Source of the DNA: Cytobacillus firmus
Lineage (GTDB): Bacteria; Bacillota; Bacilli; Bacillales; Cytobacillaceae
NCBI RefSeq assembly: GCF_023612095.1
Contig: NZ_CP086235.1
Coordinates: 2,987,501-3,051,500, forward strand
Length of the DNA: 64,000 bases
Direction of reading: 5' to 3'
Below are positions 1-64,000 of the stretch, in pieces. Below the pieces are notes generated by a model, which saw only the letters and a program-made list of their open reading frames with translations, searched no databases and was not told the origin of the DNA. Position numbers and translations under genes: made by a program. Numbering within the stretch: position 1 is the first letter of the stretch; every line of letters begins with the position of its first letter.

Positions 1-906
1 TCTCACAGGACCCATATATTCCATTTCATCTTTAAAGGTTTCAACCATTCTTGAAGACATATTTTTAAAGACGATTTCTTTGACTTCATCACTCGACACT
101 TTCAATGAAAGCATGAGGTCCTCACTTTCACAATCCCGGATAACACGCTGTATAGCGCGACTGTCAAGAGTAACGATGTCTTCAAACACAAACATCCTCT
201 TCTTAATTTCTTCAGCAAGCTCCGGATCCTGAATCTCCAGTGCATCAAGAATAGTCCTTTCTGTTGCACGGTCAACTCCATTAAGAACATCTACCACAGA
301 CTCAATGCCGCCGGTCTGAGTATAATCCTGAGTTACAGTAGAAGACAGCTTTCTTTCAAGAATCTGTTCAACTTCATTAATAATCTCAGGAGATGTACTA
401 TCCATAACAGCAATCCTTCTTGCAATATCCGCCTGCATTTCCTGCGGCAGCTCTGACAGAATTTGCCCGGCCTGCGCTGGATCAAGATATGACAATATCA
501 AGGAGATGGTCTGCGGATGTTCATTTTGAATAAAATTAAGAATTTGTGCCGGATCAGCCTTTCTCGCAAAATCGAAAGGCCTTACCTGAAGAGAAGAAGT
601 CAGCCTGTTAATAATGACTGAAGCCTGCTCAGTACCGAGTGCTTTCTCGAGAACTGTTTTTGCGTAACCGATTCCTCCTTGCGTAATATAATCCTGCGCC
701 AGTGCAATCTGATGGAATTCTTCAAGAATTTCTTCTTTTGCAAACGAATCAACTTTTCGGACCCCTGAGATTTCCAAGGTCAATTTTTCAATTTCTTCCT
801 CGCTTAAGTGTTTATAAACAGAGGATGCCACATCAGGACCAAGTGAAATAAGAAGAATAGCCGCTTTTTGCTTACCTGTGAGTTCTCTTTGTTCTTTTTT
901 TGGCAT
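1..906 (-). CDS. fliG: Flagellar motor switch protein FliG (3' end cut by window edge)
   Basis: Rotor protein of the flagellar C-ring. It binds the C-terminal tail of FliF in the MS-ring and transmits torque from the MotAB stator. The 302 visible codons start MPKKEQRELTGKQKAA and run to EYMGPVR, so about 36 C-terminal residues lie outside the window (Bacillus FliG is about 338 aa). Visible family marks are the EHPQT motif of the middle domain and the C-terminal helix around MFVFEDIVTLDSRAIQRV, which carries the charged residues facing the stator. The start was chosen because AAGGAGG lies 7 nt upstream of this ATG. The RBS overlaps the end of fliF, indicating coupled translation in the fla/che operon. 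Confidence 0.97.
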   Translation of the reverse strand, partial: MPKKEQRELTGKQKAAILLISLGPDVASSVYKHLSEEEIEKLTLEISGVRKVDSFAKEEILEEFHQIALAQDYITQGGIGYAKTVLEKALGTEQASVIINRLTSSLQVRPFDFARKADPAQILNFIQNEHPQTISLILSYLDPAQAGQILSELPQEMQADIARRIAVMDSTSPEIINEVEQILERKLSSTVTQDYTQTGGIESVVDVLNGVDRATERTILDALEIQDPELAEEIKKRMFVFEDIVTLDSRAIQRVIRDCESEDLMLSLKVSSDEVKEIVFKNMSSRMVETFKDEMEYMGPVR

Positions 907-918
907 TTTTCATCCTCC

Positions 919-2523
919 TTAATCTTCTGCGATCCATGTGCGAAGAAGCTTCGCAAAGTCTTCAGGCTTTTCCTTTGCCATTTTCTCCAGTTGTTTGCGC
1001 CGCATTGTACTCTCTGTTTCATGCTCGTCATTAACATCCGGAAGGTTGAATGTCTCTTGTGCTTCTAATTCCATCTCCTCTTCTTGTTTCTGCTTCTTTC
1101 TCGCTTTTGCAAAAAGGAAGATTAATAGAGCAATAATTAAAAGCAGTACTCCCCCGATTGCATAAATCCACCAGGGAATGCTGGTGCTTGTCTCTTCAGG
1201 AAACACAACTTTTCCGTTGAAAGGCTGTACTGAGACGACAATTTTATCCTGAATAGCCTCATCTGTTAACTCTGCAGCTGCCGCATCCTTATTAATAGTC
1301 GTACGGACAACAGTCCCCAGTATTTGTGTAATATCATTTATTCTTTCCTGCGGAAGTGATGCGGGATCATCCGCTGTCGGTGGTTCCACCATTACCTGGA
1401 TTCCTAAATCCCGGACTTTATAAGGGCTCTCAACAATCTCTTTGCGGATTTTATTAACTTCATTATTAATAGTCTCTTCTATTCGTTCATAATCCCCGTT
1501 GGAATTTCCGTTTTCCAGATAAGAATCTGAATCAGTGCCGGCAGGTTCATCATTTCCTCCCAGCGCAGGAGGCCCTCCTGCCCCTTCTCCATTACCTGTA
1601 AAAGTCTCCGTAATCTTTTGAGCACTGATAGCGATACCTTCCATATTTTCTTCATCAACAGGTGTAACCAGGTTTTCTTCCCTGTTTTCCTGGGTAAAAT
1701 CAATATCGGCGGTTACAGATACAACCACCTTATCCTGTCCCATTAAAGTGCCCAGCATATTCTGCACCTGACGCTGTACATCCCGCTCAATTTCTTTTTT
1801 GATTTCATGCTGTGCCGCAAAGGTGCTTTCAGGTGAAGAATTTTGTTTATTTTTTAGATCAAAGTACTCAAAAAACTGGTTGGTAATGACGATATTATCA
1901 GTGGGAAGGTTGGGTATGCTTTTCGCAGCCAAGTGGTAAAGCGCCTGAATTTGCGACTCTTCAAATTGGTGTCCTGGTTTTGTGTTAAGGACAATAGAAG
2001 CAGAGGCTTCCTCTGAAGAATCATTTACAAATATGCCTTTCGCCGGAAGGTTAATCATTACCTTGGCATCGTTGACTCCATCGATCCCTTTCATCAAATT
2101 CGCAAGCTCAGTCTGCATTGCTTCCAGCTTTAGCACATTGAACTCGTTTTCAGTCATGCCAATCCCTGCATTTTGGCTGAAAAATGAATAATCAATGCTT
2201 CCTGATTTCGGAATTCCTTCTGCTGCCAGTTCTACTTTCAGAGTATCTACTGATTCTTCAGGCACTTTAATAGTTGTTCCGCTATCTGCTATTTCAGATA
2301 CAATCCCTCTTGTATCGAGACTTTCTTTTATCGTTCCCGTTTCAGAAGGTGTCAGGTTGCTGTATAGAGGAACGAGATTGGTTCTGGTACTAAGGATAGC
2401 TGCAGCTGCAATCAGCATTATGCATAATACAGCAGCACTAATCATAATTGTCTTTTGTTTTTTTGACCTGCTTCCCCAGTATTCTTTCAAGTTGCCAATA
2501 TATCTCTGTAGCGTTTCTTTCAT
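919..2523 (-). CDS. fliF: Flagellar MS-ring protein FliF
   Basis: Forms the membrane MS-ring on which the flagellar rotor and export gate are built. The protein is 534 aa, the normal length. A transmembrane helix lies at about residues 26-45, followed by the periplasmic-type ring-building domains (for example KVMINLP and QDKVVVSVTADIDF), a Gly/Asn-rich linker and a second helix at about 451-472. The cytoplasmic tail ends RKQLEKMAKEKPEDFAKLLR, the FliG-binding segment. GGAGG lies 6 nt before the ATG at 2523; the GTG directly upstream is in frame but badly placed. It lies 145 nt downstream of fliE in the same operon. Confidence 0.97.
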   Translation of the reverse strand: MKETLQRYIGNLKEYWGSRSKKQKTIMISAAVLCIMLIAAAAILSTRTNLVPLYSNLTPSETGTIKESLDTRGIVSEIADSGTTIKVPEESVDTLKVELAAEGIPKSGSIDYSFFSQNAGIGMTENEFNVLKLEAMQTELANLMKGIDGVNDAKVMINLPAKGIFVNDSSEEASASIVLNTKPGHQFEESQIQALYHLAAKSIPNLPTDNIVITNQFFEYFDLKNKQNSSPESTFAAQHEIKKEIERDVQRQVQNMLGTLMGQDKVVVSVTADIDFTQENREENLVTPVDEENMEGIAISAQKITETFTGNGEGAGGPPALGGNDEPAGTDSDSYLENGNSNGDYERIEETINNEVNKIRKEIVESPYKVRDLGIQVMVEPPTADDPASLPQERINDITQILGTVVRTTINKDAAAAELTDEAIQDKIVVSVQPFNGKVVFPEETSTSIPWWIYAIGGVLLLIIALLIFLFAKARKKQKQEEEMELEAQETFNLPDVNDEHETESTMRRKQLEKMAKEKPEDFAKLLRTWIAED

Positions 2524-2672
2524 CACAATCCTCCGGTTATTCTGTCTTAGCTAATAACCGCCATGACTAGTTTTTAGCTTTAATCATTTTCTTTCATTAA
2601 AAAATTGAAAAAACCTCACTAATAAGCGGATTCTTTCAATTTCCTAAGTTTTCCAAAGGAACTGCTGTAATA

Positions 2673-2978
2673 TTATACCTGCATCCTCATCGCTTCCTGA
2701 TAAGCTTCAATTACTTTATTTCTAATTTCGAGAGCAGCCTGCATTGTAATGCTCGCTTTTTGTGATGTAATCATCACCTGGTGAAGATCTACATTTTCTC
2801 CCTTTGCAAGTTTTTCAGTCATAGCATCTGACTGTATCTGTGCATCATTTATTTTTTTTATTGATTGCTTTAAGACCGACGAAAAACTTTGCTGAGCATC
2901 GAATGTTGTATATGTATGAGTCTTTTGATTTTCAGCAGGCTTTAAAGCATTCACTGGCATAAACGTTACGTTATTCAT
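2673..2978 (-). CDS. fliE: Flagellar hook-basal body protein FliE
   Basis: Small adaptor, 101 aa, that joins the MS-ring to the proximal rod and is exported by the flagellar type III system. The typical FliE C-terminal half is visible: VDLHQVMITSQKASITMQ followed by ALEIRNKVIEAYQEAMRMQV. It lies 12 nt after flgC and belongs to the flgB-flgC-fliE-fliF-fliG start of the fla/che operon. Confidence 0.96.
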   Translation of the reverse strand: MNNVTFMPVNALKPAENQKTHTYTTFDAQQSFSSVLKQSIKKINDAQIQSDAMTEKLAKGENVDLHQVMITSQKASITMQAALEIRNKVIEAYQEAMRMQV

Positions 2979-2990
2979 TTAAGGTTCTCC

Positions 2991-3443
2991 TTATTTGCCG
3001 ATTTCCAAAGCTTTCATCATCATGCCTTTAGAGGCATTAAAAACTGTTACGTTCGCTTCATATGATCTTGTGGCGCTAATAAGATCTGTCATTTCCCGTA
3101 AAGGGTCCACATTCGGCATTTCAACATATCCATCTTCATTCGCATCGACATGTGAAGGATCATAAACCATTTTAGTTGGGGTCTCCCGATCTTCTACAAT
3201 TCTTGATACTTTTACCCCATTACCTGCCGAACTTCCTCCATTTCGGCTCATGGCCATATTTAAAAAGGATGAAAACTGCCCTTCTTTCGGTTCCAGTACT
3301 ACTGATTTCCTTCTGTAGGGTCCATCACCATTTATACTCCTTGTAGAATCTGCATTGGCCATATTTGAAGAAATTACATCCATACGGAGCCTTTGGGCAG
3401 TTAGTGCCGATGCTGTGCTGTTCATACTATGAAACATTGACAT
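2991..3443 (-). CDS. flgC: Flagellar basal-body rod protein FlgC
   Basis: Proximal rod protein of 150 aa, the same length as B. subtilis FlgC. The N-terminal rod signature (ALTAQRLRMDVISSNMANAD) and the C-terminal heptad region (DLISATRSYEANVTVFNASKGM) that pack together in the rod are both present. GGAGG precedes the ATG, and flgC follows flgB with a 2-nt gap, so translation is probably coupled. Confidence 0.97.
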   Translation of the reverse strand: MSMFHSMNSTASALTAQRLRMDVISSNMANADSTRSINGDGPYRRKSVVLEPKEGQFSSFLNMAMSRNGGSSAGNGVKVSRIVEDRETPTKMVYDPSHVDANEDGYVEMPNVDPLREMTDLISATRSYEANVTVFNASKGMMMKALEIGK

Positions 3444-3445
3444 TA

Positions 3446-3841
3446 CTATTTGCCTCCCCGCAATACATTCTGCAGACTGGAAAACTTGCCGCTTACACGT
3501 TCAATAACTGCATTATAGTAAATCTGGTTTGTAGCCAGATCCGCCATTTCCTTATCTAAATCCACACTATTGCCATTATGATTGTAAGAAGTATCAGCTC
3601 TGGTCACTATCCCTTGACCTGAGGATGAGCTATTTTTAAAATCGTAATGTCTATAATCACTTTTGTTTGCATCCATTGATTCATTTAAAGCGTTCTTGAA
3701 AGCAGCTTTAAAGCTGGCATCCTTTGCTTTATAGTTTGGAGTATCAGCATTTGCAATATTTTGTGATATTACTTTTTGTTTAAGCGAAGAATAATTTAAT
3801 GCTTGTTCTAATGTTGATATAGTGCCGGAAAACAGTTTCAA
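3446..3841 (-). CDS. flgB: Flagellar basal-body rod protein FlgB (TTG start)
   Basis: First gene of the fla/che operon; proximal rod subunit, 131 aa. It begins (TTG)KLFSGTISTLEQALNYSSLK and contains QNIANADTPNYKAK, the rod-family motif, and a C-terminal helix MADLATNQIYYNAVIERVSGK. The start is a TTG placed 6 nt after AGGTG; the B. subtilis protein also begins MKLFSGTI, which supports this start. The ATG 4 nt upstream is in another frame. Confidence 0.95.
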   Translation of the reverse strand: MKLFSGTISTLEQALNYSSLKQKVISQNIANADTPNYKAKDASFKAAFKNALNESMDANKSDYRHYDFKNSSSSGQGIVTRADTSYNHNGNSVDLDKEMADLATNQIYYNAVIERVSGKFSSLQNVLRGGK

Positions 3842-3929
3842 TCATAACACCTCGTATAAAACAAAATTTTACATGGTAATTATTGTAGAAATTTGGTGAT
3901 AATGGACAAAATATGTCATCATAAACATT

Positions 3930-3958
3930 ATTGTAATGAATATGAAATAATATGTCTA
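3930..3958 (-). promoter_or_regulatory. Candidate sigma-A promoter of the fla/che operon
   Basis: Read on the minus strand, TAGACA (3953-3958), a 17-nt spacer and TACAAT (3930-3935) lie about 90 nt upstream of flgB. Each hexamer matches the sigma-A consensus at 5 of 6 positions. In B. subtilis a sigma-A promoter also lies in this gap; the assignment here is by pattern only. Confidence 0.5.
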
Positions 3959-4228
3959 TGTACAACAAGTTAATTTTAATGATTCTTTTGACCTATTTTC
4001 GACAAATCTTTTAAATATGCTGAAAGTTATACATGTTATTTTGTAATAATTACCATAATCGTTTTATTCTTTATTCCTTAACAATTTTCTAAGCTTTTCC
4101 TTTTCTAGTTCTTATGGACCATAATATAAAATGCTATACTTGAAAATTATGTAAACTATGACTAATGTACTTATAAATTTTGTTTAAAATACATAAATTT
4201 ACCAATTAAATCCGTAAAAATTTTGTAA

Positions 4229-4258
4229 CAAAAAAACCCGCCACTGAGGGACGGGTTT
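4229..4258 (-). terminator. Rho-independent terminator after codY
   Basis: Minus-strand hairpin with AACCCG/CGGGTT arms plus an inner CC/GG pair, followed by a run of seven T. It lies 10 nt past the codY stop and separates the xerC-hslVU-codY operon from fla/che. Confidence 0.85.
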
Positions 4259-4268
4259 TCATTTTATA

Positions 4269-5048
4269 TTAGTTTGATTTAAGCTTTTCCAATTCAACCA
4301 GGAACTTGTCATTTAGGACTTTGATATAAGTACCCTTCATCCCTAAAGAACGGGACTCAATAACTCCTGCACTTTCCAGTTTCCTAAGGGCATTTACGAT
4401 TACAGAGCGGGTAATTCCTACACGATCAGCAATTTTTGACGCAACCAGAAGTCCTTCGTTGCCGTTAAGCTCTTCGAAAATATGCTCGATCGCTTCAAGC
4501 TCGCTGTAAGAAAGAGAACTGATGGCCATTTGCACAACAGCTTTGCTGCGCGCTTCCTCTTCAATTTCTTCCGCTTTTTCACGCAGAATTTCCATGCCAA
4601 CTACAGTAGCACCATATTCAGCTAGAATTAAATCATCATCATGGAACTGTTCCTGCAATCTCGCAAGAATAAGTGTGCCGAGACGCTCACCGCCGCCAAT
4701 AATTGGAACAATTGTAGTCAATCCGCTTGCAAAAAGGTCCTTGTTTTCAACTGGGAATGCAGTATATTCGCTTTCCATATCCAGGTTTGATGAAGTTTCC
4801 TGGATGTTAAATAAGTTTTTCGTATATTCCTCAGGGAACTGACGATCTTCAAGCATTTGCTTCATGCGCTCATTTTCGATTTGCTGGTTTACTGCAAATC
4901 CAAGCAGTTTGCCTCTGCGGCTTACTACGAAGATATTTGCTTCAATTACATCACTAAGTGTTTCTGACATTTCTTTGAAGTTAACCGGCTTTCCGGCTGC
5001 TCTTTGAAGCATTGCATTAATCTTTCTTGTTTTTGTTAATAAATCCAT
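4269..5048 (-). CDS. codY: GTP- and branched-chain amino acid-sensing global repressor CodY
   Basis: Represses stationary-phase, nitrogen and virulence-type genes while GTP and isoleucine/valine/leucine are plentiful. The 259-aa protein has the GAF-type effector domain in its first half ([25 protein letters not shown]) and a winged helix-turn-helix near residues 200-225 ([19 protein letters not shown]). An in-frame ATG 24 nt upstream exists, but AGGAGG lies just before ATGGATTTA at 5048, and family members begin at this point. It is the last gene of the xerC-hslV-hslU-codY operon, an arrangement typical of Bacillus. Confidence 0.98.
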
Positions 5049-5195
5049 TGTATTTCCTCCTATTTGCTGCAACCCATAAAAATATATTTTGTTAAAATTA
5101 AATATCTTATTGCTTCTGTTTGAATCAAACTAAACTTTGACTTTTTGAGGATTCACTTTCCGTTACCCTTTGACCTTAATCTTTAAACTATAAGG

Positions 5196-6599
5196 TCACA
5201 GAATAAACTGGCTTAAATCCTTATTGCGGGAAATAGCTCCGAGCTTTTCCTCAACATACTGAGGGGTGATCGTGATTTTTTCCATCGTAATGTCCGGTGC
5301 TTCAAACGATAAATCTTCGAGCAGTTTTTCCATGATTGTATGAAGACGCCTTGCACCGATATTATCTGTATTTTGATTAACTTCGAAAGCAAATTGAGCA
5401 ATCCTACGAATAGCATCGTCAGAAAATTCAATTTGTATACCTTCAGTTACCAATAATGCTTCATATTGTTTTATTAAAGCATTATCGGGCTCCACAAGTA
5501 TTTTGTAGAAATCTTCAACGGTTAGCTTTGTAAGCTCCACACGGATCGGAAAACGCCCCTGTAATTCAGGAATAAGGTCAGAGGGCTTTGCCATATGGAA
5601 AGCACCTGCAGCAATAAATAATACATGGTCCGTTTTAACAGAACCGTATTTGGTTACTACTGTTGAACCTTCCACCACCGGCAAAATATCTCTTTGAACC
5701 CCTTCTCTTGATACATCTGCTGAAGAACCGCCGTTATTTTTGCTGGCAATTTTATCGATCTCATCAATGAAAATTATTCCTGACTGTTCAGCACGGAATA
5801 CAGCCTCCTGACTGACTTCATCCATATCAATCAGCTTTTGGGCTTCTTCATTTGTCAGGACCTTTCTGGCTTCCTTTACAGTCAGTTTTCTCTTTTTCCT
5901 TTTCTTTGGCATAAGGCTGCTGAGGGCATCCTGCATATTCATGCCCATTTGCTCCATCCCAGAGCCCTGCAGCATGTCAAACATGGAAGGCTGCTGCTCT
6001 TCCACCTCAACGGTAATCACTTCATTTTCCAATTCGCCTAGTGCAAGCTTTTCTTTTACAATCTTGCGCTTTTCCTGGAGGTTTAAATCTTCTGTCTGAT
6101 ACGTATCCTGCTGCTGATCATTACCTCCGCCAAATAGCATTTCAAGTGGGTTTTTATAATTAGCGGCCTTTTTGGCACCAGGTACAAGCAGTTCAAGTAT
6201 GCGGCGGTTGGCACTTTCTTCTGCTCTTTCCTTTACACTGACCATCTTCTCTTCTTTTATCAGACGGACGGATGTTTCCACAAGATCTCTGACCATGGAT
6301 TCAACATCCCTGCCCACATATCCTACTTCAGTGAATTTGGTTGCCTCCACTTTTACAAATGGTGCGCCTACCAATTTAGCCATTCTGCGCGCAATTTCAG
6401 TTTTTCCAACACCAGTTGGGCCGATCATCAATATATTTTTAGGATTTACTTCTTCACGCAATTTTTCTTCGAGTAAGCTGCGGCGATAACGATTTCGAAG
6501 AGCTATAGCAACTGCTTTTTTTGCATCCTTTTGACCGATGATATATTGATCCAAGCGCTCAACAATTTGGCGCGGAGTTAAGCTTGTTCCTTTACCCAT
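5196..6599 (-). CDS. hslU: ATP-dependent protease ATPase subunit HslU (ClpY)
   Basis: Hexameric AAA+ unfoldase that feeds proteins into the HslV (ClpQ) protease chamber. It is 467 aa with Walker [10 protein letters not shown], an inserted I-domain rich in Gln and Met (around GGGNDQQQD and [11 protein letters not shown]), Walker [10 protein letters not shown], the sensor/arginine region GRFPIRVEL and a C-terminal QFIL tail, the part that docks into HslV in this family. It lies 17 nt downstream of hslV, so the two subunits are co-expressed. Confidence 0.98.
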
Positions 6600-6616
6600 T
6601 CAACAGCACTCCTTTA

Positions 6617-7159
6617 TTAGAGTTCTTCCACAATGATATTGTGGTTTGTATATACACATATTTCGGCAGCCATTTCAAGTGAAGCCTTGGCAATTTCTTT
6701 TGCTGACAAGTGTTCGCCTGCGAACCTTTTTAAAGAACGTCCGGCTGCAAGCGCATAATTGCCTCCTGATCCAATAGCCAGAATTCCATCATCCGGCTCG
6801 ATAACTTCACCTGTACCGGAGATAAGAAGCAGGCTATCCTTATTCATAACGATAAGCATTGCTTCAAGCTTTCGCAAAACCTTGTCGCTTCTCCATTCTT
6901 TTGCAAGCTCTACAGCTGCTCTCTCAAGGTTGCCATTATACTCTTCTAACTTTCCTTCAAACATTTCGAATAACGTAAATGCATCGGCTACTGAGCCTGC
7001 AAATCCAGCAAGCACCTTCCCGTTAAAAAGCTTTCTGACTTTTCTTGCAGTGTGTTTCATTACAACTGCATTTCCAAAGGTAACCTGGCCGTCGCCAGAC
7101 ATTGCACATTCTCCATTATGATGCACAGCAAATATTGTTGTTGCATGAAATTCGGACAT
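6617..7159 (-). CDS. hslV: ATP-dependent protease peptidase subunit HslV (ClpQ/CodW), N-terminal Ser type
   Basis: Proteasome-like peptidase that forms a double hexamer and works with HslU. It is 180 aa. The sequence begins [12 protein letters not shown], while the E. coli enzyme begins MTTIVSV. The Bacillus form therefore has extra residues and, by homology with B. subtilis CodW, uses the exposed Ser2 as the N-terminal nucleophile. Core motifs are [24 protein letters not shown] and [21 protein letters not shown] precedes the ATG. Confidence 0.97.
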
Positions 7160-7232
7160 GAAAGACTCCTCCTTTGGAGCATATTGCCTTTGATTTTTTT
7201 CTGCAGACTATTCGATAATGGCTGTTTTTCCG

Positions 7233-8135
7233 CTATGCCCGCGGATGATGGGCCATATACGTTTTTTTCAAGTATTCATTCGTAACATGTGTATATACCT
7301 GGGTCGAAGAAAGAAATGCGTGTCCAAGCAATTCCTGGACCGTTCTCATGTCAGCCCCATTAGCCATTAAATGCGTCGCAAATGTGTGGCGAAGCATATG
7401 GGGATGAATTTTGCCTGTTAAGGATGATTTCTCTATGATCCGGTCAAGAATTGTCCTGATTCCCCTTGCTGTGAGAGGACCGCCCCGGGCGTTCAAAAAC
7501 AAATTTTCCTGCACGTTCCCATTTGCAAGCAATTCTTTACGTCCATGATTTATGTATGTGTCAATTGCATCCTGGGCGAAGCTGCCGAAAGGAACATATC
7601 GTTCTTTGCTGCCCTTTCCCCGTACAAGAACCGTCGATAAATGCATATCCAGGTCTTTTAAGCGGATTTGACTGCACTCACTTACACGGATGCCGGTTGC
7701 ATATAATAATTCAAGAAGGGCTTTATTTCTTTGCCCAAGAGAAGTGCTGGAATCACAAGCATCAAAAAGCTGTTTCATTTCCTCTTCATAGAAAAATTCC
7801 GGCAGCTTTTTCTGTGCTTTCGGAATGGAAACAAGTGCGAAAGGATTCTCAGCGACTATCTCTTCTCTTAGCAAAAATTTTAAAAAGCTCCTTAGGCTTG
7901 ATATCTTTCTGGCAACAGACTTGCGTGACATCTTTCTTTCAAAAAGATTAGTAAGATATATCCTGACATCCTGATACTCGACTTTTGTTAAATCTGAAAT
8001 CGCTTGTTCAGACATGAACATAAAGAACTCACTTATATCATGCTGGTAATGTTCAATAGTATATTGTGAATAATTTTTCTCGATTTGTAAATATTCAATA
8101 AACAACTTTAAAGAAACGTTCACATTTTCAGACAT
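7233..8135 (-). CDS. xerC: Tyrosine recombinase XerC (CodV)
   Basis: Site-specific recombinase that works with XerD to resolve chromosome dimers at dif. It is 300 aa with an N-terminal SAM-like core-binding domain and a C-terminal catalytic domain. The full catalytic set is visible: Arg150 (ATGIRVSE), Lys174 (RGKGSKERY), His246 and Arg249 (HPHMLRH), His272 (LLGH) and Tyr281 (STQVYTH). An ATG 18 nt upstream is in frame, but it would overlap the AGGTGA ribosome binding site, so the internal ATG (MSENVNV) is preferred. It is the first gene of the clpQY-codY operon. Confidence 0.97.
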   Translation of the reverse strand: MSENVNVSLKLFIEYLQIEKNYSQYTIEHYQHDISEFFMFMSEQAISDLTKVEYQDVRIYLTNLFERKMSRKSVARKISSLRSFLKFLLREEIVAENPFALVSIPKAQKKLPEFFYEEEMKQLFDACDSSTSLGQRNKALLELLYATGIRVSECSQIRLKDLDMHLSTVLVRGKGSKERYVPFGSFAQDAIDTYINHGRKELLANGNVQENLFLNARGGPLTARGIRTILDRIIEKSSLTGKIHPHMLRHTFATHLMANGADMRTVQELLGHAFLSSTQVYTHVTNEYLKKTYMAHHPRA

Positions 8136-8198
8136 TAATTGTTCACCTCGCATGGGCTACTAAATAGTATCACAACTCAGCAGCCCACGCAACATAAT

Positions 8199-9506
8199 TT
8201 ACAAATTTTTCATAAAGTTCTGAATTGTTCCCAACGCTCTTTCTGCATGTTTTTCATTTCTTTCTTTTTTTCCTCTGATTTTTTCAGGAAGTTCCGGGAA
8301 TAAACCAAAATTAGCATTCATAGGCTGGAAACTCTTCGGGTTTGCTGTAGTAATATATCGAGCCATACTTCCAATCGCCGTTTCATGAGGAAATTCAATT
8401 GGATCTTCTCCTGCAACAAGCCTTGCAGCATTAATGCCTGCCACAAGTCCGCTGGCTGCAGATTCCACATACCCTTCAACTCCGGTCATTTGTCCTGCAA
8501 AGAATAAATCATCCCTATTCTTGAACTGATATGTTGCACGAAGGACTTTTGGAGAATTGATGAATGTATTCCGGTGCATAACACCATATCTTACTATCTC
8601 AGCATTTTCAAGTCCAGGAATCAATCGGATTACTTCTTTTTGAGGACCCCATTTCAGATGTGTCTGAAAACCTACTATATTATAAAGAGTTCCTGCTGCA
8701 TCATCCTGGCGAAGCTGGACAACTGCATATGGCCTTTTTCCTGTTTTAGGATCTTCTAAACCAACAGGCTTCATCGGGCCGAAAAGCATGGTTTTCTTCC
8801 CCCTGTTTGCCATCACTTCTATTGGCATACAGCCCTCGAAAAAGATTTCCTTTTCAAATTCCTTTAATGGAACTGTTTCCGCTGAGGTAAGAGCCTCATA
8901 AAAGCGGTCAAATTCTTCTTCTGTCATTGGACAATTCAGATATGCCGCTTCTCCCTTATCATAACGTGATTTTAAATAAACTTTATTCATATCGATTGAA
9001 TCTTTTTCGAGAATTGGAGCAGCCGCATCATAAAAATATAAATAATCTTCCCCGGACAGCTCTTTTAATTTTGCGGATAAAGCTTCACTTGTGAGCGGTC
9101 CAGTAGCAATAACTGTTGGTCCTTCCGGAATATCTGTCACTTCTTCGTTTATTACGGTTACGTTCGGATGGTTTTTGACTTGTTCGGTTACACGGGCAGC
9201 AAAATCATGGCGGTCAACTGCCAATGCGCCTCCGGCAGGAACTGCACTGCTGTCAGCTGAATGGATAATGACAGAATTCAGCTTTCTCATTTCTTCTTTT
9301 AATACCCCGACTGCATTTGTTAAAGTATTTGCACGCAGGGAGTTGCTGCAGACAAGTTCTGCAAATTTATCTGTATGATGAGCAGGAGTCTGCCTTACCG
9401 GCCTCATTTCATATAAATTTACCTTTATCCCCCTGCTGGCAAGCTGCCAAGCAGCCTCGCTGCCTGCCAACCCTGCGCCAATTACATTCACTGCTGTATC
9501 TTTCAT
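8199..9506 (-). CDS. trmFO: Folate/FAD-dependent tRNA (uracil-54-C5)-methyltransferase TrmFO
   Basis: Makes ribothymidine 54 in the T-loop of tRNAs using methylene-tetrahydrofolate and FADH2. It is 435 aa, starts [19 protein letters not shown] with the GxGxxG FAD fold, and carries the family blocks [27 protein letters not shown] and [24 protein letters not shown] lies 7 nt before this ATG; the in-frame start 15 nt upstream has no such site. The formerly used name is gid. It is flanked by topA and xerC as in B. subtilis. Confidence 0.97.
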
Positions 9507-9701
9507 AAATTGAACCTCCATATATACTTATGATGACAATATCATGAATAATTTATATTTATTAAAAACAGTCTCTCTTACTTTACCCTGTTCTTATTCA
9601 TTTTGCCATTTTACAATACGATTTAAAAATAAAAAAGTTTCATGTGCTGCTTCCTTTGACAATAGCCAGACTGGAAGTAATCTGGATGCTCATCCCTCAA
9701 T

Positions 9702-9727
9702 AGAAAAGAGTGAGCATTTAAGCTCAC
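9702..9727 (-). terminator. Hairpin terminator after topA
   Basis: Minus-strand stem GTGAGC/GCTCAC directly after the topA stop, followed by TCTTTTCTATT. The T-tract is interrupted, so strength is moderate. Confidence 0.6.
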
Positions 9728-9729
9728 CC

Positions 9730-11804
9730 TTAACTTTGCTTTTCTTCCTTATAGTCGCATTCAACACACTGAACCTGAACACCTTTTTTGAGTTTTTTCT
9801 CAACCAGCAGGTTATCACATTTTGGACAGCTTCTCGGCAGGGGCTTATCCCAAGATATAAAGTCACATTCAGGGAACCTGTCACAGCCGTAGAAAATCCG
9901 GCGTTTTTTGCTTTTTCTTTCGATGATATTTCCTTCTTCGCACTTTGGACATTTCACTCCGATATCCTTGACAATCGGTTTAGTATTGCGGCAGTCAGGG
10001 AAATTGCTGCAGGCCATGAACTTTCCATAGCGTCCCATCTTGAACACCATAGGATTACCGCATTGTTCGCAATCCTCACCGGCAGGTTCATCCTTAATTT
10101 CTACTTCCTGCATTTCCTTTTCCGCTATTTTAAGATTTTTTTCAAAATCTATATAGAAATCATCTATGATCTGTACCCAGTTGACTTTGCCTTCTTCCAC
10201 ATAGTCCAGGTCTTTTTCCATTTTCGCGGTAAACTCGATATCAAGGATTTCAGGGAAGAATTCCAGGATTAATTCCAGGACGATCTCACCCAGTTCAGTC
10301 GGTATAAAACGTTTATTATCCAGAGCAACATAGCCCCGTTTTTGGATTGTATCAAGTGTCGGAGCGAAAGTGGATGGCCGCCCGATGCCCTGCTCTTCTA
10401 GTGTTTTTACCAGCCTTGCTTCAGTATACCTTGGAGGGGGCTGTGTGAAGTGCTGTTTAGGTTCGATGTCTTTTTTAAGGACTTCATCCCCTTCCTTCAG
10501 ATCAGGAAGCATATTATCTTTTTCCTCCGACTGATCATCAGAGCCTTCAACATATACTTTCATGAATCCTGGGAATTTCACTTTTGAGCCTGTTGCCCGG
10601 AAAATCACTTCACCATTTTTCAAATCAACACTCATGGTGTCCATAACCGCTGGTGCCATTTGGCTTGCAACAAAGCGTTCCCAGATAAGCCTGTATAATC
10701 GAAGCTGATCACGCGACAAGTATTCTTTTAAACTTGCAGGGGATCTTAATGTGCTTGTCGGGCGGATGGCCTCATGGGCATCCTGTGCATTGCTGTTTTT
10801 CTTTTCTTTTTTCTTTTCTCTCTGCAGGAACTCTTTCCCGTAAGAGCTTTGAATATAGTCCGCAGCTTCATTTTGCGCAATTTCAGAAATGCGTGTTGAG
10901 TCTGTTCTCATATAAGTGATTAAACCGACAGTTCCTTCCTTGCCGAGTTCAATTCCTTCATAAAGCTGCTGTGCAAGCATCATCGTTTTCTTGGCACGGA
11001 AATTTAATTTTCTTGCAGCTTCCTGCTGAAGTGATGACGTAGTAAAAGGGGCTGCCGGATTCCGCCTTCTTTCCTTCTTGGTAACCGATTCCACCTTGAA
11101 TTTATTGCCCTTCATTTTACTTAAAATATTTTGAACATCGCTTTCCGACTTTAATTCCATTTTTTCATTCTTAAATCCGTAAAATGATGCATCAAAGGCT
11201 GTTTTTCCTTTAAGGAACTCTCCATCTATTGACCAGTACTCTTCTGGTATAAAGTCCTTAATTTCCTTTTCACGGTCGATGATCAGTCGGACTGCAACAG
11301 ACTGTACTCTCCCGCACTTAATCCTTTTTTCACTTTCTTCCATAGTAAGGGGCTGATATTATAGCCGACCAGTCTGTCCAGCATCCTTCTTGCCTGCTGC
11401 GCATCAACAAGATCCATGTTGATTGGCCTTGGATGTTTGAAGGATTCTTTAATGGCATCTTTCGTGATTTCATTAAAAACAACACGGCAATCCGACTTAA
11501 TATCCATATCCAGGCTATGTGCCAAATGCCAGGCAATAGCTTCCCCTTCTCTGTCGGGGTCAGCCGCGAGATAAATTTTCTTTGCTTTTTTGGCGGCTGT
11601 CTTAAGCTCCTTTAAAACAGGGCCCTTTCCGCGAATTGTTATGTATTTGGGTTCAAAGTTATTTTCCACATCAATGCCCATTTGGCTTTTGGGAAGATCC
11701 CTGACATGTCCCATGGAAGCTTTTACTTTATATTTTTTTCCTAAATAACGCTCAATCGTTTTTGCCTTTGCAGGTGACTCAACGATAACAAGAAACTCTG
11801 ACAT
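9730..11804 (-). CDS. topA: DNA topoisomerase I TopA (apparent one-base frameshift at 11311-11313)
   Basis: Relaxes negative supercoils through a tyrosine-DNA intermediate. The N-terminal 170 or so residues carry the Toprim domain ([14 protein letters not shown]). The reading frame then breaks after [10 protein letters not shown] and continues in another frame with [17 protein letters not shown], the normal family sequence. One extra G in the G-run restores a 691-aa protein, exactly the B. subtilis length. The catalytic tyrosine is in [10 protein letters not shown] near residue 297. Three C-terminal four-cysteine zinc ribbons follow ([18 protein letters not shown]). AGGAGGA precedes the chosen ATG ([15 protein letters not shown]). 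The gene is essential in Bacillus, so a sequencing error is the likely cause. Confidence 0.95.
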
Positions 11805-12201
11805 CAATAGTCCTCCTTGAGAGGGAATTTTAAAACATCCAGGCAAAATCTTTTTGAAACACGGTATTTTTCACCTGCTAAAATTGCCTGTCTTCTTTAT
11901 CTATATCAATAGAACAGCCTCATTATTGCATGTGTATTGAAATATTCATTATTATTCTACATTCTATTCAAGTTTGTCAAACTTAATCGGATTATTTCCG
12001 CAACCGTTTCCAAGAAAAGGTCCTAAATTAACTAACTAAGCATTCTCTTACTTTCGTTCTTACCTGTTGCAAAATGTATAACAGTTTTAATAGAATTTCA
12101 ACCTTTTTGTAAAAAATCCTTTAAATAAACAAATTTATTATGACTAATGAAAGATTAGGAGCCTTTAATCTATATCAAGGCTCCTTTTTTATTTGACCTG
12201 A
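11805..12201. other. topA-dprA intergenic region
   Basis: This 397-nt gap has no gene. It holds a possible topA promoter with a perfect TTGACA on the minus strand (11975-11980) and, 18 nt on, AATAAT; TAGAAT at 15 nt is an alternative. A strong hairpin lies near dprA (12157-12190). Nothing else was recognised. Confidence 0.5.
12157..12190. terminator. Hairpin between dprA and topA
   Basis: Nine-bp perfect stem AGGAGCCTT/AAGGCTCCT with an 11-nt loop. It lies 17 nt past the dprA stop and probably ends dprA transcripts, but the clean T-run is on the plus strand; the minus-strand tail is only AATCTTTCATT. It may act in both directions. Confidence 0.55.
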
Positions 12202-13077
12202 TCAGTAAGGGAATTCCTCTAAGATTTCTTCAGCTGATTTAACCAGTTTGGCGCCTTGCTGAATTAACTCATTGGTTCCGCATGAGAATGGACTGAAAAT
12301 ATTCCCTGGTACTGCAAACACTTCCCGGCCTTCCTGCACAGCATAATTAGCTGTAATAAGGGAGCCGCTTTTGCTTTTCGCCTGAATAATCAGTGTCCCT
12401 CTGCTAATGCCGCTTATGATTCGGTTTCTCATTGGAAACTGCCATCTTGAAGGCCTTGTGTCTGGCGGATATTCAGATATAACCAGATGGTTTTTCATCA
12501 TTTCATAAGCAAGCTTCTGGTTTGCCTGTGGATAAATATGAAACAAGCCCCCGGCTATGACACCGATTGTTTTTCCTTTATTTTTTAATGTTTCCTTATG
12601 CGCAATGGCATCGATGCCGGCCGCCAGCCCGCTTACAATAATAACCCCCTGTTCAATAAGCTTGGGGAAAATGGACTGAATGGCTTTTTCGCCATACTCT
12701 GTTGCCTGTCTGGAACCAACAACGGCCAGGTGGACTCCGCTATTCAAAAGACTGGTATCACCTCGGGCATATAAAACCCAAGGCGGCTGGTATGTTTCTT
12801 TTAGCAGTACCGGATATTCCTCGTCAAAAATTGTAATGGCTTTAATGCCATTTGGTGAGTATTGGCGTATTTGTTCCTGGATTCGATCAGAATGCAGATC
12901 CTGGAGTGCATTGGAAAGTGTTTCCTGAGTAGTGATTACCTGGGGCATAATTCGGCGGGGTGCATCATTATACAGAAATTTCAATTCGGGATCTGTTTTA
13001 AGGATGTAATAAATCATCTTCCAGCTCATTCCTCTGCAGTGGTGGAGATGGGTGAGCCTCATATTAAATTCATTCAT
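12202..13077 (-). CDS. dprA: DNA-processing protein DprA (Smf)
   Basis: Loads RecA onto incoming single-stranded DNA during natural transformation. It is 291 aa with the Rossmann-like DprA fold: VAVVGSRQATEYG, IIVSGLAAGIDAIAHKETL, IGVIAGGL and the C-terminal FAVPGNIFSPFSCGTNELI. It ends soon after this block, so it lacks the extra winged-helix domain seen in some DprA proteins. The start at MNEFNMRL was chosen because AGGAGG lies 5 nt upstream; a longer in-frame ATG has no such site. Located between sucD and topA as in B. subtilis. Confidence 0.94.
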   Translation of the reverse strand: MNEFNMRLTHLHHCRGMSWKMIYYILKTDPELKFLYNDAPRRIMPQVITTQETLSNALQDLHSDRIQEQIRQYSPNGIKAITIFDEEYPVLLKETYQPPWVLYARGDTSLLNSGVHLAVVGSRQATEYGEKAIQSIFPKLIEQGVIIVSGLAAGIDAIAHKETLKNKGKTIGVIAGGLFHIYPQANQKLAYEMMKNHLVISEYPPDTRPSRWQFPMRNRIISGISRGTLIIQAKSKSGSLITANYAVQEGREVFAVPGNIFSPFSCGTNELIQQGAKLVKSAEEILEEFPY

Positions 13078-13143
13078 GGGAGCCTCCTGAAATGTTATAA
13101 AAAAAGACGGGGGAAGTAGGGGATAATTTGACAATGCAGAAAT

Positions 13144-13164
13144 AGTCCCTCAAAAAGAGGGACT
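13144..13164 (-). terminator. Hairpin after sucD
   Basis: Eight-bp perfect stem AGTCCCTC/GAGGGACT with a five-base loop, 23 nt past the sucD stop. The following tail (ATTTCTGC) is a poor T-tract, so partial termination or mRNA-end protection is possible. Confidence 0.5.
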
Positions 13165-13186
13165 ACTCTTAAGTTATTAGAAATAA

Positions 13187-14089
13187 TTAGTGTGTTTTAC
13201 ACTGATCATAAAGGCCTTTTTCTTTCAGGACCTTAATCAGGGTTTCACCCATTACGGATGGAGTATCAGCTACCTGAATTCCGCATTCATTCATTACACG
13301 GATTTTTTCATCAGCTGTTCCTTTGCCTCCTGAAATAATTGCGCCGGCATGGCCCATACGCTTTCCTGGAGGTGCAGTGCGCCCACCGATGAAGCCTACA
13401 ACAGGCTTAGTCATGTTCTCTTTAACCCATTCTGCAGCTTCTTCTTCAGCAGTTCCGCCGATTTCACCAATCATAATGACAGCATAGGTTTCAGGATCTT
13501 CATTGAATGCTTTTAAAACATCAATGAAGTTTGTTCCGTTAACCGGGTCTCCGCCGATTCCAACAGCAGTAGATTGGCCGATACCTTCCTGTGTCAGCTG
13601 ATGTACAGCTTCATAAGTCAATGTTCCGGAACGGGAAACAACTCCAACATGGCCTTTAGTGTGGATATAACCAGGCATAATGCCGATCTTACACTCTTCA
13701 GGAGTGATAACACCCGGACAGTTAGGACCTACTAGGCGTGTCTTCTTGCCTTCCATATAACGCTTAACTTTAACCATATCCAATACAGGAATATGCTCAG
13801 TGATACAAATAGCAAGATCCAATTCTGCATCTACAGCCTCAAGAATAGCATCTGCAGCAAATGGAGCCGGAACATAGATTACGGAGGCATTTGCACCTGT
13901 AGCCTTAACTGCTTTCTCCACTGTATTGAAGACAGGAACACCCTCTACTTCCGTACCGCCTTTACCCGGAGTTACACCGCCGACAATTTGCGTTCCGTAT
14001 TCAAGCATTTGCTTTGTATGGAAGAGGGCTGTTGAGCCGGTAATCCCTTGAACTATAACTTTAGTATCTTTATTAATAAATACGCTCAC
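13187..14089 (-). CDS. sucD: Succinyl-CoA synthetase alpha subunit SucD (GTG start)
   Basis: Alpha subunit of the TCA-cycle enzyme that converts succinyl-CoA to succinate with substrate-level phosphorylation. It is 300 aa and starts (GTG)[17 protein letters not shown], which matches the family N-terminus; AAGGAG lies 7 nt upstream. The CoA-binding Rossmann domain comes first. The phosphohistidine loop is [13 protein letters not shown] near the C-terminus. A longer in-frame ATG start would add 19 residues without homology or an RBS. It follows sucC in a two-gene operon. Confidence 0.97.
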
Positions 14090-14207
14090 ATTAATTCTCC
14101 TTCCTGGTCTAAAGAGTGCCGTCATATGCTCAAAGGCTTTAATCAAAAACTGAAGATCGGTTTCCGCTATATTCCTTTGATGCTGAACGACCGCTCATTT
14201 TTAATTC

Positions 14208-15368
14208 TTAGCCTACTAAAGAAACGATTTTTTGTGCGCCGTCAGCCATGGATTCAGCTGCGATAATATCGATATCGGATTCAGCAAGAATTTTCTTGCC
14301 CATTTCAACATTCGTGCCTTCCAGACGTACAACTAGTGGCACATTCAAGCCTACTTGCTTCGCTGCTTCCACTACACCAGTGGCGATGATGTCGCACTTC
14401 ATGATTCCGCCGAAGATATTTACAAAAATACCTTTAACGTTTTTATCAGAAAGGATGATTTTGAAAGCTTCTGTTACTTTCTCAGCTGTTGCACCGCCCC
14501 CAACATCAAGGAAATTGGCCGGGTCTCCGCCATAATGCTTAACGATATCCATAGTAGCCATCGCTAAACCTGCACCGTTAACCATACAGCCGATGTTTCC
14601 ATCAAGGGAAATATAGCTTAGGTCATATTTAGATGCTTCAATTTCCTTTGCATCCTCTTCTTCAAGGTCACGAAGATCCATGATGTCTTTTTGACGGTAA
14701 AGGGCATTCCCATCAAAGTTCAGCTTAGCATCCAGAGCCATAACCTTGCCGTCGCCAGTTACAACTAATGGATTGATTTCAGCAATAGAGCAATCCTTTT
14801 CAATATAAGCTCTGTATAAGCCCATCATGAATTTAACAGCTTGTCCGACAAGCTTTGATGGTATATTGATATTAAAAGCGATTCTGCGGGCCTGGAATGC
14901 TGTTAAACCAAGAACAGGATCGATTTCTTCCTTGAAGATTTTTTCTGGCGTTTGTTCAGCCACTTCTTCGATTTCTGTACCGCCCTCTTCTGAAGCCATT
15001 AATACTACGCGTGATGTAGCTCGGTCCAGTACAAGGCCCACATAATATTCCTTCTTAATGTCACAGCCCTCTTCAATAAGCAAACGCTTTACTTCCTTGC
15101 CTTCCGGGCCTGTTTGATGTGTAACAAGTGTTTTCCCTAAGATTTCACCTGCATATGTACGAACTTCGTCAAGATTTTTGGCAACTTTTACACCGCCAGC
15201 TTTACCGCGTCCTCCGGCATGGATTTGCGCTTTAACCACACACACCTCAGTGCCAAGTTCTTTCGCAGCTTCAACAGCTTCTTCAACTGTAAATGCAACT
15301 TTTCCGTTCGGAACGGCTACCCCGTATTGTCTGAGGACTTCTTTACCTTGGTACTCATGTATATTCAT
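14208..15368 (-). CDS. sucC: Succinyl-CoA synthetase beta subunit SucC
   Basis: Nucleotide-binding ATP-grasp subunit of succinyl-CoA synthetase, 386 aa. Family blocks: [17 protein letters not shown] at the N-terminus, [17 protein letters not shown] (ATP-grasp), [19 protein letters not shown] and the C-terminal GANGL-type region [16 protein letters not shown]. It is followed by sucD after 118 nt. Its length is normal for Bacillus. Confidence 0.98.
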
Positions 15369-15672
15369 TTCCCATCCTCCTATCTAACTCTTCAAAAAAA
15401 TAGACTGCGCTTTCATTTTATTAAATGACACAACCCTTGTCCACCATTTACTCTAAAATATTATATTTCTTTAAAAATTATAAATATTGGTCTGTGCACA
15501 AACCCTGTCACCATAGTGGGTTTGACACTTATATCATCGGAAAATATTTTTTTAAAATAAAGAAAAAGCTGTCCTTCGACAGCTTTCGATTCTAGTTGAT
15601 TTAAGTATTATCCCGTTTTTTTCTACTCGGAAAGATCACTTTAATAGAAACATATTGGTTTACCAGAATAGA
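15369..15672. other. sucC-ylqH intergenic region
   Basis: A 304-nt AT-rich gap. It holds the ylqH terminator and the untranslated start of sucCD. A TATAAT lies upstream of sucC on the minus strand, but no convincing -35 is spaced from it. No gene or RNA was recognised. Confidence 0.5.
15558..15586 (-). terminator. Rho-independent terminator after ylqH
   Basis: Perfect nine-bp stem AAAGCTGTC/GACAGCTTT with a four-base GAAG loop and a T-rich minus-strand tail (TTTTTCTTTA). It lies about 85 nt past the ylqH stop and closes the rnhB-ylqG-ylqH transcript. Confidence 0.85.
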
Positions 15673-15969
15673 TTATTTACTATTTTCCCTCTTTCCAGCC
15701 TCCTGATCAGCTCTGTAGATGAAAGCAAATACCTCAGCAACAGCCTGATAAAGTTCTTCAGGAATCCCTTCATTGATATTAAGCTTGCCGAGAAGCTCAA
15801 CAAGGGCAGGATCCTCCTGAACCGGAATGCCATGTTCCTTTGCTTTTTCAAGAATATTTTCCGCTGTCAGACCCTTCCCCTTCGCAGATATCCGGGGTGC
15901 CCCATGACTCTCAGAATCATATGTTAATGCTACCGCTTCTTTTCTTTGTTCAACACGCTTTTTTTTCAT
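15673..15969 (-). CDS. ylqH: FlhB C-terminal domain-like protein (YlqH family)
   Basis: Small 98-aa protein resembling only the part of FlhB that follows its self-cleavage site. It reads EAVALTYDSESHGAPRISAKGKG and ends GIPEELYQAVAEVFAFIYR, close to the FlhB cytoplasmic domain. The NPTH cleavage motif and all membrane helices are absent. Stand-alone FlhB-C homologues such as FlhX of Helicobacter can support the flagellar export switch; a related role here is inference. It overlaps the FliK-like ylqG by 4 nt, so the pair is translated together. Confidence 0.85.
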   Translation of the reverse strand: MKKKRVEQRKEAVALTYDSESHGAPRISAKGKGLTAENILEKAKEHGIPVQEDPALVELLGKLNINEGIPEELYQAVAEVFAFIYRADQEAGKRENSK

Positions 15970-17822
15970 ATTCTAATATCTACTCCGCTGAATTGATTTG
16001 CCTGTACAAGTGATGTCATTGTTTCACCTGCTATAAGTGAATCACCTGCATGCTCCGGCTTCTGGAAGGAAACCGAGGACAGCTTATAATTTAATTTTAA
16101 TAAATTTGCTTTTAATTCAGCTTCAAATGGAGCTGTTAAATCCTTTATTTCGCTGTGCCCATTAATAACTGAAATGTTGATGATTCTGTTTTGGACCTGA
16201 AGGTCGATAATCATTTCATTCAGGTGCTCCAAATCTAAATAAAAGATAACACGGCAATGGTTTGGATCAATATTTCCGCCTTCTGTTCTCCTTCCGCTCC
16301 ACTGCATTGTCATATCAGTGATCTTTCCCCATAAAGAAACCGGCAGCTGAAAGATAAAGTGCTGCAATGGCCCTGATTCCTGCGAGAGAGCCTGAAAGCC
16401 GGTTATTTTATGCAGCAGCCGTTCGGCTGCACCTTTAGCTGCATTTGCTGGTTCCTCGGTTAAGAAGCCCATCAGAAGCGGTTTGAGGGCATCAAGATTT
16501 TTGACGGCTCCGTCATCATGCTGTTTTAATGACTTTAGGACGTCATGTTCATGAGAAAACCCTAAGGCTGTGATTATTCTCTTTAATTCACTATGTATAT
16601 TACGCTGATCATATGGGAAATAGGATTCGGGACGCAGGCTATTTTTCATGTCTTCCAGCATTGTGATTTCCTGAGGGCTGAGTGAAGCTGCAGTGATTAG
16701 TTTTTCACCGCCCAATAATTTCCCCGCCTGAACAGCAGCCATCCTGAACTTGTCTCCATCTGATAAATGTTCTATATCATCATTAATTGTAAGAGATAGA
16801 GCCGATTTAAAAATGGTGTTAAGTATATTTTTTTCTGCAGGAAAAGATATACTGCCATTTCGGAAATCATTGAGTAAGTTTTGGAGAGCCGGAGCTCCTC
16901 CGCTGCTTTTAGAACTTTGTGCGATAACTCCATTGAGTTTGGCCAAATTCAATATAAATCGCTGCCTGTTCCCTGATTCGCTTGTATTCAGAAGTTCAGT
17001 CAGTGTTTGAATAATCGGTTTATTTTGCGCGCAGTCCTTAATAAGCTGTTTTATGGCAGCACCCTCTGAAGCGTCACCCGGAAACATCCCCACTGATTTC
17101 AGGAGCTGGAAAGCTGAGAAGGACCCTGCCTGATCTTTTGCATTCAGCCACTCTGAAAACAGTCTTACTACTGCCTGCTGGCCAAGTTTTTCCTTTGAAG
17201 TCTTTGTCATATACCCCAACAGGGAGTATATTTGCTGACCTTTGGATGATAAATCTGCTCTCTTTAACTCTTCCTGCAATTCTCCCATAATCGAAGACAT
17301 AGAGTCACCATTTAAAACTGAAGATAGCGCAGAATAAACATCCTTCGAAAAGGGAAGCTGCCTTAATATCATCTCTTTTACCGTCCTCAGGCCTTCCGCA
17401 GCAGATTTGCTTTCATAGATCCATTCCGATGCCATCCTTAAAGTTTCACCTGTAATCAGCAGCTGCTCCTTAAGAAAATATTGAATGAGCATTTTATTTT
17501 CCCGGGACAGCTTCATTCCCAGCTGACTTAATAGGCTTTCAGCAGGAGCTCCTTTACTTTGGCCGTTTACAGATTCCATAACTCTTAAGCGCAGCAGTCC
17601 TTCACCAGGTTCTACTCTGAACCAATATCTATTGTCCGCTGACAAAGGGGTTTCAAGCTGTGCAATCATTTTATGTAACCCGATCTGCACCTCTGCCGTC
17701 TGATTCGGAAATAGCTTTGCTACTTTTCCGCTGACAATTTGTCCTGGCCTGAGCGCAGACGTCTTTCCTGCATTGCTCTGGTCATGCCTTATGATTTTTT
17801 GAATTATTTCAGACGGCTTCAT
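15966..17822 (-). CDS. ylqG: FliK-like protein, YlqG family
   Basis: A 618-aa protein with a long, helical, Ser/Lys/Leu-rich N-terminal part of unknown role. A C-terminal region (about 510-595) reads CRVIFYLDLEHLNEMIID, INISVINGHSEIKDLTA and LKANLLKLNYKLSSV, resembling the compact C-terminal domain of hook-length proteins FliK. It is coupled to ylqH, an FlhB-C-like gene, which repeats the known FliK-FlhB partnership. Its function is unproven; the resemblance to FliK is my reading of the sequence. It lies between rnhB and sucC as in B. subtilis. Confidence 0.8.
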   Translation of the reverse strand: MKPSEIIQKIIRHDQSNAGKTSALRPGQIVSGKVAKLFPNQTAEVQIGLHKMIAQLETPLSADNRYWFRVEPGEGLLRLRVMESVNGQSKGAPAESLLSQLGMKLSRENKMLIQYFLKEQLLITGETLRMASEWIYESKSAAEGLRTVKEMILRQLPFSKDVYSALSSVLNGDSMSSIMGELQEELKRADLSSKGQQIYSLLGYMTKTSKEKLGQQAVVRLFSEWLNAKDQAGSFSAFQLLKSVGMFPGDASEGAAIKQLIKDCAQNKPIIQTLTELLNTSESGNRQRFILNLAKLNGVIAQSSKSSGGAPALQNLLNDFRNGSISFPAEKNILNTIFKSALSLTINDDIEHLSDGDKFRMAAVQAGKLLGGEKLITAASLSPQEITMLEDMKNSLRPESYFPYDQRNIHSELKRIITALGFSHEHDVLKSLKQHDDGAVKNLDALKPLLMGFLTEEPANAAKGAAERLLHKITGFQALSQESGPLQHFIFQLPVSLWGKITDMTMQWSGRRTEGGNIDPNHCRVIFYLDLEHLNEMIIDLQVQNRIINISVINGHSEIKDLTAPFEAELKANLLKLNYKLSSVSFQKPEHAGDSLIAGETMTSLVQANQFSGVDIRI

Positions 17823-17837
17823 ACCTTCACCTTCTAT

Positions 17838-18611
17838 TCAATTTCTATAAGAATCTTTTATTGGCGCAAAGCTTTTCCGGTGATAAGGCGTAATTCCATG
17901 AAGCGTTATCGCTTCAAGATGCTCCTTAGTCCCATAGCCCATATTTTTCCCGAATCCATATTGTGGAAACTCCTTGCCTATTTCAGCCATCATTCTGTCT
18001 CTTGTAACCTTGGCTATGATCGAGGCTGCAGCAATCGTAACGCTTTTGCCATCTCCCTTAATGATTGCTTCCAGTGGATAAGGTGTTAAAAGTTTTACGG
18101 CATCTACAAGCAGGAAGTCCGGTTTCGGATTCAGGCCTTCAATCGCTGACAGCATTGCCTTTTTTGTCGCTTCAAAAATATTGATGCGGTCGATTTCCTC
18201 TGGCTCAATGATCCCAACGCTGACCGCCTCAGCCTCATCGTTAATGATTTCAAAATATTCTTCTCTTTTTCGTTCAGACACTTTTTTTGAATCATCTAAT
18301 CCCGGCAGATAAAAGTTTTCAGGCAAAATAACTGCTGCAGCTACCACCGGCCCCGCAAGCGGCCCTCTGCCGACTTCATCTATTCCGGCAATTAATTGAA
18401 AACCCTGGCTTCTGTACTGGCGTTCATACCGGGTCATTTCTTTATGCTTCTCATATATCTTCTTTTGAAGCAGCTGGCGGGAATGCCATTTTACTAAAAG
18501 CTCCTGCACACCTTTTCTGTCATCCTGTTTAATTGATTGAAGGAACGGATCATCCTCTAACTCAATTGCTTTCATCTTTTCTTCTATTTGGCGAATGGTT
18601 AACTTTGCCAT
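17838..18611 (-). CDS. rnhB: Ribonuclease HII
   Basis: Removes ribonucleotides misincorporated in DNA and RNA of RNA-DNA hybrids. It is 257 aa. An N-terminal extension of about 70 residues, typical of Bacillus RNase HII, precedes the catalytic domain. IAGIDEVGRGPLAGPVV carries the acidic pair Asp78 and Glu79, and FLLVDAVKL near residue 170 carries the third Asp. It lies 87 nt after rbgA, whose terminator is between them, and 15 nt before ylqG. Confidence 0.97.
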   Translation of the reverse strand: MAKLTIRQIEEKMKAIELEDDPFLQSIKQDDRKGVQELLVKWHSRQLLQKKIYEKHKEMTRYERQYRSQGFQLIAGIDEVGRGPLAGPVVAAAVILPENFYLPGLDDSKKVSERKREEYFEIINDEAEAVSVGIIEPEEIDRINIFEATKKAMLSAIEGLNPKPDFLLVDAVKLLTPYPLEAIIKGDGKSVTIAAASIIAKVTRDRMMAEIGKEFPQYGFGKNMGYGTKEHLEAITLHGITPYHRKSFAPIKDSYRN

Positions 18612-18663
18612 GTTTTTCTCCTTCTCATTCTAATCTATGTATCGGCATTTCTGCCAAAAAATA

Positions 18664-18690
18664 AAGGCCTCCTGCGAACAGAAGGTCTTC
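18664..18690 (-). terminator. Rho-independent terminator after rbgA
   Basis: Minus-strand stem of about 10 bp with G-U pairs (AGACCTTCTG/CAGGAGGCCT), a TTCG loop, then TTTATTTTTT. It lies between rbgA and rnhB. Confidence 0.8.
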
Positions 18691-18697
18691 ATTAAGA

Positions 18698-19570
18698 TTA
18701 TTCAGCTTCATTCCGCACTGCCATCTCGTCCGGCAGCTCCAATGTAATTGGTCCCATTTTTTCAGATCGGAATTCCCTGATTACCAGCTCTGTTACTTTA
18801 TCATAATCAATTTCGCCGCCGCCCATCAGACAGCCGCGCAGCCTGCCGATTTTATCAAAGACTTCAACGATATCTTCCGGGATTTCTTCGATCTGGTAGC
18901 GGTCATTCAGACGATCCGGATATCTGTCGCCGAGAAAACGGAGGGCATATATGGCAACATCCTGGAGATTTAAGATAGTATCCTTGATCGCTCCTGTCAG
19001 AGCAAGCTTAAGACCCACTTCCTGATCTTCGAATTTTGGCCATAAAATTCCCGGGGTATCGAGCAGCTCCAGCTCTTTCCCTACCTTTATCCACTGTTGC
19101 GCTTTCGTAACGCCGGGAGTATTTCCTGTCCTTGCAATATTCTTTTTGGCCAGGCGATTGATAAGTGTGGATTTTCCGGCGTTCGGAATACCAACAATCA
19201 TTGCACGAATAGCCCTTGGCTTGACACCTTTCGCTCTCATTCGATCGAATTTCTCCTGAAGGATTTCCTGAGATGCGGAGACGATTTCTTTCATGCCTTG
19301 TCCGGCTTGTGAGTTTATTGCAAGCGCTCTTATGCCTTTATTTTCAAAATGTCTGATCCACTTTTTCGTCGCTTCTTTATCAGCCATGTCAGCTTTATTC
19401 AACAAAACAAGCCGGGGTTTGTGCTGAATGATTTCATCGATCATCGGATTTCGTGATGAATAAGGAATCCTTGCATCAACGAGCTCAAAGATGATATCGA
19501 CCAGTTTTAATTTTTCTGTAACCTGCCTGCGGGCTTTCGCCATATGGCCGGGAAACCACTGTATCGTCAC
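18698..19570 (-). CDS. rbgA: Ribosome biogenesis GTPase RbgA (YlqF)
   Basis: Circularly permuted GTPase needed for the late assembly of the 50S subunit. It is 290 aa and starts [17 protein letters not shown]. The G motifs appear in permuted order: LNKADMAD (G4) before [14 protein letters not shown] (G1) and [10 protein letters not shown] (G3). The C-terminal ANTAR-like RNA-binding region includes [14 protein letters not shown]. It follows lepB by 42 nt. Confidence 0.97.
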
Positions 19571-19612
19571 AGCTGGCCACCTCCATCCAATATGTATTTA
19601 CAATAGGAAGAA

Positions 19613-20164
19613 TTAATCAACGATCCGAATGTCCTCTATAGGCCAATATATTACTCCGGCATCGCCAAGGACTTCTTCCATAGCAACAGGGCCAATGTGA
19701 CGGCTGTCCTTGCTGAAGCGGCGGTTGTCACCCATTACAAACAAGTGGCCTTCTGGCACTGTTTCCTGTCCTATCTTTTCTTTTAAAGTAAACGGCTCCG
19801 TCAGCGGTCCGTCAATTACCTGCTTCTTATATTCATCCAGGTATGGCTCCTCATAAGCTTTTCCGTTAACATAAAGAGTATCATCTTTATATTCAATCTT
19901 GTCTCCCGGGAGGCCAATTACTCGTTTGATGTAATCTTTGTTTTCAGGTGCATGGAACACAATTATATCAAAGCGCTCAGGTTCACCAATTTTATAGCTG
20001 AATTTATTCACAATCATCCGGTCCTGGTCATGCAATGTTGGCATCATGGACAAGCCATCAACCACAATTGGAGCAAATAAGAAATATCTTATGACCGCCG
20101 CTAACAGAACTGCGATTACAAGAGCTTTTGTCCATTCCCACAATTCATTTTTCTTTTTTGCCAT
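19613..20164 (-). CDS. lepB: Type I signal peptidase
   Basis: Membrane-anchored Sip-type peptidase that removes signal peptides from secreted proteins. It is 183 aa with one N-terminal membrane helix (about 14-31). The catalytic dyad is Ser39 (VVDGLSMMPT) and Lys80 (DYIKRVIGLPGD); box E is MGDNRRFSKDSRHIG. An in-frame ATG at 20179 gives a 5-residue longer protein; the choice of MAKKKNELWEW is by family resemblance, since neither ribosome site is strong. B. subtilis lacks a sip gene at this position, but the rplS-lepB-rbgA order is common in other Bacillus relatives. Confidence 0.93.
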   Translation of the reverse strand: MAKKKNELWEWTKALVIAVLLAAVIRYFLFAPIVVDGLSMMPTLHDQDRMIVNKFSYKIGEPERFDIIVFHAPENKDYIKRVIGLPGDKIEYKDDTLYVNGKAYEEPYLDEYKKQVIDGPLTEPFTLKEKIGQETVPEGHLFVMGDNRRFSKDSRHIGPVAMEEVLGDAGVIYWPIEDIRIVD

Positions 20165-20337
20165 AGCCTTCCCCACCATTCTTCCGTCAAAAATTATGCT
20201 TATATCCCTGCATGTACCGCAGTAAGTGATTTCTATTGTTTATTGTACAAAAATTCTTCTTAATAAACACGATGGGAATCTTATTTTTATATTATTTAAC
20301 ATTTATGTAATATTATTTGTACTTTACTATTTCATGA

Positions 20338-20368
20338 TAGAAAAAGGAGCTTGATTAACAAGCTCCTT
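20338..20368 (-). terminator. Rho-independent terminator downstream of rplS
   Basis: Perfect ten-bp stem AAGGAGCTTG/CAAGCTCCTT with a TTAAT loop and a TTTTTCTA tail on the minus strand. It lies beyond the repeat element and ends the rplS transcript. Confidence 0.85.
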
Positions 20369-20381
20369 CTTTTCTTTCATT

Positions 20382-20497
20382 GTCCAGCTGCAGCGCCTAG
20401 CCCCTCGAGATCATAAGCCAAATCACTCCAGAGGCTAACGCCTCCTGCGTGATTCAACTTATGCTTGTCGGGGCTGGTCAAGGCGCTTTCGCTTTTC
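20382..20497. repeat. Palindromic intergenic repeat, Bacillaceae type
   Basis: A 116-bp element with nested inverted repeats: outer GCGCC plus AGCCCC against GGGGCT plus GGCGC, middle ATAAG..ATCAC against GTGAT..CTTAT, and a central GAGGC-TAAC-GCCTC hairpin. The ends (CAGCGCCTAGCCCCTCGAG and GGCGCTTTCGCTTTTC) resemble an intergenic repeat that I remember as widespread in Bacillus genomes. It abuts the rplS stop. Copy number cannot be tested here. Confidence 0.7.
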
Positions 20498-20503
20498 GTT
20501 TTA

Positions 20504-20848
20504 TTATCGAATTTCTTTGATACGAGCTTTTTTACCGCGAAGGTTACGCAGGTAGTAAAGTTTCGCACGGCGGACTTTACCGCGGCGGATAACTTCAAGC
20601 TTCGCAATCTTAGGTGTGTGCACAGGGAATGTACGCTCAACGCCTACACCGTAAGAAATCTTACGAACTGTGAAAGTTTCGCTGATTCCACCACCACGAC
20701 GCTTAATCACAACACCTTCGTATACCTGAACACGTTCACGAGTTCCCTCAACAATACTTACGTGTACACGTACAGTATCACCAGGACGGAAAGACGGAAG
20801 GTCAGTACGAAGCTGTTCTTTTGTGATTTCTTCAATTAACTTTTGCAT
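20504..20848 (-). CDS. rplS: 50S ribosomal protein L19
   Basis: Ribosomal protein at the 30S-50S interface, 114 aa. It starts [20 protein letters not shown] and contains [22 protein letters not shown] and [15 protein letters not shown]. An upstream TTG in frame is an artefact; AGGAG lies 9 nt before this ATG. It has its own candidate promoter and a structured leader, so it can be expressed apart from trmD. Confidence 0.98.
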
Positions 20849-20861
20849 CGTTTTCAACTCC

Positions 20862-20946
20862 TCTCAACAGACGCTCTTGCACAACCTATGTTTGCAGCGG
20901 AACATCTTTATCAGACGTAAACTGAACAAGTTCAGTCTTAGTCACA
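20862..20946 (-). ncRNA. Candidate L19 (rplS) mRNA leader
   Basis: The rplS 5' untranslated region starts just after the predicted -10 element. It contains a perfect seven-bp hairpin ACTGAAC-TT-GTTCAGT (20921-20936) and further pairing potential before the ribosome site. An L19 leader of this type is known upstream of rplS in Bacillus and relatives (Rfam L19_leader). The match is by position and hairpin, not by a covariance model. Confidence 0.5.
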
Positions 20947-20952
20947 AAAAAT

Positions 20953-20981
20953 ATCATATCATATTTGGACGGCAACTTCAA
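20953..20981 (-). promoter_or_regulatory. Candidate sigma-A promoter of rplS
   Basis: Minus-strand TTGAAG (20976-20981), a 17-nt spacer and TATGAT (20953-20958). The -35 lies only 3 nt past the trmD stop. Confidence 0.65.
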
Positions 20982-20983
20982 TG

Positions 20984-21724
20984 TTATTTATCTTCTTTTT
21001 TTATTTCATTTAGCCATTTTTGCTGTTCACTTGTTAATTCTGCATCTTCAAGAAGATCAGGTCTTCTTAAATACGTTCTTCTCAAGGATTCTTTGGCTCT
21101 CCATTCTTCGACAAGGCGGTGATTGCCTGACATGAGAACATCAGGCACTTTAATGCCTCTGAAGTCGGCAGGACGCGTATAATGAGGATGTTCAAGAAAC
21201 CCTGTGCTAAAAGAATCTTTCATATGAGATTCCTGATTGCCTAATACACCAGGCAGCAATCGGACGACACTGTCGATTACAACCATCGCTCCAAGCTCTC
21301 CGCCAGTCAGCACAAAATCACCAATTGAAATTTCATCTGTCACAACATGTTCACGTATTCTTTCATCATACCCCTCGTAATGGCCGCATACAAAAATCAG
21401 GTGATCTGCTTCTGCCAGTTCTTCGGCTTTTTTTTGCGTATAGCGTTCCCCTTGGGGACACAGCAGGATAACCCTCGGAGACGCACCGCTTTTACTGCGA
21501 AGATCCTCAACCGCATCAAATATCGGCTGCGGTTTTAAAACCATCCCCGCTCCTCCGCCATATGGGTAATCATCAACGGTTTTGTGCTTATTGTCGGCAT
21601 ACTCCCTAAAGTTGACCACATTGTACGTTACCGCTTCATTTTCTGCGGCTTTTTTTAATATGGAATGCCCAAAGACCCCTTCAAACATTTCAGGAAACAG
21701 CGTGAGCACATCAATATTCATCAT
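20984..21724 (-). CDS. trmD: tRNA (guanine-37-N1)-methyltransferase TrmD
   Basis: Methylates G37 beside the anticodon to prevent +1 frameshifting. It is 246 aa and belongs to the SPOUT family. [12 protein letters not shown] is at the N-terminus, and the trefoil-knot SAM site is formed by [11 protein letters not shown] and [16 protein letters not shown]. Its ATG overlaps the rimM stop by 4 nt, so translation is coupled. Confidence 0.98.
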
Positions 21725-22242
21725 GAAAGCAATCCTTCAATCGCATTAATTTTCACAAGTTTATCTTCCACATTAACTTCCTTAACAACATCTTCAATAT
21801 ATGGGATTAGAATTTCCTTACCGCCTTTTGCTTTTATTACCCATACATCATTCGCTCCGGGAGAAAGAATTTCTTTAATTTTGCCTACTTCTTCTCCATC
21901 AAGCGTTTCAACCGTACAGCCTATGATTTCATGGTAGTAAAATTCATCCTCTTCAAGATCGCTAAGCTGATCTTCTGAAATTTTCAGAATGCCGCCCTTC
22001 ATTTTTTCAATCTGATTGATGTTCTCGTATCCTTCAAAGGTAAGCAGATTAAACGATTTATGAGTGCGGTGTGATTTCACTGTCAGCTCAACGGGATCAC
22101 CTTTTGTGTCAGGCATGAACAAATAAAGTTTATTTCCCGGCTTATACCTCTCTTCAGCAAAGTCTGTTTTTGAAATGACTCTCGCTTCCCCTTTAATGCC
22201 ATGGGTGTTCACAATTTTTCCAACGTTAAACCATTTCTGCAT
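21721..22242 (-). CDS. rimM: Ribosome maturation factor RimM
   Basis: Helps assemble the 30S head by binding S19. It is 173 aa with an N-terminal RimM barrel ([18 protein letters not shown]) and a C-terminal PRC barrel ([41 protein letters not shown]). Its stop overlaps the trmD start. Confidence 0.97.
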
Positions 22243-22254
22243 GCATTATCACCT

Positions 22255-22641
22255 CTAGCGTATTTCATCAACAATTCCATCTCTTATGATGATTGTTTTC
22301 CCTTTTTCTATCTCTTCCCAGGGGGTACCCTTTTGAACCTCGATAATCGCCTGGACTTCTTTTTCTTTTAATTCACTTCCTAATGGTAGCATATGTAATT
22401 GTTCTATTTGAAAATCCAGCAGCTGGACTTTTTCATGCCTCATTTGAATTTCCTTTTCAAAGTGCTGTTTCAGAATGGCAGGATGCAGCTTTTTGGTTTT
22501 TTCCTGCTTTTTCAGTTCAAACCTCAGCTGATCACATTCTTTCTGAAGCTGCTTTTTTTTGGCCGCATAGCCTTCCAGCAGTTCGTGCTTGCTGTTCTCT
22601 GTCAGCACCTGCTTAACTGTAACCGTTTGGATAATGTTCAT
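22255..22641 (-). CDS. ylqD: YlqD family protein
   Basis: A 128-aa protein of unknown function conserved at this position in Bacillus. It begins MNIIQTVTVKQVLTENSKHEL and has a long Lys/Glu/Gln-rich coiled-coil helix (about 20-80). A small C-terminal beta segment contains VEVQKGTPWEEIEKGKTII-like sequence. The start was chosen for the GGGAGG upstream; the in-frame codons before it lack an RBS. It lies 12 nt upstream of rimM. Confidence 0.88.
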   Translation of the reverse strand: MNIIQTVTVKQVLTENSKHELLEGYAAKKKQLQKECDQLRFELKKQEKTKKLHPAILKQHFEKEIQMRHEKVQLLDFQIEQLHMLPLGSELKEKEVQAIIEVQKGTPWEEIEKGKTIIIRDGIVDEIR

Positions 22642-22736
22642 GTACAGCGCCTCCCAAATCATAATCCGAATGAAAAAACGGTGTAACTGACACTGCTGTC
22701 ACATTCTTAGTTGGCGATGTTATTTTTTTAGATTGT

Positions 22737-22766
22737 AAAAAAAGGAGGGGAAACCCCTCCTTTTTT
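22737..22766 (-). terminator. Rho-independent terminator between khpA and ylqD
   Basis: Seven-bp GC-rich stem GGAGGGG/CCCCTCC with a TTT loop, flanked by T7 on the minus strand and T6 on the plus strand. Confidence 0.85.
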
Positions 22767-22793
22767 GGCTGCATCCTGCTCATGACAGGATAA

Positions 22794-23024
22794 TTATTCG
22801 ATGATCTCTAAAAAGATCTTCTTTTGTTCTGATGAACCTGCTGCATAAACAACGGTCCGTATTGCTTTCGCAACGCGCCCTTGCTTCCCAATTACTTTCC
22901 CCATGTCATTCTTGTTGACAGAAAGCTGGTAGGTTACGCGCTGATCCTCTTCTTGGACATTCACTTGAACATCTTCCGGAAAATCAACAAGGGGCTTAAC
23001 AATCGTTTCGATAAGCTCTTTCAT
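22794..23024 (-). CDS. khpA: KH-domain RNA-binding protein KhpA (YlqC)
   Basis: A 76-aa single KH-domain protein that binds RNA and pairs with KhpB (Jag) in Gram-positive bacteria. The GxxG loop is visible in GKVIGKQGRVAKAIRTVV. It follows rpsP by 11 nt. A role in ribosome or cell-wall gene control is inferred from relatives. Confidence 0.95.
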   Translation of the reverse strand: MKELIETIVKPLVDFPEDVQVNVQEEDQRVTYQLSVNKNDMGKVIGKQGRVAKAIRTVVYAAGSSEQKKIFLEIIE

Positions 23025-23035
23025 CTTATAATGAA

Positions 23036-23353
<318 letters not shown>

Positions 23354-23418
23354 TCAGATAGTTAATTAGTTTGTAAAGGTTTTTTTCTTTACATGTTATG
23401 AAAAGCTTAAATAGCGGC

Positions 23419-24771
23419 TTAAAAAGGGTTAAAAGGAAGCTTGAATGCACCTTTTTTCTTGCCTTTTTGCTGCATGCCTGCCATTTGCTTCATCATCTTT
23501 TTCATGTCTTCAAATTGCTTCAGCAGACGGTTAACTTCAGGGACGGTTCTTCCGCTTCCCTTGGCAATCCGTTTGCGGCGGCTTGAATTAATGATTTCCG
23601 GATGAGTTTTCTCTTCCTTAGTCATCGACTTAATAATGGCTTCAACGTGAGTGATTTGCTTCTCATCGATTTGCATATTATTCAAGCCTTTGATTTTGTT
23701 GGCGCCAGGCATCATTTTCAGAAGCTCATCAAGAGGTCCCATTTGGCGGACCTGACCAAGCTGATCCAAAAAGTCATCAAATGTGAAAGAAGCAGTGCGC
23801 ATCTTCTGCTCAAGCTCTTTTGCCTTTTCTTCATCCACATTGGCCTGTGCTTTTTCAATTAGGGATAAGACATCCCCCATACCTAAAATACGGGATGCCA
23901 TCCGTTCTGGATGGAACGCTTCAAGGGCATCCAGCTTTTCGCCCAGACCGACGAATTTAATCGGCGTGTTTGTTACGGATCTAATGGATAGAGCCGCACC
24001 GCCTCGGGTATCGCCATCCAGCTTTGTCAGGACTACTCCTGTAAGACCCAGCAGATCATTGAAGCTTTGTGCTACATTAACCGCATCTTGGCCAGTCATG
24101 GCATCTACAACAAGGAAAATTTCATCCGGATTGGAAAGCTCTTTGATTTGCTTTAGCTCATCCATTAAAGCTTCATCCACATGCAGTCTTCCTGCTGTAT
24201 CGATTAGAACATAATCATTATGATCCTCTTTTGCCTTTGCGATCGCCTGTTTTGCAATTTCAACAGGACTGACTTGATCGCCAAGGGAGAAGACAGGCAT
24301 ATTCAGCTGTTTGCCAAGCGTTTCGAGCTGTTTAATCGCCGCAGGTCGGTAAATGTCTGCAGCAACCAGCATCGGATTGCGGTTATACTTTTTGCGGAGC
24401 AGGTTCGCAAGCTTTCCGGTTGTAGTCGTTTTACCGGCCCCCTGAAGACCGACCATCATAATGACTGTCGGCGGGCGATTGGAAACAGCAATTTTGCTCT
24501 GCTCTCCACCCATCAGTTCCGTTAATTCTTCTTTAACAACCTTTATTACCTGCTGTCCCGGCGTCAGGCTCTTTAATACTTCCTGCCCGACAGCGCGTTC
24601 GCTGACTTTTTTGACGAACTCCTTGACAACTTTGAAGTTAACATCCGCTTCCAAAAGGGCGAGACGGACTTCACGCATCATTTCTTTTACATCCGCTTCA
24701 TTAATTTTGCCTTTTCCGCGGATCTTCTGAATTGTATTTTGCAGTCGGTCGGCCAATCCTTCAAATGCCAT
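23419..24771 (-). CDS. ffh: Signal recognition particle protein Ffh
   Basis: SRP54 GTPase that brings ribosomes making membrane proteins to FtsY. It is 450 aa. The N-G domain has GLQGAGKTTTTGKLA, DIYRPAAIKQL, LIDTAGRLHVD and LTKLDGDTRGGAAL. The Met-rich M domain ends in MKKMMKQMAGMQQKGKKKG. It follows ylxM by 11 nt. Confidence 0.98.
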   Translation of the reverse strand: MAFEGLADRLQNTIQKIRGKGKINEADVKEMMREVRLALLEADVNFKVVKEFVKKVSERAVGQEVLKSLTPGQQVIKVVKEELTELMGGEQSKIAVSNRPPTVIMMVGLQGAGKTTTTGKLANLLRKKYNRNPMLVAADIYRPAAIKQLETLGKQLNMPVFSLGDQVSPVEIAKQAIAKAKEDHNDYVLIDTAGRLHVDEALMDELKQIKELSNPDEIFLVVDAMTGQDAVNVAQSFNDLLGLTGVVLTKLDGDTRGGAALSIRSVTNTPIKFVGLGEKLDALEAFHPERMASRILGMGDVLSLIEKAQANVDEEKAKELEQKMRTASFTFDDFLDQLGQVRQMGPLDELLKMMPGANKIKGLNNMQIDEKQITHVEAIIKSMTKEEKTHPEIINSSRRKRIAKGSGRTVPEVNRLLKQFEDMKKMMKQMAGMQQKGKKKGAFKLPFNPF

Positions 24772-24782
24772 AATGCCGCCTC

Positions 24783-25115
24783 CTAATCTAATTTCTCAAG
24801 CTCTGCCACTGCTTCTTCCAATGCCTGGCGGGAAGGGGAGCCTTCCCCCAGCATCTTTTTTATTTCTGCAATCAGCTTGCTGCGCTCTTGAAATTTATGA
24901 AATAATAGTAGCTTTTCTTCATACTCTTCAAGCATTGCTTCTGTTCTCTTAATGTTGTCATAAACCGCTTGCCGGCTAACATCATATTCCTCGGCAATCT
25001 CTCCAAGCGAAAAATCATCCAGGTAGTAAAGGGACATATAGCTTCTCTGCTTAGGAGTTAACAACGATTGATAGAAATCATAAAGGTAGTTCATCCTCGT
25101 TGTCTTTTCGAGCAT
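24783..25115 (-). CDS. ylxM: YlxM/p13-like DNA-binding protein, SRP-associated
   Basis: A 110-aa helix-turn-helix protein similar to sigma-70 region 4 ([24 protein letters not shown]), followed by a helical tail. It is always next to ffh in Gram-positive bacteria and is thought to modulate the SRP pathway. In B. subtilis ftsY lies directly upstream of ylxM; here the VWA operon and an IS come between. It now has a good own promoter. Confidence 0.95.
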
Positions 25116-25156
25116 CCCTATTCCCCCTTGTTAAGTGAAAAGCCTTTACAAAGTAA

Positions 25157-25185
25157 AGTTTACATAGAATTTCATATCATGTCAA
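25157..25185 (-). promoter_or_regulatory. Candidate sigma-A promoter of ylxM-ffh
   Basis: Minus-strand perfect TTGACA (25180-25185), a 17-nt spacer and TAAACT (25157-25162), about 42 nt upstream of the ylxM start. Confidence 0.7.
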
Positions 25186-25259
25186 GAAAATATCTTTACA
25201 GTGTTGGCAATACCTAATTCCGGGAGAGAGTTGAAGGTATCATTCAACTCTGATTTCAT

Positions 25260-28037
25260 TTATTTTTTCCTGTTTTTTGCATCCAGCAGCCTTTTCATCC
25301 GCTCTTCTCTTTCTTTCGGCGAGGGTTCTGCTGAAGGTTGAGTCAGGTTCGGCTTCTTTGCTTTTGTTTTCTCCGGTGGTTCCTTTACAGGAATTTCTTC
25401 TTGAAGTTTAACAGGCGCCTGTTCGGAAGGAGACGGTTTTTTCCTGGAAGCTTTAAGTTTTGGTACCTTCTTAGGCGCATCTGGCTTTTCTTTTACTTTT
25501 CTGTTTTTCTTCAGAATTCCTGCTGCAAGACCCGTCAGACCAAAGCGCCTTACTGCAATTTCTGAAAAAAAGAGCAGAAATGCAGCGATAAGCAGCCATT
25601 CGCTGATTGGCTGTTTGGTGCTTGCCGGTTTTTTCAGCGGTCGGAATGCTTCTTCCCCGCTCGTGAGCATCTTGCCTCCAGTCATTTTTGAGAGTGACTG
25701 CAAATTCTCATTATTTGTTCCCTTTTGCAAATACTCCTCAGAATAGGGAATGGTAAAACCGGTCTGATGAACCTGAATATTCCCATTCTGATCTGTCTGT
25801 TTAATATTTAAAAAGTACATACCCGCATTTTCAGGCATCAGCGCCTCATATTTACCTGGCGCAGTAAGCCTCATATTGGCTTTTATCTGTTCACCTGTTT
25901 CAGACACGATGGATGTCTCAATAGGCAAAGAAATGCTTGCCGCAGACTCCAGGCTGAGCACTGTATTACCATCCTTGTTCTCAACATCAACCCTGTATGG
26001 TTCACTTTCATATTGCGGCAGTGTTTTAGTAACAAGCTGATTAATATAGGTCGGCCACTTTTCCCAGCTTGCCCATTCTCCCGACCACTTGCCTGAGATG
26101 TCGGATGTAAAGGCCGCTGTCCATCCCATTCCATATTGCCATTCAGCAAGTACCGGGTCTTTTTTTTCACTTAACAGCGGCACCTGTGCCCGCGGCTTAG
26201 CAGTGGAAGCTATATAAGCATTCATTTCGGGCACACCTTTTTCAAAAAGGGAGGACCATTCAGGGTAAGGCTGGATAGTTGGGTAAAAAGGTTTGTCCTC
26301 GATATAAGTTCGCGTAGCCATTACGGTTTCACGTGATAAAATGCTTGGTATAACGGAAGAGTCTGTAACATCATAAAAACGCCCAGACCCCATTCCCGCA
26401 AGTTCTTCCAGCAGCCCTCTATCAGCATCCTGGCCAAGAGCAACAGTTGAGAGAGTGATATTCTTCTCTTTCCCGCTTTCAATTAAAAGCTCATAGTCTC
26501 CATTTGTGGCAGATTGGCCATCTGTCAGTAAAATGATATGCTTTCTCTGCAGCTGTAAATCTTCAAGCTCACTGTATGCCTGTTCCAGAGAGGTAAAGAT
26601 TTCTGTCCCCCCGCCCGGTGTAATGGATTTGATTTTTTCAATTGCCTTTTGCTTATCCTTGAGAGGCTTAGTTTCAAGGATTTCCCATGGACGGTCATCA
26701 AATGCAATGAATCCGAGTGTATCTTCTTCACGCAGCAGTTCAACTGAACGGGCTGCCGCCTCTTTCGCCAATTCAATTTTATTTCCTGCCATGCTTCCAG
26801 AACGGTCCATAACTAACACAAGACCTAGGGAAGGCATTTCTTTCTTGCCTTTGATATCCATATCCACTGGAAGCAATTTCTCGATCGGAGTTTTAAAATA
26901 GCCCCCCAGCCCAAAGCTTTCTTCACCGCCAAACATAATAAAACCAGTGCCGAATTCTTTCACTGCCTTCTCCATCAAGATCATTTGCTGCTCTGAGATA
27001 ACAGTTGCAGGGACATTATTAAAAATAATCGATTGATATTGCAAATAACCTGAGAGTACGGTCGGAAGCTTCTCTGGGATAACGATGTCTGTCTCCAGGC
27101 CTGAACCTTTTAAAAGATTTGCAAGATCGCCAGCTTCCTCTCCTTGTACGATCAGAACCTTAGGGGTACCCTTTACATTCACAACTGAGTGAAGTGCATT
27201 GTTTTCAGAGTAGGCATCCCGTTCTGCAGCTATCTCTGCTTTATATACCGTTAACCCTGCGGTATCCGCTTTGTGGGTAAACGTATAAACATTTTTCCCT
27301 TCGTTCACATGAACGGTTTCCTTTAATACTTCTTTATGATTTACCGATAGTCTGATATCAGCTTCTTTGGCAACGTTGCTGGTAACTTCTATTGTAATCG
27401 GAGCCTCTTCTCCTAAATATAGGGAAGGAGGAACGTTTAATTCTGAGATTGAGACATCGTCCCCTGCTGCTGTTGTTAATGGCACATGGTCAATCTCGAT
27501 ATTCCGATTTTTTAAAACTGCTGCAGCTTCCAGGCTATCGCCTTCCGTTTCATTCCCGTCCGTCATCAGGACAATTCTGCCGGAAGACTCCCTCGGAATG
27601 AGCGAAGCGGCAAATTGCAGCCCTGCTTCGAGATTGGATTGGGAATCTTCTGCCACTCCGTTAAATTCGTTTATAGCTTCACGGTTTCTGCCCAGATTCT
27701 GTTCAAGTACTGCATTTTTCCCAAAAGCAGCCACTGCGAATTGATCGTCATTTTTCCTGTGGCTGGTGCTGTTTTCTATCCAGGCAAGTGCTTCCTCATT
27801 CGTGCCAATGCTTGCAGAACGGTCGGCCAGAAATACGACGGTCTGTCCCTTTACCGGAAGAACCACCTGAGGAACGGTCAGTGCAATAATTAATAAAGAG
27901 AAAATGATCAGCCTCAAACCGGCAATCCAAAATTTTTCATTTCCTTTTCCGCTGTGATTTCGAATAAATAAAAAAACGATTATGACAACAGGAATCAGGA
28001 GGAGAAACAGGAAGGGATATTTAACCTCTATGCCCAC
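25260..28037 (-). CDS. Large membrane protein with two VWA domains and a GATase1-like domain
   Basis: Last gene of the VWA operon; 925 aa from a GTG start with GGGAGG 9 nt upstream, overlapping the previous gene by 17 nt. Two membrane helices lie at about 8-26 and 38-60. The first VWA domain has the metal-site motif DRSAS (72-76). A glutamine-amidotransferase-like region follows (about 293-390, TPKVLIVQGE to GTGFIMFGGEES). The second VWA domain has the canonical DRSGS (411-415) and LLTDGQS. A helix lies near 813-829, and the last 94 residues are a Lys/Pro-rich tail ending MKRLLDAKNRKK. The layout puts the VWA domains outside the cell. Function is unknown; metal-dependent protein binding is inferred from the domains. 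Confidence 0.85.
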   Translation of the reverse strand: MGIEVKYPFLFLLLIPVVIIVFLFIRNHSGKGNEKFWIAGLRLIIFSLLIIALTVPQVVLPVKGQTVVFLADRSASIGTNEEALAWIENSTSHRKNDDQFAVAAFGKNAVLEQNLGRNREAINEFNGVAEDSQSNLEAGLQFAASLIPRESSGRIVLMTDGNETEGDSLEAAAVLKNRNIEIDHVPLTTAAGDDVSISELNVPPSLYLGEEAPITIEVTSNVAKEADIRLSVNHKEVLKETVHVNEGKNVYTFTHKADTAGLTVYKAEIAAERDAYSENNALHSVVNVKGTPKVLIVQGEEAGDLANLLKGSGLETDIVIPEKLPTVLSGYLQYQSIIFNNVPATVISEQQMILMEKAVKEFGTGFIMFGGEESFGLGGYFKTPIEKLLPVDMDIKGKKEMPSLGLVLVMDRSGSMAGNKIELAKEAAARSVELLREEDTLGFIAFDDRPWEILETKPLKDKQKAIEKIKSITPGGGTEIFTSLEQAYSELEDLQLQRKHIILLTDGQSATNGDYELLIESGKEKNITLSTVALGQDADRGLLEELAGMGSGRFYDVTDSSVIPSILSRETVMATRTYIEDKPFYPTIQPYPEWSSLFEKGVPEMNAYIASTAKPRAQVPLLSEKKDPVLAEWQYGMGWTAAFTSDISGKWSGEWASWEKWPTYINQLVTKTLPQYESEPYRVDVENKDGNTVLSLESAASISLPIETSIVSETGEQIKANMRLTAPGKYEALMPENAGMYFLNIKQTDQNGNIQVHQTGFTIPYSEEYLQKGTNNENLQSLSKMTGGKMLTSGEEAFRPLKKPASTKQPISEWLLIAAFLLFFSEIAVRRFGLTGLAAGILKKNRKVKEKPDAPKKVPKLKASRKKPSPSEQAPVKLQEEIPVKEPPEKTKAKKPNLTQPSAEPSPKEREERMKRLLDAKNRKK

Positions 28038-29793
28038 GGCGATATACCTCCCATTCGATAACAATCAGGATTAAAGCTATGAACGCCAGCCAGAACCAGA
28101 GACTTTCATTAGGTCTTTGGGTCATGCTGCTTTTTTCAGATGATTTAGCATTCAGTGTAAAGGATTCTTCTGTTCCTGCACTTTTCTCCCTTTCATCCAG
28201 AAGGACAGAAAAATAATAAATTTGATTTCCAGATACAGCCTGGTAAGTTCCTGGGATTATAGGAGCTTTAAAGGTTTCCTTATTTAGATCAAGAGAGTAT
28301 AGATTTTCGTCTTGATTATTGAAAATTTCCCAGCTTCCAGTTTCATTGCCGATATTTAACCATCTTTCTTCACCGGAGCTGAAATATCCGAGGAAATCTG
28401 ATTGCTGAGATAGCCACTGGTAAGAGTTATACAGAAAGATTGGAAAACCGGGCAGGAGGGGCCAATCTGTGTCTGATAGATTAAAATTGACGATAATAAT
28501 TGGCTGCCCATTATGCATTCCCCTTTGGACTAAAGGAATATCCCCGCTTTTCAATACAGTCTCCCATTCTCCTTTCAGAACGGAGGATGCAGAACTGATA
28601 TACACCTTTTCAAAGTTTGCATATTCAAAAAGAGGATCCTCGTCCCCCGAAATTCCTTCTTCAAGTTTTGTTTTATCTTTGCTTGTATTAAAAAAGATTA
28701 TCGGCAGCTCCGGGAGTCCCGATAGGGTGCTTCCTTCCGCCACAACGACACCTTTCATATCCAAACCCTTTAGAGCAGACGGATCTGTCTGCAGCAATTC
28801 GGCACCAATAGTTTGAAAACCCTTCACCGCAAAGGGATTTACATCTCCCAAAGTGTAAACCTTAGGTTTTGGGTCAGTGTAAATAGAGGCTGCATGATTA
28901 TCTGCACTATAGCCATCGCTAATGGAGATAGCTGCCTCGTAGTAAGGTTTTTCCGGCAGATTTTTTATTTGAACGGTCTTCTCCTCATTTGTTTTTAATG
29001 ATAGATTCTGTTCAAACAGGACTTCTCCCTCAGATTTCACTGTAAAAGCTGTCTCTATATTTCCAGAAGACTGGTTTTCTATCACTGCAGCTGCTGAAAT
29101 ACCATCACCGGCGGCAGCTGTTCCAAACGACTGCAGCGACACATTCCCTGCGTTCTCTCCAATATTATGTACAACAGTATATAGACCGGCCAATTCCTTC
29201 ATTAAATCTTTCTTTCCAGCTGAGTCTGAAAAAATATGAAGAGCCGTGTCTTTTCCTGAAGATAAGGAGCCTGCCAAAAGAACGGCTTTTTCCATATTCT
29301 CATACTCATAAGTAAGCTCCAGCCCCTCAATGGTTCTTCGAATAGCATTAAGATCATCTTCCCGGCTTAAGAGAATCTCATTTTTCTCTCCTGCTTTAAT
29401 TAAGCTTACCTGCTGGCCATTAAGCTTGCCTGCCAGATCAAGCATTTCCTCTTTTGCGATCTCAAAACGGCTTTTCCCTCCGCTTTCAGCCGACATAGAA
29501 GCGGATGGATCAATGATGATGATTATGTGCTCTCCTTTTAAAGAATCTTCAAGCCAAAATGGACGCACAAGGGCCAGCATCAATAATAGAAGTGCCAATA
29601 ATTGCAGCCAAAATAACAGATTTTGCTGAAGCTTTTTCAGCCAGGGGGAAGCCTGCCATTCATTCAGCACCTGTTCCCAAAGCAAATTGGATGAATTCGT
29701 CTTTTCCTCATACTGCTTCCGAAAGAAATAAAATAGGACAACCGCTCCGATAAAAATGGATAAAATAAAATAAGCAGGATTTATGAATTGCAT
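28021..29793 (-). CDS. BatA-like VWA membrane protein
   Basis: A 590-aa protein that starts MQFINPAYFILSIFIGAVVLF, the BatA/Aerotolerance-regulator N-terminal layout with helices at about 7-24 and 60-77. A VWA domain has the MIDAS motif DPSAS at 95-99. A beta-rich extracellular part follows, and a C-terminal helix WFWLAFIALILIVIEW lies near 563-578. The ATG was chosen for AGGTGAG upstream and the BatA-type start; 42 in-frame codons before it overlap the DUF58 gene. It probably acts with the neighbouring MoxR and DUF58 proteins in the envelope. Confidence 0.85.
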   Translation of the reverse strand: MQFINPAYFILSIFIGAVVLFYFFRKQYEEKTNSSNLLWEQVLNEWQASPWLKKLQQNLLFWLQLLALLLLMLALVRPFWLEDSLKGEHIIIIIDPSASMSAESGGKSRFEIAKEEMLDLAGKLNGQQVSLIKAGEKNEILLSREDDLNAIRRTIEGLELTYEYENMEKAVLLAGSLSSGKDTALHIFSDSAGKKDLMKELAGLYTVVHNIGENAGNVSLQSFGTAAAGDGISAAAVIENQSSGNIETAFTVKSEGEVLFEQNLSLKTNEEKTVQIKNLPEKPYYEAAISISDGYSADNHAASIYTDPKPKVYTLGDVNPFAVKGFQTIGAELLQTDPSALKGLDMKGVVVAEGSTLSGLPELPIIFFNTSKDKTKLEEGISGDEDPLFEYANFEKVYISSASSVLKGEWETVLKSGDIPLVQRGMHNGQPIIIVNFNLSDTDWPLLPGFPIFLYNSYQWLSQQSDFLGYFSSGEERWLNIGNETGSWEIFNNQDENLYSLDLNKETFKAPIIPGTYQAVSGNQIYYFSVLLDEREKSAGTEESFTLNAKSSEKSSMTQRPNESLWFWLAFIALILIVIEWEVYRRGHRG

Positions 29794-29800
29794 ATCGCTC

Positions 29801-30667
29801 TCACCTGACCAGCCCCTTCGCATACAAATCCCTGAAAAGAACAGTCTGAAGATCTCTTGTTTCAGGGGCAAAGATATATTGGCCGCCATACCGCTTGCAT
29901 AAAACCTCAAGCTGTTCATTATGTTCTCTTAGGCGCTTTTCATATTCGGCCAATACGGCAGGGCTCATGCTCACATTTACAGCGGTCCCTGTTTCACTAT
30001 CAATTAACTTTACATCTCCAGAATATGACGGTGTCATTTCTTCATCAGCCTGCACCTGAAATAGCCAGAACTCCTGTTTCAGCCCTCTTAGCTTCCTAAA
30101 AAGGATTTCCCATTCCTGAAGCGGTTCAAAACCATCTGCTATTATTACAGCAAGCTGCTGGTGCTTTGAAAGAGTGTCTTTTAAGCTGCCCAGAAAGTTA
30201 TTGGACAGAGCAAAGGGTTCAATATCCTGGATTTCCATGAATGTCCGCCTGCTGTAAACAGAGCCTTTTCTTTTGATAGGCTGTATGCCAGCAGAAGAAA
30301 CAGGTGAAAACAGGAGCCGGTCTTCACCGGAAAGAATCATAAAGCTCAAAGCCGCAGCAAGAGCTTTGGCGTACTCCCATTTTTCTTCCATTTTGGTCAT
30401 TGATGAAGTGGCATCCAGATAAACAGCAATAGACAGTTCCTGCTCATCAAGGAAACGTTTAATATAATGTTTTTGTGTTCTGCCATAGACATTCCAATCT
30501 ATTTGCCGGATATCGTCTCCGGGCTGATATGCCCTGAAGTCAGAAAACTCCATGGAAGATCCGAATTTATGGGATTGCCTGGAACCTGAATGAAACCCTC
30601 TTTTCCTGGTCTTTACCGCAACTTTACGCTTCTGCAGCTTTCCAAGAAGGATTTGATGGCTGTTCAT
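29801..30667 (-). CDS. DUF58 domain protein (VWA-like)
   Basis: A 288-aa cytoplasmic-type protein. The DUF58 signature DFRAYQPGDDIRQIDWNVYG is at about 43-62, followed by a VWA-like fold with the metal motif DATSS (85-89). DUF58 proteins are nearly always encoded beside MoxR ATPases, as here. Its ATG overlaps the moxR stop (TGATG), so the two are translationally coupled. Role in the operon: a likely MoxR partner or adaptor (inference). Confidence 0.9.
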   Translation of the reverse strand: MNSHQILLGKLQKRKVAVKTRKRGFHSGSRQSHKFGSSMEFSDFRAYQPGDDIRQIDWNVYGRTQKHYIKRFLDEQELSIAVYLDATSSMTKMEEKWEYAKALAAALSFMILSGEDRLLFSPVSSAGIQPIKRKGSVYSRRTFMEIQDIEPFALSNNFLGSLKDTLSKHQQLAVIIADGFEPLQEWEILFRKLRGLKQEFWLFQVQADEEMTPSYSGDVKLIDSETGTAVNVSMSPAVLAEYEKRLREHNEQLEVLCKRYGGQYIFAPETRDLQTVLFRDLYAKGLVR

Positions 30668-31671
30668 CAGCTCTTAGCTCCCCGGGAATTTTCTTTTATT
30701 AGACCTTCAATAATCGAATCTGCCGTAATCCCCGCAGCTTCTCCTTCAAAGTTTAAAATGAGGCGGTGTCGCAGAACGGGATAGGCAACATTTTTAAGGT
30801 CACCTATTGAAACATGGTACCTTCCTGAGCACAATGCTCTTGCTCTTGCCATATTTATCAGGCTCTGGAGTCCGCGGGGACCGCTTCCATATTGGACGTA
30901 TTCTTTTACTGTTTCCGGTGCATCCTCTGAATCCGGATGTGTGGCAGTGATCAGCCATACAGCATAATCGAGAATATCCTCTGATACGAGGATTTCTCTT
31001 GTGAGTTCCTGAAGAGCAACTACATCATTCAGCCCGGCCGCTTTATTTAAATGAGTATTTTGCACACCTGTAGTTCTCCGGGCAATTTCTTTTAATTCTT
31101 TCTGTGTCGGATAAGCTACGTTCACCTTACAGATAAACCGGTCGGTTTGTGCCTCCGGCAGAGGATATGTTCCTTCCATGTCAATCGGGTTTTGAGTTGC
31201 AAGAACAAAAAATGGCTTTTCCATTCTTTTGGTTTCACCCATAATGGTAACCGTTTTTTCTCCCATTGCCTCAAGCAGGGCACTTTGTGTTTTAGGTGTT
31301 GCTCTGTTAATTTCATCTGCCAGGATGATGTTGGCGAATATGGGCCCTTTATGAAAGCTGAACGTTTGCCTGCCTGCTTCATCAGGCTGAAGCAGCATCG
31401 TTCCGGTTATATCGGATGGCATAATATCAGGGGTAAATTGAATACGGGAAAATTTCAGGTCCAGTACCTCTGCAATAGTCTTAATCAGCATCGTTTTACC
31501 AAGCCCCGGCAAACCTTCAAGCAAAACATGGCCGCCTGAGAAAATGCTCCATAATACTTGTTCGACTACTTCCTCCTGGCCTACTATAAATGATTGAATT
31601 TCATCTCTCACTCTTGCAATAATATCTGCTGCTTGTGCGAATTGCTGCTCTTTTTCCTGTGTTACGGACAT
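30667..31671 (-). CDS. MoxR family AAA+ ATPase
   Basis: A 334-aa AAA+ ATPase of the MoxR/APE2220 type, chaperones that work with VWA proteins. Walker A GLPGLGKT is at about 53-60, Walker B NIILADEINRATPK near 110-123, the sensor motif FVLATQNPIDMEG, the arginine region EAQTDRF and a C-terminal helical lid (YVQYGSGPRGLQSLI). It starts 5 nt after the upstream stop, with AAGGAG inside the last codons of that gene. A GTG three codons upstream is less well placed. Confidence 0.93.
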   Translation of the reverse strand: MSVTQEKEQQFAQAADIIARVRDEIQSFIVGQEEVVEQVLWSIFSGGHVLLEGLPGLGKTMLIKTIAEVLDLKFSRIQFTPDIMPSDITGTMLLQPDEAGRQTFSFHKGPIFANIILADEINRATPKTQSALLEAMGEKTVTIMGETKRMEKPFFVLATQNPIDMEGTYPLPEAQTDRFICKVNVAYPTQKELKEIARRTTGVQNTHLNKAAGLNDVVALQELTREILVSEDILDYAVWLITATHPDSEDAPETVKEYVQYGSGPRGLQSLINMARARALCSGRYHVSIGDLKNVAYPVLRHRLILNFEGEAAGITADSIIEGLIKENSRGAKS

Positions 31672-31676
31672 TGAAG

Positions 31677-33265
31677 TCACTCCTTGTCAGGATCTATACT
31701 TGTAAAATAATTTTTTACGATTTCCTCTAAATCAGCCGGCAGCTTATACCGGTCGGTGCTCTGCCTGTATGACGACTCATAATTTCCAAATACCTCACTG
31801 TAAGGTCTGATACTTCCTTTTAAAACAGGGCCTTCCCCTTCAAACTGCTGGCCTGAAGTACCCTGCCCCAGGCTGCCATTGTCATTTTCAATATTCGTCT
31901 TCCCTTCCATGCCAGAAGGAATAGTGAGCAGATCCCTGGATCCCTGTCCAAGTCCGGCACCTCCACCCAGACCGCTGCTGCCTGAACCACTCCCTGCGCC
32001 TGAGCCTGAACCAGATCCTGATCCGGATCCTGAACCAGATCCTGATCCGGATCCTGAACCACTTCCGGAGCCGCTGCCATTTCCGCTGTTTGGGCTATTG
32101 CCAGGCTGATTTTGATTATTATTTTGCGGATTTGGATTATTCTGCTGCGCAGGCGGTGATGAATTAGGATTATTTGCCTGCCCCCCGGCTGCCCGGGAGG
32201 CGCAAAAGCAAGCTGTCCAGGCGGCATTCCATTGGCTGCCATTTGCTGCTGTAATGATAGACCTGAACTTTGAAGAGCTTTTTGAGCTGCTGCCAGCTGG
32301 TTTAAGAGCTCCTCTGATTGCAAAGCCTTCTCGAGCTGTTCAATAAGTTTTGACAGTTCCTCTTCAGATAGCTCCCCTTCACTGCCGGTAAGCTGTTTCA
32401 ATGCATTGCTTTGTTCTTCATTAAGTTCCTTCCTTTGCTTTTGCTTCTCAAGTTTTGCTAATTCTTCCTGGAAAGAAGCCAGATCCTTCTCCTCTAGCAT
32501 TCGGCTTAATTTCTTTAAACCGCTATTATCAAGGGTGTTTTTCATGCTTTCCAGGCTAAGAGATTTTTCTTTTTCTTTGATTGCCTTTAATTCGAGGCTT
32601 TTTGTTTGTTTCGCAAGCTCCTTCAAGGCATCCTCAGCAGACTTTTTTTCTGCAATCTTCTCTTTCGCTTTCTCTAATGCTTTTTTTACTTCAGGATTCT
32701 TTTCTTTTTCTGCTTTTTTCTCAAGTTCTTCTTTTGTTTCTTCAACTAACTTGTTTTCCTTCTCCCATTTTTGTGCCAATTCCATTTTTTCTCCCGGAAT
32801 CATGTATAAAAGCACTGCCAGGCCTAGAAAAGCCAAACACATTAAAACAGGGTTAGGGTGAATGAAAACCTTCTTCCTGCCTAAAACCTGATGGTGTACC
32901 TTTTTCATATGCCTTACTGCATCTGCAAGCTGCAATCTTGCCAGAACAGCATCATCCAAAAGGAAAGAATGGGCTGTAATAACCCGATCTTCCGCTACAA
33001 ACCTGTTATACAATGAAGCCGCCTGGATTATGTCAGGCCGCTTCTTCCAAACCCGAATAGCAGCAACAAAAACTGAGAGCAAAATAATCAGCAGGAAATA
33101 GTTTTGCAGATATGGGATAACGAAAATTCTTGCTAAAATCATAAGACAAAAGGCCAAGACAGCGGCTGCTAAAAGGAATACCTGAAATTCCTTAACAATC
33201 AGCTGAATGAGGAGCTGTCTTTTTACCGGTTTTAAGAGTTTAAGATATTGATTGCGGTCTTCCAC
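31677..33265 (-). CDS. Coiled-coil membrane protein with Gly-Ser tail (apparent one-base frameshift at 32181-32186)
   Basis: Three N-terminal membrane helices (about 28-47, 54-72, 139-156) are followed by a Lys/Glu coiled coil (about 160-335). The frame as read then turns into basic, repetitive sequence after PPGQPGG. Adding one G to a six-G run restores GQANNPNSSPPAQQ, an Asn/Pro linker, about 30 residues of alternating Gly-Ser and a C-terminus ending RPYSEVFGNYESSYRQSTD and LEEIVKNYFTSIDPDKE. The restored length is 529 aa. The Tyr-rich end resembles the tail I associate with MoxR-neighbour membrane proteins, including some labelled DUF4175, which supports the repaired frame. Function is unknown. 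Confidence 0.8.
31993..32057. repeat. Short tandem repeat coding for the Gly-Ser tract
   Basis: A 24-bp unit (GATCCTGATCCGGATCCTGA plus ACCA) appears about twice with partial copies around it. In the repaired minus-strand frame it encodes alternating Ser and Gly. Such arrays can change copy number by slippage. Confidence 0.7.
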
Positions 33266-33290
33266 CGTATCATTCCCTTATTATAAATTT

Positions 33291-33321
33291 CGGGCAATCC
33301 CCACTCCGGAGGATTTGCCCG
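33291..33321 (-). other. Intra-operon hairpin between the permease and coiled-coil genes
   Basis: Long stem CGGGCAAATCC/GGATTGCCCG with a one-base bulge, in the 65-nt gap between two operon genes. It has no T-tract, so it may be a processing or stability element that sets different levels for the upstream ABC genes and the downstream VWA genes. Confidence 0.5.
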
Positions 33322-33330
33322 AATAACCTA

Positions 33331-34179
33331 CTAACCCTTTTTCATATTGGGACGGAGTTTTTTAATGCTAAGAAGCACAGCTCCAATGAAAATCAAAGTA
33401 TATGAAATTAAGTATGAAATCCATAAAGGAAATTCAATGCCTGTTGATCTTGTAATTTCATTGGTCATTTCCGGCTCAAAGGTACTCATCAGAATAATGA
33501 CCGGATTGAGCATAGCCGGGAAATATGCCAGCGGATTCGTCGGCTGAGTCCCAGTATACCCATATGCATTTGTTAACTGCATAAAAATTAAAGCAAGGAA
33601 AGCCGTTCCGCCTGCTAAAAATAAAGTAACCCCATAGGTGGTAACCATCGAGACAATGGTTTTTCTGATTAGCGTTGAAAATAAGACTCCAATGCTTCCG
33701 TAAACCACGATTGTAAACAAATAAAATCCCATTGTCGTAAGCAGCTGGCCTGGAGAAATACCTCCAAATAAAAACACAAAGCTATAAAGAGGCAAACTTG
33801 CCGCAATCAGCAATATTAAATATGAAATGGAAGAGATCAGCTTGCTTAATATTATGCTTGATGAGCTTTGAGTCGTCGTGAGCATGATATTTAAGGTCTG
33901 CCTCTCTCTTTCGCTGCTGATAACCCCTGCTGTTAATCCAGGGGTAATAAACAGAATCAAGCAAAGCTGCAATATAGATAAAACCATAAACATTGTCCGG
34001 CTCTGTTCCGGTTTAAAAAAGCCCTGCATGTTGTTTGACAGTGATTCAATAAAAATGAATCCAACAATGATTAGCCCTAATGCCAAGAGGTAAAATAGGA
34101 CACCGAGGTAACTTTTAAAGCTTCGGAAGCGGAGCTTAAATTCTTTATTCAGTACAGGATTTACGACTAAATTCTTCAT
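33331..34179 (-). CDS. ABC-2 type transporter permease
   Basis: A 282-aa membrane protein with six predicted helices. It starts MKNLVVNPVLNKEFKLRFRS, an ABC-2 style N-terminal coupling segment, and contains GVISSERERQTLNIMLTTTQ, a common motif of this permease family. Its ATG overlaps the ATPase stop by 4 nt, so the pair forms one exporter. The substrate is unknown. Confidence 0.9.
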   Translation of the reverse strand: MKNLVVNPVLNKEFKLRFRSFKSYLGVLFYLLALGLIIVGFIFIESLSNNMQGFFKPEQSRTMFMVLSILQLCLILFITPGLTAGVISSERERQTLNIMLTTTQSSSSIILSKLISSISYLILLIAASLPLYSFVFLFGGISPGQLLTTMGFYLFTIVVYGSIGVLFSTLIRKTIVSMVTTYGVTLFLAGGTAFLALIFMQLTNAYGYTGTQPTNPLAYFPAMLNPVIILMSTFEPEMTNEITRSTGIEFPLWISYLISYTLIFIGAVLLSIKKLRPNMKKG

Positions 34180-35111
34180 GTCAGCTCAACTCCCTTTGTA
34201 ATTTCCATAAAGACATCTTCCAGGTCTGTTTCGGCTTCTGCAAAGCTGGTAATGGCCAGATTACTTAATATGGCTCTTTTAAGAAGTTCTGTTTGCTCTT
34301 CAGTCGTCCCTTTATAAATAAACTGAAAAGATAACCCATCCTCCAGCAAAGATAATTTAAAAATATTTGGATCATCTTCGAAAAAGGAGATGGCATTTTC
34401 AGCATTCCCATGAACTTTTACAAGAATCAGTCTTTCTCCTCTGAGCTGCGACTGGATATCACCAACAGACCCCTGAGCCACCAGTTTACCCTGATCAATA
34501 ATGCCAATGGTATCGCACATTTCTGCAAGCTCAGGCAGAATATGTGAAGATATTAAAATCGTCTTGCCCATACTCTTCAATTCTTTTAATATTTCCCTCA
34601 TTTCTACCCTTGCTCGCGGGTCAAGTCCTGATGCAGGTTCATCCAGAATCAGGACTTCAGGATCATGAATCAGACATCTTGCCAGGCATAGACGCTGTTT
34701 CATCCCTCTTGATAGAAGGTCCACATATGACTCTCTTTTATGTGACAAGTTGACAAGGTCGAGCAGCTGCGGAATCAGCTTCTCGCGTTCTGCGAATGGA
34801 ATACCGTAACTTGCACCGTAGAAGTGAAGATATTCATCAGCCTTAAGCTGATCATAAACCCCGAAGAAGTCCGGCATATAGCCAATTTGCTTTCTTACGA
34901 GCTTTGGCTCCTTTTGCACATCATACCCGTTTACGTAAGCCGATCCCGAAGTTGGGGCAAGCAGGGTTGCCAAAATGGAAAAGGTTGTGGATTTTCCTGC
35001 ACCATTTTGTCCGACAAAACCAAAGACACTGCCTTTTTCAATAGTAAGATTTAAGGAATCCAGTGCTGTGAATTTTCCATATCGTTTCGTTAAATCTAAT
35101 ATTTCAATCAT
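34176..35111 (-). CDS. ABC transporter ATP-binding protein
   Basis: A 311-aa ATPase. Walker A is GQNGAGKST (34-42), the Q-loop lies in KQIGYMPDFFG, the signature is the variant LLSRGMKQRL, Walker B is VLILDEPASGLD and the H-loop is ISSH. A C-terminal extension of about 85 residues follows, as in many ABC-2 exporters. It overlaps both neighbours by 4 nt. Confidence 0.94.
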   Translation of the reverse strand: MIEILDLTKRYGKFTALDSLNLTIEKGSVFGFVGQNGAGKSTTFSILATLLAPTSGSAYVNGYDVQKEPKLVRKQIGYMPDFFGVYDQLKADEYLHFYGASYGIPFAEREKLIPQLLDLVNLSHKRESYVDLLSRGMKQRLCLARCLIHDPEVLILDEPASGLDPRARVEMREILKELKSMGKTILISSHILPELAEMCDTIGIIDQGKLVAQGSVGDIQSQLRGERLILVKVHGNAENAISFFEDDPNIFKLSLLEDGLSFQFIYKGTTEEQTELLKRAILSNLAITSFAEAETDLEDVFMEITKGVELT

Positions 35112-37483
35112 TTCGGCACCTCCCCTTTTATTGTTACAGCCGGCAATGGAACGAATGGATCTCCCTGTGAAGATTTAATAAGCTTCAAAACAAATCGGCC
35201 CTCTTTTGAAACATACTGAGACAAGTCATCTTTACTTGTCAGCTTTAAGCTCCTTTGATCCGGTTCAATCGGCAGCCATTCACCTGTTTTATGGTTTTTT
35301 AATGAATATTGTACGTTTTGGCTATTAATCCTTACCGAAATTTCTTCCAGTTTATAGGTTTTCTCTTTAAGCTGTTTCGGCAGGCTTAGAGAATATTCAT
35401 ATTCACCGTCTTCAAGCATCATTTCACCACTCGTGCTGTCCATGCCTTTTTCATAAATCTGTCCCTTAATCACATTCCAATCAGCTGCCATCATGCCATC
35501 CTTCAATGTAAATTCGCCGGAAAACTCATTTTTGGCCTCAAATGGCTGAACAATCAGATTGGTGTTATTCTGTTTTGCTTTCTTCTCTTTCATGGTTACA
35601 TCAATGACAGATTCTCTTGTAATTCCTGCAAGGACTGGCTGTGCAAGATCTCCGAGCAGAAATGTATTGGAAGCATATTGAAGCCTTTCTCTTCTTAATT
35701 TATTTATATCATTTTGGCTATTGGCAGGATTTCCTCCATTAAACGCTCCTCCGTACGGTCTGCTCAGAAGGGACTGTTTTGTGGCTTTATCTACTTTAAT
35801 GGTCTCACCTTTTTTGATTGAACCCAGTCTAATTGCTTCATTTCCTGACCAAATATATAACTCTTCAAAATCGAAGTCACTTTGGTTTTGAATTGTTCCT
35901 GTTAATCTTTTTTCCTTAAGGGTGATATCTGCTGTCAGTTTCCCATTTATTTCTGTTTGAGCTTTTCCGTAAATGGTTTTGGATGACCAATATTCTACCT
36001 CCGGGAAAATTATCTCATTGTTTTTTACTCTTTCAGCCATAATTCCGCCCCTAAGCGGGTCAGATGAGGTGGAATTGTTTGAATAAACCACAGCATTATA
36101 TTCACCTTTTGGCATTGAGAGGATGTATTCACCGCTTTTATTTGACAGCAGGGTTGAAGCCTGATAACCGGTAAGCAGATTGTTATTCACTTTATATATC
36201 CCCATCTGGTTCAGCTGCGGCTGAGAAATTCTGTCTTTTGCCCCCATTCCAAAGACAGCTGAACCCATTAAAATGGCAATAGAAGGAATGATCCACCAGG
36301 AATGCTCCCGTTTATCAAGCTTTCTTAACACAAAATAAAGCACAGGCACGATTAGAATAATATAACCGGCAAAAAGTCCAATAAGCTGTCCGACTGAAAA
36401 ATTGGATGCAGGAAAGAATTCATTTATTTCTGCAAATTCCCAATAAAGCTGATCAAGATAATCCTGTGAATAGGGGGTTGATCCATTGCCTGACCCTGAC
36501 GCCTGTTTCATATAGCCTTCAAACCATGTGTCATATCCCTGCCATGAAGATAAAGGCTCATCCCCCAGTGAAAAAGCTGTCTGCAAAATTGTCCCGCTTC
36601 CATACTCCTTTTTCAACGCTGCAGGGAGATCACCGCTTTTTGCAATAACTTCTGCACTCTTATCAACCGGACCAGTGAAGAAGTTGAGCTCATCAAATTT
36701 TGGCTCCTCTCCCTTCGCCGGCTGCAGGAATTTGACTGGGGCGGATGCCTCATTTTCTGATTTCATCGGCAGCAGTGAATATATATCTCCATAGGAGCCG
36801 CTTGCATCCGGGCCTCCTCCGGCAATCAGTGTTCCACCACTGAATATCCAGTCCCTTATAGCTTTTTGCTGTTTTTCACTGAGCTGTGAAACCTTAAATT
36901 CATCAATAAGCAAGTAATCGAGTGTCTCAAGCCCAATTGCATTATCCGGCAAATCTTCCCCTTTAAGTTCAAGCAGCGATTTAGAAGGAAGTGTCCGAAG
37001 CTCTTTTACACGGTCATAGTTTTCACTTAGAACTCCAATTACTTCAGTAGCCATATCTACAAATTTAGGTTTTAGTGTATTTTCACCTTTAAAACTAACT
37101 TTCTTTCCGTCTTTCCAATCTCCTTCATAAAGATTCAGCAATGGAATGTTCTGATACATGGAGGGATGGTCCTCCGTCATTCCAGGTATGGAAACCTGAT
37201 ATTCCTTAGCTGTTCCGGCAGGCAGCTCTACTTTTACAGAAACCGCACCACTGGTATTGTAGGATGGATGGTAACTTATCAGCAAATCACCGCTAAAGGA
37301 TTCACCTGAATTTTCCATCTTTATACGCAGAGGAAATCCCTCTCCTCTTTTTACTTTTCCGCCAAAGCCTTCATCGAGAGTAACTTTAATGCCTGTACCG
37401 GCTGCTTCTGCTGATTGGAATGGATGAAACATTAATACAAAGCAGAATAAAACCATAATGATTACTTTTAATTTACCGTGCAA
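35108..37483 (-). CDS. Secreted/membrane protein with GATase1-like domain (TTG start)
   Basis: First gene of the operon; 791 aa from TTG, with GGGGAG 6 nt upstream. A signal peptide is visible (about 5-28, ending SAEAAG). An outer beta-rich region is followed by a glutamine-amidotransferase-like region (about 145-240, LDYLLIDEF and IRDWIFSGGTLIAGGG), two membrane helices (about 364-386 and 397-414) and a second beta-rich domain of about 370 residues. The layout recalls auxiliary proteins of ABC systems such as GldG, but no close family was recognised. Function is unknown. Confidence 0.8.
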   Translation of the reverse strand: MHGKLKVIIMVLFCFVLMFHPFQSAEAAGTGIKVTLDEGFGGKVKRGEGFPLRIKMENSGESFSGDLLISYHPSYNTSGAVSVKVELPAGTAKEYQVSIPGMTEDHPSMYQNIPLLNLYEGDWKDGKKVSFKGENTLKPKFVDMATEVIGVLSENYDRVKELRTLPSKSLLELKGEDLPDNAIGLETLDYLLIDEFKVSQLSEKQQKAIRDWIFSGGTLIAGGGPDASGSYGDIYSLLPMKSENEASAPVKFLQPAKGEEPKFDELNFFTGPVDKSAEVIAKSGDLPAALKKEYGSGTILQTAFSLGDEPLSSWQGYDTWFEGYMKQASGSGNGSTPYSQDYLDQLYWEFAEINEFFPASNFSVGQLIGLFAGYIILIVPVLYFVLRKLDKREHSWWIIPSIAILMGSAVFGMGAKDRISQPQLNQMGIYKVNNNLLTGYQASTLLSNKSGEYILSMPKGEYNAVVYSNNSTSSDPLRGGIMAERVKNNEIIFPEVEYWSSKTIYGKAQTEINGKLTADITLKEKRLTGTIQNQSDFDFEELYIWSGNEAIRLGSIKKGETIKVDKATKQSLLSRPYGGAFNGGNPANSQNDINKLRRERLQYASNTFLLGDLAQPVLAGITRESVIDVTMKEKKAKQNNTNLIVQPFEAKNEFSGEFTLKDGMMAADWNVIKGQIYEKGMDSTSGEMMLEDGEYEYSLSLPKQLKEKTYKLEEISVRINSQNVQYSLKNHKTGEWLPIEPDQRSLKLTSKDDLSQYVSKEGRFVLKLIKSSQGDPFVPLPAVTIKGEVPK

Positions 37484-37672
37484 CCCAATCTCCCCTTTAA
37501 GTATCGTAAGTATTAGCTTTTTATATTTATAGGCAGCTTTTATAACTATAAATTATTGCCAGCCTGATAACTTCTTCCATTGTATAGACGCAGCTTAATG
37601 ACAAAAAGTTCCTGAGGATATTAAAATAATTTGTTATAGAAGTTAACCTTGATGAAGAACAGCATCATTACA

Positions 37673-37698
37673 GTGTAATTTTACACCACAAATTACAC
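37673..37698. promoter_or_regulatory. Inverted repeat upstream of the VWA operon
   Basis: Perfect nine-bp arms GTGTAATTT/AAATTACAC with an eight-base centre, 190 nt upstream of the operon. It is AT-rich and lacks a T-tract, so it looks more like an operator than a terminator. No regulator was identified. Confidence 0.4.
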
Positions 37699-37742
37699 TT
37701 ATTAAACTATTTTTTATTTTTTCTTGCTATTATCTATAATAT

Positions 37743-37765
37743 AAAAAACAGCCTGAGAACCGATT
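37743..37765 (-). terminator. Distal half of the ftsY terminator, split by the IS
   Basis: AAAAAACAGCCTGAG plus loop AACCG and target copy ATT. It pairs with CTCAGGCTGTTTTTT at 39241-39255 on the other side of the IS. Before insertion this made a nine-bp stem with an eight-base loop and T-runs on both strands. Confidence 0.8.
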
Positions 37766-37801
37766 TGAACTATACCCCGGATAGCGGACACTGATAAAAA
37801 A

Positions 37802-37824
37802 GTGCCCCTATCTGGGGTTTTTTG
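37802..37824 (+). terminator. Hairpin inside the left end of the IS
   Basis: CCCC-TATCT-GGGG followed by TTTTTTGTG just inside the IS, upstream of orfA. It could shield the transposase from transcription entering from outside. Confidence 0.45.
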
Positions 37825-37863
37825 TGTTTCAATAGATTTAATGAATATGGGCGGAGGATTAAC

Positions 37864-38295
37864 ATGAGTAAGAATATTTATAATGAATTTCAAATTAAAG
37901 AGCTTGAAAAGAATCCTAATGTTTTATGCGCTTCTGAAAGGTCAATCTCCTATAGTCCTGAGTTTAAGCTAAAAGCAGTTACGGATTATAAAAATGGAAA
38001 AGCACCGTCGCAAATCTTTATTGAACAGGGCTTCGACCTGGACATGATCGGTAAGAAACAACCCCAGCGTTGTCTTAAACGTTGGAGGGATTCATATGAA
38101 AGGTTTGGAAAGGAAGGTTTCCTTACGGAACGTAGAGGCAAAGGGAGTACCGGGCGTCCTTCTTTAAAGCAACTTTCCGTAGAAGAGAAATTAAAAAAAG
38201 CTGAAGCAAGAATTAAATTCCTTGAGGCAGAGAATGACTTCTTAAAAAAGCTGGAAGAGTTAGAAAGGCAGGCGTTGAAGAAGAAACGATATTAA
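37864..38295 (+). CDS. IS3-family transposase OrfA
   Basis: DNA-binding part of the transposase, 143 aa. It has helix-turn-helix segments (YSPEFKLKAVTDYKNGKAPS and CLKRWRDSYERFGKEGFL) and a C-terminal leucine zipper (KKAEARIKFLEAENDFLKKL). The ATG follows GGAGG; an in-frame ATG 42 nt upstream lacks this. Near the 3' end, AAAAAAG at 38244-38250 is in the correct phase for -1 slippage to give the OrfAB fusion. Confidence 0.92.
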   Translation: MSKNIYNEFQIKELEKNPNVLCASERSISYSPEFKLKAVTDYKNGKAPSQIFIEQGFDLDMIGKKQPQRCLKRWRDSYERFGKEGFLTERRGKGSTGRPSLKQLSVEEKLKKAEARIKFLEAENDFLKKLEELERQALKKKRY

Positions 38296-39197
38296 CGGCA
38301 GCTGAGAAGTTTTCGCTGATCGAGAAAACAATCAGAATTCATCAGTTAAATAAAGTTGTTTCCTACCTGTGTGAACTGGCAGGTGTCAGTCGAAGTGGCT
38401 ACTATGATTGGTTGAAGGCTGCACCATTGCGGGCACAACGTGACGATCAGGATGAATTGGACATAGAGTTAATCCGAGAAATTTTCATAAGCAAAAGAGA
38501 AAAAGTAGGTGCCCTCCAGATTAAAATGGTTATGGAGAATGAGTATTCAGCTGTAATGAACCACAAGAAGATTAGACGTTTAATGGCAAAATATAATCTT
38601 GTAGCTAAGATAAGGAAAGCCAATCCATATCGTAAGATGGCTAAGGCAACTCAGGAACATCGAACCTGCCCTAACCTTCTTGACCGTGAATTCAATCAGG
38701 AAGTGCCAGGAAAAGTTCTGCTTACTGATATTACTTATCTTTATTATGGAAAGGGCCAAAAAGCATATTTATCCTGCGTAAAGGACGGAGCTACAAAAGA
38801 AATTCTTGCCTACTACCTTTCCACGTCTTTAGAGATGGATATTGTTTATAAAACGTTAAAAAAGTTAAAGACAGCTGTTGGCAACCACTTTCATCCAGAG
38901 GCCATATTGCATTCTGACCAAGGAATGCACTACACGCATCCTCTATTCCAAAGCAAAGTAAAAAGGCTTGGCCTAACTCAGTCAATGTCCCGAAAGGGAA
39001 ACTGTTGGGATAACGCACCAATGGAAAGTTTCTTTGGACATTTTAAAGACTTATCAGAGTATAAATCACTTGATAATATAAAGGATGTAAAGAAAGAAGT
39101 AGATCGTGTAATCGAAGAATATAATCATCATCGTTATCAATGGGGCTTAAATAAAATGACCCCGGCACAATACCGGGGTCACTTATTAGCTGCATAG
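38250..39197 (+). CDS. IS3-family transposase OrfB (by -1 frameshift from OrfA)
   Basis: Catalytic half with the retroviral integrase fold. After the slip at AAAAAAG the frame reads AGRVRKAGVEEETILTAAEK and continues to the stop. An HTH_21-like region (KREKVGALQIKMVMENEY, HKKIRRLMAKYNL) precedes the DDE core: Asp in LLTDITYLYY, Asp in ILHSDQGMHYT and Glu in APMESFFGHFK. No good start codon with an RBS exists, so it is most likely made as the OrfAB fusion. A hairpin GACCCCGG/CCGGGGTC lies over its last codons (39160-39182). Confidence 0.9.
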   Translation, partial: AGRVRKAGVEEETILTAAEKFSLIEKTIRIHQLNKVVSYLCELAGVSRSGYYDWLKAAPLRAQRDDQDELDIELIREIFISKREKVGALQIKMVMENEYSAVMNHKKIRRLMAKYNLVAKIRKANPYRKMAKATQEHRTCPNLLDREFNQEVPGKVLLTDITYLYYGKGQKAYLSCVKDGATKEILAYYLSTSLEMDIVYKTLKKLKTAVGNHFHPEAILHSDQGMHYTHPLFQSKVKRLGLTQSMSRKGNCWDNAPMESFFGHFKDLSEYKSLDNIKDVKKEVDRVIEEYNHHRYQWGLNKMTPAQYRGHLLAA

Positions 39198-39240
39198 CGC
39201 TTTTTTATAAACTGTCCGTAAATGGGGGTACAGTTCAATT

Positions 39241-39255
39241 CTCAGGCTGTTTTTT
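39241..39255 (-). terminator. Proximal half of the ftsY terminator, split by the IS
   Basis: Minus-strand AAAAAACAGCCTGAG seven nt past the ftsY stop. Its pairing arm is now 1.5 kb away, so ftsY transcripts may run antisense into the IS. Confidence 0.75.
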
Positions 39256-39261
39256 ATATTA

Positions 39262-40263
39262 TTATACTTCCTCTTCTTCTGCTTCTTTTTCAACAATGTC
39301 GGCAAAGAGTCCATAAACATATTGTTCTGCATTGAATTCCTGCAGATCATCCATTTTTTCACCTAAACCTACAAATTTCACGGGTATCTCCAGCTCATTT
39401 CTGATTGCCAGAACGATGCCGCCTTTTGCAGTACCATCCAGCTTTGTAAGAACGATGCCGGAAACATCTGTTGCTTCCTTGAAGGTCTTAGCCTGAATCA
39501 TGGCATTTTGTCCGGTTGTAGCGTCAAGAACGAGCAATACTTCGTGCGGGGCACCAGGTACTTCTCTTTCAATTACGCGCTTTACCTTTTCCAGCTCTTT
39601 CATTAAATTGACTTTATTTTGGAGGCGTCCCGCAGTATCACAGATTAATATATCTGCCTTGCGCGATTTTGCAGACTGAACAGCATCGTACATGACAGCT
39701 GCAGGGTCAGAACCGGCTCCCTGTTTAATGACATCCACACCGACACGTTCGCCCCATACCTCAAGCTGTTCAATCGCTCCTGCACGGAAAGTATCACCTG
39801 CTGCTAGAAGGACATTTTTCCCTTCACTTTTGAACTTATGGGCAAGCTTTCCGATTGTTGTTGTTTTTCCTACACCGTTAACACCAACAAACAGGATAAC
39901 CGTAAGTCCATCTGTCTGTATATTTAATTCTGTAGAAGTTTCGCCTGCGCTGTCATAAATGTCTACAAGCTTCTCAGATATTACTGCCTGAACCTCGCGG
40001 GGATCCTGAATATTCTTGCGCTTTACTTCCCTTCTCAGCTCATCCACCAGTTCCATGACAGTGTCAAAACCGACATCCGCCCCAATTAATATTTCTTCCA
40101 GTTCCTCGAAAAATTCCTCATCCACTTTCCGGTACCTTGAAACAAGGTCATTTACCTTATTTGAAAAATTATCGCGCGTTTTGGTTAATCCGTCTTTAAA
40201 TTTTTCAGTAACACTATCTGTCTGCATTGTGATTTTTTCTTTTAGTTTTTTAAAAAAACTCAT
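39262..40263 (-). CDS. ftsY: Signal recognition particle receptor FtsY
   Basis: SRP receptor GTPase at the membrane, 333 aa. It has a short charged N-terminal segment and the NG domain: [15 protein letters not shown] (G1), [13 protein letters not shown] (G2/insertion), CDTAGRLQ (G3), [12 protein letters not shown] (G4) and [11 protein letters not shown]. In B. subtilis it is directly followed by ylxM-ffh; here an IS and the VWA operon separate them. Confidence 0.98.
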
Positions 40264-40332
40264 ATTTTCACTTCCTTAATGCAATATGTATAAGTACGGA
40301 ACAATGCTCCACGCAGTTCCGCACTAAGCCTG

Positions 40333-43300
40333 TTATTGAGTAATTAATTCCCTGGTTTCTTCCAGGCGCACAGATACCAGTTTGGAGACACCGGATTCCT
40401 GCATGGTTACACCGTAAAGGACATCCGCTTCTTCCATTGTTCCTTTTCTGTGGGTGATAACGATGAACTGGGTTTCTGCGCTGTATCTTTTTAAGTATTG
40501 GCTGAACCTTTGTACATTCGCTTCATCCAAAGCAGCCTCAACTTCATCAAGAATACAGAATGGAACTGGCCGTACTTTCAAAATGGAAAACAGTAAAGCA
40601 ATGGCTGTAAGTGCCCTTTCTCCCCAGATAATAATCCGAGGTTCTGCAATTTCTTTCCTGGCGGCTGTGCGACAATATCCACTCCTGTATTCAATAAATC
40701 TTCAGGCTGGGTCAAACGTAAATCCGCTCTGCCGCCGCCGAATAAAGATTGGAAAACCGACTCAAAATGAAAACGGATCCCTTCAAAGGTTTCTTCAAAT
40801 CGCCTTTTCATTTCAACATCCATTTCACCAATTACCTGGAATAATGTATCTTTTGCTTCCTGAAGATCTGTTTTTTGCTCAAGCAGGAATTCATAGCGTT
40901 CCGATACTCTGTCATATTCCTCTATTGCTCCGAGATTTACTGCGCCAAGTTCCTCGATAGCCAGCTTTATGAGTTTTACTCTTTTTCGCGCTTCCTCAAT
41001 TTCAATTTGCAGCGGGTATTCTTCCTTAGCCGCTTCAAAAGACAGCAGGTATTCTTCCCTTAAATGGTTAAGCCTATTCTCAAGCTCAACATCCAGCCGG
41101 TTCTGTTTAACTTCCTCATCTTTCAGCACTTCTACGAGGCCTTTATGCTGGCGTTTTAGTTCTTTCGCCTCAAGCTCAAGGTCCTCTAAAGCTGCTTGGA
41201 GCTTTAATCGCTCATTCCTTCTTGAAGCAATTAGTTCAAGCGTTTCATTCTTTTCATTCAGTTTTTGCTGTGCTGCTTTGTCCAGATGCTGTTCACCTGA
41301 AGAGCTGTTTGTCATTTCGGATGAAAGCAATTCTAAATCTTCTTTAACGGTTTTCAGCTTCTCCTGGGTAACAGCAAGCTCAGAATTTATGGCGGCCAGC
41401 TTGTCCTCCGAATGGTTCAGCTGCTCACTTTTGGAAGCAAAGCTAATTTTCAGCTCATTAATTTCAGATACTATAGTTTCCTTTGAAGTCTGCTGGGTGT
41501 TTTTTCTTTCTGTTAATGCTTTTATCTCCAGATCAAGATCAGCGATTTGCTTTTTCTGCTGATCTAATAAGACTGAAAGCTCGCTCTTTCTTGCCAGCAG
41601 TTTCTCTATATCTTGCGAAAATTGTGCTTTGTCCATATCATAAAGGGATAGGCGCTCATTAATGCTTTTCTCTTCAAACTCTGCTTCTAAAAGTTCTCCT
41701 TTTACCTTCTGTTCCATCAAACGAAGCTCTTCGCCTGTTTTTCTAAGCTGCTCAATGCGTAAATCCTGTTTTTGAATTTCACTTTTTTGCAGTTTTACTT
41801 GCTTTTCGAGATTTGCTGTTTTGGATTCCATATCCGTAATTCTGGACTTCAGTTCTTCAAGTTCACCCTTACGGGAAAGAATGGAAGTGCTTTTTTGTTT
41901 CACAGCTCCTCCGGTCATGGATCCGCCGGGATTAACCACATCTCCGTCAATGGTTACGAGCCTCACACGGTATTGAAGCAGCTTTGCAAGTTCATTAGCA
42001 CCTTTAAGATCCCGGGCAATAACCACATTGCCAAGCAAGTTCTCGATAGCAGGCTGGTGCCTCTCTTCAAATTGTATCAGTGAAGCAGCTTCACCAATAA
42101 AGGCAGGGTGGCCAAGAACCGATTGTATTTGCGTGGTATTCAGCTTCTTCCCCTTAATTACACTTAAAGGCAAGAATGTGGCTCTGCCGTATGAATTCTT
42201 TTTCAGGAATTGAATGGCACTTCTCCCATCCTGTTCATCCTGTACAATGATATGCTGCATGGCACCGCCGAGAGCTGTTTCAATCGCAGTTTCGTACTCT
42301 TTTGGCACCTGAATTAACTCCGCAACGGCTCCTTCAATTCCCTGCAACCTACTGCCTCTTGCTTTCAATACTTCTTTTACCCCTTGGAAAAAACCCGAAA
42401 AATCCTCTTCCATTTCTTCAAGCATTTCCTGACGGGATTTCGCCTGCTGCAAATATTGATAAGCCTGATACAAGGTTTTTTCCTGCTTTTGATAATTATT
42501 CTTTAATGATTCAAGCTTGCGGTCTTCATTTCGGAATAAATGGACTTGATTTTCTAATTCCTTTTGCAGGTTTTCAAGATTGGATTGTATCTTTTGTTTT
42601 TTCTCTTCATTCTTCTTGCGGTCAGCAATATATTTTTCATTATCCATTTCAAGCCTTGAACTGCGCTGCCCCTGCTGACTCAGCTGCTGATCAATATTCT
42701 GCAATTCATTTCTTGAAGCTGCCTGGCTGTTCAGCACTTCAATATAATCACTTTTCAGTGATTCTATTGTTTCTTCTGTATTTTCACTGAATAGTTTGAG
42801 CTGCTCCTGCTTTTCCTTTAATGCTTTTTGAAGCTTTACAGCTTCTGCCTTTACTTTCTCCTTTAGAGCCGAGTGCTTTTCTTTCTGCTCTATTAACTCA
42901 GCAATCTTCAAAGTAAGTTCTTTCATATTTCTTTGAAGCTGGTCTTTATTCTGGCTGGCATTTTTCTTTCGCTCTTTGAGCACTTCTTTTCTGCCTTCCA
43001 GTTTTTCGAGCTCTTCACTAGCATGAAGGAGGACATCCTGCAGATCATTGACTGATTCATCAATTGCTGCTATATGATCCTTTAACTCTTCCAATTTCGC
43101 CTCTTTGTTGTGAATAACGGCCGAAAGCTTCATTTCATCTTCCGTATGCAGCTCGAGCTGACGTGAAAGCTGCTCCCATTTTGAATGCAGATCCTCGATC
43201 TCATAAACGGTAAGGGCAACCTCAATTTTCTCCAGCTCTTCTTTCTGCTGCAGATAATCTTTTGCGATTGAGGCCTGTATTTTTAAAGGCTCTACCTGGG

Positions 43301-43898
43301 TTTCCAGTTCATGAAGAATATCATTCACCCTGTTTAGGTTATCCTGGGTTTCAGAAAGCTTGCCTTCCGCCTTTTTCTTTCTTGTCTTGTATTTAAGTAC
43401 GCCTGCCGCTTCTTCAAATATAGTCCGGCGTTCTTCAGCTTTGCTGTTTAGAATCTCTTCAACTCTGCCCTGGCTTATGATTGAAAAAGCTTCCCTGCCA
43501 AGGCCTGAATCCATAAATAAATCTACAATATCTTTAAGTCTGCATGTTTGCTTATTGATCAGGTATTCACTGTCTCCGGACCGGTAGACTCTTCTTGTAA
43601 CACTGACTTCGCTGTAATCGATCGGCAGACCCTGTTCTGCGTTATCAAGCGTCAGTGTCACCTCTGCAAAATTCTGTGCTCTCCGGGAATCACTGCCCGC
43701 AAAAATGACATCCTCCATTTTCGCACCCCGAAGGGACTTAGCTGATTGTTCACCCAATACCCAGCGGATGGCATCAGTAATGTTGCTTTTCCCGCTTCCA
43801 TTTGGACCGACAACTGCTGTGACGCCTGGAACAAAATCAACCGTTATCCGCTCAGCAAACGACTTAAATCCAATAACATCAAGCCTTTTTAAAAACAA
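40333..43898 (-). CDS. smc: Chromosome segregation ATPase SMC (apparent one-base frameshift at 40622-40625)
   Basis: Condensin ATPase that organises and segregates the chromosome. Walker A GPNGSGKSNITDAIRW is at the N-terminus. Coiled coils flank a hinge in the middle (GFFQGVKEVLKARGSRLQGI and VVNPGGSMTGG). Near the end the frame breaks within NLGLLSGGERALTA, where the raw frame gives NLGLLSGEKGHLQP. One added G in a four-G run restores the ABC signature and joins it to VPFCILDEVEAALDEAN (Walker B). The repaired length is 1188 aa, close to B. subtilis SMC. The break would delete the ATPase half-site, so a sequencing error is likely. Confidence 0.95.
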
Positions 43899-43958
43899 CC
43901 TTGGTCCCCCTCTGTCTCCTCATGTTTCCGCTCTTTGATGTCAGAGTTAGAAAATGTT

Positions 43959-44698
43959 TCACTTTATATGATTTTTTAATACTTCAAGAGCCATTTGGGC
44001 CGCATGCTGTTCGGCTTCTTTCTTTGACCGGCCGGTGCCTGTCCCAAGTTCCCTGCCATTTAGAGAAACAGTGGAAACAAATTCACGATTGTGGGCAGGC
44101 CCCTTTTCCTGAAGGATTTTATATTCAATTGCACCTGCACCATCCCGCTGCACAAGCTCCTGCAGCTGGCTTTTAAAATCCATCACATGCGAAAAAGCAC
44201 CTGAATCAATTTTTGGAAAAACAACTTTTTCCAAAAAGACGACAACTGTATCTAATCCTTTATCCAGGTACAATGCACCTATAAAGGCTTCAAATACATC
44301 TGCAAGCAGGGCCGGACGGGTTCTTCCTCCTGTCATTTCCTCTCCTTTTCCAAGGAGCACCAGGCTGCCAAATGACAATTCGTGGGCAAATGAGACCAGG
44401 GATGGTTCGCAGACAACCGCAGCCCTCAGCTTTGTTAATTCGCCCTCGCTCATCATCGGATATTTAAGGTAAAGAAATTTCGAAACAGTCAATTCGAGGA
44501 CGGCATCCCCAGGAATTCCAGTCTTTCATTGTCTTCATAAGGCTTTCTCCGGTGCTCATTCACATAGGATGAATGGGTAAACGCTTGTTTTAGTAATTTT
44601 TCATTTTCAAAGTGAATTCCAATTTCCGACTGGAATTCTTTAAATTGTTTTTCGATTGCGCGAAATGATTTTCTTTCTTTATCTTTATTGCTGCGCAT
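43959..44698 (-). CDS. rnc: Ribonuclease III (apparent one-base frameshift at 44507-44510)
   Basis: Cuts double-stranded RNA in rRNA precursors and toxin mRNAs. The first frame ends [13 protein letters not shown]; the second continues [20 protein letters not shown]. Adding one G to a four-G run gives [19 protein letters not shown], the intact RNase III signature with its catalytic Asp. [16 protein letters not shown] is the second catalytic block, and a dsRNA-binding domain follows (about 165-240). The repaired length is 246 aa against 249 in B. subtilis. It is the first gene of the rnc-smc-ftsY operon. Confidence 0.94.
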
Positions 44699-44784
44699 AT
44701 TGCATCCACCTTGCTAAAATTAATATTCTTTTTAATAATAGGCTCATTTCAAAAATATTGAGTTTTTAGTTTTGAACTAAGCCC

Positions 44785-44912
44785 GTTGATTTCCGCTACA
44801 GGTACTCGCTTTCCGCGGGGCGGGCGGTGAGCCTCCTCGACGCTGTGCGTCTGTGGGGTCTCACCTGTCCCGCTACTCCCGCAGGAGTCTCGCACCTTCC
44901 GCTCCAATCAAC
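44785..44912. repeat. Long palindromic intergenic repeat, Bacillaceae type
   Basis: A 128-bp GC-rich element in an AT-rich gap. It starts GTTGATTTCCGCTACAGG and ends GGAGTCTCGCACCTTCCGCTCCAATCAAC, so the ends are inverted (GTTGATT/AATCAAC, with related TTCCGC blocks). The middle has CCGCGGGG and TGAGCCTCCTCG against GGGGTCTCACC. I recall elements of this type as common in Bacillus and Oceanobacillus relatives. Confidence 0.75.
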
Positions 44913-45084
44913 TCAACGAAAAATATAAATAAATGCCCAAAAGCCATAAGCTTAAGGAAACTTACATTCATAAAATCTAAATAATTGGTCTTCCCTAAGT
45001 TTACGTAATAAAGAGGAAAAACGCAAAAAACTTCGATATAAAGCAATTTTATGTTTCATAGGGTTACAGCCATTTTCACAGAAG

Positions 45085-45110
45085 AAAGCCCCGTTATCAA
45101 ACGGAGCTTT
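45085..45110. other. Hairpin in the rnc-acpP gap
   Basis: Symmetric stem AAAGC-C-CCGTT/AACGG-A-GCTTT with a four-base ATCA loop and one internal mismatch. Neither strand has a clean T-run, so termination is uncertain. Confidence 0.5.
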
Positions 45111-45121
45111 TGAGAATCGTA

Positions 45122-45205
45122 TTTACTGTCCACAGTCACCTGCTGAAGGCTGAAAGCTTAATTCAAGCTGCCCTTTCGATGCTGCAGGTAACACCGGACA
45201 GTAAA
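45122..45205. repeat. 84-bp interrupted palindrome
   Basis: Ten-bp outer arms TTTACTGTCC/GGACAGTAAA, a symmetric six-by-six internal loop, six-bp inner arms ACCTGC/GCAGGT and a central part with AGCTT/AAGCT and GAAAG/CTTTC pairing. It could form a long cruciform or RNA hairpin. No known family was recognised. Confidence 0.75.
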
Positions 45206-45210
45206 CATCT

Positions 45211-45249
45211 GAAAAAATTGCTGCAGTGAGGGGGATTCCCTCACTGCAG
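45211..45249 (-). terminator. Rho-independent terminator after acpP
   Basis: Perfect 12-bp stem CTGCAGTGAGGG/CCCTCACTGCAG with a five-base loop, followed on the minus strand by CAATTTTTTC. It ends the fapR-plsX-fabD-fabG-acpP transcript. Confidence 0.9.
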
Positions 45250-45266
45250 AGTGGTTCTACTAACGA

Positions 45267-45500
45267 TTATTGGCTAGCTTTTATGTAATTTACAGCGTCA
45301 CCGACTGTTGCGATTTTCTCAGCGTCATCGTCAGAAATTTCCATGTCGAACTCATCTTCTAATTCCATTACTAATTCTACAACATCAAGGGAATCAGCAC
45401 CTAGATCATCTTTGAAAGAAGCCTCCAATTTCACTTCAGACTCTTCAACGCCAAGACGGTCCACGATGATCTTTGTTACACGTTCTAATACTTCTGCCAT
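45267..45500 (-). CDS. acpP: Acyl carrier protein
   Basis: Carries growing acyl chains on a 4'-phosphopantetheine arm in type II fatty acid synthesis. It is 77 aa and very acidic. The arm attaches to Ser37 in [19 protein letters not shown]. It is the last gene of the fap/fab operon, with a strong RBS (GGGGAGGTG). Confidence 0.98.
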
Positions 45501-45591
45501 GCTTGTTCACCTCCCCTCAAGTATTATAGATTATTTTTAGCTTTTATTGAAAGCTTTTATAAAAAATTTTGCATTACAACCCTGTTACAAA

Positions 45592-46335
45592 TCACATGAC
45601 CATTCCGCCATCAACATGCAGGGTTTGCCCTGTCATATAACGGCTGTCCTCTGAAGCCAGAAACACTGCCACATTCGCAATATCTGCTGGATCGCCGAAG
45701 CGCGCCAATGGGATTTGTTTTAGCATCTGATCCCTTACATCCTCGTTCAGCTTATCCGTCATATCAGTTGTGATGAAGCCTGGTGCAATGGCATTGACTG
45801 TTATCCCTCTTGATGCAAGTTCCTTTGCTGAGGTTTTTGTCAGGCCGATAACCCCTGATTTTGCAGCGACATAGTTAGCCTGTCCAGGATTTCCGCTGAC
45901 ACCCACAATGGATGAAATATTGATAATGCGGCCGCTGCGCTGTTTCATCATCTGCCTTGTAACAGCTTTTGTACAAAGGAAAACACCTTTCAGGTTAATG
46001 TTAATAACATCATCCCACTCGTCTTCCTTCATTCTCATAAGCAGGTTGTCCTTCGTAATCCCCGCATTATTAACCAGAATATCAAGCTTGCCAAACTTTT
46101 CAACTGCTTCTTTTACCATGCTTGTCACGGAATCACTATTTGACACATCGCATTGGACAGCAAAAGCATTTCTGCCTAATGCCTTTATTTCATCAACTAC
46201 TTCGTTCGCTCTTGCCTCACTTCCGGAGTAGTTAACCGCAATATCTGCACCTTGCCTGGCAAGACCCAAAGCGATTTCCCTTCCGATTCCGCGGGAAGCT
46301 CCTGTTACTAAAGCGGCTTTTCCCTCTAGCTTCAT
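45592..46335 (-). CDS. fabG: 3-oxoacyl-[acyl carrier protein] reductase FabG
   Basis: NADPH-dependent reductase of the first reduction step in chain elongation. It is a 247-aa short-chain dehydrogenase with cofactor motif [12 protein letters not shown] (11-22), NNAG at 89-92 and the catalytic Ser (INISSIVG, about 141-142), Tyr155 and Lys159 in YVAAK. AAGGAGG lies upstream of the chosen ATG. It overlaps fabD by 4 nt. Confidence 0.97.
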
Positions 46336-47279
46336 CTCAATTCCTCCTTCAAGGATTCTGTAACTGTCTGGCATGAATCTGCATCTGAAACGGCATGCGT
46401 TTTAAGGGAACGATCTACCTTTTTTACTAAGCCTGACAGTACTTTTCCTGGCCCTATTTCTATAAATGTGTCCACTCCAAGCTCTATCATCCTGCGGATT
46501 GAATCCTCCCATAGCACAGGAGAATACAGCTGTTCAATCAATCTGCCATTTATTTCTGAAGCAGATGTCATTTCAGAAGCTGTAACATTGGCAATGACAG
46601 GAACCTTTGCATCTTTAATCTCAATTTCGTCAAGGATTCCCCTGAACTTCTCTGCAGCAGGCTTCATTAATTGGGAATGGAAAGGGCCGCTTACCTCCAG
46701 CGGAAGCACACGCTTGGCACCTTCTTCTTTAGCCTTTAGAGAAGCCAGTTCCACGCCTCTTTTTGAACCTGAAATGACAATTTGTCCAGGACAGTTCAGG
46801 TTTGCAAGCTGCACCGGATTTCCTTCTGCAGTAACCTCTTCTGTAACTGCAGTAAGCTTGTCCCTGTCAAGGCCCAAAACTGCAGCCATTGTTCCCTCGC
46901 CATTAGGAACGGCTTCTTCCATAAATTCACCCCGCTTACGGACAGCATATACGCCATCCTCAAAGGATATAGCTTCCGCAGCGACTAGTGCAGTATACTC
47001 ACCTAGGCTATGTCCTGCAACAAAATCAGGTGTAATACCAGATCTTTTAAAATAATCGAGAATAGCAATGCCAGTGGTCAATAGTGCAGGCTGTGCGTTT
47101 GTTGTTAACGTCAATTTGTCCTGAGGCCCTTCAAAAATAAGTTCCGATAATGAAAACCCAAGTTTTTGATCGGCTCTATCAAAAAATCCTTTTACGTTTT
47201 CATCCTGTTCAGCTAAGGCTTTTCCCATACCTGCAGCCTGGGATCCCTGCCCAGGGAATAAAAAAGCGATTTTACCCAT
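46332..47279 (-). CDS. fabD: Malonyl-CoA:ACP transacylase FabD
   Basis: Moves malonyl groups from CoA to ACP. It is 315 aa with the oxyanion motif GQGSQ (10-14), the nucleophile Ser91 in [10 protein letters not shown] and the catalytic His in [10 protein letters not shown] near residue 200. The start at [12 protein letters not shown] is preferred over an in-frame ATG five codons upstream on homology. It lies between plsX and fabG. Confidence 0.97.
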
Positions 47280-47305
47280 CGTGCTTTCCCCCAAGTAAAA
47301 AATGT

Positions 47306-48309
47306 TTAATTAAGAGCTGTCTTTTTGGCTTCTTTTTCAACTGCTTCCTTAATCGTATCAGCAACATTGTTTTCGACCATGTTCCTGGTCTGTCTCACTG
47401 CACTGAATAAAGCTGTTGCATCTGAAGAGCCATGCGCCTTGATGACCGGCGCCTTCAATCCAAATAATCCGGCACCGCCGTATTCCGAATAATCCATTTT
47501 AGATTTAAGCTGATATAAATCAGGCTTTAAGGCTGCTGCTGCCAATTTTGTTCTAAAGCTGCCGGTCAGAGCTGTTTTTAGCATTTTAAATACAGATAAA
47601 GCAGTACCTTCAATTGTCTTGAGCACCATATTGCCGGTAAAGCCATCCGTCACTACAACATCTGCAGCTCCCTCGAGCAAATCGCGCGCTTCTACATTGC
47701 CAATAAAATTGATATCCGCCTTCTTCAGCAGATCAAATGTATTTTTTGCCAGCTCATTCCCTTTTTCTCTTCTGTTCCGATATTTAGGAGCCCTACTCTG
47801 GGATTGGCTAAACCCCGGACTTTTTCGGTATATATAGATCCCATAATCGCATATTGAAGAAGATGCTCCGGCTTCGCGTCCACATTCGCCCCTACATCCA
47901 GCAAAAGGAACCCTTCTCCGTCTATTGTCGGGAGCGTAGGTGATAATGCCGGGCGTTCAATGCCCTCAATCCTTCCGACCACAAAAAGGCCTGCTGCCAT
48001 AAGAGCGCCCGTGTTTCCTGCAGAAATGCATGCATCCGCTTTACCATCTGTAACAAGCTGTGCGGCAAGCACCATGGATGCTTTTTTCTTTCTGCGCACA
48101 GCTCTCACCGGCTCATCATCCGGCAAGATGACTTCATCTGTATGTAATATGTCAATCCGCTCATTTGAAGTAAGGTATTGGTTTATTTTTGACTCATCAC
48201 CTACAAGCGTAATATGTACATCTTTAAATTCTGCGACAGCTTTCATTGCTCCAAGGACAATTTCCTTTGGGGCATTGTCGCCACCCATTGCGTCTATGGC
48301 AATTTTCAT
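47306..48309 (-). CDS. plsX: Phosphate acyltransferase PlsX (apparent one-base frameshift at 47759-47761)
   Basis: Converts acyl-ACP to acyl-phosphate for phospholipid synthesis. The first frame runs to [18 protein letters not shown] and stops; the next carries [20 protein letters not shown] to the end. One added G in a three-G run gives [20 protein letters not shown], the expected family sequence, and a 334-aa protein (B. subtilis 333). Other blocks are [16 protein letters not shown] and [18 protein letters not shown]. It lies in the FapR-controlled operon. Confidence 0.94.
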
Positions 48310-48329
48310 GATGCTTCATCCTTTAGTGA

Positions 48330-48890
48330 TTATTTTTTTCTGAACATGTCAAATTCGCCCTTGAAAACCTGTTCGTTATTGACAAAGCTATTGACTTCCA
48401 CCATTGTCCTTCCGCTGTCAATATCTATTGTAAGGACTTTAGCTTTTGCGATGACACGTTCATTTAATCTCACTGGCCTGGTAAATTGAATATTGGCTTT
48501 TGCCGTTAATGCCAGCTCATCATTTATTACAGCGACCGCCAGTGAGTTGGCCTGTGCAAACAGGTGATGGCCCCGGGCAATTCCATTACGCTTGAAGACA
48601 TGTTCATTTTTTACATCGAAAATGGATATCGCCGTTTTATCCAATTCTATATCTATTATTTCACCGATTATTTCTTCTATTGGTAAAGACCGCACTTCAT
48701 CCTCAAAGCTTTTCTCAGCAACATGCTTGATTCGCTCACGCAATTCCGGAATTGATAATTCCAGCCGATCGAGCCTGATTGTCTGGACGCTGACAGAGAA
48801 CTTGTCCGCAAGTTCCTCGTCCGTGACAAAAGGATTTTCTTTTATAGTGTCCGTTAATAATGCTTGACGTTCTTTTTTGTTTCTTTTCAT
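48330..48890 (-). CDS. fapR: Malonyl-CoA-responsive fatty acid/phospholipid repressor FapR
   Basis: Represses the fap regulon until malonyl-CoA binds. It is 186 aa with an N-terminal helix-turn-helix ([23 protein letters not shown]), a linker helix and a hot-dog effector domain ([18 protein letters not shown]). The start MKRNKKERQ fits the family and the GGTGGG site. A FapR operator directly upstream shows self-control of fapR-plsX-fabD-fabG-acpP. Confidence 0.98.
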
Positions 48891-48911
48891 TAAAATCCCA
48901 CCGTCCGAGAT

Positions 48912-48930
48912 ATTAAGACTAGGTACTAAT
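48912..48930. promoter_or_regulatory. FapR operator
   Basis: ATTAGTACCTAGTCTTAAT on the minus strand matches the B. subtilis FapR box as I know it, with TTAGTACC and its imperfect mirror GTCTTAA. It begins 3 nt after the -10 hexamer, so bound FapR would cover the transcription start. Confidence 0.92.
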
Positions 48931-48933
48931 AGT

Positions 48934-48962
48934 AGTATATAATCAAAAAAAGCAGATTGCAA
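48934..48962 (-). promoter_or_regulatory. Sigma-A promoter of the fapR operon
   Basis: Minus-strand TTGCAA (48957-48962), a 17-nt spacer and TATACT (48934-48939). The -35 lies in the 3' arm of the recG terminator hairpin and the T-run lies in the spacer. Confidence 0.8.
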
Positions 48963-48986
48963 GAAAGAACTTTTCTGCAATCCGCT
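48944..48986 (-). terminator. Rho-independent terminator after recG, overlapping the fapR promoter
   Basis: Eleven-bp stem AGCGGATTGCA/TGCAATCTGCT with one G-U pair, followed by seven T on the minus strand. It lies 15 nt past the recG stop. Confidence 0.85.
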
Positions 48987-49001
48987 CTGAATACCTTATT
49001 T

Positions 49002-51098
49002 CTAGTCCAGTTTTTCCCCTTCCAGCACTCCTGCTTCCTTTAAGTATTCCCGCAAAGGCAGGTACTCATCCGAGTGCCAGAATTCATCCGATTCCACCAG
49101 CATTGATGCATCATTTCTGGCGGTTTCGAGTGCGCGGTAATCATGGACCATATCAGCAACTTTAAATTCCGGGAGCCCGCTTTGCTTTCTTCCGAAAAAG
49201 TCTCCAGGACCCCGAAGCTCAAGGTCCTTTTCACTTAGTGCAAAGCCATCATTGGTTTCTGTCATGATTTTCATGCGTTCTTTTCCAACTTCCGATTTAG
49301 GGTCAGCCAGAAGCACACAATAAGATTGTTTATCGCCTCTCCCTACCCTGCCCCTCAGCTGATGCAGCTGTGCAAGTCCAAACCGCTCGGCATCATAAAT
49401 CACCATCATCGTTGCATTTGGAACATTTACACCCACCTCAACAACCGTCGTCGAAACAAGAACCTGAGTTTCATTACGGCTGAAAGCTTTCATAACACTT
49501 TCCTTTTCATCCGGATGGAGCCTGCCATGCATGAGTCCGACATCATAACGGCCATGAAAATGATGCATCAATGTAGCATGGACATCTATAGCATTTTGAA
49601 CATCCAATTTATCTGATTCCTCAATAAGAGGGCAGATCACATAAACCTGCTGACCTGCTGAAAGCTCCTTCTCCATAAAACCAAGGACCCTGTCCATCAT
49701 TTCAGGTTTTGCCCAATAGGTTTCAATTGCTTTTCGTCCTGCCGGCATTTCATCTATGATGGATACATCCATTTCTCCAAAAACAGTAATGGCCAATGTT
49801 CTTGGGATTGGCGTTGCAGTCATGAACAGAACATCAGGATTTTCACCTTTTTCCCTGAGTATCCGCCGCTGCCCTACCCCGAACCTATGCTGTTCATCAG
49901 TAATAACAAGTCCCAATTTATTAAATTCTACTTCCTCCTGGATAAGTGCATGTGTGCCTATGAGAACATCAATCTCTCCATCCTTTAAATGCTGGAGAAT
50001 TTCTTTTCTTCGCTTTCCTTTAACAGAGCTTGTCAGGAGTTCACATCGCAGACCAAACGGTTCGAGCATCGACTTTAAAGATTCCGCATGCTGCTCTGCC
50101 AGGATTTCGGTCGGGACCATTAATGCTCCCTGAAAGCCTGCTGTCCTGCTGGCGAAGAGAGCAATCGCCGCCACTGCCGTTTTGCCGGAACCAACATCCC
50201 CCTGTAATAGTCTGTTCATCCGGTATGGAGATTTCAAATCAGACATGATCTCATTAACTACTCTTTTTTGTGCTCCGGTTAAATCAAATGGCAGTGAGTC
50301 AATAAACTCCATTAGTCTTGAAAGATCATAAGCCTGTGCAACCCCTTTTGACTGCTCTCTTTCAATCTTTCTTAGCGCCTGCATTTTTAATTGAAAATAG
50401 AAAAACTCCTCATAAACAAAACGCCGCCTTCCCTGCTTGAGTTCCTGTTCATTGGCAGGAAAATGAAGCGATCTTACAGCATCCCGCCTATTTAATAGTC
50501 TATATTGCAATAAATATTTTTCAGGCAGCGTTTCTGATATGTCATTCCCATGCTGCGAGAAAGCCAGTTTAATAAATCGCCTGATGCCCTTGACCGTGAC
50601 ATTTCCTTTTACAGCATAAACCGGCTCAAAATCCTTATTGCCAGAGGCATTTCCTATTTTAAGTTCACTTGCTGTAATCACCTGCCGATGCTGGTCCCAT
50701 TTCCCAGTCACCGTAACCGTTTCGTTTAATACAATTTTGTTTTTCAAATAAGGCTGATTGAACAGAATCACTTGGATAAGATACCGCCCTACAAGCACCC
50801 GAACAGTGAGCCTGGAGCGTTTCCTGCCGTAATAAGCAAGTGAAGGTTCACTGTGAACCTTTCCTTCAACCGTCACTCTTTCATCATGCTTCATTTCTGC
50901 CAGGTCCTTGAGCCTGTAATCTTCATATCTATAAGGAAAATATTCAAGCAAGTCTTTTACAGTGTAAATATTCATTTCAGCCAGTAATTCAGCTGATTCC
51001 TCTCCAATGCCTTTAACAGCTGTAACAGACTGGATCAAATTTGGATTCACATTTATTGAACGGCTGCCAATTATATTTTCTTTCAGGCAGTCCGCCAT
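49002..51098 (-). CDS. recG: ATP-dependent DNA helicase RecG
   Basis: Branch-migrating helicase that remodels stalled forks and Holliday junctions. It is 698 aa (682 in B. subtilis), with an N-terminal extension of about 15 residues, the wedge/OB domain (DERVTVEGKVHSEPSLAYYG), Walker A LQGDVGSGKTAVAA, the DEQH box ITDEQHRFGVGQR, TATPIPRTLAI and the C-terminal LRGRVGRGDKQSYC and ELRGPGDFFG. The start is not certain; a GGGAGGG site abuts the ATG. In B. subtilis sdaAB and sdaAA lie between fakA and recG; they are absent here. Confidence 0.96.
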   Translation of the reverse strand: MADCLKENIIGSRSINVNPNLIQSVTAVKGIGEESAELLAEMNIYTVKDLLEYFPYRYEDYRLKDLAEMKHDERVTVEGKVHSEPSLAYYGRKRSRLTVRVLVGRYLIQVILFNQPYLKNKIVLNETVTVTGKWDQHRQVITASELKIGNASGNKDFEPVYAVKGNVTVKGIRRFIKLAFSQHGNDISETLPEKYLLQYRLLNRRDAVRSLHFPANEQELKQGRRRFVYEEFFYFQLKMQALRKIEREQSKGVAQAYDLSRLMEFIDSLPFDLTGAQKRVVNEIMSDLKSPYRMNRLLQGDVGSGKTAVAAIALFASRTAGFQGALMVPTEILAEQHAESLKSMLEPFGLRCELLTSSVKGKRRKEILQHLKDGEIDVLIGTHALIQEEVEFNKLGLVITDEQHRFGVGQRRILREKGENPDVLFMTATPIPRTLAITVFGEMDVSIIDEMPAGRKAIETYWAKPEMMDRVLGFMEKELSAGQQVYVICPLIEESDKLDVQNAIDVHATLMHHFHGRYDVGLMHGRLHPDEKESVMKAFSRNETQVLVSTTVVEVGVNVPNATMMVIYDAERFGLAQLHQLRGRVGRGDKQSYCVLLADPKSEVGKERMKIMTETNDGFALSEKDLELRGPGDFFGRKQSGLPEFKVADMVHDYRALETARNDASMLVESDEFWHSDEYLPLREYLKEAGVLEGEKLD

Positions 51099-51237
51099 CC
51101 CTCCCTGCTCCGTTACTTTTATATACAGGCTAATGAAACACCTGCTCTATAACTAGCACATTGTAATTTAATAATGCAAGAAAGTAACCTTAAATAATAA
51201 CTCATGCTTCAACGCATTTATTAAAGGTCTAAAATGG

Positions 51238-51265
51238 ACAAAAGCGAAGGCTGGGCCCTCGCTTT
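51238..51265 (-). terminator. Rho-independent terminator after fakA
   Basis: Stem AAAGCGA/TCGCTTT extended by GG/CC pairs, followed by TTTGTCC on the minus strand, 17 nt past the fakA stop. Confidence 0.65.
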
Positions 51266-51281
51266 GTTTACTGTTTACTGG

Positions 51282-52958
51282 TTATTCAATTGCGAAAATG
51301 AAAGAGTATAGAGGCTGTTTTCCATCATGAAGCTCAACCTCAATATCTTCATATTTATCTTCAATATAGCTGATAAGAGAGTCTACTTCCTCTTCTGCTG
51401 CATCTTCACCTTTTAAAACGGTAAGGATCTCAGAGTCTTCGTCAATCATTCCTTCTAGCAGATCTTTGGCAGCCTGTACTCGATCCTTGTTTTTCACAAC
51501 AATTTTGCCGTCTGCAATGCCCATGAAATCATCTTTCTCGATCTCTAGCCCATCGATGCTGGTATCACGGACAGCAAACGTGATTTGGCCTGTTTTCACA
51601 TGCTGAAGAGCATCTGTCATGCCTTCTTCGTTTTCAGAAATCTCCGCACCTGGATTAAAGGCAAGAAGTGCAGCCATACCTTGAGGAACGGTCTTTGAAG
51701 GCACAACCACTGCTTCTTCTTCAGTCACTTCTGCAGCCTGCTGTGCAGCCATAATAATATTTTTATTGTTTGGCAAAATGATTACTTTTTTTGCATTTAC
51801 TTCTTTGATGGCTTTTACAATATCTTCCGTGCTCGGATTCATTGTTTGTCCGCCTTCAATGACAGCATGTGCACCGATGCTTCGGAAAAGATCCGCGATG
51901 CCGCTGCCCATTGATACTGTCACAATTCCGTACTCCTGCTTTTCTTTAGGCTTAGCCTGAGCCGCCAAAGGTGTAGGAACGTCTTCGACTAAGTTGGTGT
52001 GCTGCTGGCGCATGTTTTCAATCTTCATATTGATTAAACTGCCATAGCGCTGTCCGTATGTCAGGCAATCTCCCGGCTGTTCAGAGTGGATATGTACTTT
52101 CACAAGCTGCTCATCCGCAATCACCAGAAGTGAATCGCCATATTGGCTTAAGTCCTGGCGGAACGTGTCTTCTGAAAAAGGATTAGCAGAAAGCTTTTCA
52201 TCTTCGAATTTGACCATAAATTCAGTGCAATAACCGAACTCAATATCCTCAGTATTCATAAAGCTGTGAACATTTTTATGGTGTTCTGCGCTAACCAGGT
52301 CATCCATCTTTGGAAGGGCTGCAGGTGTATCAGGGAGTTTTTCTCCCTTTAGCTCTGCAAGGAATCCTTCATATACAAAAACAAGGCCCTGGCCGCCGCT
52401 GTCTACAACTCCTACTTCTTTTAAGACTGGAAGAAGATCTGGAGTGCGGTTTAGGGAAGCCCTTGCTTCTTTTAAAACTTCCTCCATAATCACGATGATA
52501 TCATCTTCATGATTAGCAGCCTGAACCGCTTTCTTAGCGGAATCTTTTGCAACAGTAAGGATCGTTCCTTCAACTGGCTTCATCACAGCTTTATATGCCG
52601 TCTCCACACCAGAATTAAGAGCATCAGCAAATTCTTTTCCATTGATAGAAGCTTTATGCTCAATGGCTTTTGAGAAGCCCCTGAACAGCTGGGAAAGAAT
52701 TACCCCCGAGTTCCCTCGTGCTCCCATAAGCAAACCTTTAGAAAGAGCAGAACCTACCTTTCCAATATGCTCCTGGATATTAGCTTTAACTTCCTTTGCT
52801 CCGGAAGTCATTGACAAATTCATGTTGGTTCCTGTGTCTCCATCAGGAACAGGGAAAACATTTAACGCATCCACTAATTTTGCATTAGCAGATAAATGGT
52901 TCGCTCCTTGTATGACCATTTCGGCAAAAAGCTTCCCATCTAAATCTTTTTTTGACAC
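51282..52958 (-). CDS. fakA: Fatty acid kinase subunit FakA (YloV)
   Basis: ATP-binding kinase subunit that phosphorylates fatty acids held by FakB (DegV) proteins, so exogenous fatty acids enter phospholipids. It is 558 aa. The N-terminal DhaL-like kinase domain has NVFPVPDGDTGTNMNLSM with the metal-binding Asp residues and GARGNSGVILSQLFRG. A middle domain and a C-terminal DegV-binding region follow (VIILPNNKNIIMAA). It lies 17 nt after yloU, in the usual two-gene pair. Confidence 0.96.
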   Translation of the reverse strand: MSKKDLDGKLFAEMVIQGANHLSANAKLVDALNVFPVPDGDTGTNMNLSMTSGAKEVKANIQEHIGKVGSALSKGLLMGARGNSGVILSQLFRGFSKAIEHKASINGKEFADALNSGVETAYKAVMKPVEGTILTVAKDSAKKAVQAANHEDDIIVIMEEVLKEARASLNRTPDLLPVLKEVGVVDSGGQGLVFVYEGFLAELKGEKLPDTPAALPKMDDLVSAEHHKNVHSFMNTEDIEFGYCTEFMVKFEDEKLSANPFSEDTFRQDLSQYGDSLLVIADEQLVKVHIHSEQPGDCLTYGQRYGSLINMKIENMRQQHTNLVEDVPTPLAAQAKPKEKQEYGIVTVSMGSGIADLFRSIGAHAVIEGGQTMNPSTEDIVKAIKEVNAKKVIILPNNKNIIMAAQQAAEVTEEEAVVVPSKTVPQGMAALLAFNPGAEISENEEGMTDALQHVKTGQITFAVRDTSIDGLEIEKDDFMGIADGKIVVKNKDRVQAAKDLLEGMIDEDSEILTVLKGEDAAEEEVDSLISYIEDKYEDIEVELHDGKQPLYSFIFAIE

Positions 52959-52974
52959 AAGTCTTTCCTCCTCA

Positions 52975-53337
52975 CTACGGGTTCGTTACTCGAACTCCCT
53001 GAACGTAAATATTAACCGAGTCAGTGCTAAGCCCAACTGTTTTATCAAGGGTGTATTTCACTTTAGATTGCACATTGTGGGCAACCTCGGAAATTTTCGT
53101 TCCGTAACTTACAATGATATACATGTCGATATGTACTTCATCTTCTTCCTGGCGAACAATTACACCACGGGTAAAATTCTCTTTTCGCAGTATATCTGTA
53201 AGGCCATCCTTAATTTGATTTTTAGAGGCCATTCCTACGATGCCGTAGCAGTCAACTGCTGCTCCGCCTGCGATTGTTGCAATTACATCATTAGAGATAT
53301 CAATTTGCCCGAAATTTGTTTTTAATTCGATGGACAT
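52975..53337 (-). CDS. yloU: Asp23/Gls24 family protein YloU
   Basis: A 120-aa Asp23/Gls24 protein, a family linked to envelope stress and fatty acid kinase genes. It starts MSIELKTNFGQIDISNDV, with IVGMASKNQIKDGLTDIL and VHIDMYIIVSYGTKI. AAGGGGG lies upstream. A longer in-frame ORF of 42 codons upstream falls in a palindromic element and is not coding. Confidence 0.95.
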   Translation of the reverse strand: MSIELKTNFGQIDISNDVIATIAGGAAVDCYGIVGMASKNQIKDGLTDILRKENFTRGVIVRQEEDEVHIDMYIIVSYGTKISEVAHNVQSKVKYTLDKTVGLSTDSVNIYVQGVRVTNP

Positions 53338-53380
53338 GGTTCGTTCCCCCTTTGGAAATTGCTTTTCATAAAAGCTTCTA

Positions 53381-53462
53381 CAGGCACTACCTCTTAACGA
53401 TAGTGCTGGCTTTCCCCTGAATTGCACCCTGGAGGCTAAGCCTTCCGGCGAGAGGCAATTCA
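53381..53462. repeat. Two-hairpin palindromic element upstream of yloU
   Basis: One hairpin is CAG-CACTA/TAGTG-CTG with a bulge (about 53381-53409). The other has outer arms GAATTGC/GCAATTC and an inner GGAGGC-TAA-GCCTTCC stem (about 53418-53462). On the minus strand they fall in the yloU 5' region. Confidence 0.6.
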
Positions 53463-53624
53463 CCTTTTTTAGCTGGGCAGCGGTCTTTCTACCTTCAAAG
53501 CTTAAAGCATACCTTATAATATTTTACTATATGGGCTGTGATATTGAAAGTCATACTTCTCCATCTCTATTATAGCTCATGTTCCCTCCCCCTATGTCAA
53601 GGAAATTTTCTTGAAAGCAAACTA

Positions 53625-53653
53625 TTGCAATCAGAAGGGTTGTATGATAAATT
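53625..53653 (+). promoter_or_regulatory. Candidate sigma-A promoter of rpmB
   Basis: TTGCAA (53625-53630), a 17-nt spacer and TAAATT (53648-53653), about 133 nt upstream of the rpmB start. Confidence 0.6.
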
Positions 53654-53785
53654 ATTAAAGTATCTTTTAATGTCGAAATCCGCACAGGGATTCCGCATTA
53701 ATTCAGATGGATGAATCTGACTATTGCAGATGAAAGCATTGAAAAATAGTTTCAGCTTATGCTTTTAGTAAGGAGGGAAACATAC

Positions 53786-53974
53786 ATGCCACGCAAATGT
53801 GTAGTAACTGGTAAAAAAACAACTTCAGGTAACGCACGTTCTCACGCAATGAACGCTAACAAGCGCACTTGGGGTGCTAACCTTCAGAAGGTACGTATTC
53901 TTGTAGACGGTAAACCTAAACGTGTTTGGGTTTCTGCAAGAGCACTTAAATCAGGTAAAGTTGAGCGCGTGTAA
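53786..53974 (+). CDS. rpmB: 50S ribosomal protein L28
   Basis: Ribosomal protein of 62 aa: [20 protein letters not shown], then [26 protein letters not shown] lies 8 nt before the ATG; nine in-frame codons upstream are not coding. It has only one cysteine (Cys5) and so is of the zinc-free type. It is the only plus-strand chromosomal gene here, as in B. subtilis, where rpmB also faces away from yloU. Confidence 0.98.
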
Positions 53975-53983
53975 CATGCTCAG

Positions 53984-54020
53984 GGACATCCCTTTTGGGT
54001 GTCCTTTTTATTTTCCTTTT
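53984..54020 (+). terminator. Rho-independent terminator after rpmB
   Basis: Stem GGACATCCC/GGGTGTCC (one bulge) with a TTTT loop and a long T-rich tail. Confidence 0.88.
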
Positions 54021-54051
54021 TTGACCCACTATCATTCTCCCCCATTTGGGC

Positions 54052-54080
54052 AAAAAATAAAAGCACCCCGGTGAGGTGCC
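54052..54080 (-). terminator. Rho-independent terminator after spoVM
   Basis: Minus-strand stem GCACC/GGTGC with a seven-base loop, then TTTTATTTTTT. It faces the rpmB terminator, as expected for convergent genes. Confidence 0.8.
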
Positions 54081-54117
54081 AAGTATTGATGCTATTTTCT
54101 TTTTAATTTATGGGTGT

Positions 54118-54198
54118 CTACCCCTTTTTGAAGGTCCCTAACATGGCACGCACAATGCCCCCTAAAAATTTAGGAAGTTTGATTGTATAAAATCTCAT
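54118..54198 (-). CDS. spoVM: Stage V sporulation protein M (26 aa)
   Basis: An amphipathic peptide that senses the convex curvature of the forespore membrane and recruits SpoIVA to start spore coat assembly. The 26 codons begin MRFYTIKLPKFLGGIVRAML and end GTFKKG. B. subtilis SpoVM, as I know it, is MKFYTIKLPKFLGGIVRAML followed by GSFRKD. AGGAGGGA lies about 8 nt upstream. It sits between thiN and rpmB, its conserved place. I could not find a clear sigma-E promoter. Confidence 0.97.
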   Translation of the reverse strand: MRFYTIKLPKFLGGIVRAMLGTFKKG

Positions 54199-54375
54199 TA
54201 CTCGTGTCCCTCCTCACAATCTTACGCATCCATTCTGTCCTTAAATCGTCTTTACCATCTTATTCAAATAATGAAAGATGAGTACTCATGATTACAAAAA
54301 ATGATCAGAAAGCAATTCATGCTAAGACTCTTATCCAGCTTTCCCGCATCATACAGGGAAGCACCGGTCCGGCAT

Positions 54376-55023
54376 TTAATCCTTGCTTCTTACAACCATT
54401 AATATGCCTTCAGTAAAAGAAAAAGTACCACAATCATCAATAAGTTCATTACTGATACAAAGAGTAGAACCGGCAGGAACGGTCCGATCTGTCAGCGGAT
54501 ACTTGAAATTTCTCAGGGTGAGGCCTTTAATTTCCATAGTGACCGGAACAAATGAAATGTATTTGAAATTTGAATTCTGTTTTATGCTGTATTTACCTGG
54601 AGTCTTAATATAAATCTTATTAGACCTGTCAATAATTTCGACAGGAACAAAGTCTTCCGCCAGTGCAGGCTTTATTAACAGCTGAATATTTGCGAATAGG
54701 TGGTCAAGCCTTCCGCCTGTGGCACCAAGCAAACGGACTTTTTCAGGTTTTTGGCAGAGTGCCCAATTCAGAGCAAGCTCCATGTCCGTTTCATCCTTCT
54801 CCGGCTTGAACCTGTTCAGCTCTTTTACCTGTTCTTCAATGAGCAAAAGCTCTCCATCCGACACCGAATCAAAATCACCAAATGCCATTTCCGGCTGAAT
54901 GCCGCTTTGAATTAGAGTAAGCACCCCTCTGTCTACTCCAACCCAAATATCAGCTGTGTTACTGAACGAATGCAGATCAGGCAGCAAGTCATCCGGGCCG
55001 CCGGCTAAAATATTGATAATCAT
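54376..55023 (-). CDS. thiN: Thiamine pyrophosphokinase ThiN
   Basis: Makes thiamine pyrophosphate from thiamine and ATP. It is 215 aa and starts MIINILAGGPDDLLPDL. Family motifs are VGVDRGVL, FGDFDSVS, DETDMELALN and LLGATGGRLDHLFANIQLL. A longer start adds MEQCV; GGAG before MIIN and family alignment favour the shorter form. It is downstream of rpe, separated by a terminator. Confidence 0.95.
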   Translation of the reverse strand: MIINILAGGPDDLLPDLHSFSNTADIWVGVDRGVLTLIQSGIQPEMAFGDFDSVSDGELLLIEEQVKELNRFKPEKDETDMELALNWALCQKPEKVRLLGATGGRLDHLFANIQLLIKPALAEDFVPVEIIDRSNKIYIKTPGKYSIKQNSNFKYISFVPVTMEIKGLTLRNFKYPLTDRTVPAGSTLCISNELIDDCGTFSFTEGILMVVRSKD

Positions 55024-55061
55024 TACACATTGCTCCATTCATTTATGTATCTTTAAATGAC

Positions 55062-55085
55062 AAAAACCAGCTGTATTCCAGCTGG
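55062..55085 (-). terminator. Rho-independent terminator after rpe
   Basis: Stem CCAGCTG/CAGCTGG with a five-base loop and TTTTTG tail, directly past the rpe stop on the minus strand. Confidence 0.8.
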
Positions 55086-55091
55086 CTTCTT

Positions 55092-55742
55092 TTATTGTGA
55101 ACCCTTTAAAGCAGCAATCGCCGCTGCTCTGTCATTCTGATTGTAAATTGCCGACCCGGCAACCAGCACATTGGCTCCAGCTTCAATGCACAATTGGGCT
55201 GTTTCTTCATTTACTCCGCCGTCCACTTCAATTTCAATGTTTAGGCCTTTTGCGTCAGACATTTTTTTAACGGCTGCAATCTTCGGAAGAACGGATGGAA
55301 TGAACTTCTGCCCTCCAAGGCCGGGATTAACAGACATAAGCAATACCATATCTATATCTTCGATAACATGCTCTATCATGTTAACTGGTGTAGCCGGGTT
55401 AAGAACCACTCCTGCCTTGACGCCAAAGGATTTAATCAAATGAACCGTTCTGTGGAGATGCCTGCATGCTTCTGCATGAACAGTGATGTAATCGGCCCCC
55501 GCATTAGCAAATGCCTCAATGTAACTATCCGGATCTTCTATCATCAAATGAACGTCAAGGGGCAACTTTGTTACAGGACGGATGGCATCCACAATTAATG
55601 GACCAATTGTAATATTCGGCACAAAATGGCCGTCCATTACATCAACGTGAATATAATCAGCGCCGCCGCGTTCAACATCTTTAATCTCTTCTCCCAATTT
55701 AGAAAAGTCTGCCGATAAAATAGAAGGTGCGATTTTTACCAT
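55092..55742 (-). CDS. rpe: Ribulose-phosphate 3-epimerase
   Basis: Interconverts ribulose 5-phosphate and xylulose 5-phosphate in the pentose phosphate pathway. It is a 216-aa TIM barrel with [45 protein letters not shown] and [12 protein letters not shown]. It follows rsgA by 3 nt, so the two are co-translated. Confidence 0.97.
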
Positions 55743-55745
55743 GAA

Positions 55746-56627
55746 TTAATACCTCGGCTTTCTATCTTTGATTTCCTGCAGAAAGGTTTTGTAGTGTTCA
55801 TACCTGTAGGATGGAATTTCACCGTTTTCACAGGCGGCTTTTACAGCACATTTAGGCTCTGCCATGTGCAGGCATCCTCTAAATTTGCAAAGTTCACTTT
55901 TCTCCTGAATTTCAGGGAAGCAATAATTGAGATCCTCTAATTCGATATCAGTGAATTCGAGGGAGCTGAATCCCGGGGTATCAGCAACAAGCCCTTTTCC
56001 AACCCCAATCAGCTCTACATGCCTGGTCGTATGCTTTCCCCTGCCCAAATGGGAAGAAATATCATCTGTTTTCAGCTCCAGGTCCGGTCTTAGAACGTTT
56101 AACAAAGAAGATTTCCCCACACCCGACTGTCCGGCAAAAACAGATATCTCACCTTCCAGATAAGGCATCAGATCTTTAACGCCTTCTTCTGTTTCAGAGG
56201 AAGTCAGCAAAACATCATAGCCGGCTTTGCGGTAATCAGATGCATATTGCTGAATTTCCCTATACTCATTTTCATCTGCCAGGTCAATTTTAGTAATGCA
56301 GATGAGCGGCTTTATATGATTGAATTCAACAAGCACCAGGAAACGATCTAAAAGAGAAGTGCTAAAGCCCGGTTCAACAGCTGAAAAGACAAGGATGGCC
56401 TGATCAACATTGGCAATCGGCGGACGAATCAGCTCATTTTTCCGTTCCTTTACTTCTAAGATGTATCCTTCTGTATTACTTTCTGCCTGAAACACTACTT
56501 CATCACCGACAAGCGGTGTAACTTTATTTTTCCTGAAAACTCCGCGTCCGCGGCACTGAATGGTTTCATTTCCGCTTAATACATAATAAAACCCTGCTAT
56601 GGCTTTAATAATTTTGCCCTCAGGCAT
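55746..56627 (-). CDS. rsgA: Ribosome small-subunit-dependent GTPase RsgA (CpgA)
   Basis: Checks the maturation of the 30S subunit. It is 293 aa with an N-terminal OB fold, then a circularly permuted GTPase: CITKIDLAD (G4), GQSGVGKSSLLN (G1), SSHLGRGKHTTRH (G2) and VADTPGFSS (G3). The C-terminal zinc site is formed by Cys and His in CKFRGCLHMAEPKCAVKAAC. In B. subtilis it is phosphorylated by PrkC, whose gene is next door. Confidence 0.97.
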   Translation of the reverse strand: MPEGKIIKAIAGFYYVLSGNETIQCRGRGVFRKNKVTPLVGDEVVFQAESNTEGYILEVKERKNELIRPPIANVDQAILVFSAVEPGFSTSLLDRFLVLVEFNHIKPLICITKIDLADENEYREIQQYASDYRKAGYDVLLTSSETEEGVKDLMPYLEGEISVFAGQSGVGKSSLLNVLRPDLELKTDDISSHLGRGKHTTRHVELIGVGKGLVADTPGFSSLEFTDIELEDLNYCFPEIQEKSELCKFRGCLHMAEPKCAVKAACENGEIPSYRYEHYKTFLQEIKDRKPRY

Positions 56628-56642
56628 AGCAACACTCCTTGC

Positions 56643-58628
56643 TTATGATTCTTCATCCGGATAAGGTATTTCCTTTTCCTCAAAAACCTGGCCGTCCCGC
56701 AGAACCTTATAAGAAGCATTCTGTCCAGGAGCGATTGTCAGATCAATTGGTATTACCACATCTTCATAGATCAGCTCTGTATGCATTGGTTCAGAACCTG
56801 TATTATTCAAATCCTTAATGATAATCTGAACTTCATTCGGCTCACCTTCTGCGGCGGGCTCATATGGAATGCTGATCTCAATATTTTCAGTCTTAGGAAG
56901 GAGTTCTTTTTTTCCTTTTGAAAGAACCACCGTCACCTTCTGTCCCCTTGTCAGATTTGTGCCCGGTGCCGGGTCCTGTTTGATGACCAAGCCTTCAGGG
57001 ACTTCCTCATGGTATTCTTCTTCCCTATATTCTACTTTCAAACCGGAGGATTCTTCGTACTCCTGCAGACCCTTTTCGTTATAGCCGCGTAAATCTTTTA
57101 ATGCTATTGGAGCCGGTCCTTTGCTCACAGTGAAAATCAATTCCGTATCCTCTGGAACGACAAGGTCGCCTTCTGATAAGTTTTGATCCAGGATGGTCCC
57201 AGCCGGCTCACTATCATTAGTTTCTTCGTTTTTCTCAATGGTTTTAAAATTTTTGCTTTCAAGCAGGCGGACAACATCATCATATTGCCTGCCTTGGTAA
57301 TCTGCTAATTCAAATTTTTCTTTGCCGGAGCTTTCATAGATATCAATGGAGGTTCCCTCTTTGACAGTCCTGCCTGCTTTCGGATCTGTTTTAACTACCA
57401 GGCCTTCTTCAACATCCGGATCGCTGATCGGTTTTGTATCCCTAACTGTAAACCCTGCGGCAATCAGCTCTGCTACTGCATCTTCCACCTCTTTTCCGGA
57501 TACATCCGGAACCTGAACATCCTTTGGCCCCATCAGATCAGGAAAAACGGTTATAGCCAGGATCCCTGTCACAATCAGAAATATAAAGACTGATACCAGG
57601 ATGATCGGCCATTTCTTTTTCTTCTTTTTTTCTTTCTTTTTTTCAGGGAGAGGCTTTGCCACAGGCTGAGTATCTCCCTTGGGATCCTTTGCATGCACAA
57701 GGGTTTCGTCCATATTTTGATATGGGCGGTCATCTGTAATAACAGGAATAGCTTTTGTAGCATCATCGTCAATCGGCACTATGAACTTTTTTTCATCCAG
57801 TCTTTCGGGCTCAAGAGCTGTTCTGATATCTTCTTCCATTTCTTCAACGTTATCATACCTGTGAAAAGGATCTTTTGCTGTCGCTTTTAAAACGATATTT
57901 TCAACACTTTGCGGTATGGATGGGTTCCATCTCTTCAGGGAAGGCGTCTCCGATTGCAGATGCTTGAGTGCTATTGATACCGCAGATTCACCCGAGAAAG
58001 GAAGCCTTCCTGTCAAAAGCTCAAACATAACAATGCCAAGGGAATAGATATCAGACTTTCTGTTGGCCATTCCCCCTCTGGCCTGTTCGGGAGAAAGATA
58101 ATGAACAGAGCCCAGCACTGAATTTGTCTGGGTAATGCTGGTAGCGCTTAGTGCCATGGCAATTCCAAAATCAGTAATCTTAACATTACCATGCCTGTCT
58201 ATCAAAATATTATGCGGTTTAATATCCCGGTGTATGATATGGTTTTGATGTGCATGAGATATGGCTGAGGTCAGCTGTTTTAAAATTTCCAGGGCATCAT
58301 CTATGCGAACAGGGCTGTTTTGCTGTATGTATTGCTTTAACGTTTGTCCATCTACATATTCCATCACAATATAATAGATTGAGTCCTCCTCGCCAACATC
58401 ATAAATATTGACGATATTCGGGTGGGCTAAGCTGGTTGCAGACTGGGCTTCACGATGAAAACGGCGGATAAATTCTTCATCTTCGGCGAAGTCCATCCGA
58501 AGCACTTTCACGGCTACATCACGATCAAGAATCATATCATGGGCCAGGTAGACATTCGCCATGCCTCCTCCGCCGATCATATCAATAATTCTATAGCGGC
58601 CGCTTAATCTTCTTCCCTTAATCATCAT
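56643..58628 (-). CDS. prkC: Ser/Thr protein kinase PrkC with PASTA repeats
   Basis: Membrane kinase that senses muropeptides and controls germination and cell-wall metabolism. It is 661 aa. The kinase domain has the glycine loop GGGGMANVYLA, Lys41, HRDIKPHNIL and DFGIAM. A Lys-rich juxtamembrane stretch and one membrane helix (WPIILVSVFIFLIVTGILAI) follow. At least three extracellular PASTA repeats come next (VQVPDVSGKEVEDAV, ELADYQGRQYDDVV, IALKDLRGYNEKGL), then an Ig-like C-terminal part. The ATG overlaps prpC by 11 nt. Confidence 0.97.
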   Translation of the reverse strand: MMIKGRRLSGRYRIIDMIGGGGMANVYLAHDMILDRDVAVKVLRMDFAEDEEFIRRFHREAQSATSLAHPNIVNIYDVGEEDSIYYIVMEYVDGQTLKQYIQQNSPVRIDDALEILKQLTSAISHAHQNHIIHRDIKPHNILIDRHGNVKITDFGIAMALSATSITQTNSVLGSVHYLSPEQARGGMANRKSDIYSLGIVMFELLTGRLPFSGESAVSIALKHLQSETPSLKRWNPSIPQSVENIVLKATAKDPFHRYDNVEEMEEDIRTALEPERLDEKKFIVPIDDDATKAIPVITDDRPYQNMDETLVHAKDPKGDTQPVAKPLPEKKKEKKKKKKWPIILVSVFIFLIVTGILAITVFPDLMGPKDVQVPDVSGKEVEDAVAELIAAGFTVRDTKPISDPDVEEGLVVKTDPKAGRTVKEGTSIDIYESSGKEKFELADYQGRQYDDVVRLLESKNFKTIEKNEETNDSEPAGTILDQNLSEGDLVVPEDTELIFTVSKGPAPIALKDLRGYNEKGLQEYEESSGLKVEYREEEYHEEVPEGLVIKQDPAPGTNLTRGQKVTVVLSKGKKELLPKTENIEISIPYEPAAEGEPNEVQIIIKDLNNTGSEPMHTELIYEDVVIPIDLTIAPGQNASYKVLRDGQVFEEKEIPYPDEES

Positions 58629-59382
58629 TTATCATCCCGCTCTCATTGCTTTCATAATACTCAGCAATCACGAGCGTAATATTATCTTCGCCGCCATTAT
58701 CATTGGCCTTATCAATCAGCACTGAAGCTTTTTCTTCCAGTGTACCTCCACTACTGAGGATTTCGCTCATTTCTGCCACAGATACCTTGTTGGACAATCC
58801 GTCAGAGCATAATAATAATAAGTCGCCTTCTTCAAATGTAATAGTTTTAATATCCATCTCAACAGCTGCTTCCGTTCCCAATGCTCTCAGCAGCACATTT
58901 TTTCTTGGATGATGCTCGGCATCTTCCTTTGTAATCTGCCCTGACCTTACAAGTTCATTCACCAGGGAATGGTCTTCCGTCAGCTGCTGAAAACCTGATT
59001 CATTTAAAATATAACATCTGCTGTCACCTATATTCGCAATAGTCGCAAAACGATCGGTACATATGGCAGCAACAACAGTAGTCCCCATACCTTCGCATTG
59101 TTCATTCACTTTTGAATGTTCATAAAGGATGGTATTAACCTCTGCAATATGCTTCTGCAGCCATCCTTCAGCTTCATCGGCAGTCTGAAAGTCATCTGTC
59201 TGATCCCAGAATCCTTTTAAACTTGTTAAAGTCATTTCGCTTGCCACATCGCCAGCACGGTGGCCGCCCATGCCATCTGCTACGATGGCAAGGCGCTGAC
59301 CGCTGCTGTTCACATAGATGCCGCCATTATCTTCATTATGCTGCCTGACTTTGCCTCTATCTGTCCTGAAAACAGCTTTCAT
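58618..59382 (-). CDS. prpC: PPM-type protein phosphatase PrpC
   Basis: Manganese-dependent phosphatase that reverses PrkC phosphorylation. It is 254 aa, the same length as in B. subtilis. Motifs are RTDRGKVRQHNEDN, VADGMGGHRAGDVAS, IGDSRCYIL, EDHSLVNELV and LLCSDGLSNKV with the metal-binding aspartates. The chosen ATG follows AGGTGA; the 19 upstream in-frame codons overlap rlmN. Confidence 0.97.
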   Translation of the reverse strand: MKAVFRTDRGKVRQHNEDNGGIYVNSSGQRLAIVADGMGGHRAGDVASEMTLTSLKGFWDQTDDFQTADEAEGWLQKHIAEVNTILYEHSKVNEQCEGMGTTVVAAICTDRFATIANIGDSRCYILNESGFQQLTEDHSLVNELVRSGQITKEDAEHHPRKNVLLRALGTEAAVEMDIKTITFEEGDLLLLCSDGLSNKVSVAEMSEILSSGGTLEEKASVLIDKANDNGGEDNITLVIAEYYESNESGMINDD

Positions 59383-59386
59383 ACTG

Positions 59387-60469
59387 TCACCTCGTCTCCT
59401 CTTTTCGCTCCTTTGCACGAAGTTGTCCGCATGCTGCATCTATATCGTGACCGTGCTCCCTGCGAATGGTTACATTAATGCCGTGATTCTTCAGTGTCTT
59501 TTCAAAAGCAAAAATCTGATCCTTGGGTGTTCTTACATAATCCCGTTCCGGCACATAGTTTACTGGAATCAGGTTAACATGGCACTTAACATTTTTTATT
59601 AACTCTGCCAGCTCTTCAGCATGTTCAACCTGATCATTTACCCCTCCGAATAAGCCATATTCGAAGCTTACACGTCTGCCTGTCTTATTTATATAATACC
59701 TGATTGAATCCATAAGGTCCGGCAGCTTATAAGCTCTATTTATAGGCATCAGGCGGCTCCTGATTTCGGTGTTTGGGGCATGTAGGGAAATCGCGAAATT
59801 AATCTGCATATTTTCATCTGCAAATTTATAAATTTTCGGGATGATTCCGCTTGTCGATACAGTTATATGGCGTGCGCCGATATTCAGCCCTTTATCATGG
59901 TTGATAATTTTAAGGAATGAGAGCATGCTGTCATAATTATCAAAAGGTTCACCGATACCCATAATGACAACTGAGCTGACCCGTTCATCTGTTTCATCAA
60001 GTGCCTGTTGTACTTTTACGACCTGAGCAACGATTTCTCCTGCTTCAAGATTACGTTTTAATCCGCCTAATGTGGAGGCACAGAATGTACATCCGATCCG
60101 GCAGCCCACCTGAGTGGTTACACATACTGAATTCCCATAGTCATGTCTCATCAGTACAGTTTCAATTGAATAGCCATCATGAAGTTCAAATAAGAATTTT
60201 ATTGTTCCATCAGCAGACTCCTGCTGGATGATCGTTTTAAGGGTTGTCAGTGAAAAATCTGCTGATAGCATATCCCGCAGCCCTTTTGACAGATTCGTCA
60301 TATCCTCAAATGATGTGACCCTCTTTGTGTAAAGCCAATCAAATATTTGCTCAGCCCTGAAGGCTTTCTCATTATTTTCTTTTAGCCATTCCTTCAGCTC
60401 ATGAAGCTGTAAAGTATAAATGGATGGTTTTTGTTCTGCTGTAATTTTCTCTGCTGCTTTTTGTTCCAT
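59387..60469 (-). CDS. rlmN: Dual-specificity RNA methyltransferase RlmN
   Basis: Radical-SAM enzyme that makes 2-methyladenosine at A2503 of 23S rRNA and A37 of some tRNAs. It is 360 aa. The iron-sulphur motif is [15 protein letters not shown] (CxxxCxxC). The C-terminal cysteine that is methylated in the reaction is in [12 protein letters not shown]. It abuts rsmB end to end and precedes prpC by 4 nt. Confidence 0.97.
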
Positions 60470-61825
60470 TTATTGCACCTTCTTTCTCAGACAGGAAATA
60501 TAAAACCCGTCCGAACCAATATCCTGCGGCAAAACCTGCAGTTCAAAGCCATCTATTAATGAAGCAATTGCATCAGGCATCCGCTCCTGAACAGATAGAT
60601 CTCCCTCAAATTCCGCATTGTCCTTTAAAAAAGCGTGAACAACATGCTGATTTTCTTCTTTGTCCACTGTACATGTACTATAAACAAGAATACCACCTTT
60701 TTTCAGTAAAGGTGAAACGGCATCCAATAGATTCCTCTGAATCTTATGGAGGTGATATAAATCTTCTTCTTTTTTGGTGTATTTCATATCAGGCTTTCTT
60801 CTCATAACTCCAAGGCCTGAACACGGGGCATCCACTAAAATGCGGTCAAAAGATTCTTTTTCATAATGCTCCTGGACTTTCCTGCTGTCAAGGGCAGTTG
60901 TCTTAATATTTGTTAATCCCAGTCTATCGGCATTATCATTTATCAGCCTAACTTTATGCTCGTGAAGGTCCAGTGAAATGACCTGACCGGTATTTTGCAG
61001 TTTTTCTGCTATATGTGTCGTTTTTCCTCCCGGAGCTGCACAGGCATCCAGTATCTTCTCATCGGGATTTCCTCCAAGGGCATAAGCAGCAAGCATGGAG
61101 CTTTCATCCTGAATAGTAATGAGTCCGTCTTTAAATACACGGGAATTAGCCAGATTGCCCCTCAAACATTTAATGGCAACTGGAATAAACGGACTTGGCT
61201 CCACATCAAATCCCTCTTCCTGAAGAAGTGACAAACACTCCTCCCTTGAAGCCTTTACCTCATTTACCCTTGCTGTCTGCAGCGGGGCAGTTAAGTTTAT
61301 TTCGCACATTTTCTTTGTTTCTTCAAAACCCAGCTGATCGGCCCATCTTTTTACAAGCCATTCGGGATGGCTTGTCTCAATGGAGAGGCGCTTCACCCTG
61401 TCCTCAATTTGTTCGGGATCTGGTAGGCCCTTCCTCTGAATGTTTCTCAGCACACCGTTGACCATGCCGGAAATTCCTTTATGCCCTCTCCGTTTTGCTA
61501 TTTCTACTGCCTCATAAATTGCTGCCCGGTCAGGGATTTTATCAAGATAAACCATCTGATACAGTGTCAGCCTCAAGAGCTGATTTACCCAGCTTTCGAT
61601 TTTTTTATTGCCTGCCAAAAAGGGCTGCAGGTAAAAATCGAGTGTCATCCGGCGCTGAAGGGTACCATATGTCAGTTCGGTAAGCAGCCCAATGTCCTTC
61701 TGGTCAATTTCATTCTTTTTTATGGCGTTATTAAGTAAAAGATTGCTGTATGACTGATTTTTTTCAATCGCCTCAAGAAGCTCCATTGCCGTTTCTCTAA
61801 CATTTTTCGTCTGTAGTTTTTTCAT
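60470..61825 (-). CDS. rsmB: 16S rRNA (cytosine-967-C5)-methyltransferase RsmB
   Basis: Methylates C967 of 16S rRNA. It is 451 aa, with an N-terminal NusB-like domain ([20 protein letters not shown]) and a C-terminal SAM methyltransferase: [34 protein letters not shown] with the catalytic Cys region, and [12 protein letters not shown]. It overlaps fmt by 4 nt. Confidence 0.97.
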
Positions 61826-62772
61826 TCGATGTCTCCCAGACGGCCGCCGGCAGTCAGATTGGAACCTGCACCTCTTAAAAATTGTTCTGCCGGCATCTTT
61901 TTCTTTCCTGAAGGCTGCAGTTCAGTTATTTTAACCAATGTATCATTCCCTGAGGCCACAACGATTCCGTCTTCCTCAAGCCTGATGATGGTTCCCGGTT
62001 CTTCGATTTTAGCATGTTTAACTTTCTCTGAATTCCATATTTTAACCACTTTGCCGTCAAATGTTGTATAAGCAACCGGCCATGGGTTTAACCCTCTAAT
62101 GTGGTTATAGATTTCTTCTCCGGTTTTGCTCCAGTCGATTTTTTCCTGTTCTCTTTTAATGTTATAGGCAAAAGTGGCTTCTTCATCATTTTGCTTAATG
62201 GGATTCAGTTCGTCATTCAGCAGTTTTGGCAGGGTTTCAGACAAAAGCTTGGATCCTGCCTCGCTAAGTTTATCGTGAAGAGTGCCTACTGTATCTGTTT
62301 CAGTAATCGGCACCTCAACTTGTGTTAATATATCGCCTGCATCCAGCTTTTCAGCCATATACATAATGGTGATACCTGTTTTTTCTTTTCCCTGCAGAAT
62401 GGAGTAATGAATGGGTGCACCGCCGCGCAATTCCGGAAGCAATGATGCATGAACATTTATACAGCCATACTTAGGCGCATCCAGAAGCGCCTTAGGCAAA
62501 ATTTGCCCAAACGCTGCTGTGACAACAAGGTCTGGCTTAAGAGCAAGAACTTTCTCCAATTCATCCGGCTGGCGGATTTTTTCAGGCTGAATCACAGGGA
62601 TGCCCTGTTTTTCAGCTTCGACTTTTACAGGAGGGGGAGTAAGGACCTTTTTCCTTCCAACCGGCCTGTCAGGCTGGGTAACCACTCCGATCACTTCATA
62701 TCCATCGTCTATTATTTGCTTTAGTACCGGCACTGAAAAATCGGGTGTGCCCATAAAAACGATTTTTGTCAT
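61822..62772 (-). CDS. fmt: Methionyl-tRNA formyltransferase
   Basis: Formylates initiator Met-tRNA using 10-formyltetrahydrofolate. It is 316 aa with [14 protein letters not shown], the catalytic Asn-His in [31 protein letters not shown] with the third residue, and a C-terminal tRNA-binding barrel. It overlaps def and rsmB by 4 nt each. Confidence 0.98.
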
Positions 62773-63254
62773 TCAGCTTCCAATCCTTCCAACTCTTCTT
62801 CATTCAAGTATCTTGTTACTTTTGAGGTAAATAGCACCCCATGCAAATGATCAATTTCATGGAGGATCGCTCTTGCCAGGAAATCCTCAGCCTCCAGGGT
62901 AAAAAATTTCCCTTTGCGGTCCTGTGCCTTTATTTTGACATATTCAGGCCTTGTAACTTCTCCATATAACCCCGGAAAACTCAAGCATCCCTCAGGGCCT
63001 GTCTGCTCCCCATCCGTTTCAAGAATTTCCGGATTGATCATTTCAATTGTTCCAAACTCATCATCTATATCAACAATGGCAATTTGCAGCTTTTGCCCAA
63101 TTTGCGGAGCAGCAAGCCCGACACCATCGAATTCCAGCATCGTATCATACATATCATTTAACAATTTGCCAAGCTTCTTATCAAAGACTTTAACTGGTTC
63201 GCATTCTGCCTCCAGAATTTCAGCCGGATAAGTAACAATTTTTTTTACCGCCAA
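62769..63254 (-). CDS. def: Peptide deformylase (TTG start)
   Basis: Removes the formyl group from new proteins. It is 161 aa from a TTG start at (TTG)[13 protein letters not shown], with GGAGG 7 nt upstream; the ATG ten codons earlier has no RBS and adds non-homologous residues. The three metal motifs are [16 protein letters not shown] (Cys90) and HEIDH (132-136). Coupled with fmt, the opposite reaction in the formyl-Met cycle. Confidence 0.96.
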
Positions 63255-63360
63255 AACGTTTCCTCCATTTTTATCTATTTTCAACCAATTTGGGTTTATT
63301 CATAACCAGAAAAGCAGAAGCGCCTTAATACACTCCTTCTAAAGCTGACTCTTTTAGAAA

Positions 63361-64000
63361 CTACATTAAAATATATGGATTCAGGTCAATTGAGACAGTT
63401 AAGCCCCCTGAAGAAATTTCCTGCTGGTAATTATCCAGAATTTTTTTCAGCGTCTGGCCAAGTTCCGGCTCCCGCTTGTATTTTATCAGACATTGATACC
63501 GATATCTATTATTGATACGAGGTATCGGGGAGGCAACCGGACCAAGAACAATGCTCTCTGCAGATAATTTTGACTGAATGTACTGCGTGATCTTCTCGGT
63601 TACAGAAACAGCCTTCATTAATTCTTCGTGACTGACTGTGACAAGGGAGATATAGAAGAAAGGAGGATATCTATGAATTTTACGGACCATCATTTCTCTG
63701 TCGTAAAATTTATCGTAATCCTGCTCCCCGCCAGCTCAATACTATAATGTTCAGGTGTGTAGGTCTGAATGATTACCTCACCCTCTAATTCATGCCTCCC
63801 AGCTCGCCCGCTTACCTGTGTCAGCAGCTGAAAGGTTTTTTCAGACGAGCGGAAATCAGGCAAGTGCAGCATGGTGTCTGCCGAGAGTACTCCCACTAAA
63901 GTAATATTGGGGAAATCAAGGCCCTTAGCAATCATCTGGGTCCCAAGAAGAATATCTGCATGTCCTTCCTGGAATTGATCGAGGAGCTTTTCATGTGCAC
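63361..64000 (-). CDS. priA: Primosomal protein PriA, C-terminal part (5' end cut; apparent one-base frameshift at 63726-63729)
   Basis: Replication restart helicase; only the last 213 or so codons are in the window. The visible part starts [20 protein letters not shown] and has [17 protein letters not shown] and [20 protein letters not shown]. The frame breaks after HYSIELAG. One added G in a four-G run gives [20 protein letters not shown], matching the family and joining the segment that ends [14 protein letters not shown]. Confidence 0.93.

Follow-up and report, generated by a model that had tools for sequence, protein, structure and literature searches.

An eight-gene MoxR, DUF58, VWA and ABC-2 transporter operon between ftsY and ylxM of Cytobacillus firmus: conservation and a possible membrane machine

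Between ftsY and ylxM, Cytobacillus firmus carries eight minus-strand genes, here called P1 to P8, whose order extends from Cytobacillus into other classes of Bacillota. Conservation this wide suggests that the genes make up a single ancient machine and are not a loose grouping. We give about even weight to the reading that their products form a single machine in the membrane. A MoxR-DUF58 pair would there remodel P4, P7 and P8, an ABC-2 transporter would work together with P1, and the whole would be switched from an ECF-type promoter. The available parts of the open-access literature yielded no named system with this eight-gene set.

Layout of the locus and defects of this copy

Place, order and strand of the operon in the window (the whole 64-kb stretch of DNA analysed) agree with the original prediction: the eight genes lie between ftsY (39262-40263), the upstream flank, and ylxM (24783-25115), the downstream flank, which is followed by ffh. 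In order of transcription, P1 (35108..37483) encodes a membrane protein of 791 residues with a predicted GATase/GIFT fold, P2 (34176..35111) a DrrA/GldA-type ABC ATPase (ABC_tran, 105 bits), P3 (33331..34179) an ABC-2 permease (ABC2_membrane_2, PF12679, 39.8 bits) and P4 (31677..33265) a membrane coiled-coil protein with a Gly-Ser tail, whose frame is broken in this record. These are followed by P5 (30667..31680), a MoxR AAA+ ATPase (AAA_3, 211 bits, and AAA_lid_2), P6 (29801..30667), a DUF58 protein, P7 (28021..29793), a BatA-VWA protein of 590 residues, and P8 (25260..28064), a protein with two VWA domains. Pfam thus returns the ABC-2 ATPase and permease, the MoxR and DUF58 pair and the two VWA proteins that had been read from the sequence.

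The start of P7, formerly put at 29919, is moved to 29793, as in its relatives, and P8 may start at GTG 28037 instead of TTG 28064. From P1 to P8 the junctions are -4, -4, +65, -4 (P4/P5, counted from the downstream frame of P4), -1, +7 and -17 or -44 nt; the tight packing that had been described holds, and the count rises from five to six of seven junctions overlapping or shorter than 10 nt. Among 22 relatives, P1/P2 is -4 in 21, P2/P3 is -4 in 18, P4/P5 is -4 in 14, P5/P6 is -1 in 16 and P6/P7 is 5-11 in 20; P7 and P8 overlap by 17-44 in all 22, and P3/P4 ranges from -4 to 460. The nearest named P8 records come from three Cytobacillus firmus entries (93-95%) and one filed as Paenibacillus (96%), followed by C. 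oceanisediminis and Bacillus sp. (88% each).

The coiled coil and Gly-Ser tail expected of P4 are present, but not in one open frame. A run of six G (32186-32181), or a position close to it, is where the 481-residue ORF departs from the frame conserved in relatives. The tail rich in Gly and Ser, ending in DPDKE, and the conserved C-terminus lie in a different frame that continues up to a stop overlapping the GTG of P5. In all 22 relatives examined P4 is a single open frame of 503-561 residues. The smc gene of the window is also broken, at a G run within the conserved LLSGGERALT stretch, which is open in loci L040, L041 and L043. With two G-run breaks within about 9 kb, one of them affecting a core gene, indels introduced during assembly are a likely cause.

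An IS3-family element (about 37760..39238, plus strand), missed in the earlier description, occupies the ftsY-P1 interval and forms no part of the machine. It splits the terminator hairpin of ftsY at its loop, with the hairpin arms at 39251-39239 and 37759-37743, and leaves the predicted promoter of P1 untouched; in L040, L041 and L043 the hairpin is whole.

Conservation, co-occurrence and loss

The order of all eight genes is kept in 22/22 close loci (L023 and L040 being the same contig) and in 16 of 19 loci from further genera, the remaining three holding P1-P3 only. Outside the own taxonomic order, 15 of 19 loci found by profile keep it: 4/4 within the class and 11/15 from other classes of Bacillota, the latter 15 drawn from 38 other-class genomes with a strong P8. 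As for irregular loci, L176 is cut by a contig end; in L186 and L187, P1 and P4-P8 are present, with no P2, no recognised P3 and an ORF in the place of P3; and L188 has P5, P6 and a 1617-residue ORF with P7-like and P8-like parts, unrecognised ORFs at the places of P1, P3 and P4, and no P2 seen. An in-frame TGA splits P4 in L174 and L175, and an extra ORF lies between P5 and P6 in L178.

Since these loci were picked by a P1 or P8 match, they are silent on how often the genes occur apart, a frequency given instead, for P1 and P8, by a count over 397 genomes of the own taxonomic order. P1 is present in 60 of them (27/135 genera), and P8 is matched in 89, 37 of them by a short or partial stretch. 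A P8 of full length, scoring at least 1079 bits, occurs in 52 genomes, all of them among the 60 with P1 (Fisher p 5e-57, shared ancestry ignored), the copy in G169 bearing an in-frame stop. The co-occurrence in other genomes that the original prediction called for is thereby found. The other eight of the 60 P1-positive genomes carry P1-P2-P3 and, at that locus, no P4-P7; in L107, whose contig ends 1.3 kb beyond P3, and in L108, P8 debris lies immediately past P3. Full P8 only with P1, together with eight P1-P3-only loci, suggests that P4-P8 disappears in one piece and needs P1-P3.

With regard to the earlier view of a single envelope machine, the kept order and the dependence of P8 on P1 favour it, whereas the P1-P3 sets standing alone speak against it. 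These eight genomes also provide an argument for two machines on one transcript, commonly regulated and mechanically separate, in which P1-P3 would be a self-sufficient ABC-2 exporter and P4-P8 a Bat-type complex with a client of its own. In the same direction, Bat regions are MoxR-VWA clusters for which the available text of PMC5700661 lists no ABC-2 pair, as is the case for a VWA-MoxR-DUF58 cluster of Ketogulonicigenium. We regard this arrangement as possible but rather unlikely, given that full P8 was never met without P1 in the 397 genomes, that the eight-gene order reaches other classes, and that a predicted GATase-like domain is common to P1, P7 and P8.

Closer to the window, P1 is found in 39/61 relatives (one match weak and partial), 31 of these being among the 36 genomes of the own genus. 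In the five operon-less genomes of the genus, ftsY directly adjoins ylxM (5/5), with a gap of about 0.2 kb in three and of 0.7-1.0 kb, holding no detectable remnants, in two. Across the class, P1 is matched in 146 of 398 genomes (62/146 genera), many matches being weak or partial, and across the phylum some P8 match occurs in 91 of 299 genomes, reaching at least 200 bits in 40. Beyond Bacillota, one P1 relative is named Promineifilum, from the Chloroflexota. Among the best 120 relatives each of P1 and P7, those that carry a name are mostly entered as hypothetical proteins, as proteins containing a VWA or BatA domain, or as DUF7408. Plasmids matched in 39 records, none covering over 80% of P8. 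A link to sporulation was considered and set aside, Spo0A being present in 39/40 genomes with P8 of at least 200 bits versus 218/259 others (Fisher p 0.025), a weak and lineage-confounded difference.

A predicted ECF-type promoter upstream of P1

Upstream of P1 lies GGAACTTTTTGTCATTAAGCTGCGTC (37612-37587), which resembles an ECF-sigma-type promoter; the predicted element (37587..37612, minus strand) reads GGAACTTTTT...CGTC, with 17 nucleotides between AAC and CGTC. In the available portions of the sources, CGTC is the -10 element of sigma-M (PMC6827917) and TGAAACxTTT the -35 element of sigma-W (PMC6713349), both matched by the motif.

We scored the motif GAACTTTT / CGTCTA, with AAC and CGT obligatory and a spacing of 16-18, at a threshold of 11/14 over 310 bp in the 66 genomes for which the region upstream of P1 was available. 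It reached the threshold in 50/66 genomes and 16/27 genera, falling below it in 11/27 genera; with the own genus excluded, the figures are 27/42 genomes and 15/26 genera. Controls gave 49/8634 windows (0.57%) and 3/553 ORF upstreams (0.54%), a gap of more than 100-fold, although the exact rate is optimistic because the scoring rule was set after the first upstreams had been seen. Against shuffles, 26 of 33 hand-picked representatives had p <= 0.05.

In other orders and classes, the motif stayed below threshold (best 10/14) in all 14 loci scored, taken from the set of 19 with five left out. In the own genome it is not over-represented, with 10 sites versus 58 for a control pattern and, in another pattern search, 22 versus 52; read by eye, none of the nine other sites of the 10-site scan precedes a recognisable sigma gene, and a cognate sigma gene was not found. 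A genome-wide ECF regulon defined by pattern was rejected, as control patterns gave more sites.

Protein architecture, related systems and a working model

The models agree with the reading of P1 as a signal-peptide membrane protein with a GATase-like fold: a signal-peptide helix, a beta-sandwich, a GATase1/GIFT-like domain (residues 145-331) modelled with a fold like that of GATase1-like and IFT52 N-terminal domains, a TM hairpin (364-418) and a C-terminal beta region are predicted. The P1 of the window has no Pfam match, neither DUF7408 nor DUF4350; among 25 P1 members, 21 match DUF7408 (PF24157, best E 5.7e-8) and six match DUF4350 (PF14258) weakly (best E 0.033). The P1 profile gave a single match among solved structures, an mRNA hydrolase (E 0.02), which was discarded. 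Families that the structure lists do not show may nonetheless fit.

P4 has an N-terminal hydrophobic stretch with room for two TM segments, one TM at about 134-160, a coiled coil, a Gly-Ser linker and a conserved C-terminal motif. The P4 of the window is without a Pfam match; for its relatives, DUF4175, formerly proposed, is not among the best 25 of 29 families, and matches to CFAP143 and TrAA12 were discarded as low complexity. P5 far exceeds the AAA_3 cut-off of 27 bits, carries Walker A and B, sensor 1 and the Arg finger (23/23 sequences), and has the solved structure 2r44 as its best sequence match. The DUF58 fold is VWA-like, and P6 bears a MIDAS-type D-x-S/T-x-S motif and no predicted TM. 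P7 combines a BatA N-terminus with two TM segments, VWA, Ig-like and GATase-like domains and a C-terminal TM (BatA PF07584, 49.5 bits against a cut-off of 25.9, and VWA_2 in Pfam; a BatB fold in the model). P8 consists of two TM segments, VWA1, a GATase1-like domain with VWA2 inside, a TM and a basic tail with a conserved end, and Pfam returns two VWA stretches and GATase1_like (27.6 bits, barely exceeding the cut-off of 27). A GATase/GIFT-like fold is thus predicted to be common to P1 and P7, from models, and P8, from the borderline Pfam match. The ATPase and MIDAS motifs are conserved, and MIDAS-bearing VWA or VWA-like proteins are encoded beside MoxR.

Such conserved MIDAS motifs, the predicted outside position of the VWA domains and the conserved end of the P8 tail are what a sensor would show, with P7 and P8 binding a wall or surface ligand, signalling inward and having MoxR/DUF58 gate the transporter. 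This is improbable in our opinion, since the Pfam matches of the eight proteins include no signalling domain and NorQ/NorD is described as a remodelling motor (PMC9976466 and PMC13036017, in their available parts).

Among known systems, the archaeal arCOG01314 (DUF4350)-MoxR-vWA group, a predicted secretion or membrane-remodelling complex (Makarova, Galperin, Koonin 2015), is close in several respects. It has a GldG-like flavodoxin-fold membrane protein, to which P1 may correspond, next to MoxR and a secreted vWA protein; MoxR and a vWA protein share an operon here too, and DUF7408, the family of 21/25 P1 relatives, was also detected in two archaeal control genomes, Haloferax and Methanosarcina, and not in the own genome. 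It differs in that its table holds Ig-like and S-layer-type proteins and in that the available text (PMC5898192) describes no row of eight genes in which an ABC-2 pair is joined by P4, a BatA-VWA protein and a protein with two VWA domains; moreover, the P1 of the window matches neither DUF4350 nor DUF7408.

P7 is a BatA-type TM-VWA protein, and MoxR-DUF58-BatA regions occur in Bacteroides and spirochaetes (PMC5700661 and PMC3557215, available parts). BatD and the TPR/SH3 parts of the Bat operon are absent above the Pfam cut-off from the eight proteins and the P4 relatives, with a sub-threshold TPR_5 in P8, whereas the ABC-2 transporter, P1 and P4 are additional in the eight-gene system. A bat deletion left Leptospira biflexa without a growth, morphology or oxidative phenotype in the available account (PMC3557215), which counts against a general phenotype. 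In Rhizobium leguminosarum, mutants of RL3499-RL3502, a MoxR operon of the MRP type, show defects of envelope and morphology (cited in PMC5700661 and PMC3893208, as far as the accessible text goes). Here the likeness, a MoxR operon, is drawn from the description of genes and phenotype. To our knowledge, that operon has no ABC-2 transporter.

In GldA-GldF-GldG, an ABC-2 ATPase and its permease are accompanied by GldG, an extracytoplasmic protein with a GATase fold (PMC5898192, available part); P1-P3 resemble this set, the corresponding fold of P1 being a prediction. Nevertheless, P2 falls below the NCBIfam cut-off for GldA (235.4 vs 402.6 bits) and P3 below that for GldF (33.3 vs 288.5 bits), and GldG is absent among the P1 sequence matches listed.

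NorQ-NorD and RavA-ViaA, as their partly available sources present them, are MoxR rings with a VWA partner, and lend our model its working principle. NorD and ViaA are not known to be anchored proteins of the BatA type. In the eight-gene system the VWA proteins are predicted to sit in the membrane, and DUF58 would take the part of the VWA-like partner that lacks a TM. A metal-insertion chaperone of the NorQ/NorD manner, in which P5-P6 would mature MIDAS sites or an unlinked metalloenzyme, draws on the insertion of iron into cNOR by NorQ/NorD (PMC9976466, available part). We find it quite improbable, as no metalloenzyme is among the eight Pfam assignments and six of the eight products are membrane or ABC proteins.

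As to a role in conflict or defence, like that of the ternary MoxR-vWA systems, P5 does score above the Pfam threshold for bpMoxR (45.5 bits, threshold 27), yet its AAA_3 match is far better (211 bits), and the Pfam matches of the eight proteins include no effector or beta-propeller component. PADLOC was negative for P1, P3, P6, P7 and P8 and, for P5 and P2, gave nothing beyond matches of a generic ATPase kind (P4 left out), viral contigs held no close P8 relative, and gene content and order are stable. With nothing specific from PADLOC or, for close relatives, from viral contigs, this role was rejected and appears very improbable. Judged by membership in sequence comparisons, the system is neither Gld, nor a complete Bat, nor a conflict system. 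By analogy, its action would be that of a MoxR/VWA complex of the Bat or RL3499 type, coupled to an ABC transporter similar to Gld.

Our preferred model is that of a single unit, because gene order, co-occurrence and loss support it. P5 would form a cytoplasmic MoxR ATPase ring acting through P6, by analogy with NorQ/NorD, and the two would remodel the membrane proteins P4, P7 and P8. Once remodelled, these would either join the transporter P2-P3 and P1, its partner with the GIFT domain, in an assembly or switch them. The pair would probably act from the cytoplasm, on P4, P7, P8 or the transporter, the basic C-terminal tail of P8 being a candidate contact. The VWA and GIFT parts are expected outside, judging by hydrophobicity, by models and by the topology measured for BB0173, a protein of the BatA type; there P1, P7 and P8 may meet through their common predicted GATase-like domain. 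The ABC transporter would be the client, P1-P3 being chosen as partner because P8 depends on P1, and the P1-P3-only genomes indicate that the transporter can do without P8. Export is a putative output because the transporter is of ABC-2 type, and envelope maintenance another because of the promoter type and the Rhizobium phenotype. In the own taxonomic order, the ECF-type promoter would turn the machine on under envelope stress.

In its boldest form, which we put forward tentatively, the system may be an AAA+-powered, envelope-stress-induced exporter or wall-repair engine, phylum-wide among Gram-positive bacteria, in which MoxR-DUF58 would drive the ABC-2 transporter through outside MIDAS and GIFT proteins and P4, with its coiled coil and Gly-Ser stretch, would reach as an arm into the wall. 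The loss of P4-P8 with P1-P3 surviving makes the question of the Bat-type MoxR/VWA client concretely testable, namely whether the MoxR-DUF58 pair acts on the ABC-2 transporter, and the predicted ECF promoter points to envelope stress as the condition to examine.

Assembly quality and a doubtful record name

Within the window, smc (40578-43898) loses its frame at a G run within the conserved LLSGGERALT stretch, which, together with the frame break of P4, the membrane coiled-coil protein with a Gly-Ser tail, at or near a G6 run (32186-32181), suggests indel errors in the assembly. The operon proteins of L023, a record titled Paenibacillus sp. FSL R5-0490, share 94-100% identity with the window copies, with P4 at 90%; the name of this record is probably wrong.

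Flanking elements and ECF-type motifs

An IS3-family element (37760-39238, plus strand), with plus-strand ORFs at 37822-38295 and 38412-39197, occupies the terminator loop of ftsY; this terminator is uninterrupted in the relatives' loci L040, L041 and L043. On the minus strand, upstream of the predicted ECF-type motif of P1, the palindrome GTGTAAAATTACAC (approximately 37686-37673) was observed and found also in all five loci inspected (L040, L041, L042, L043 and L044); it is a candidate operator. A strong ECF-type motif, TGAAACTTTTT..CGTCTATT, precedes in locus L135 the gene of a secreted protein, presumably of the DUF1002 type. Elsewhere in the window, a ribosomal protein L19 leader (RF00556) lies at 20868-20908 (38.7 bits).

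Additional gene copies and variant operons

Outside the P1-P8 operon, the genome that holds the window encodes a second MoxR (C1:4231000-4240000; L193, L002, L046), 43% identical to the MoxR ATPase P5 and adjoining a DUF58 protein that is longer and has a hydrophobic N-terminus. Many genomes of the f68 family have two matches each to P1, the GATase-fold membrane protein, and in L085 (15513-18360) a diverged second P1 copy and a P3-like (ABC-2 permease) piece both lie upstream of a complete operon.

In L174 (near 9493) and L175 (near 8942), two genomes of one genus, an in-frame TGA splits P4 at the same place. Between P5 and the DUF58 gene P6, L178 carries a minus-strand 496-aa ORF (8822-10312), perhaps an inserted element. 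In L188 (11301-16154), a single 1617-aa ORF combines parts resembling the VWA proteins P7 and P8, and this joining suggests contact between P7 and P8.
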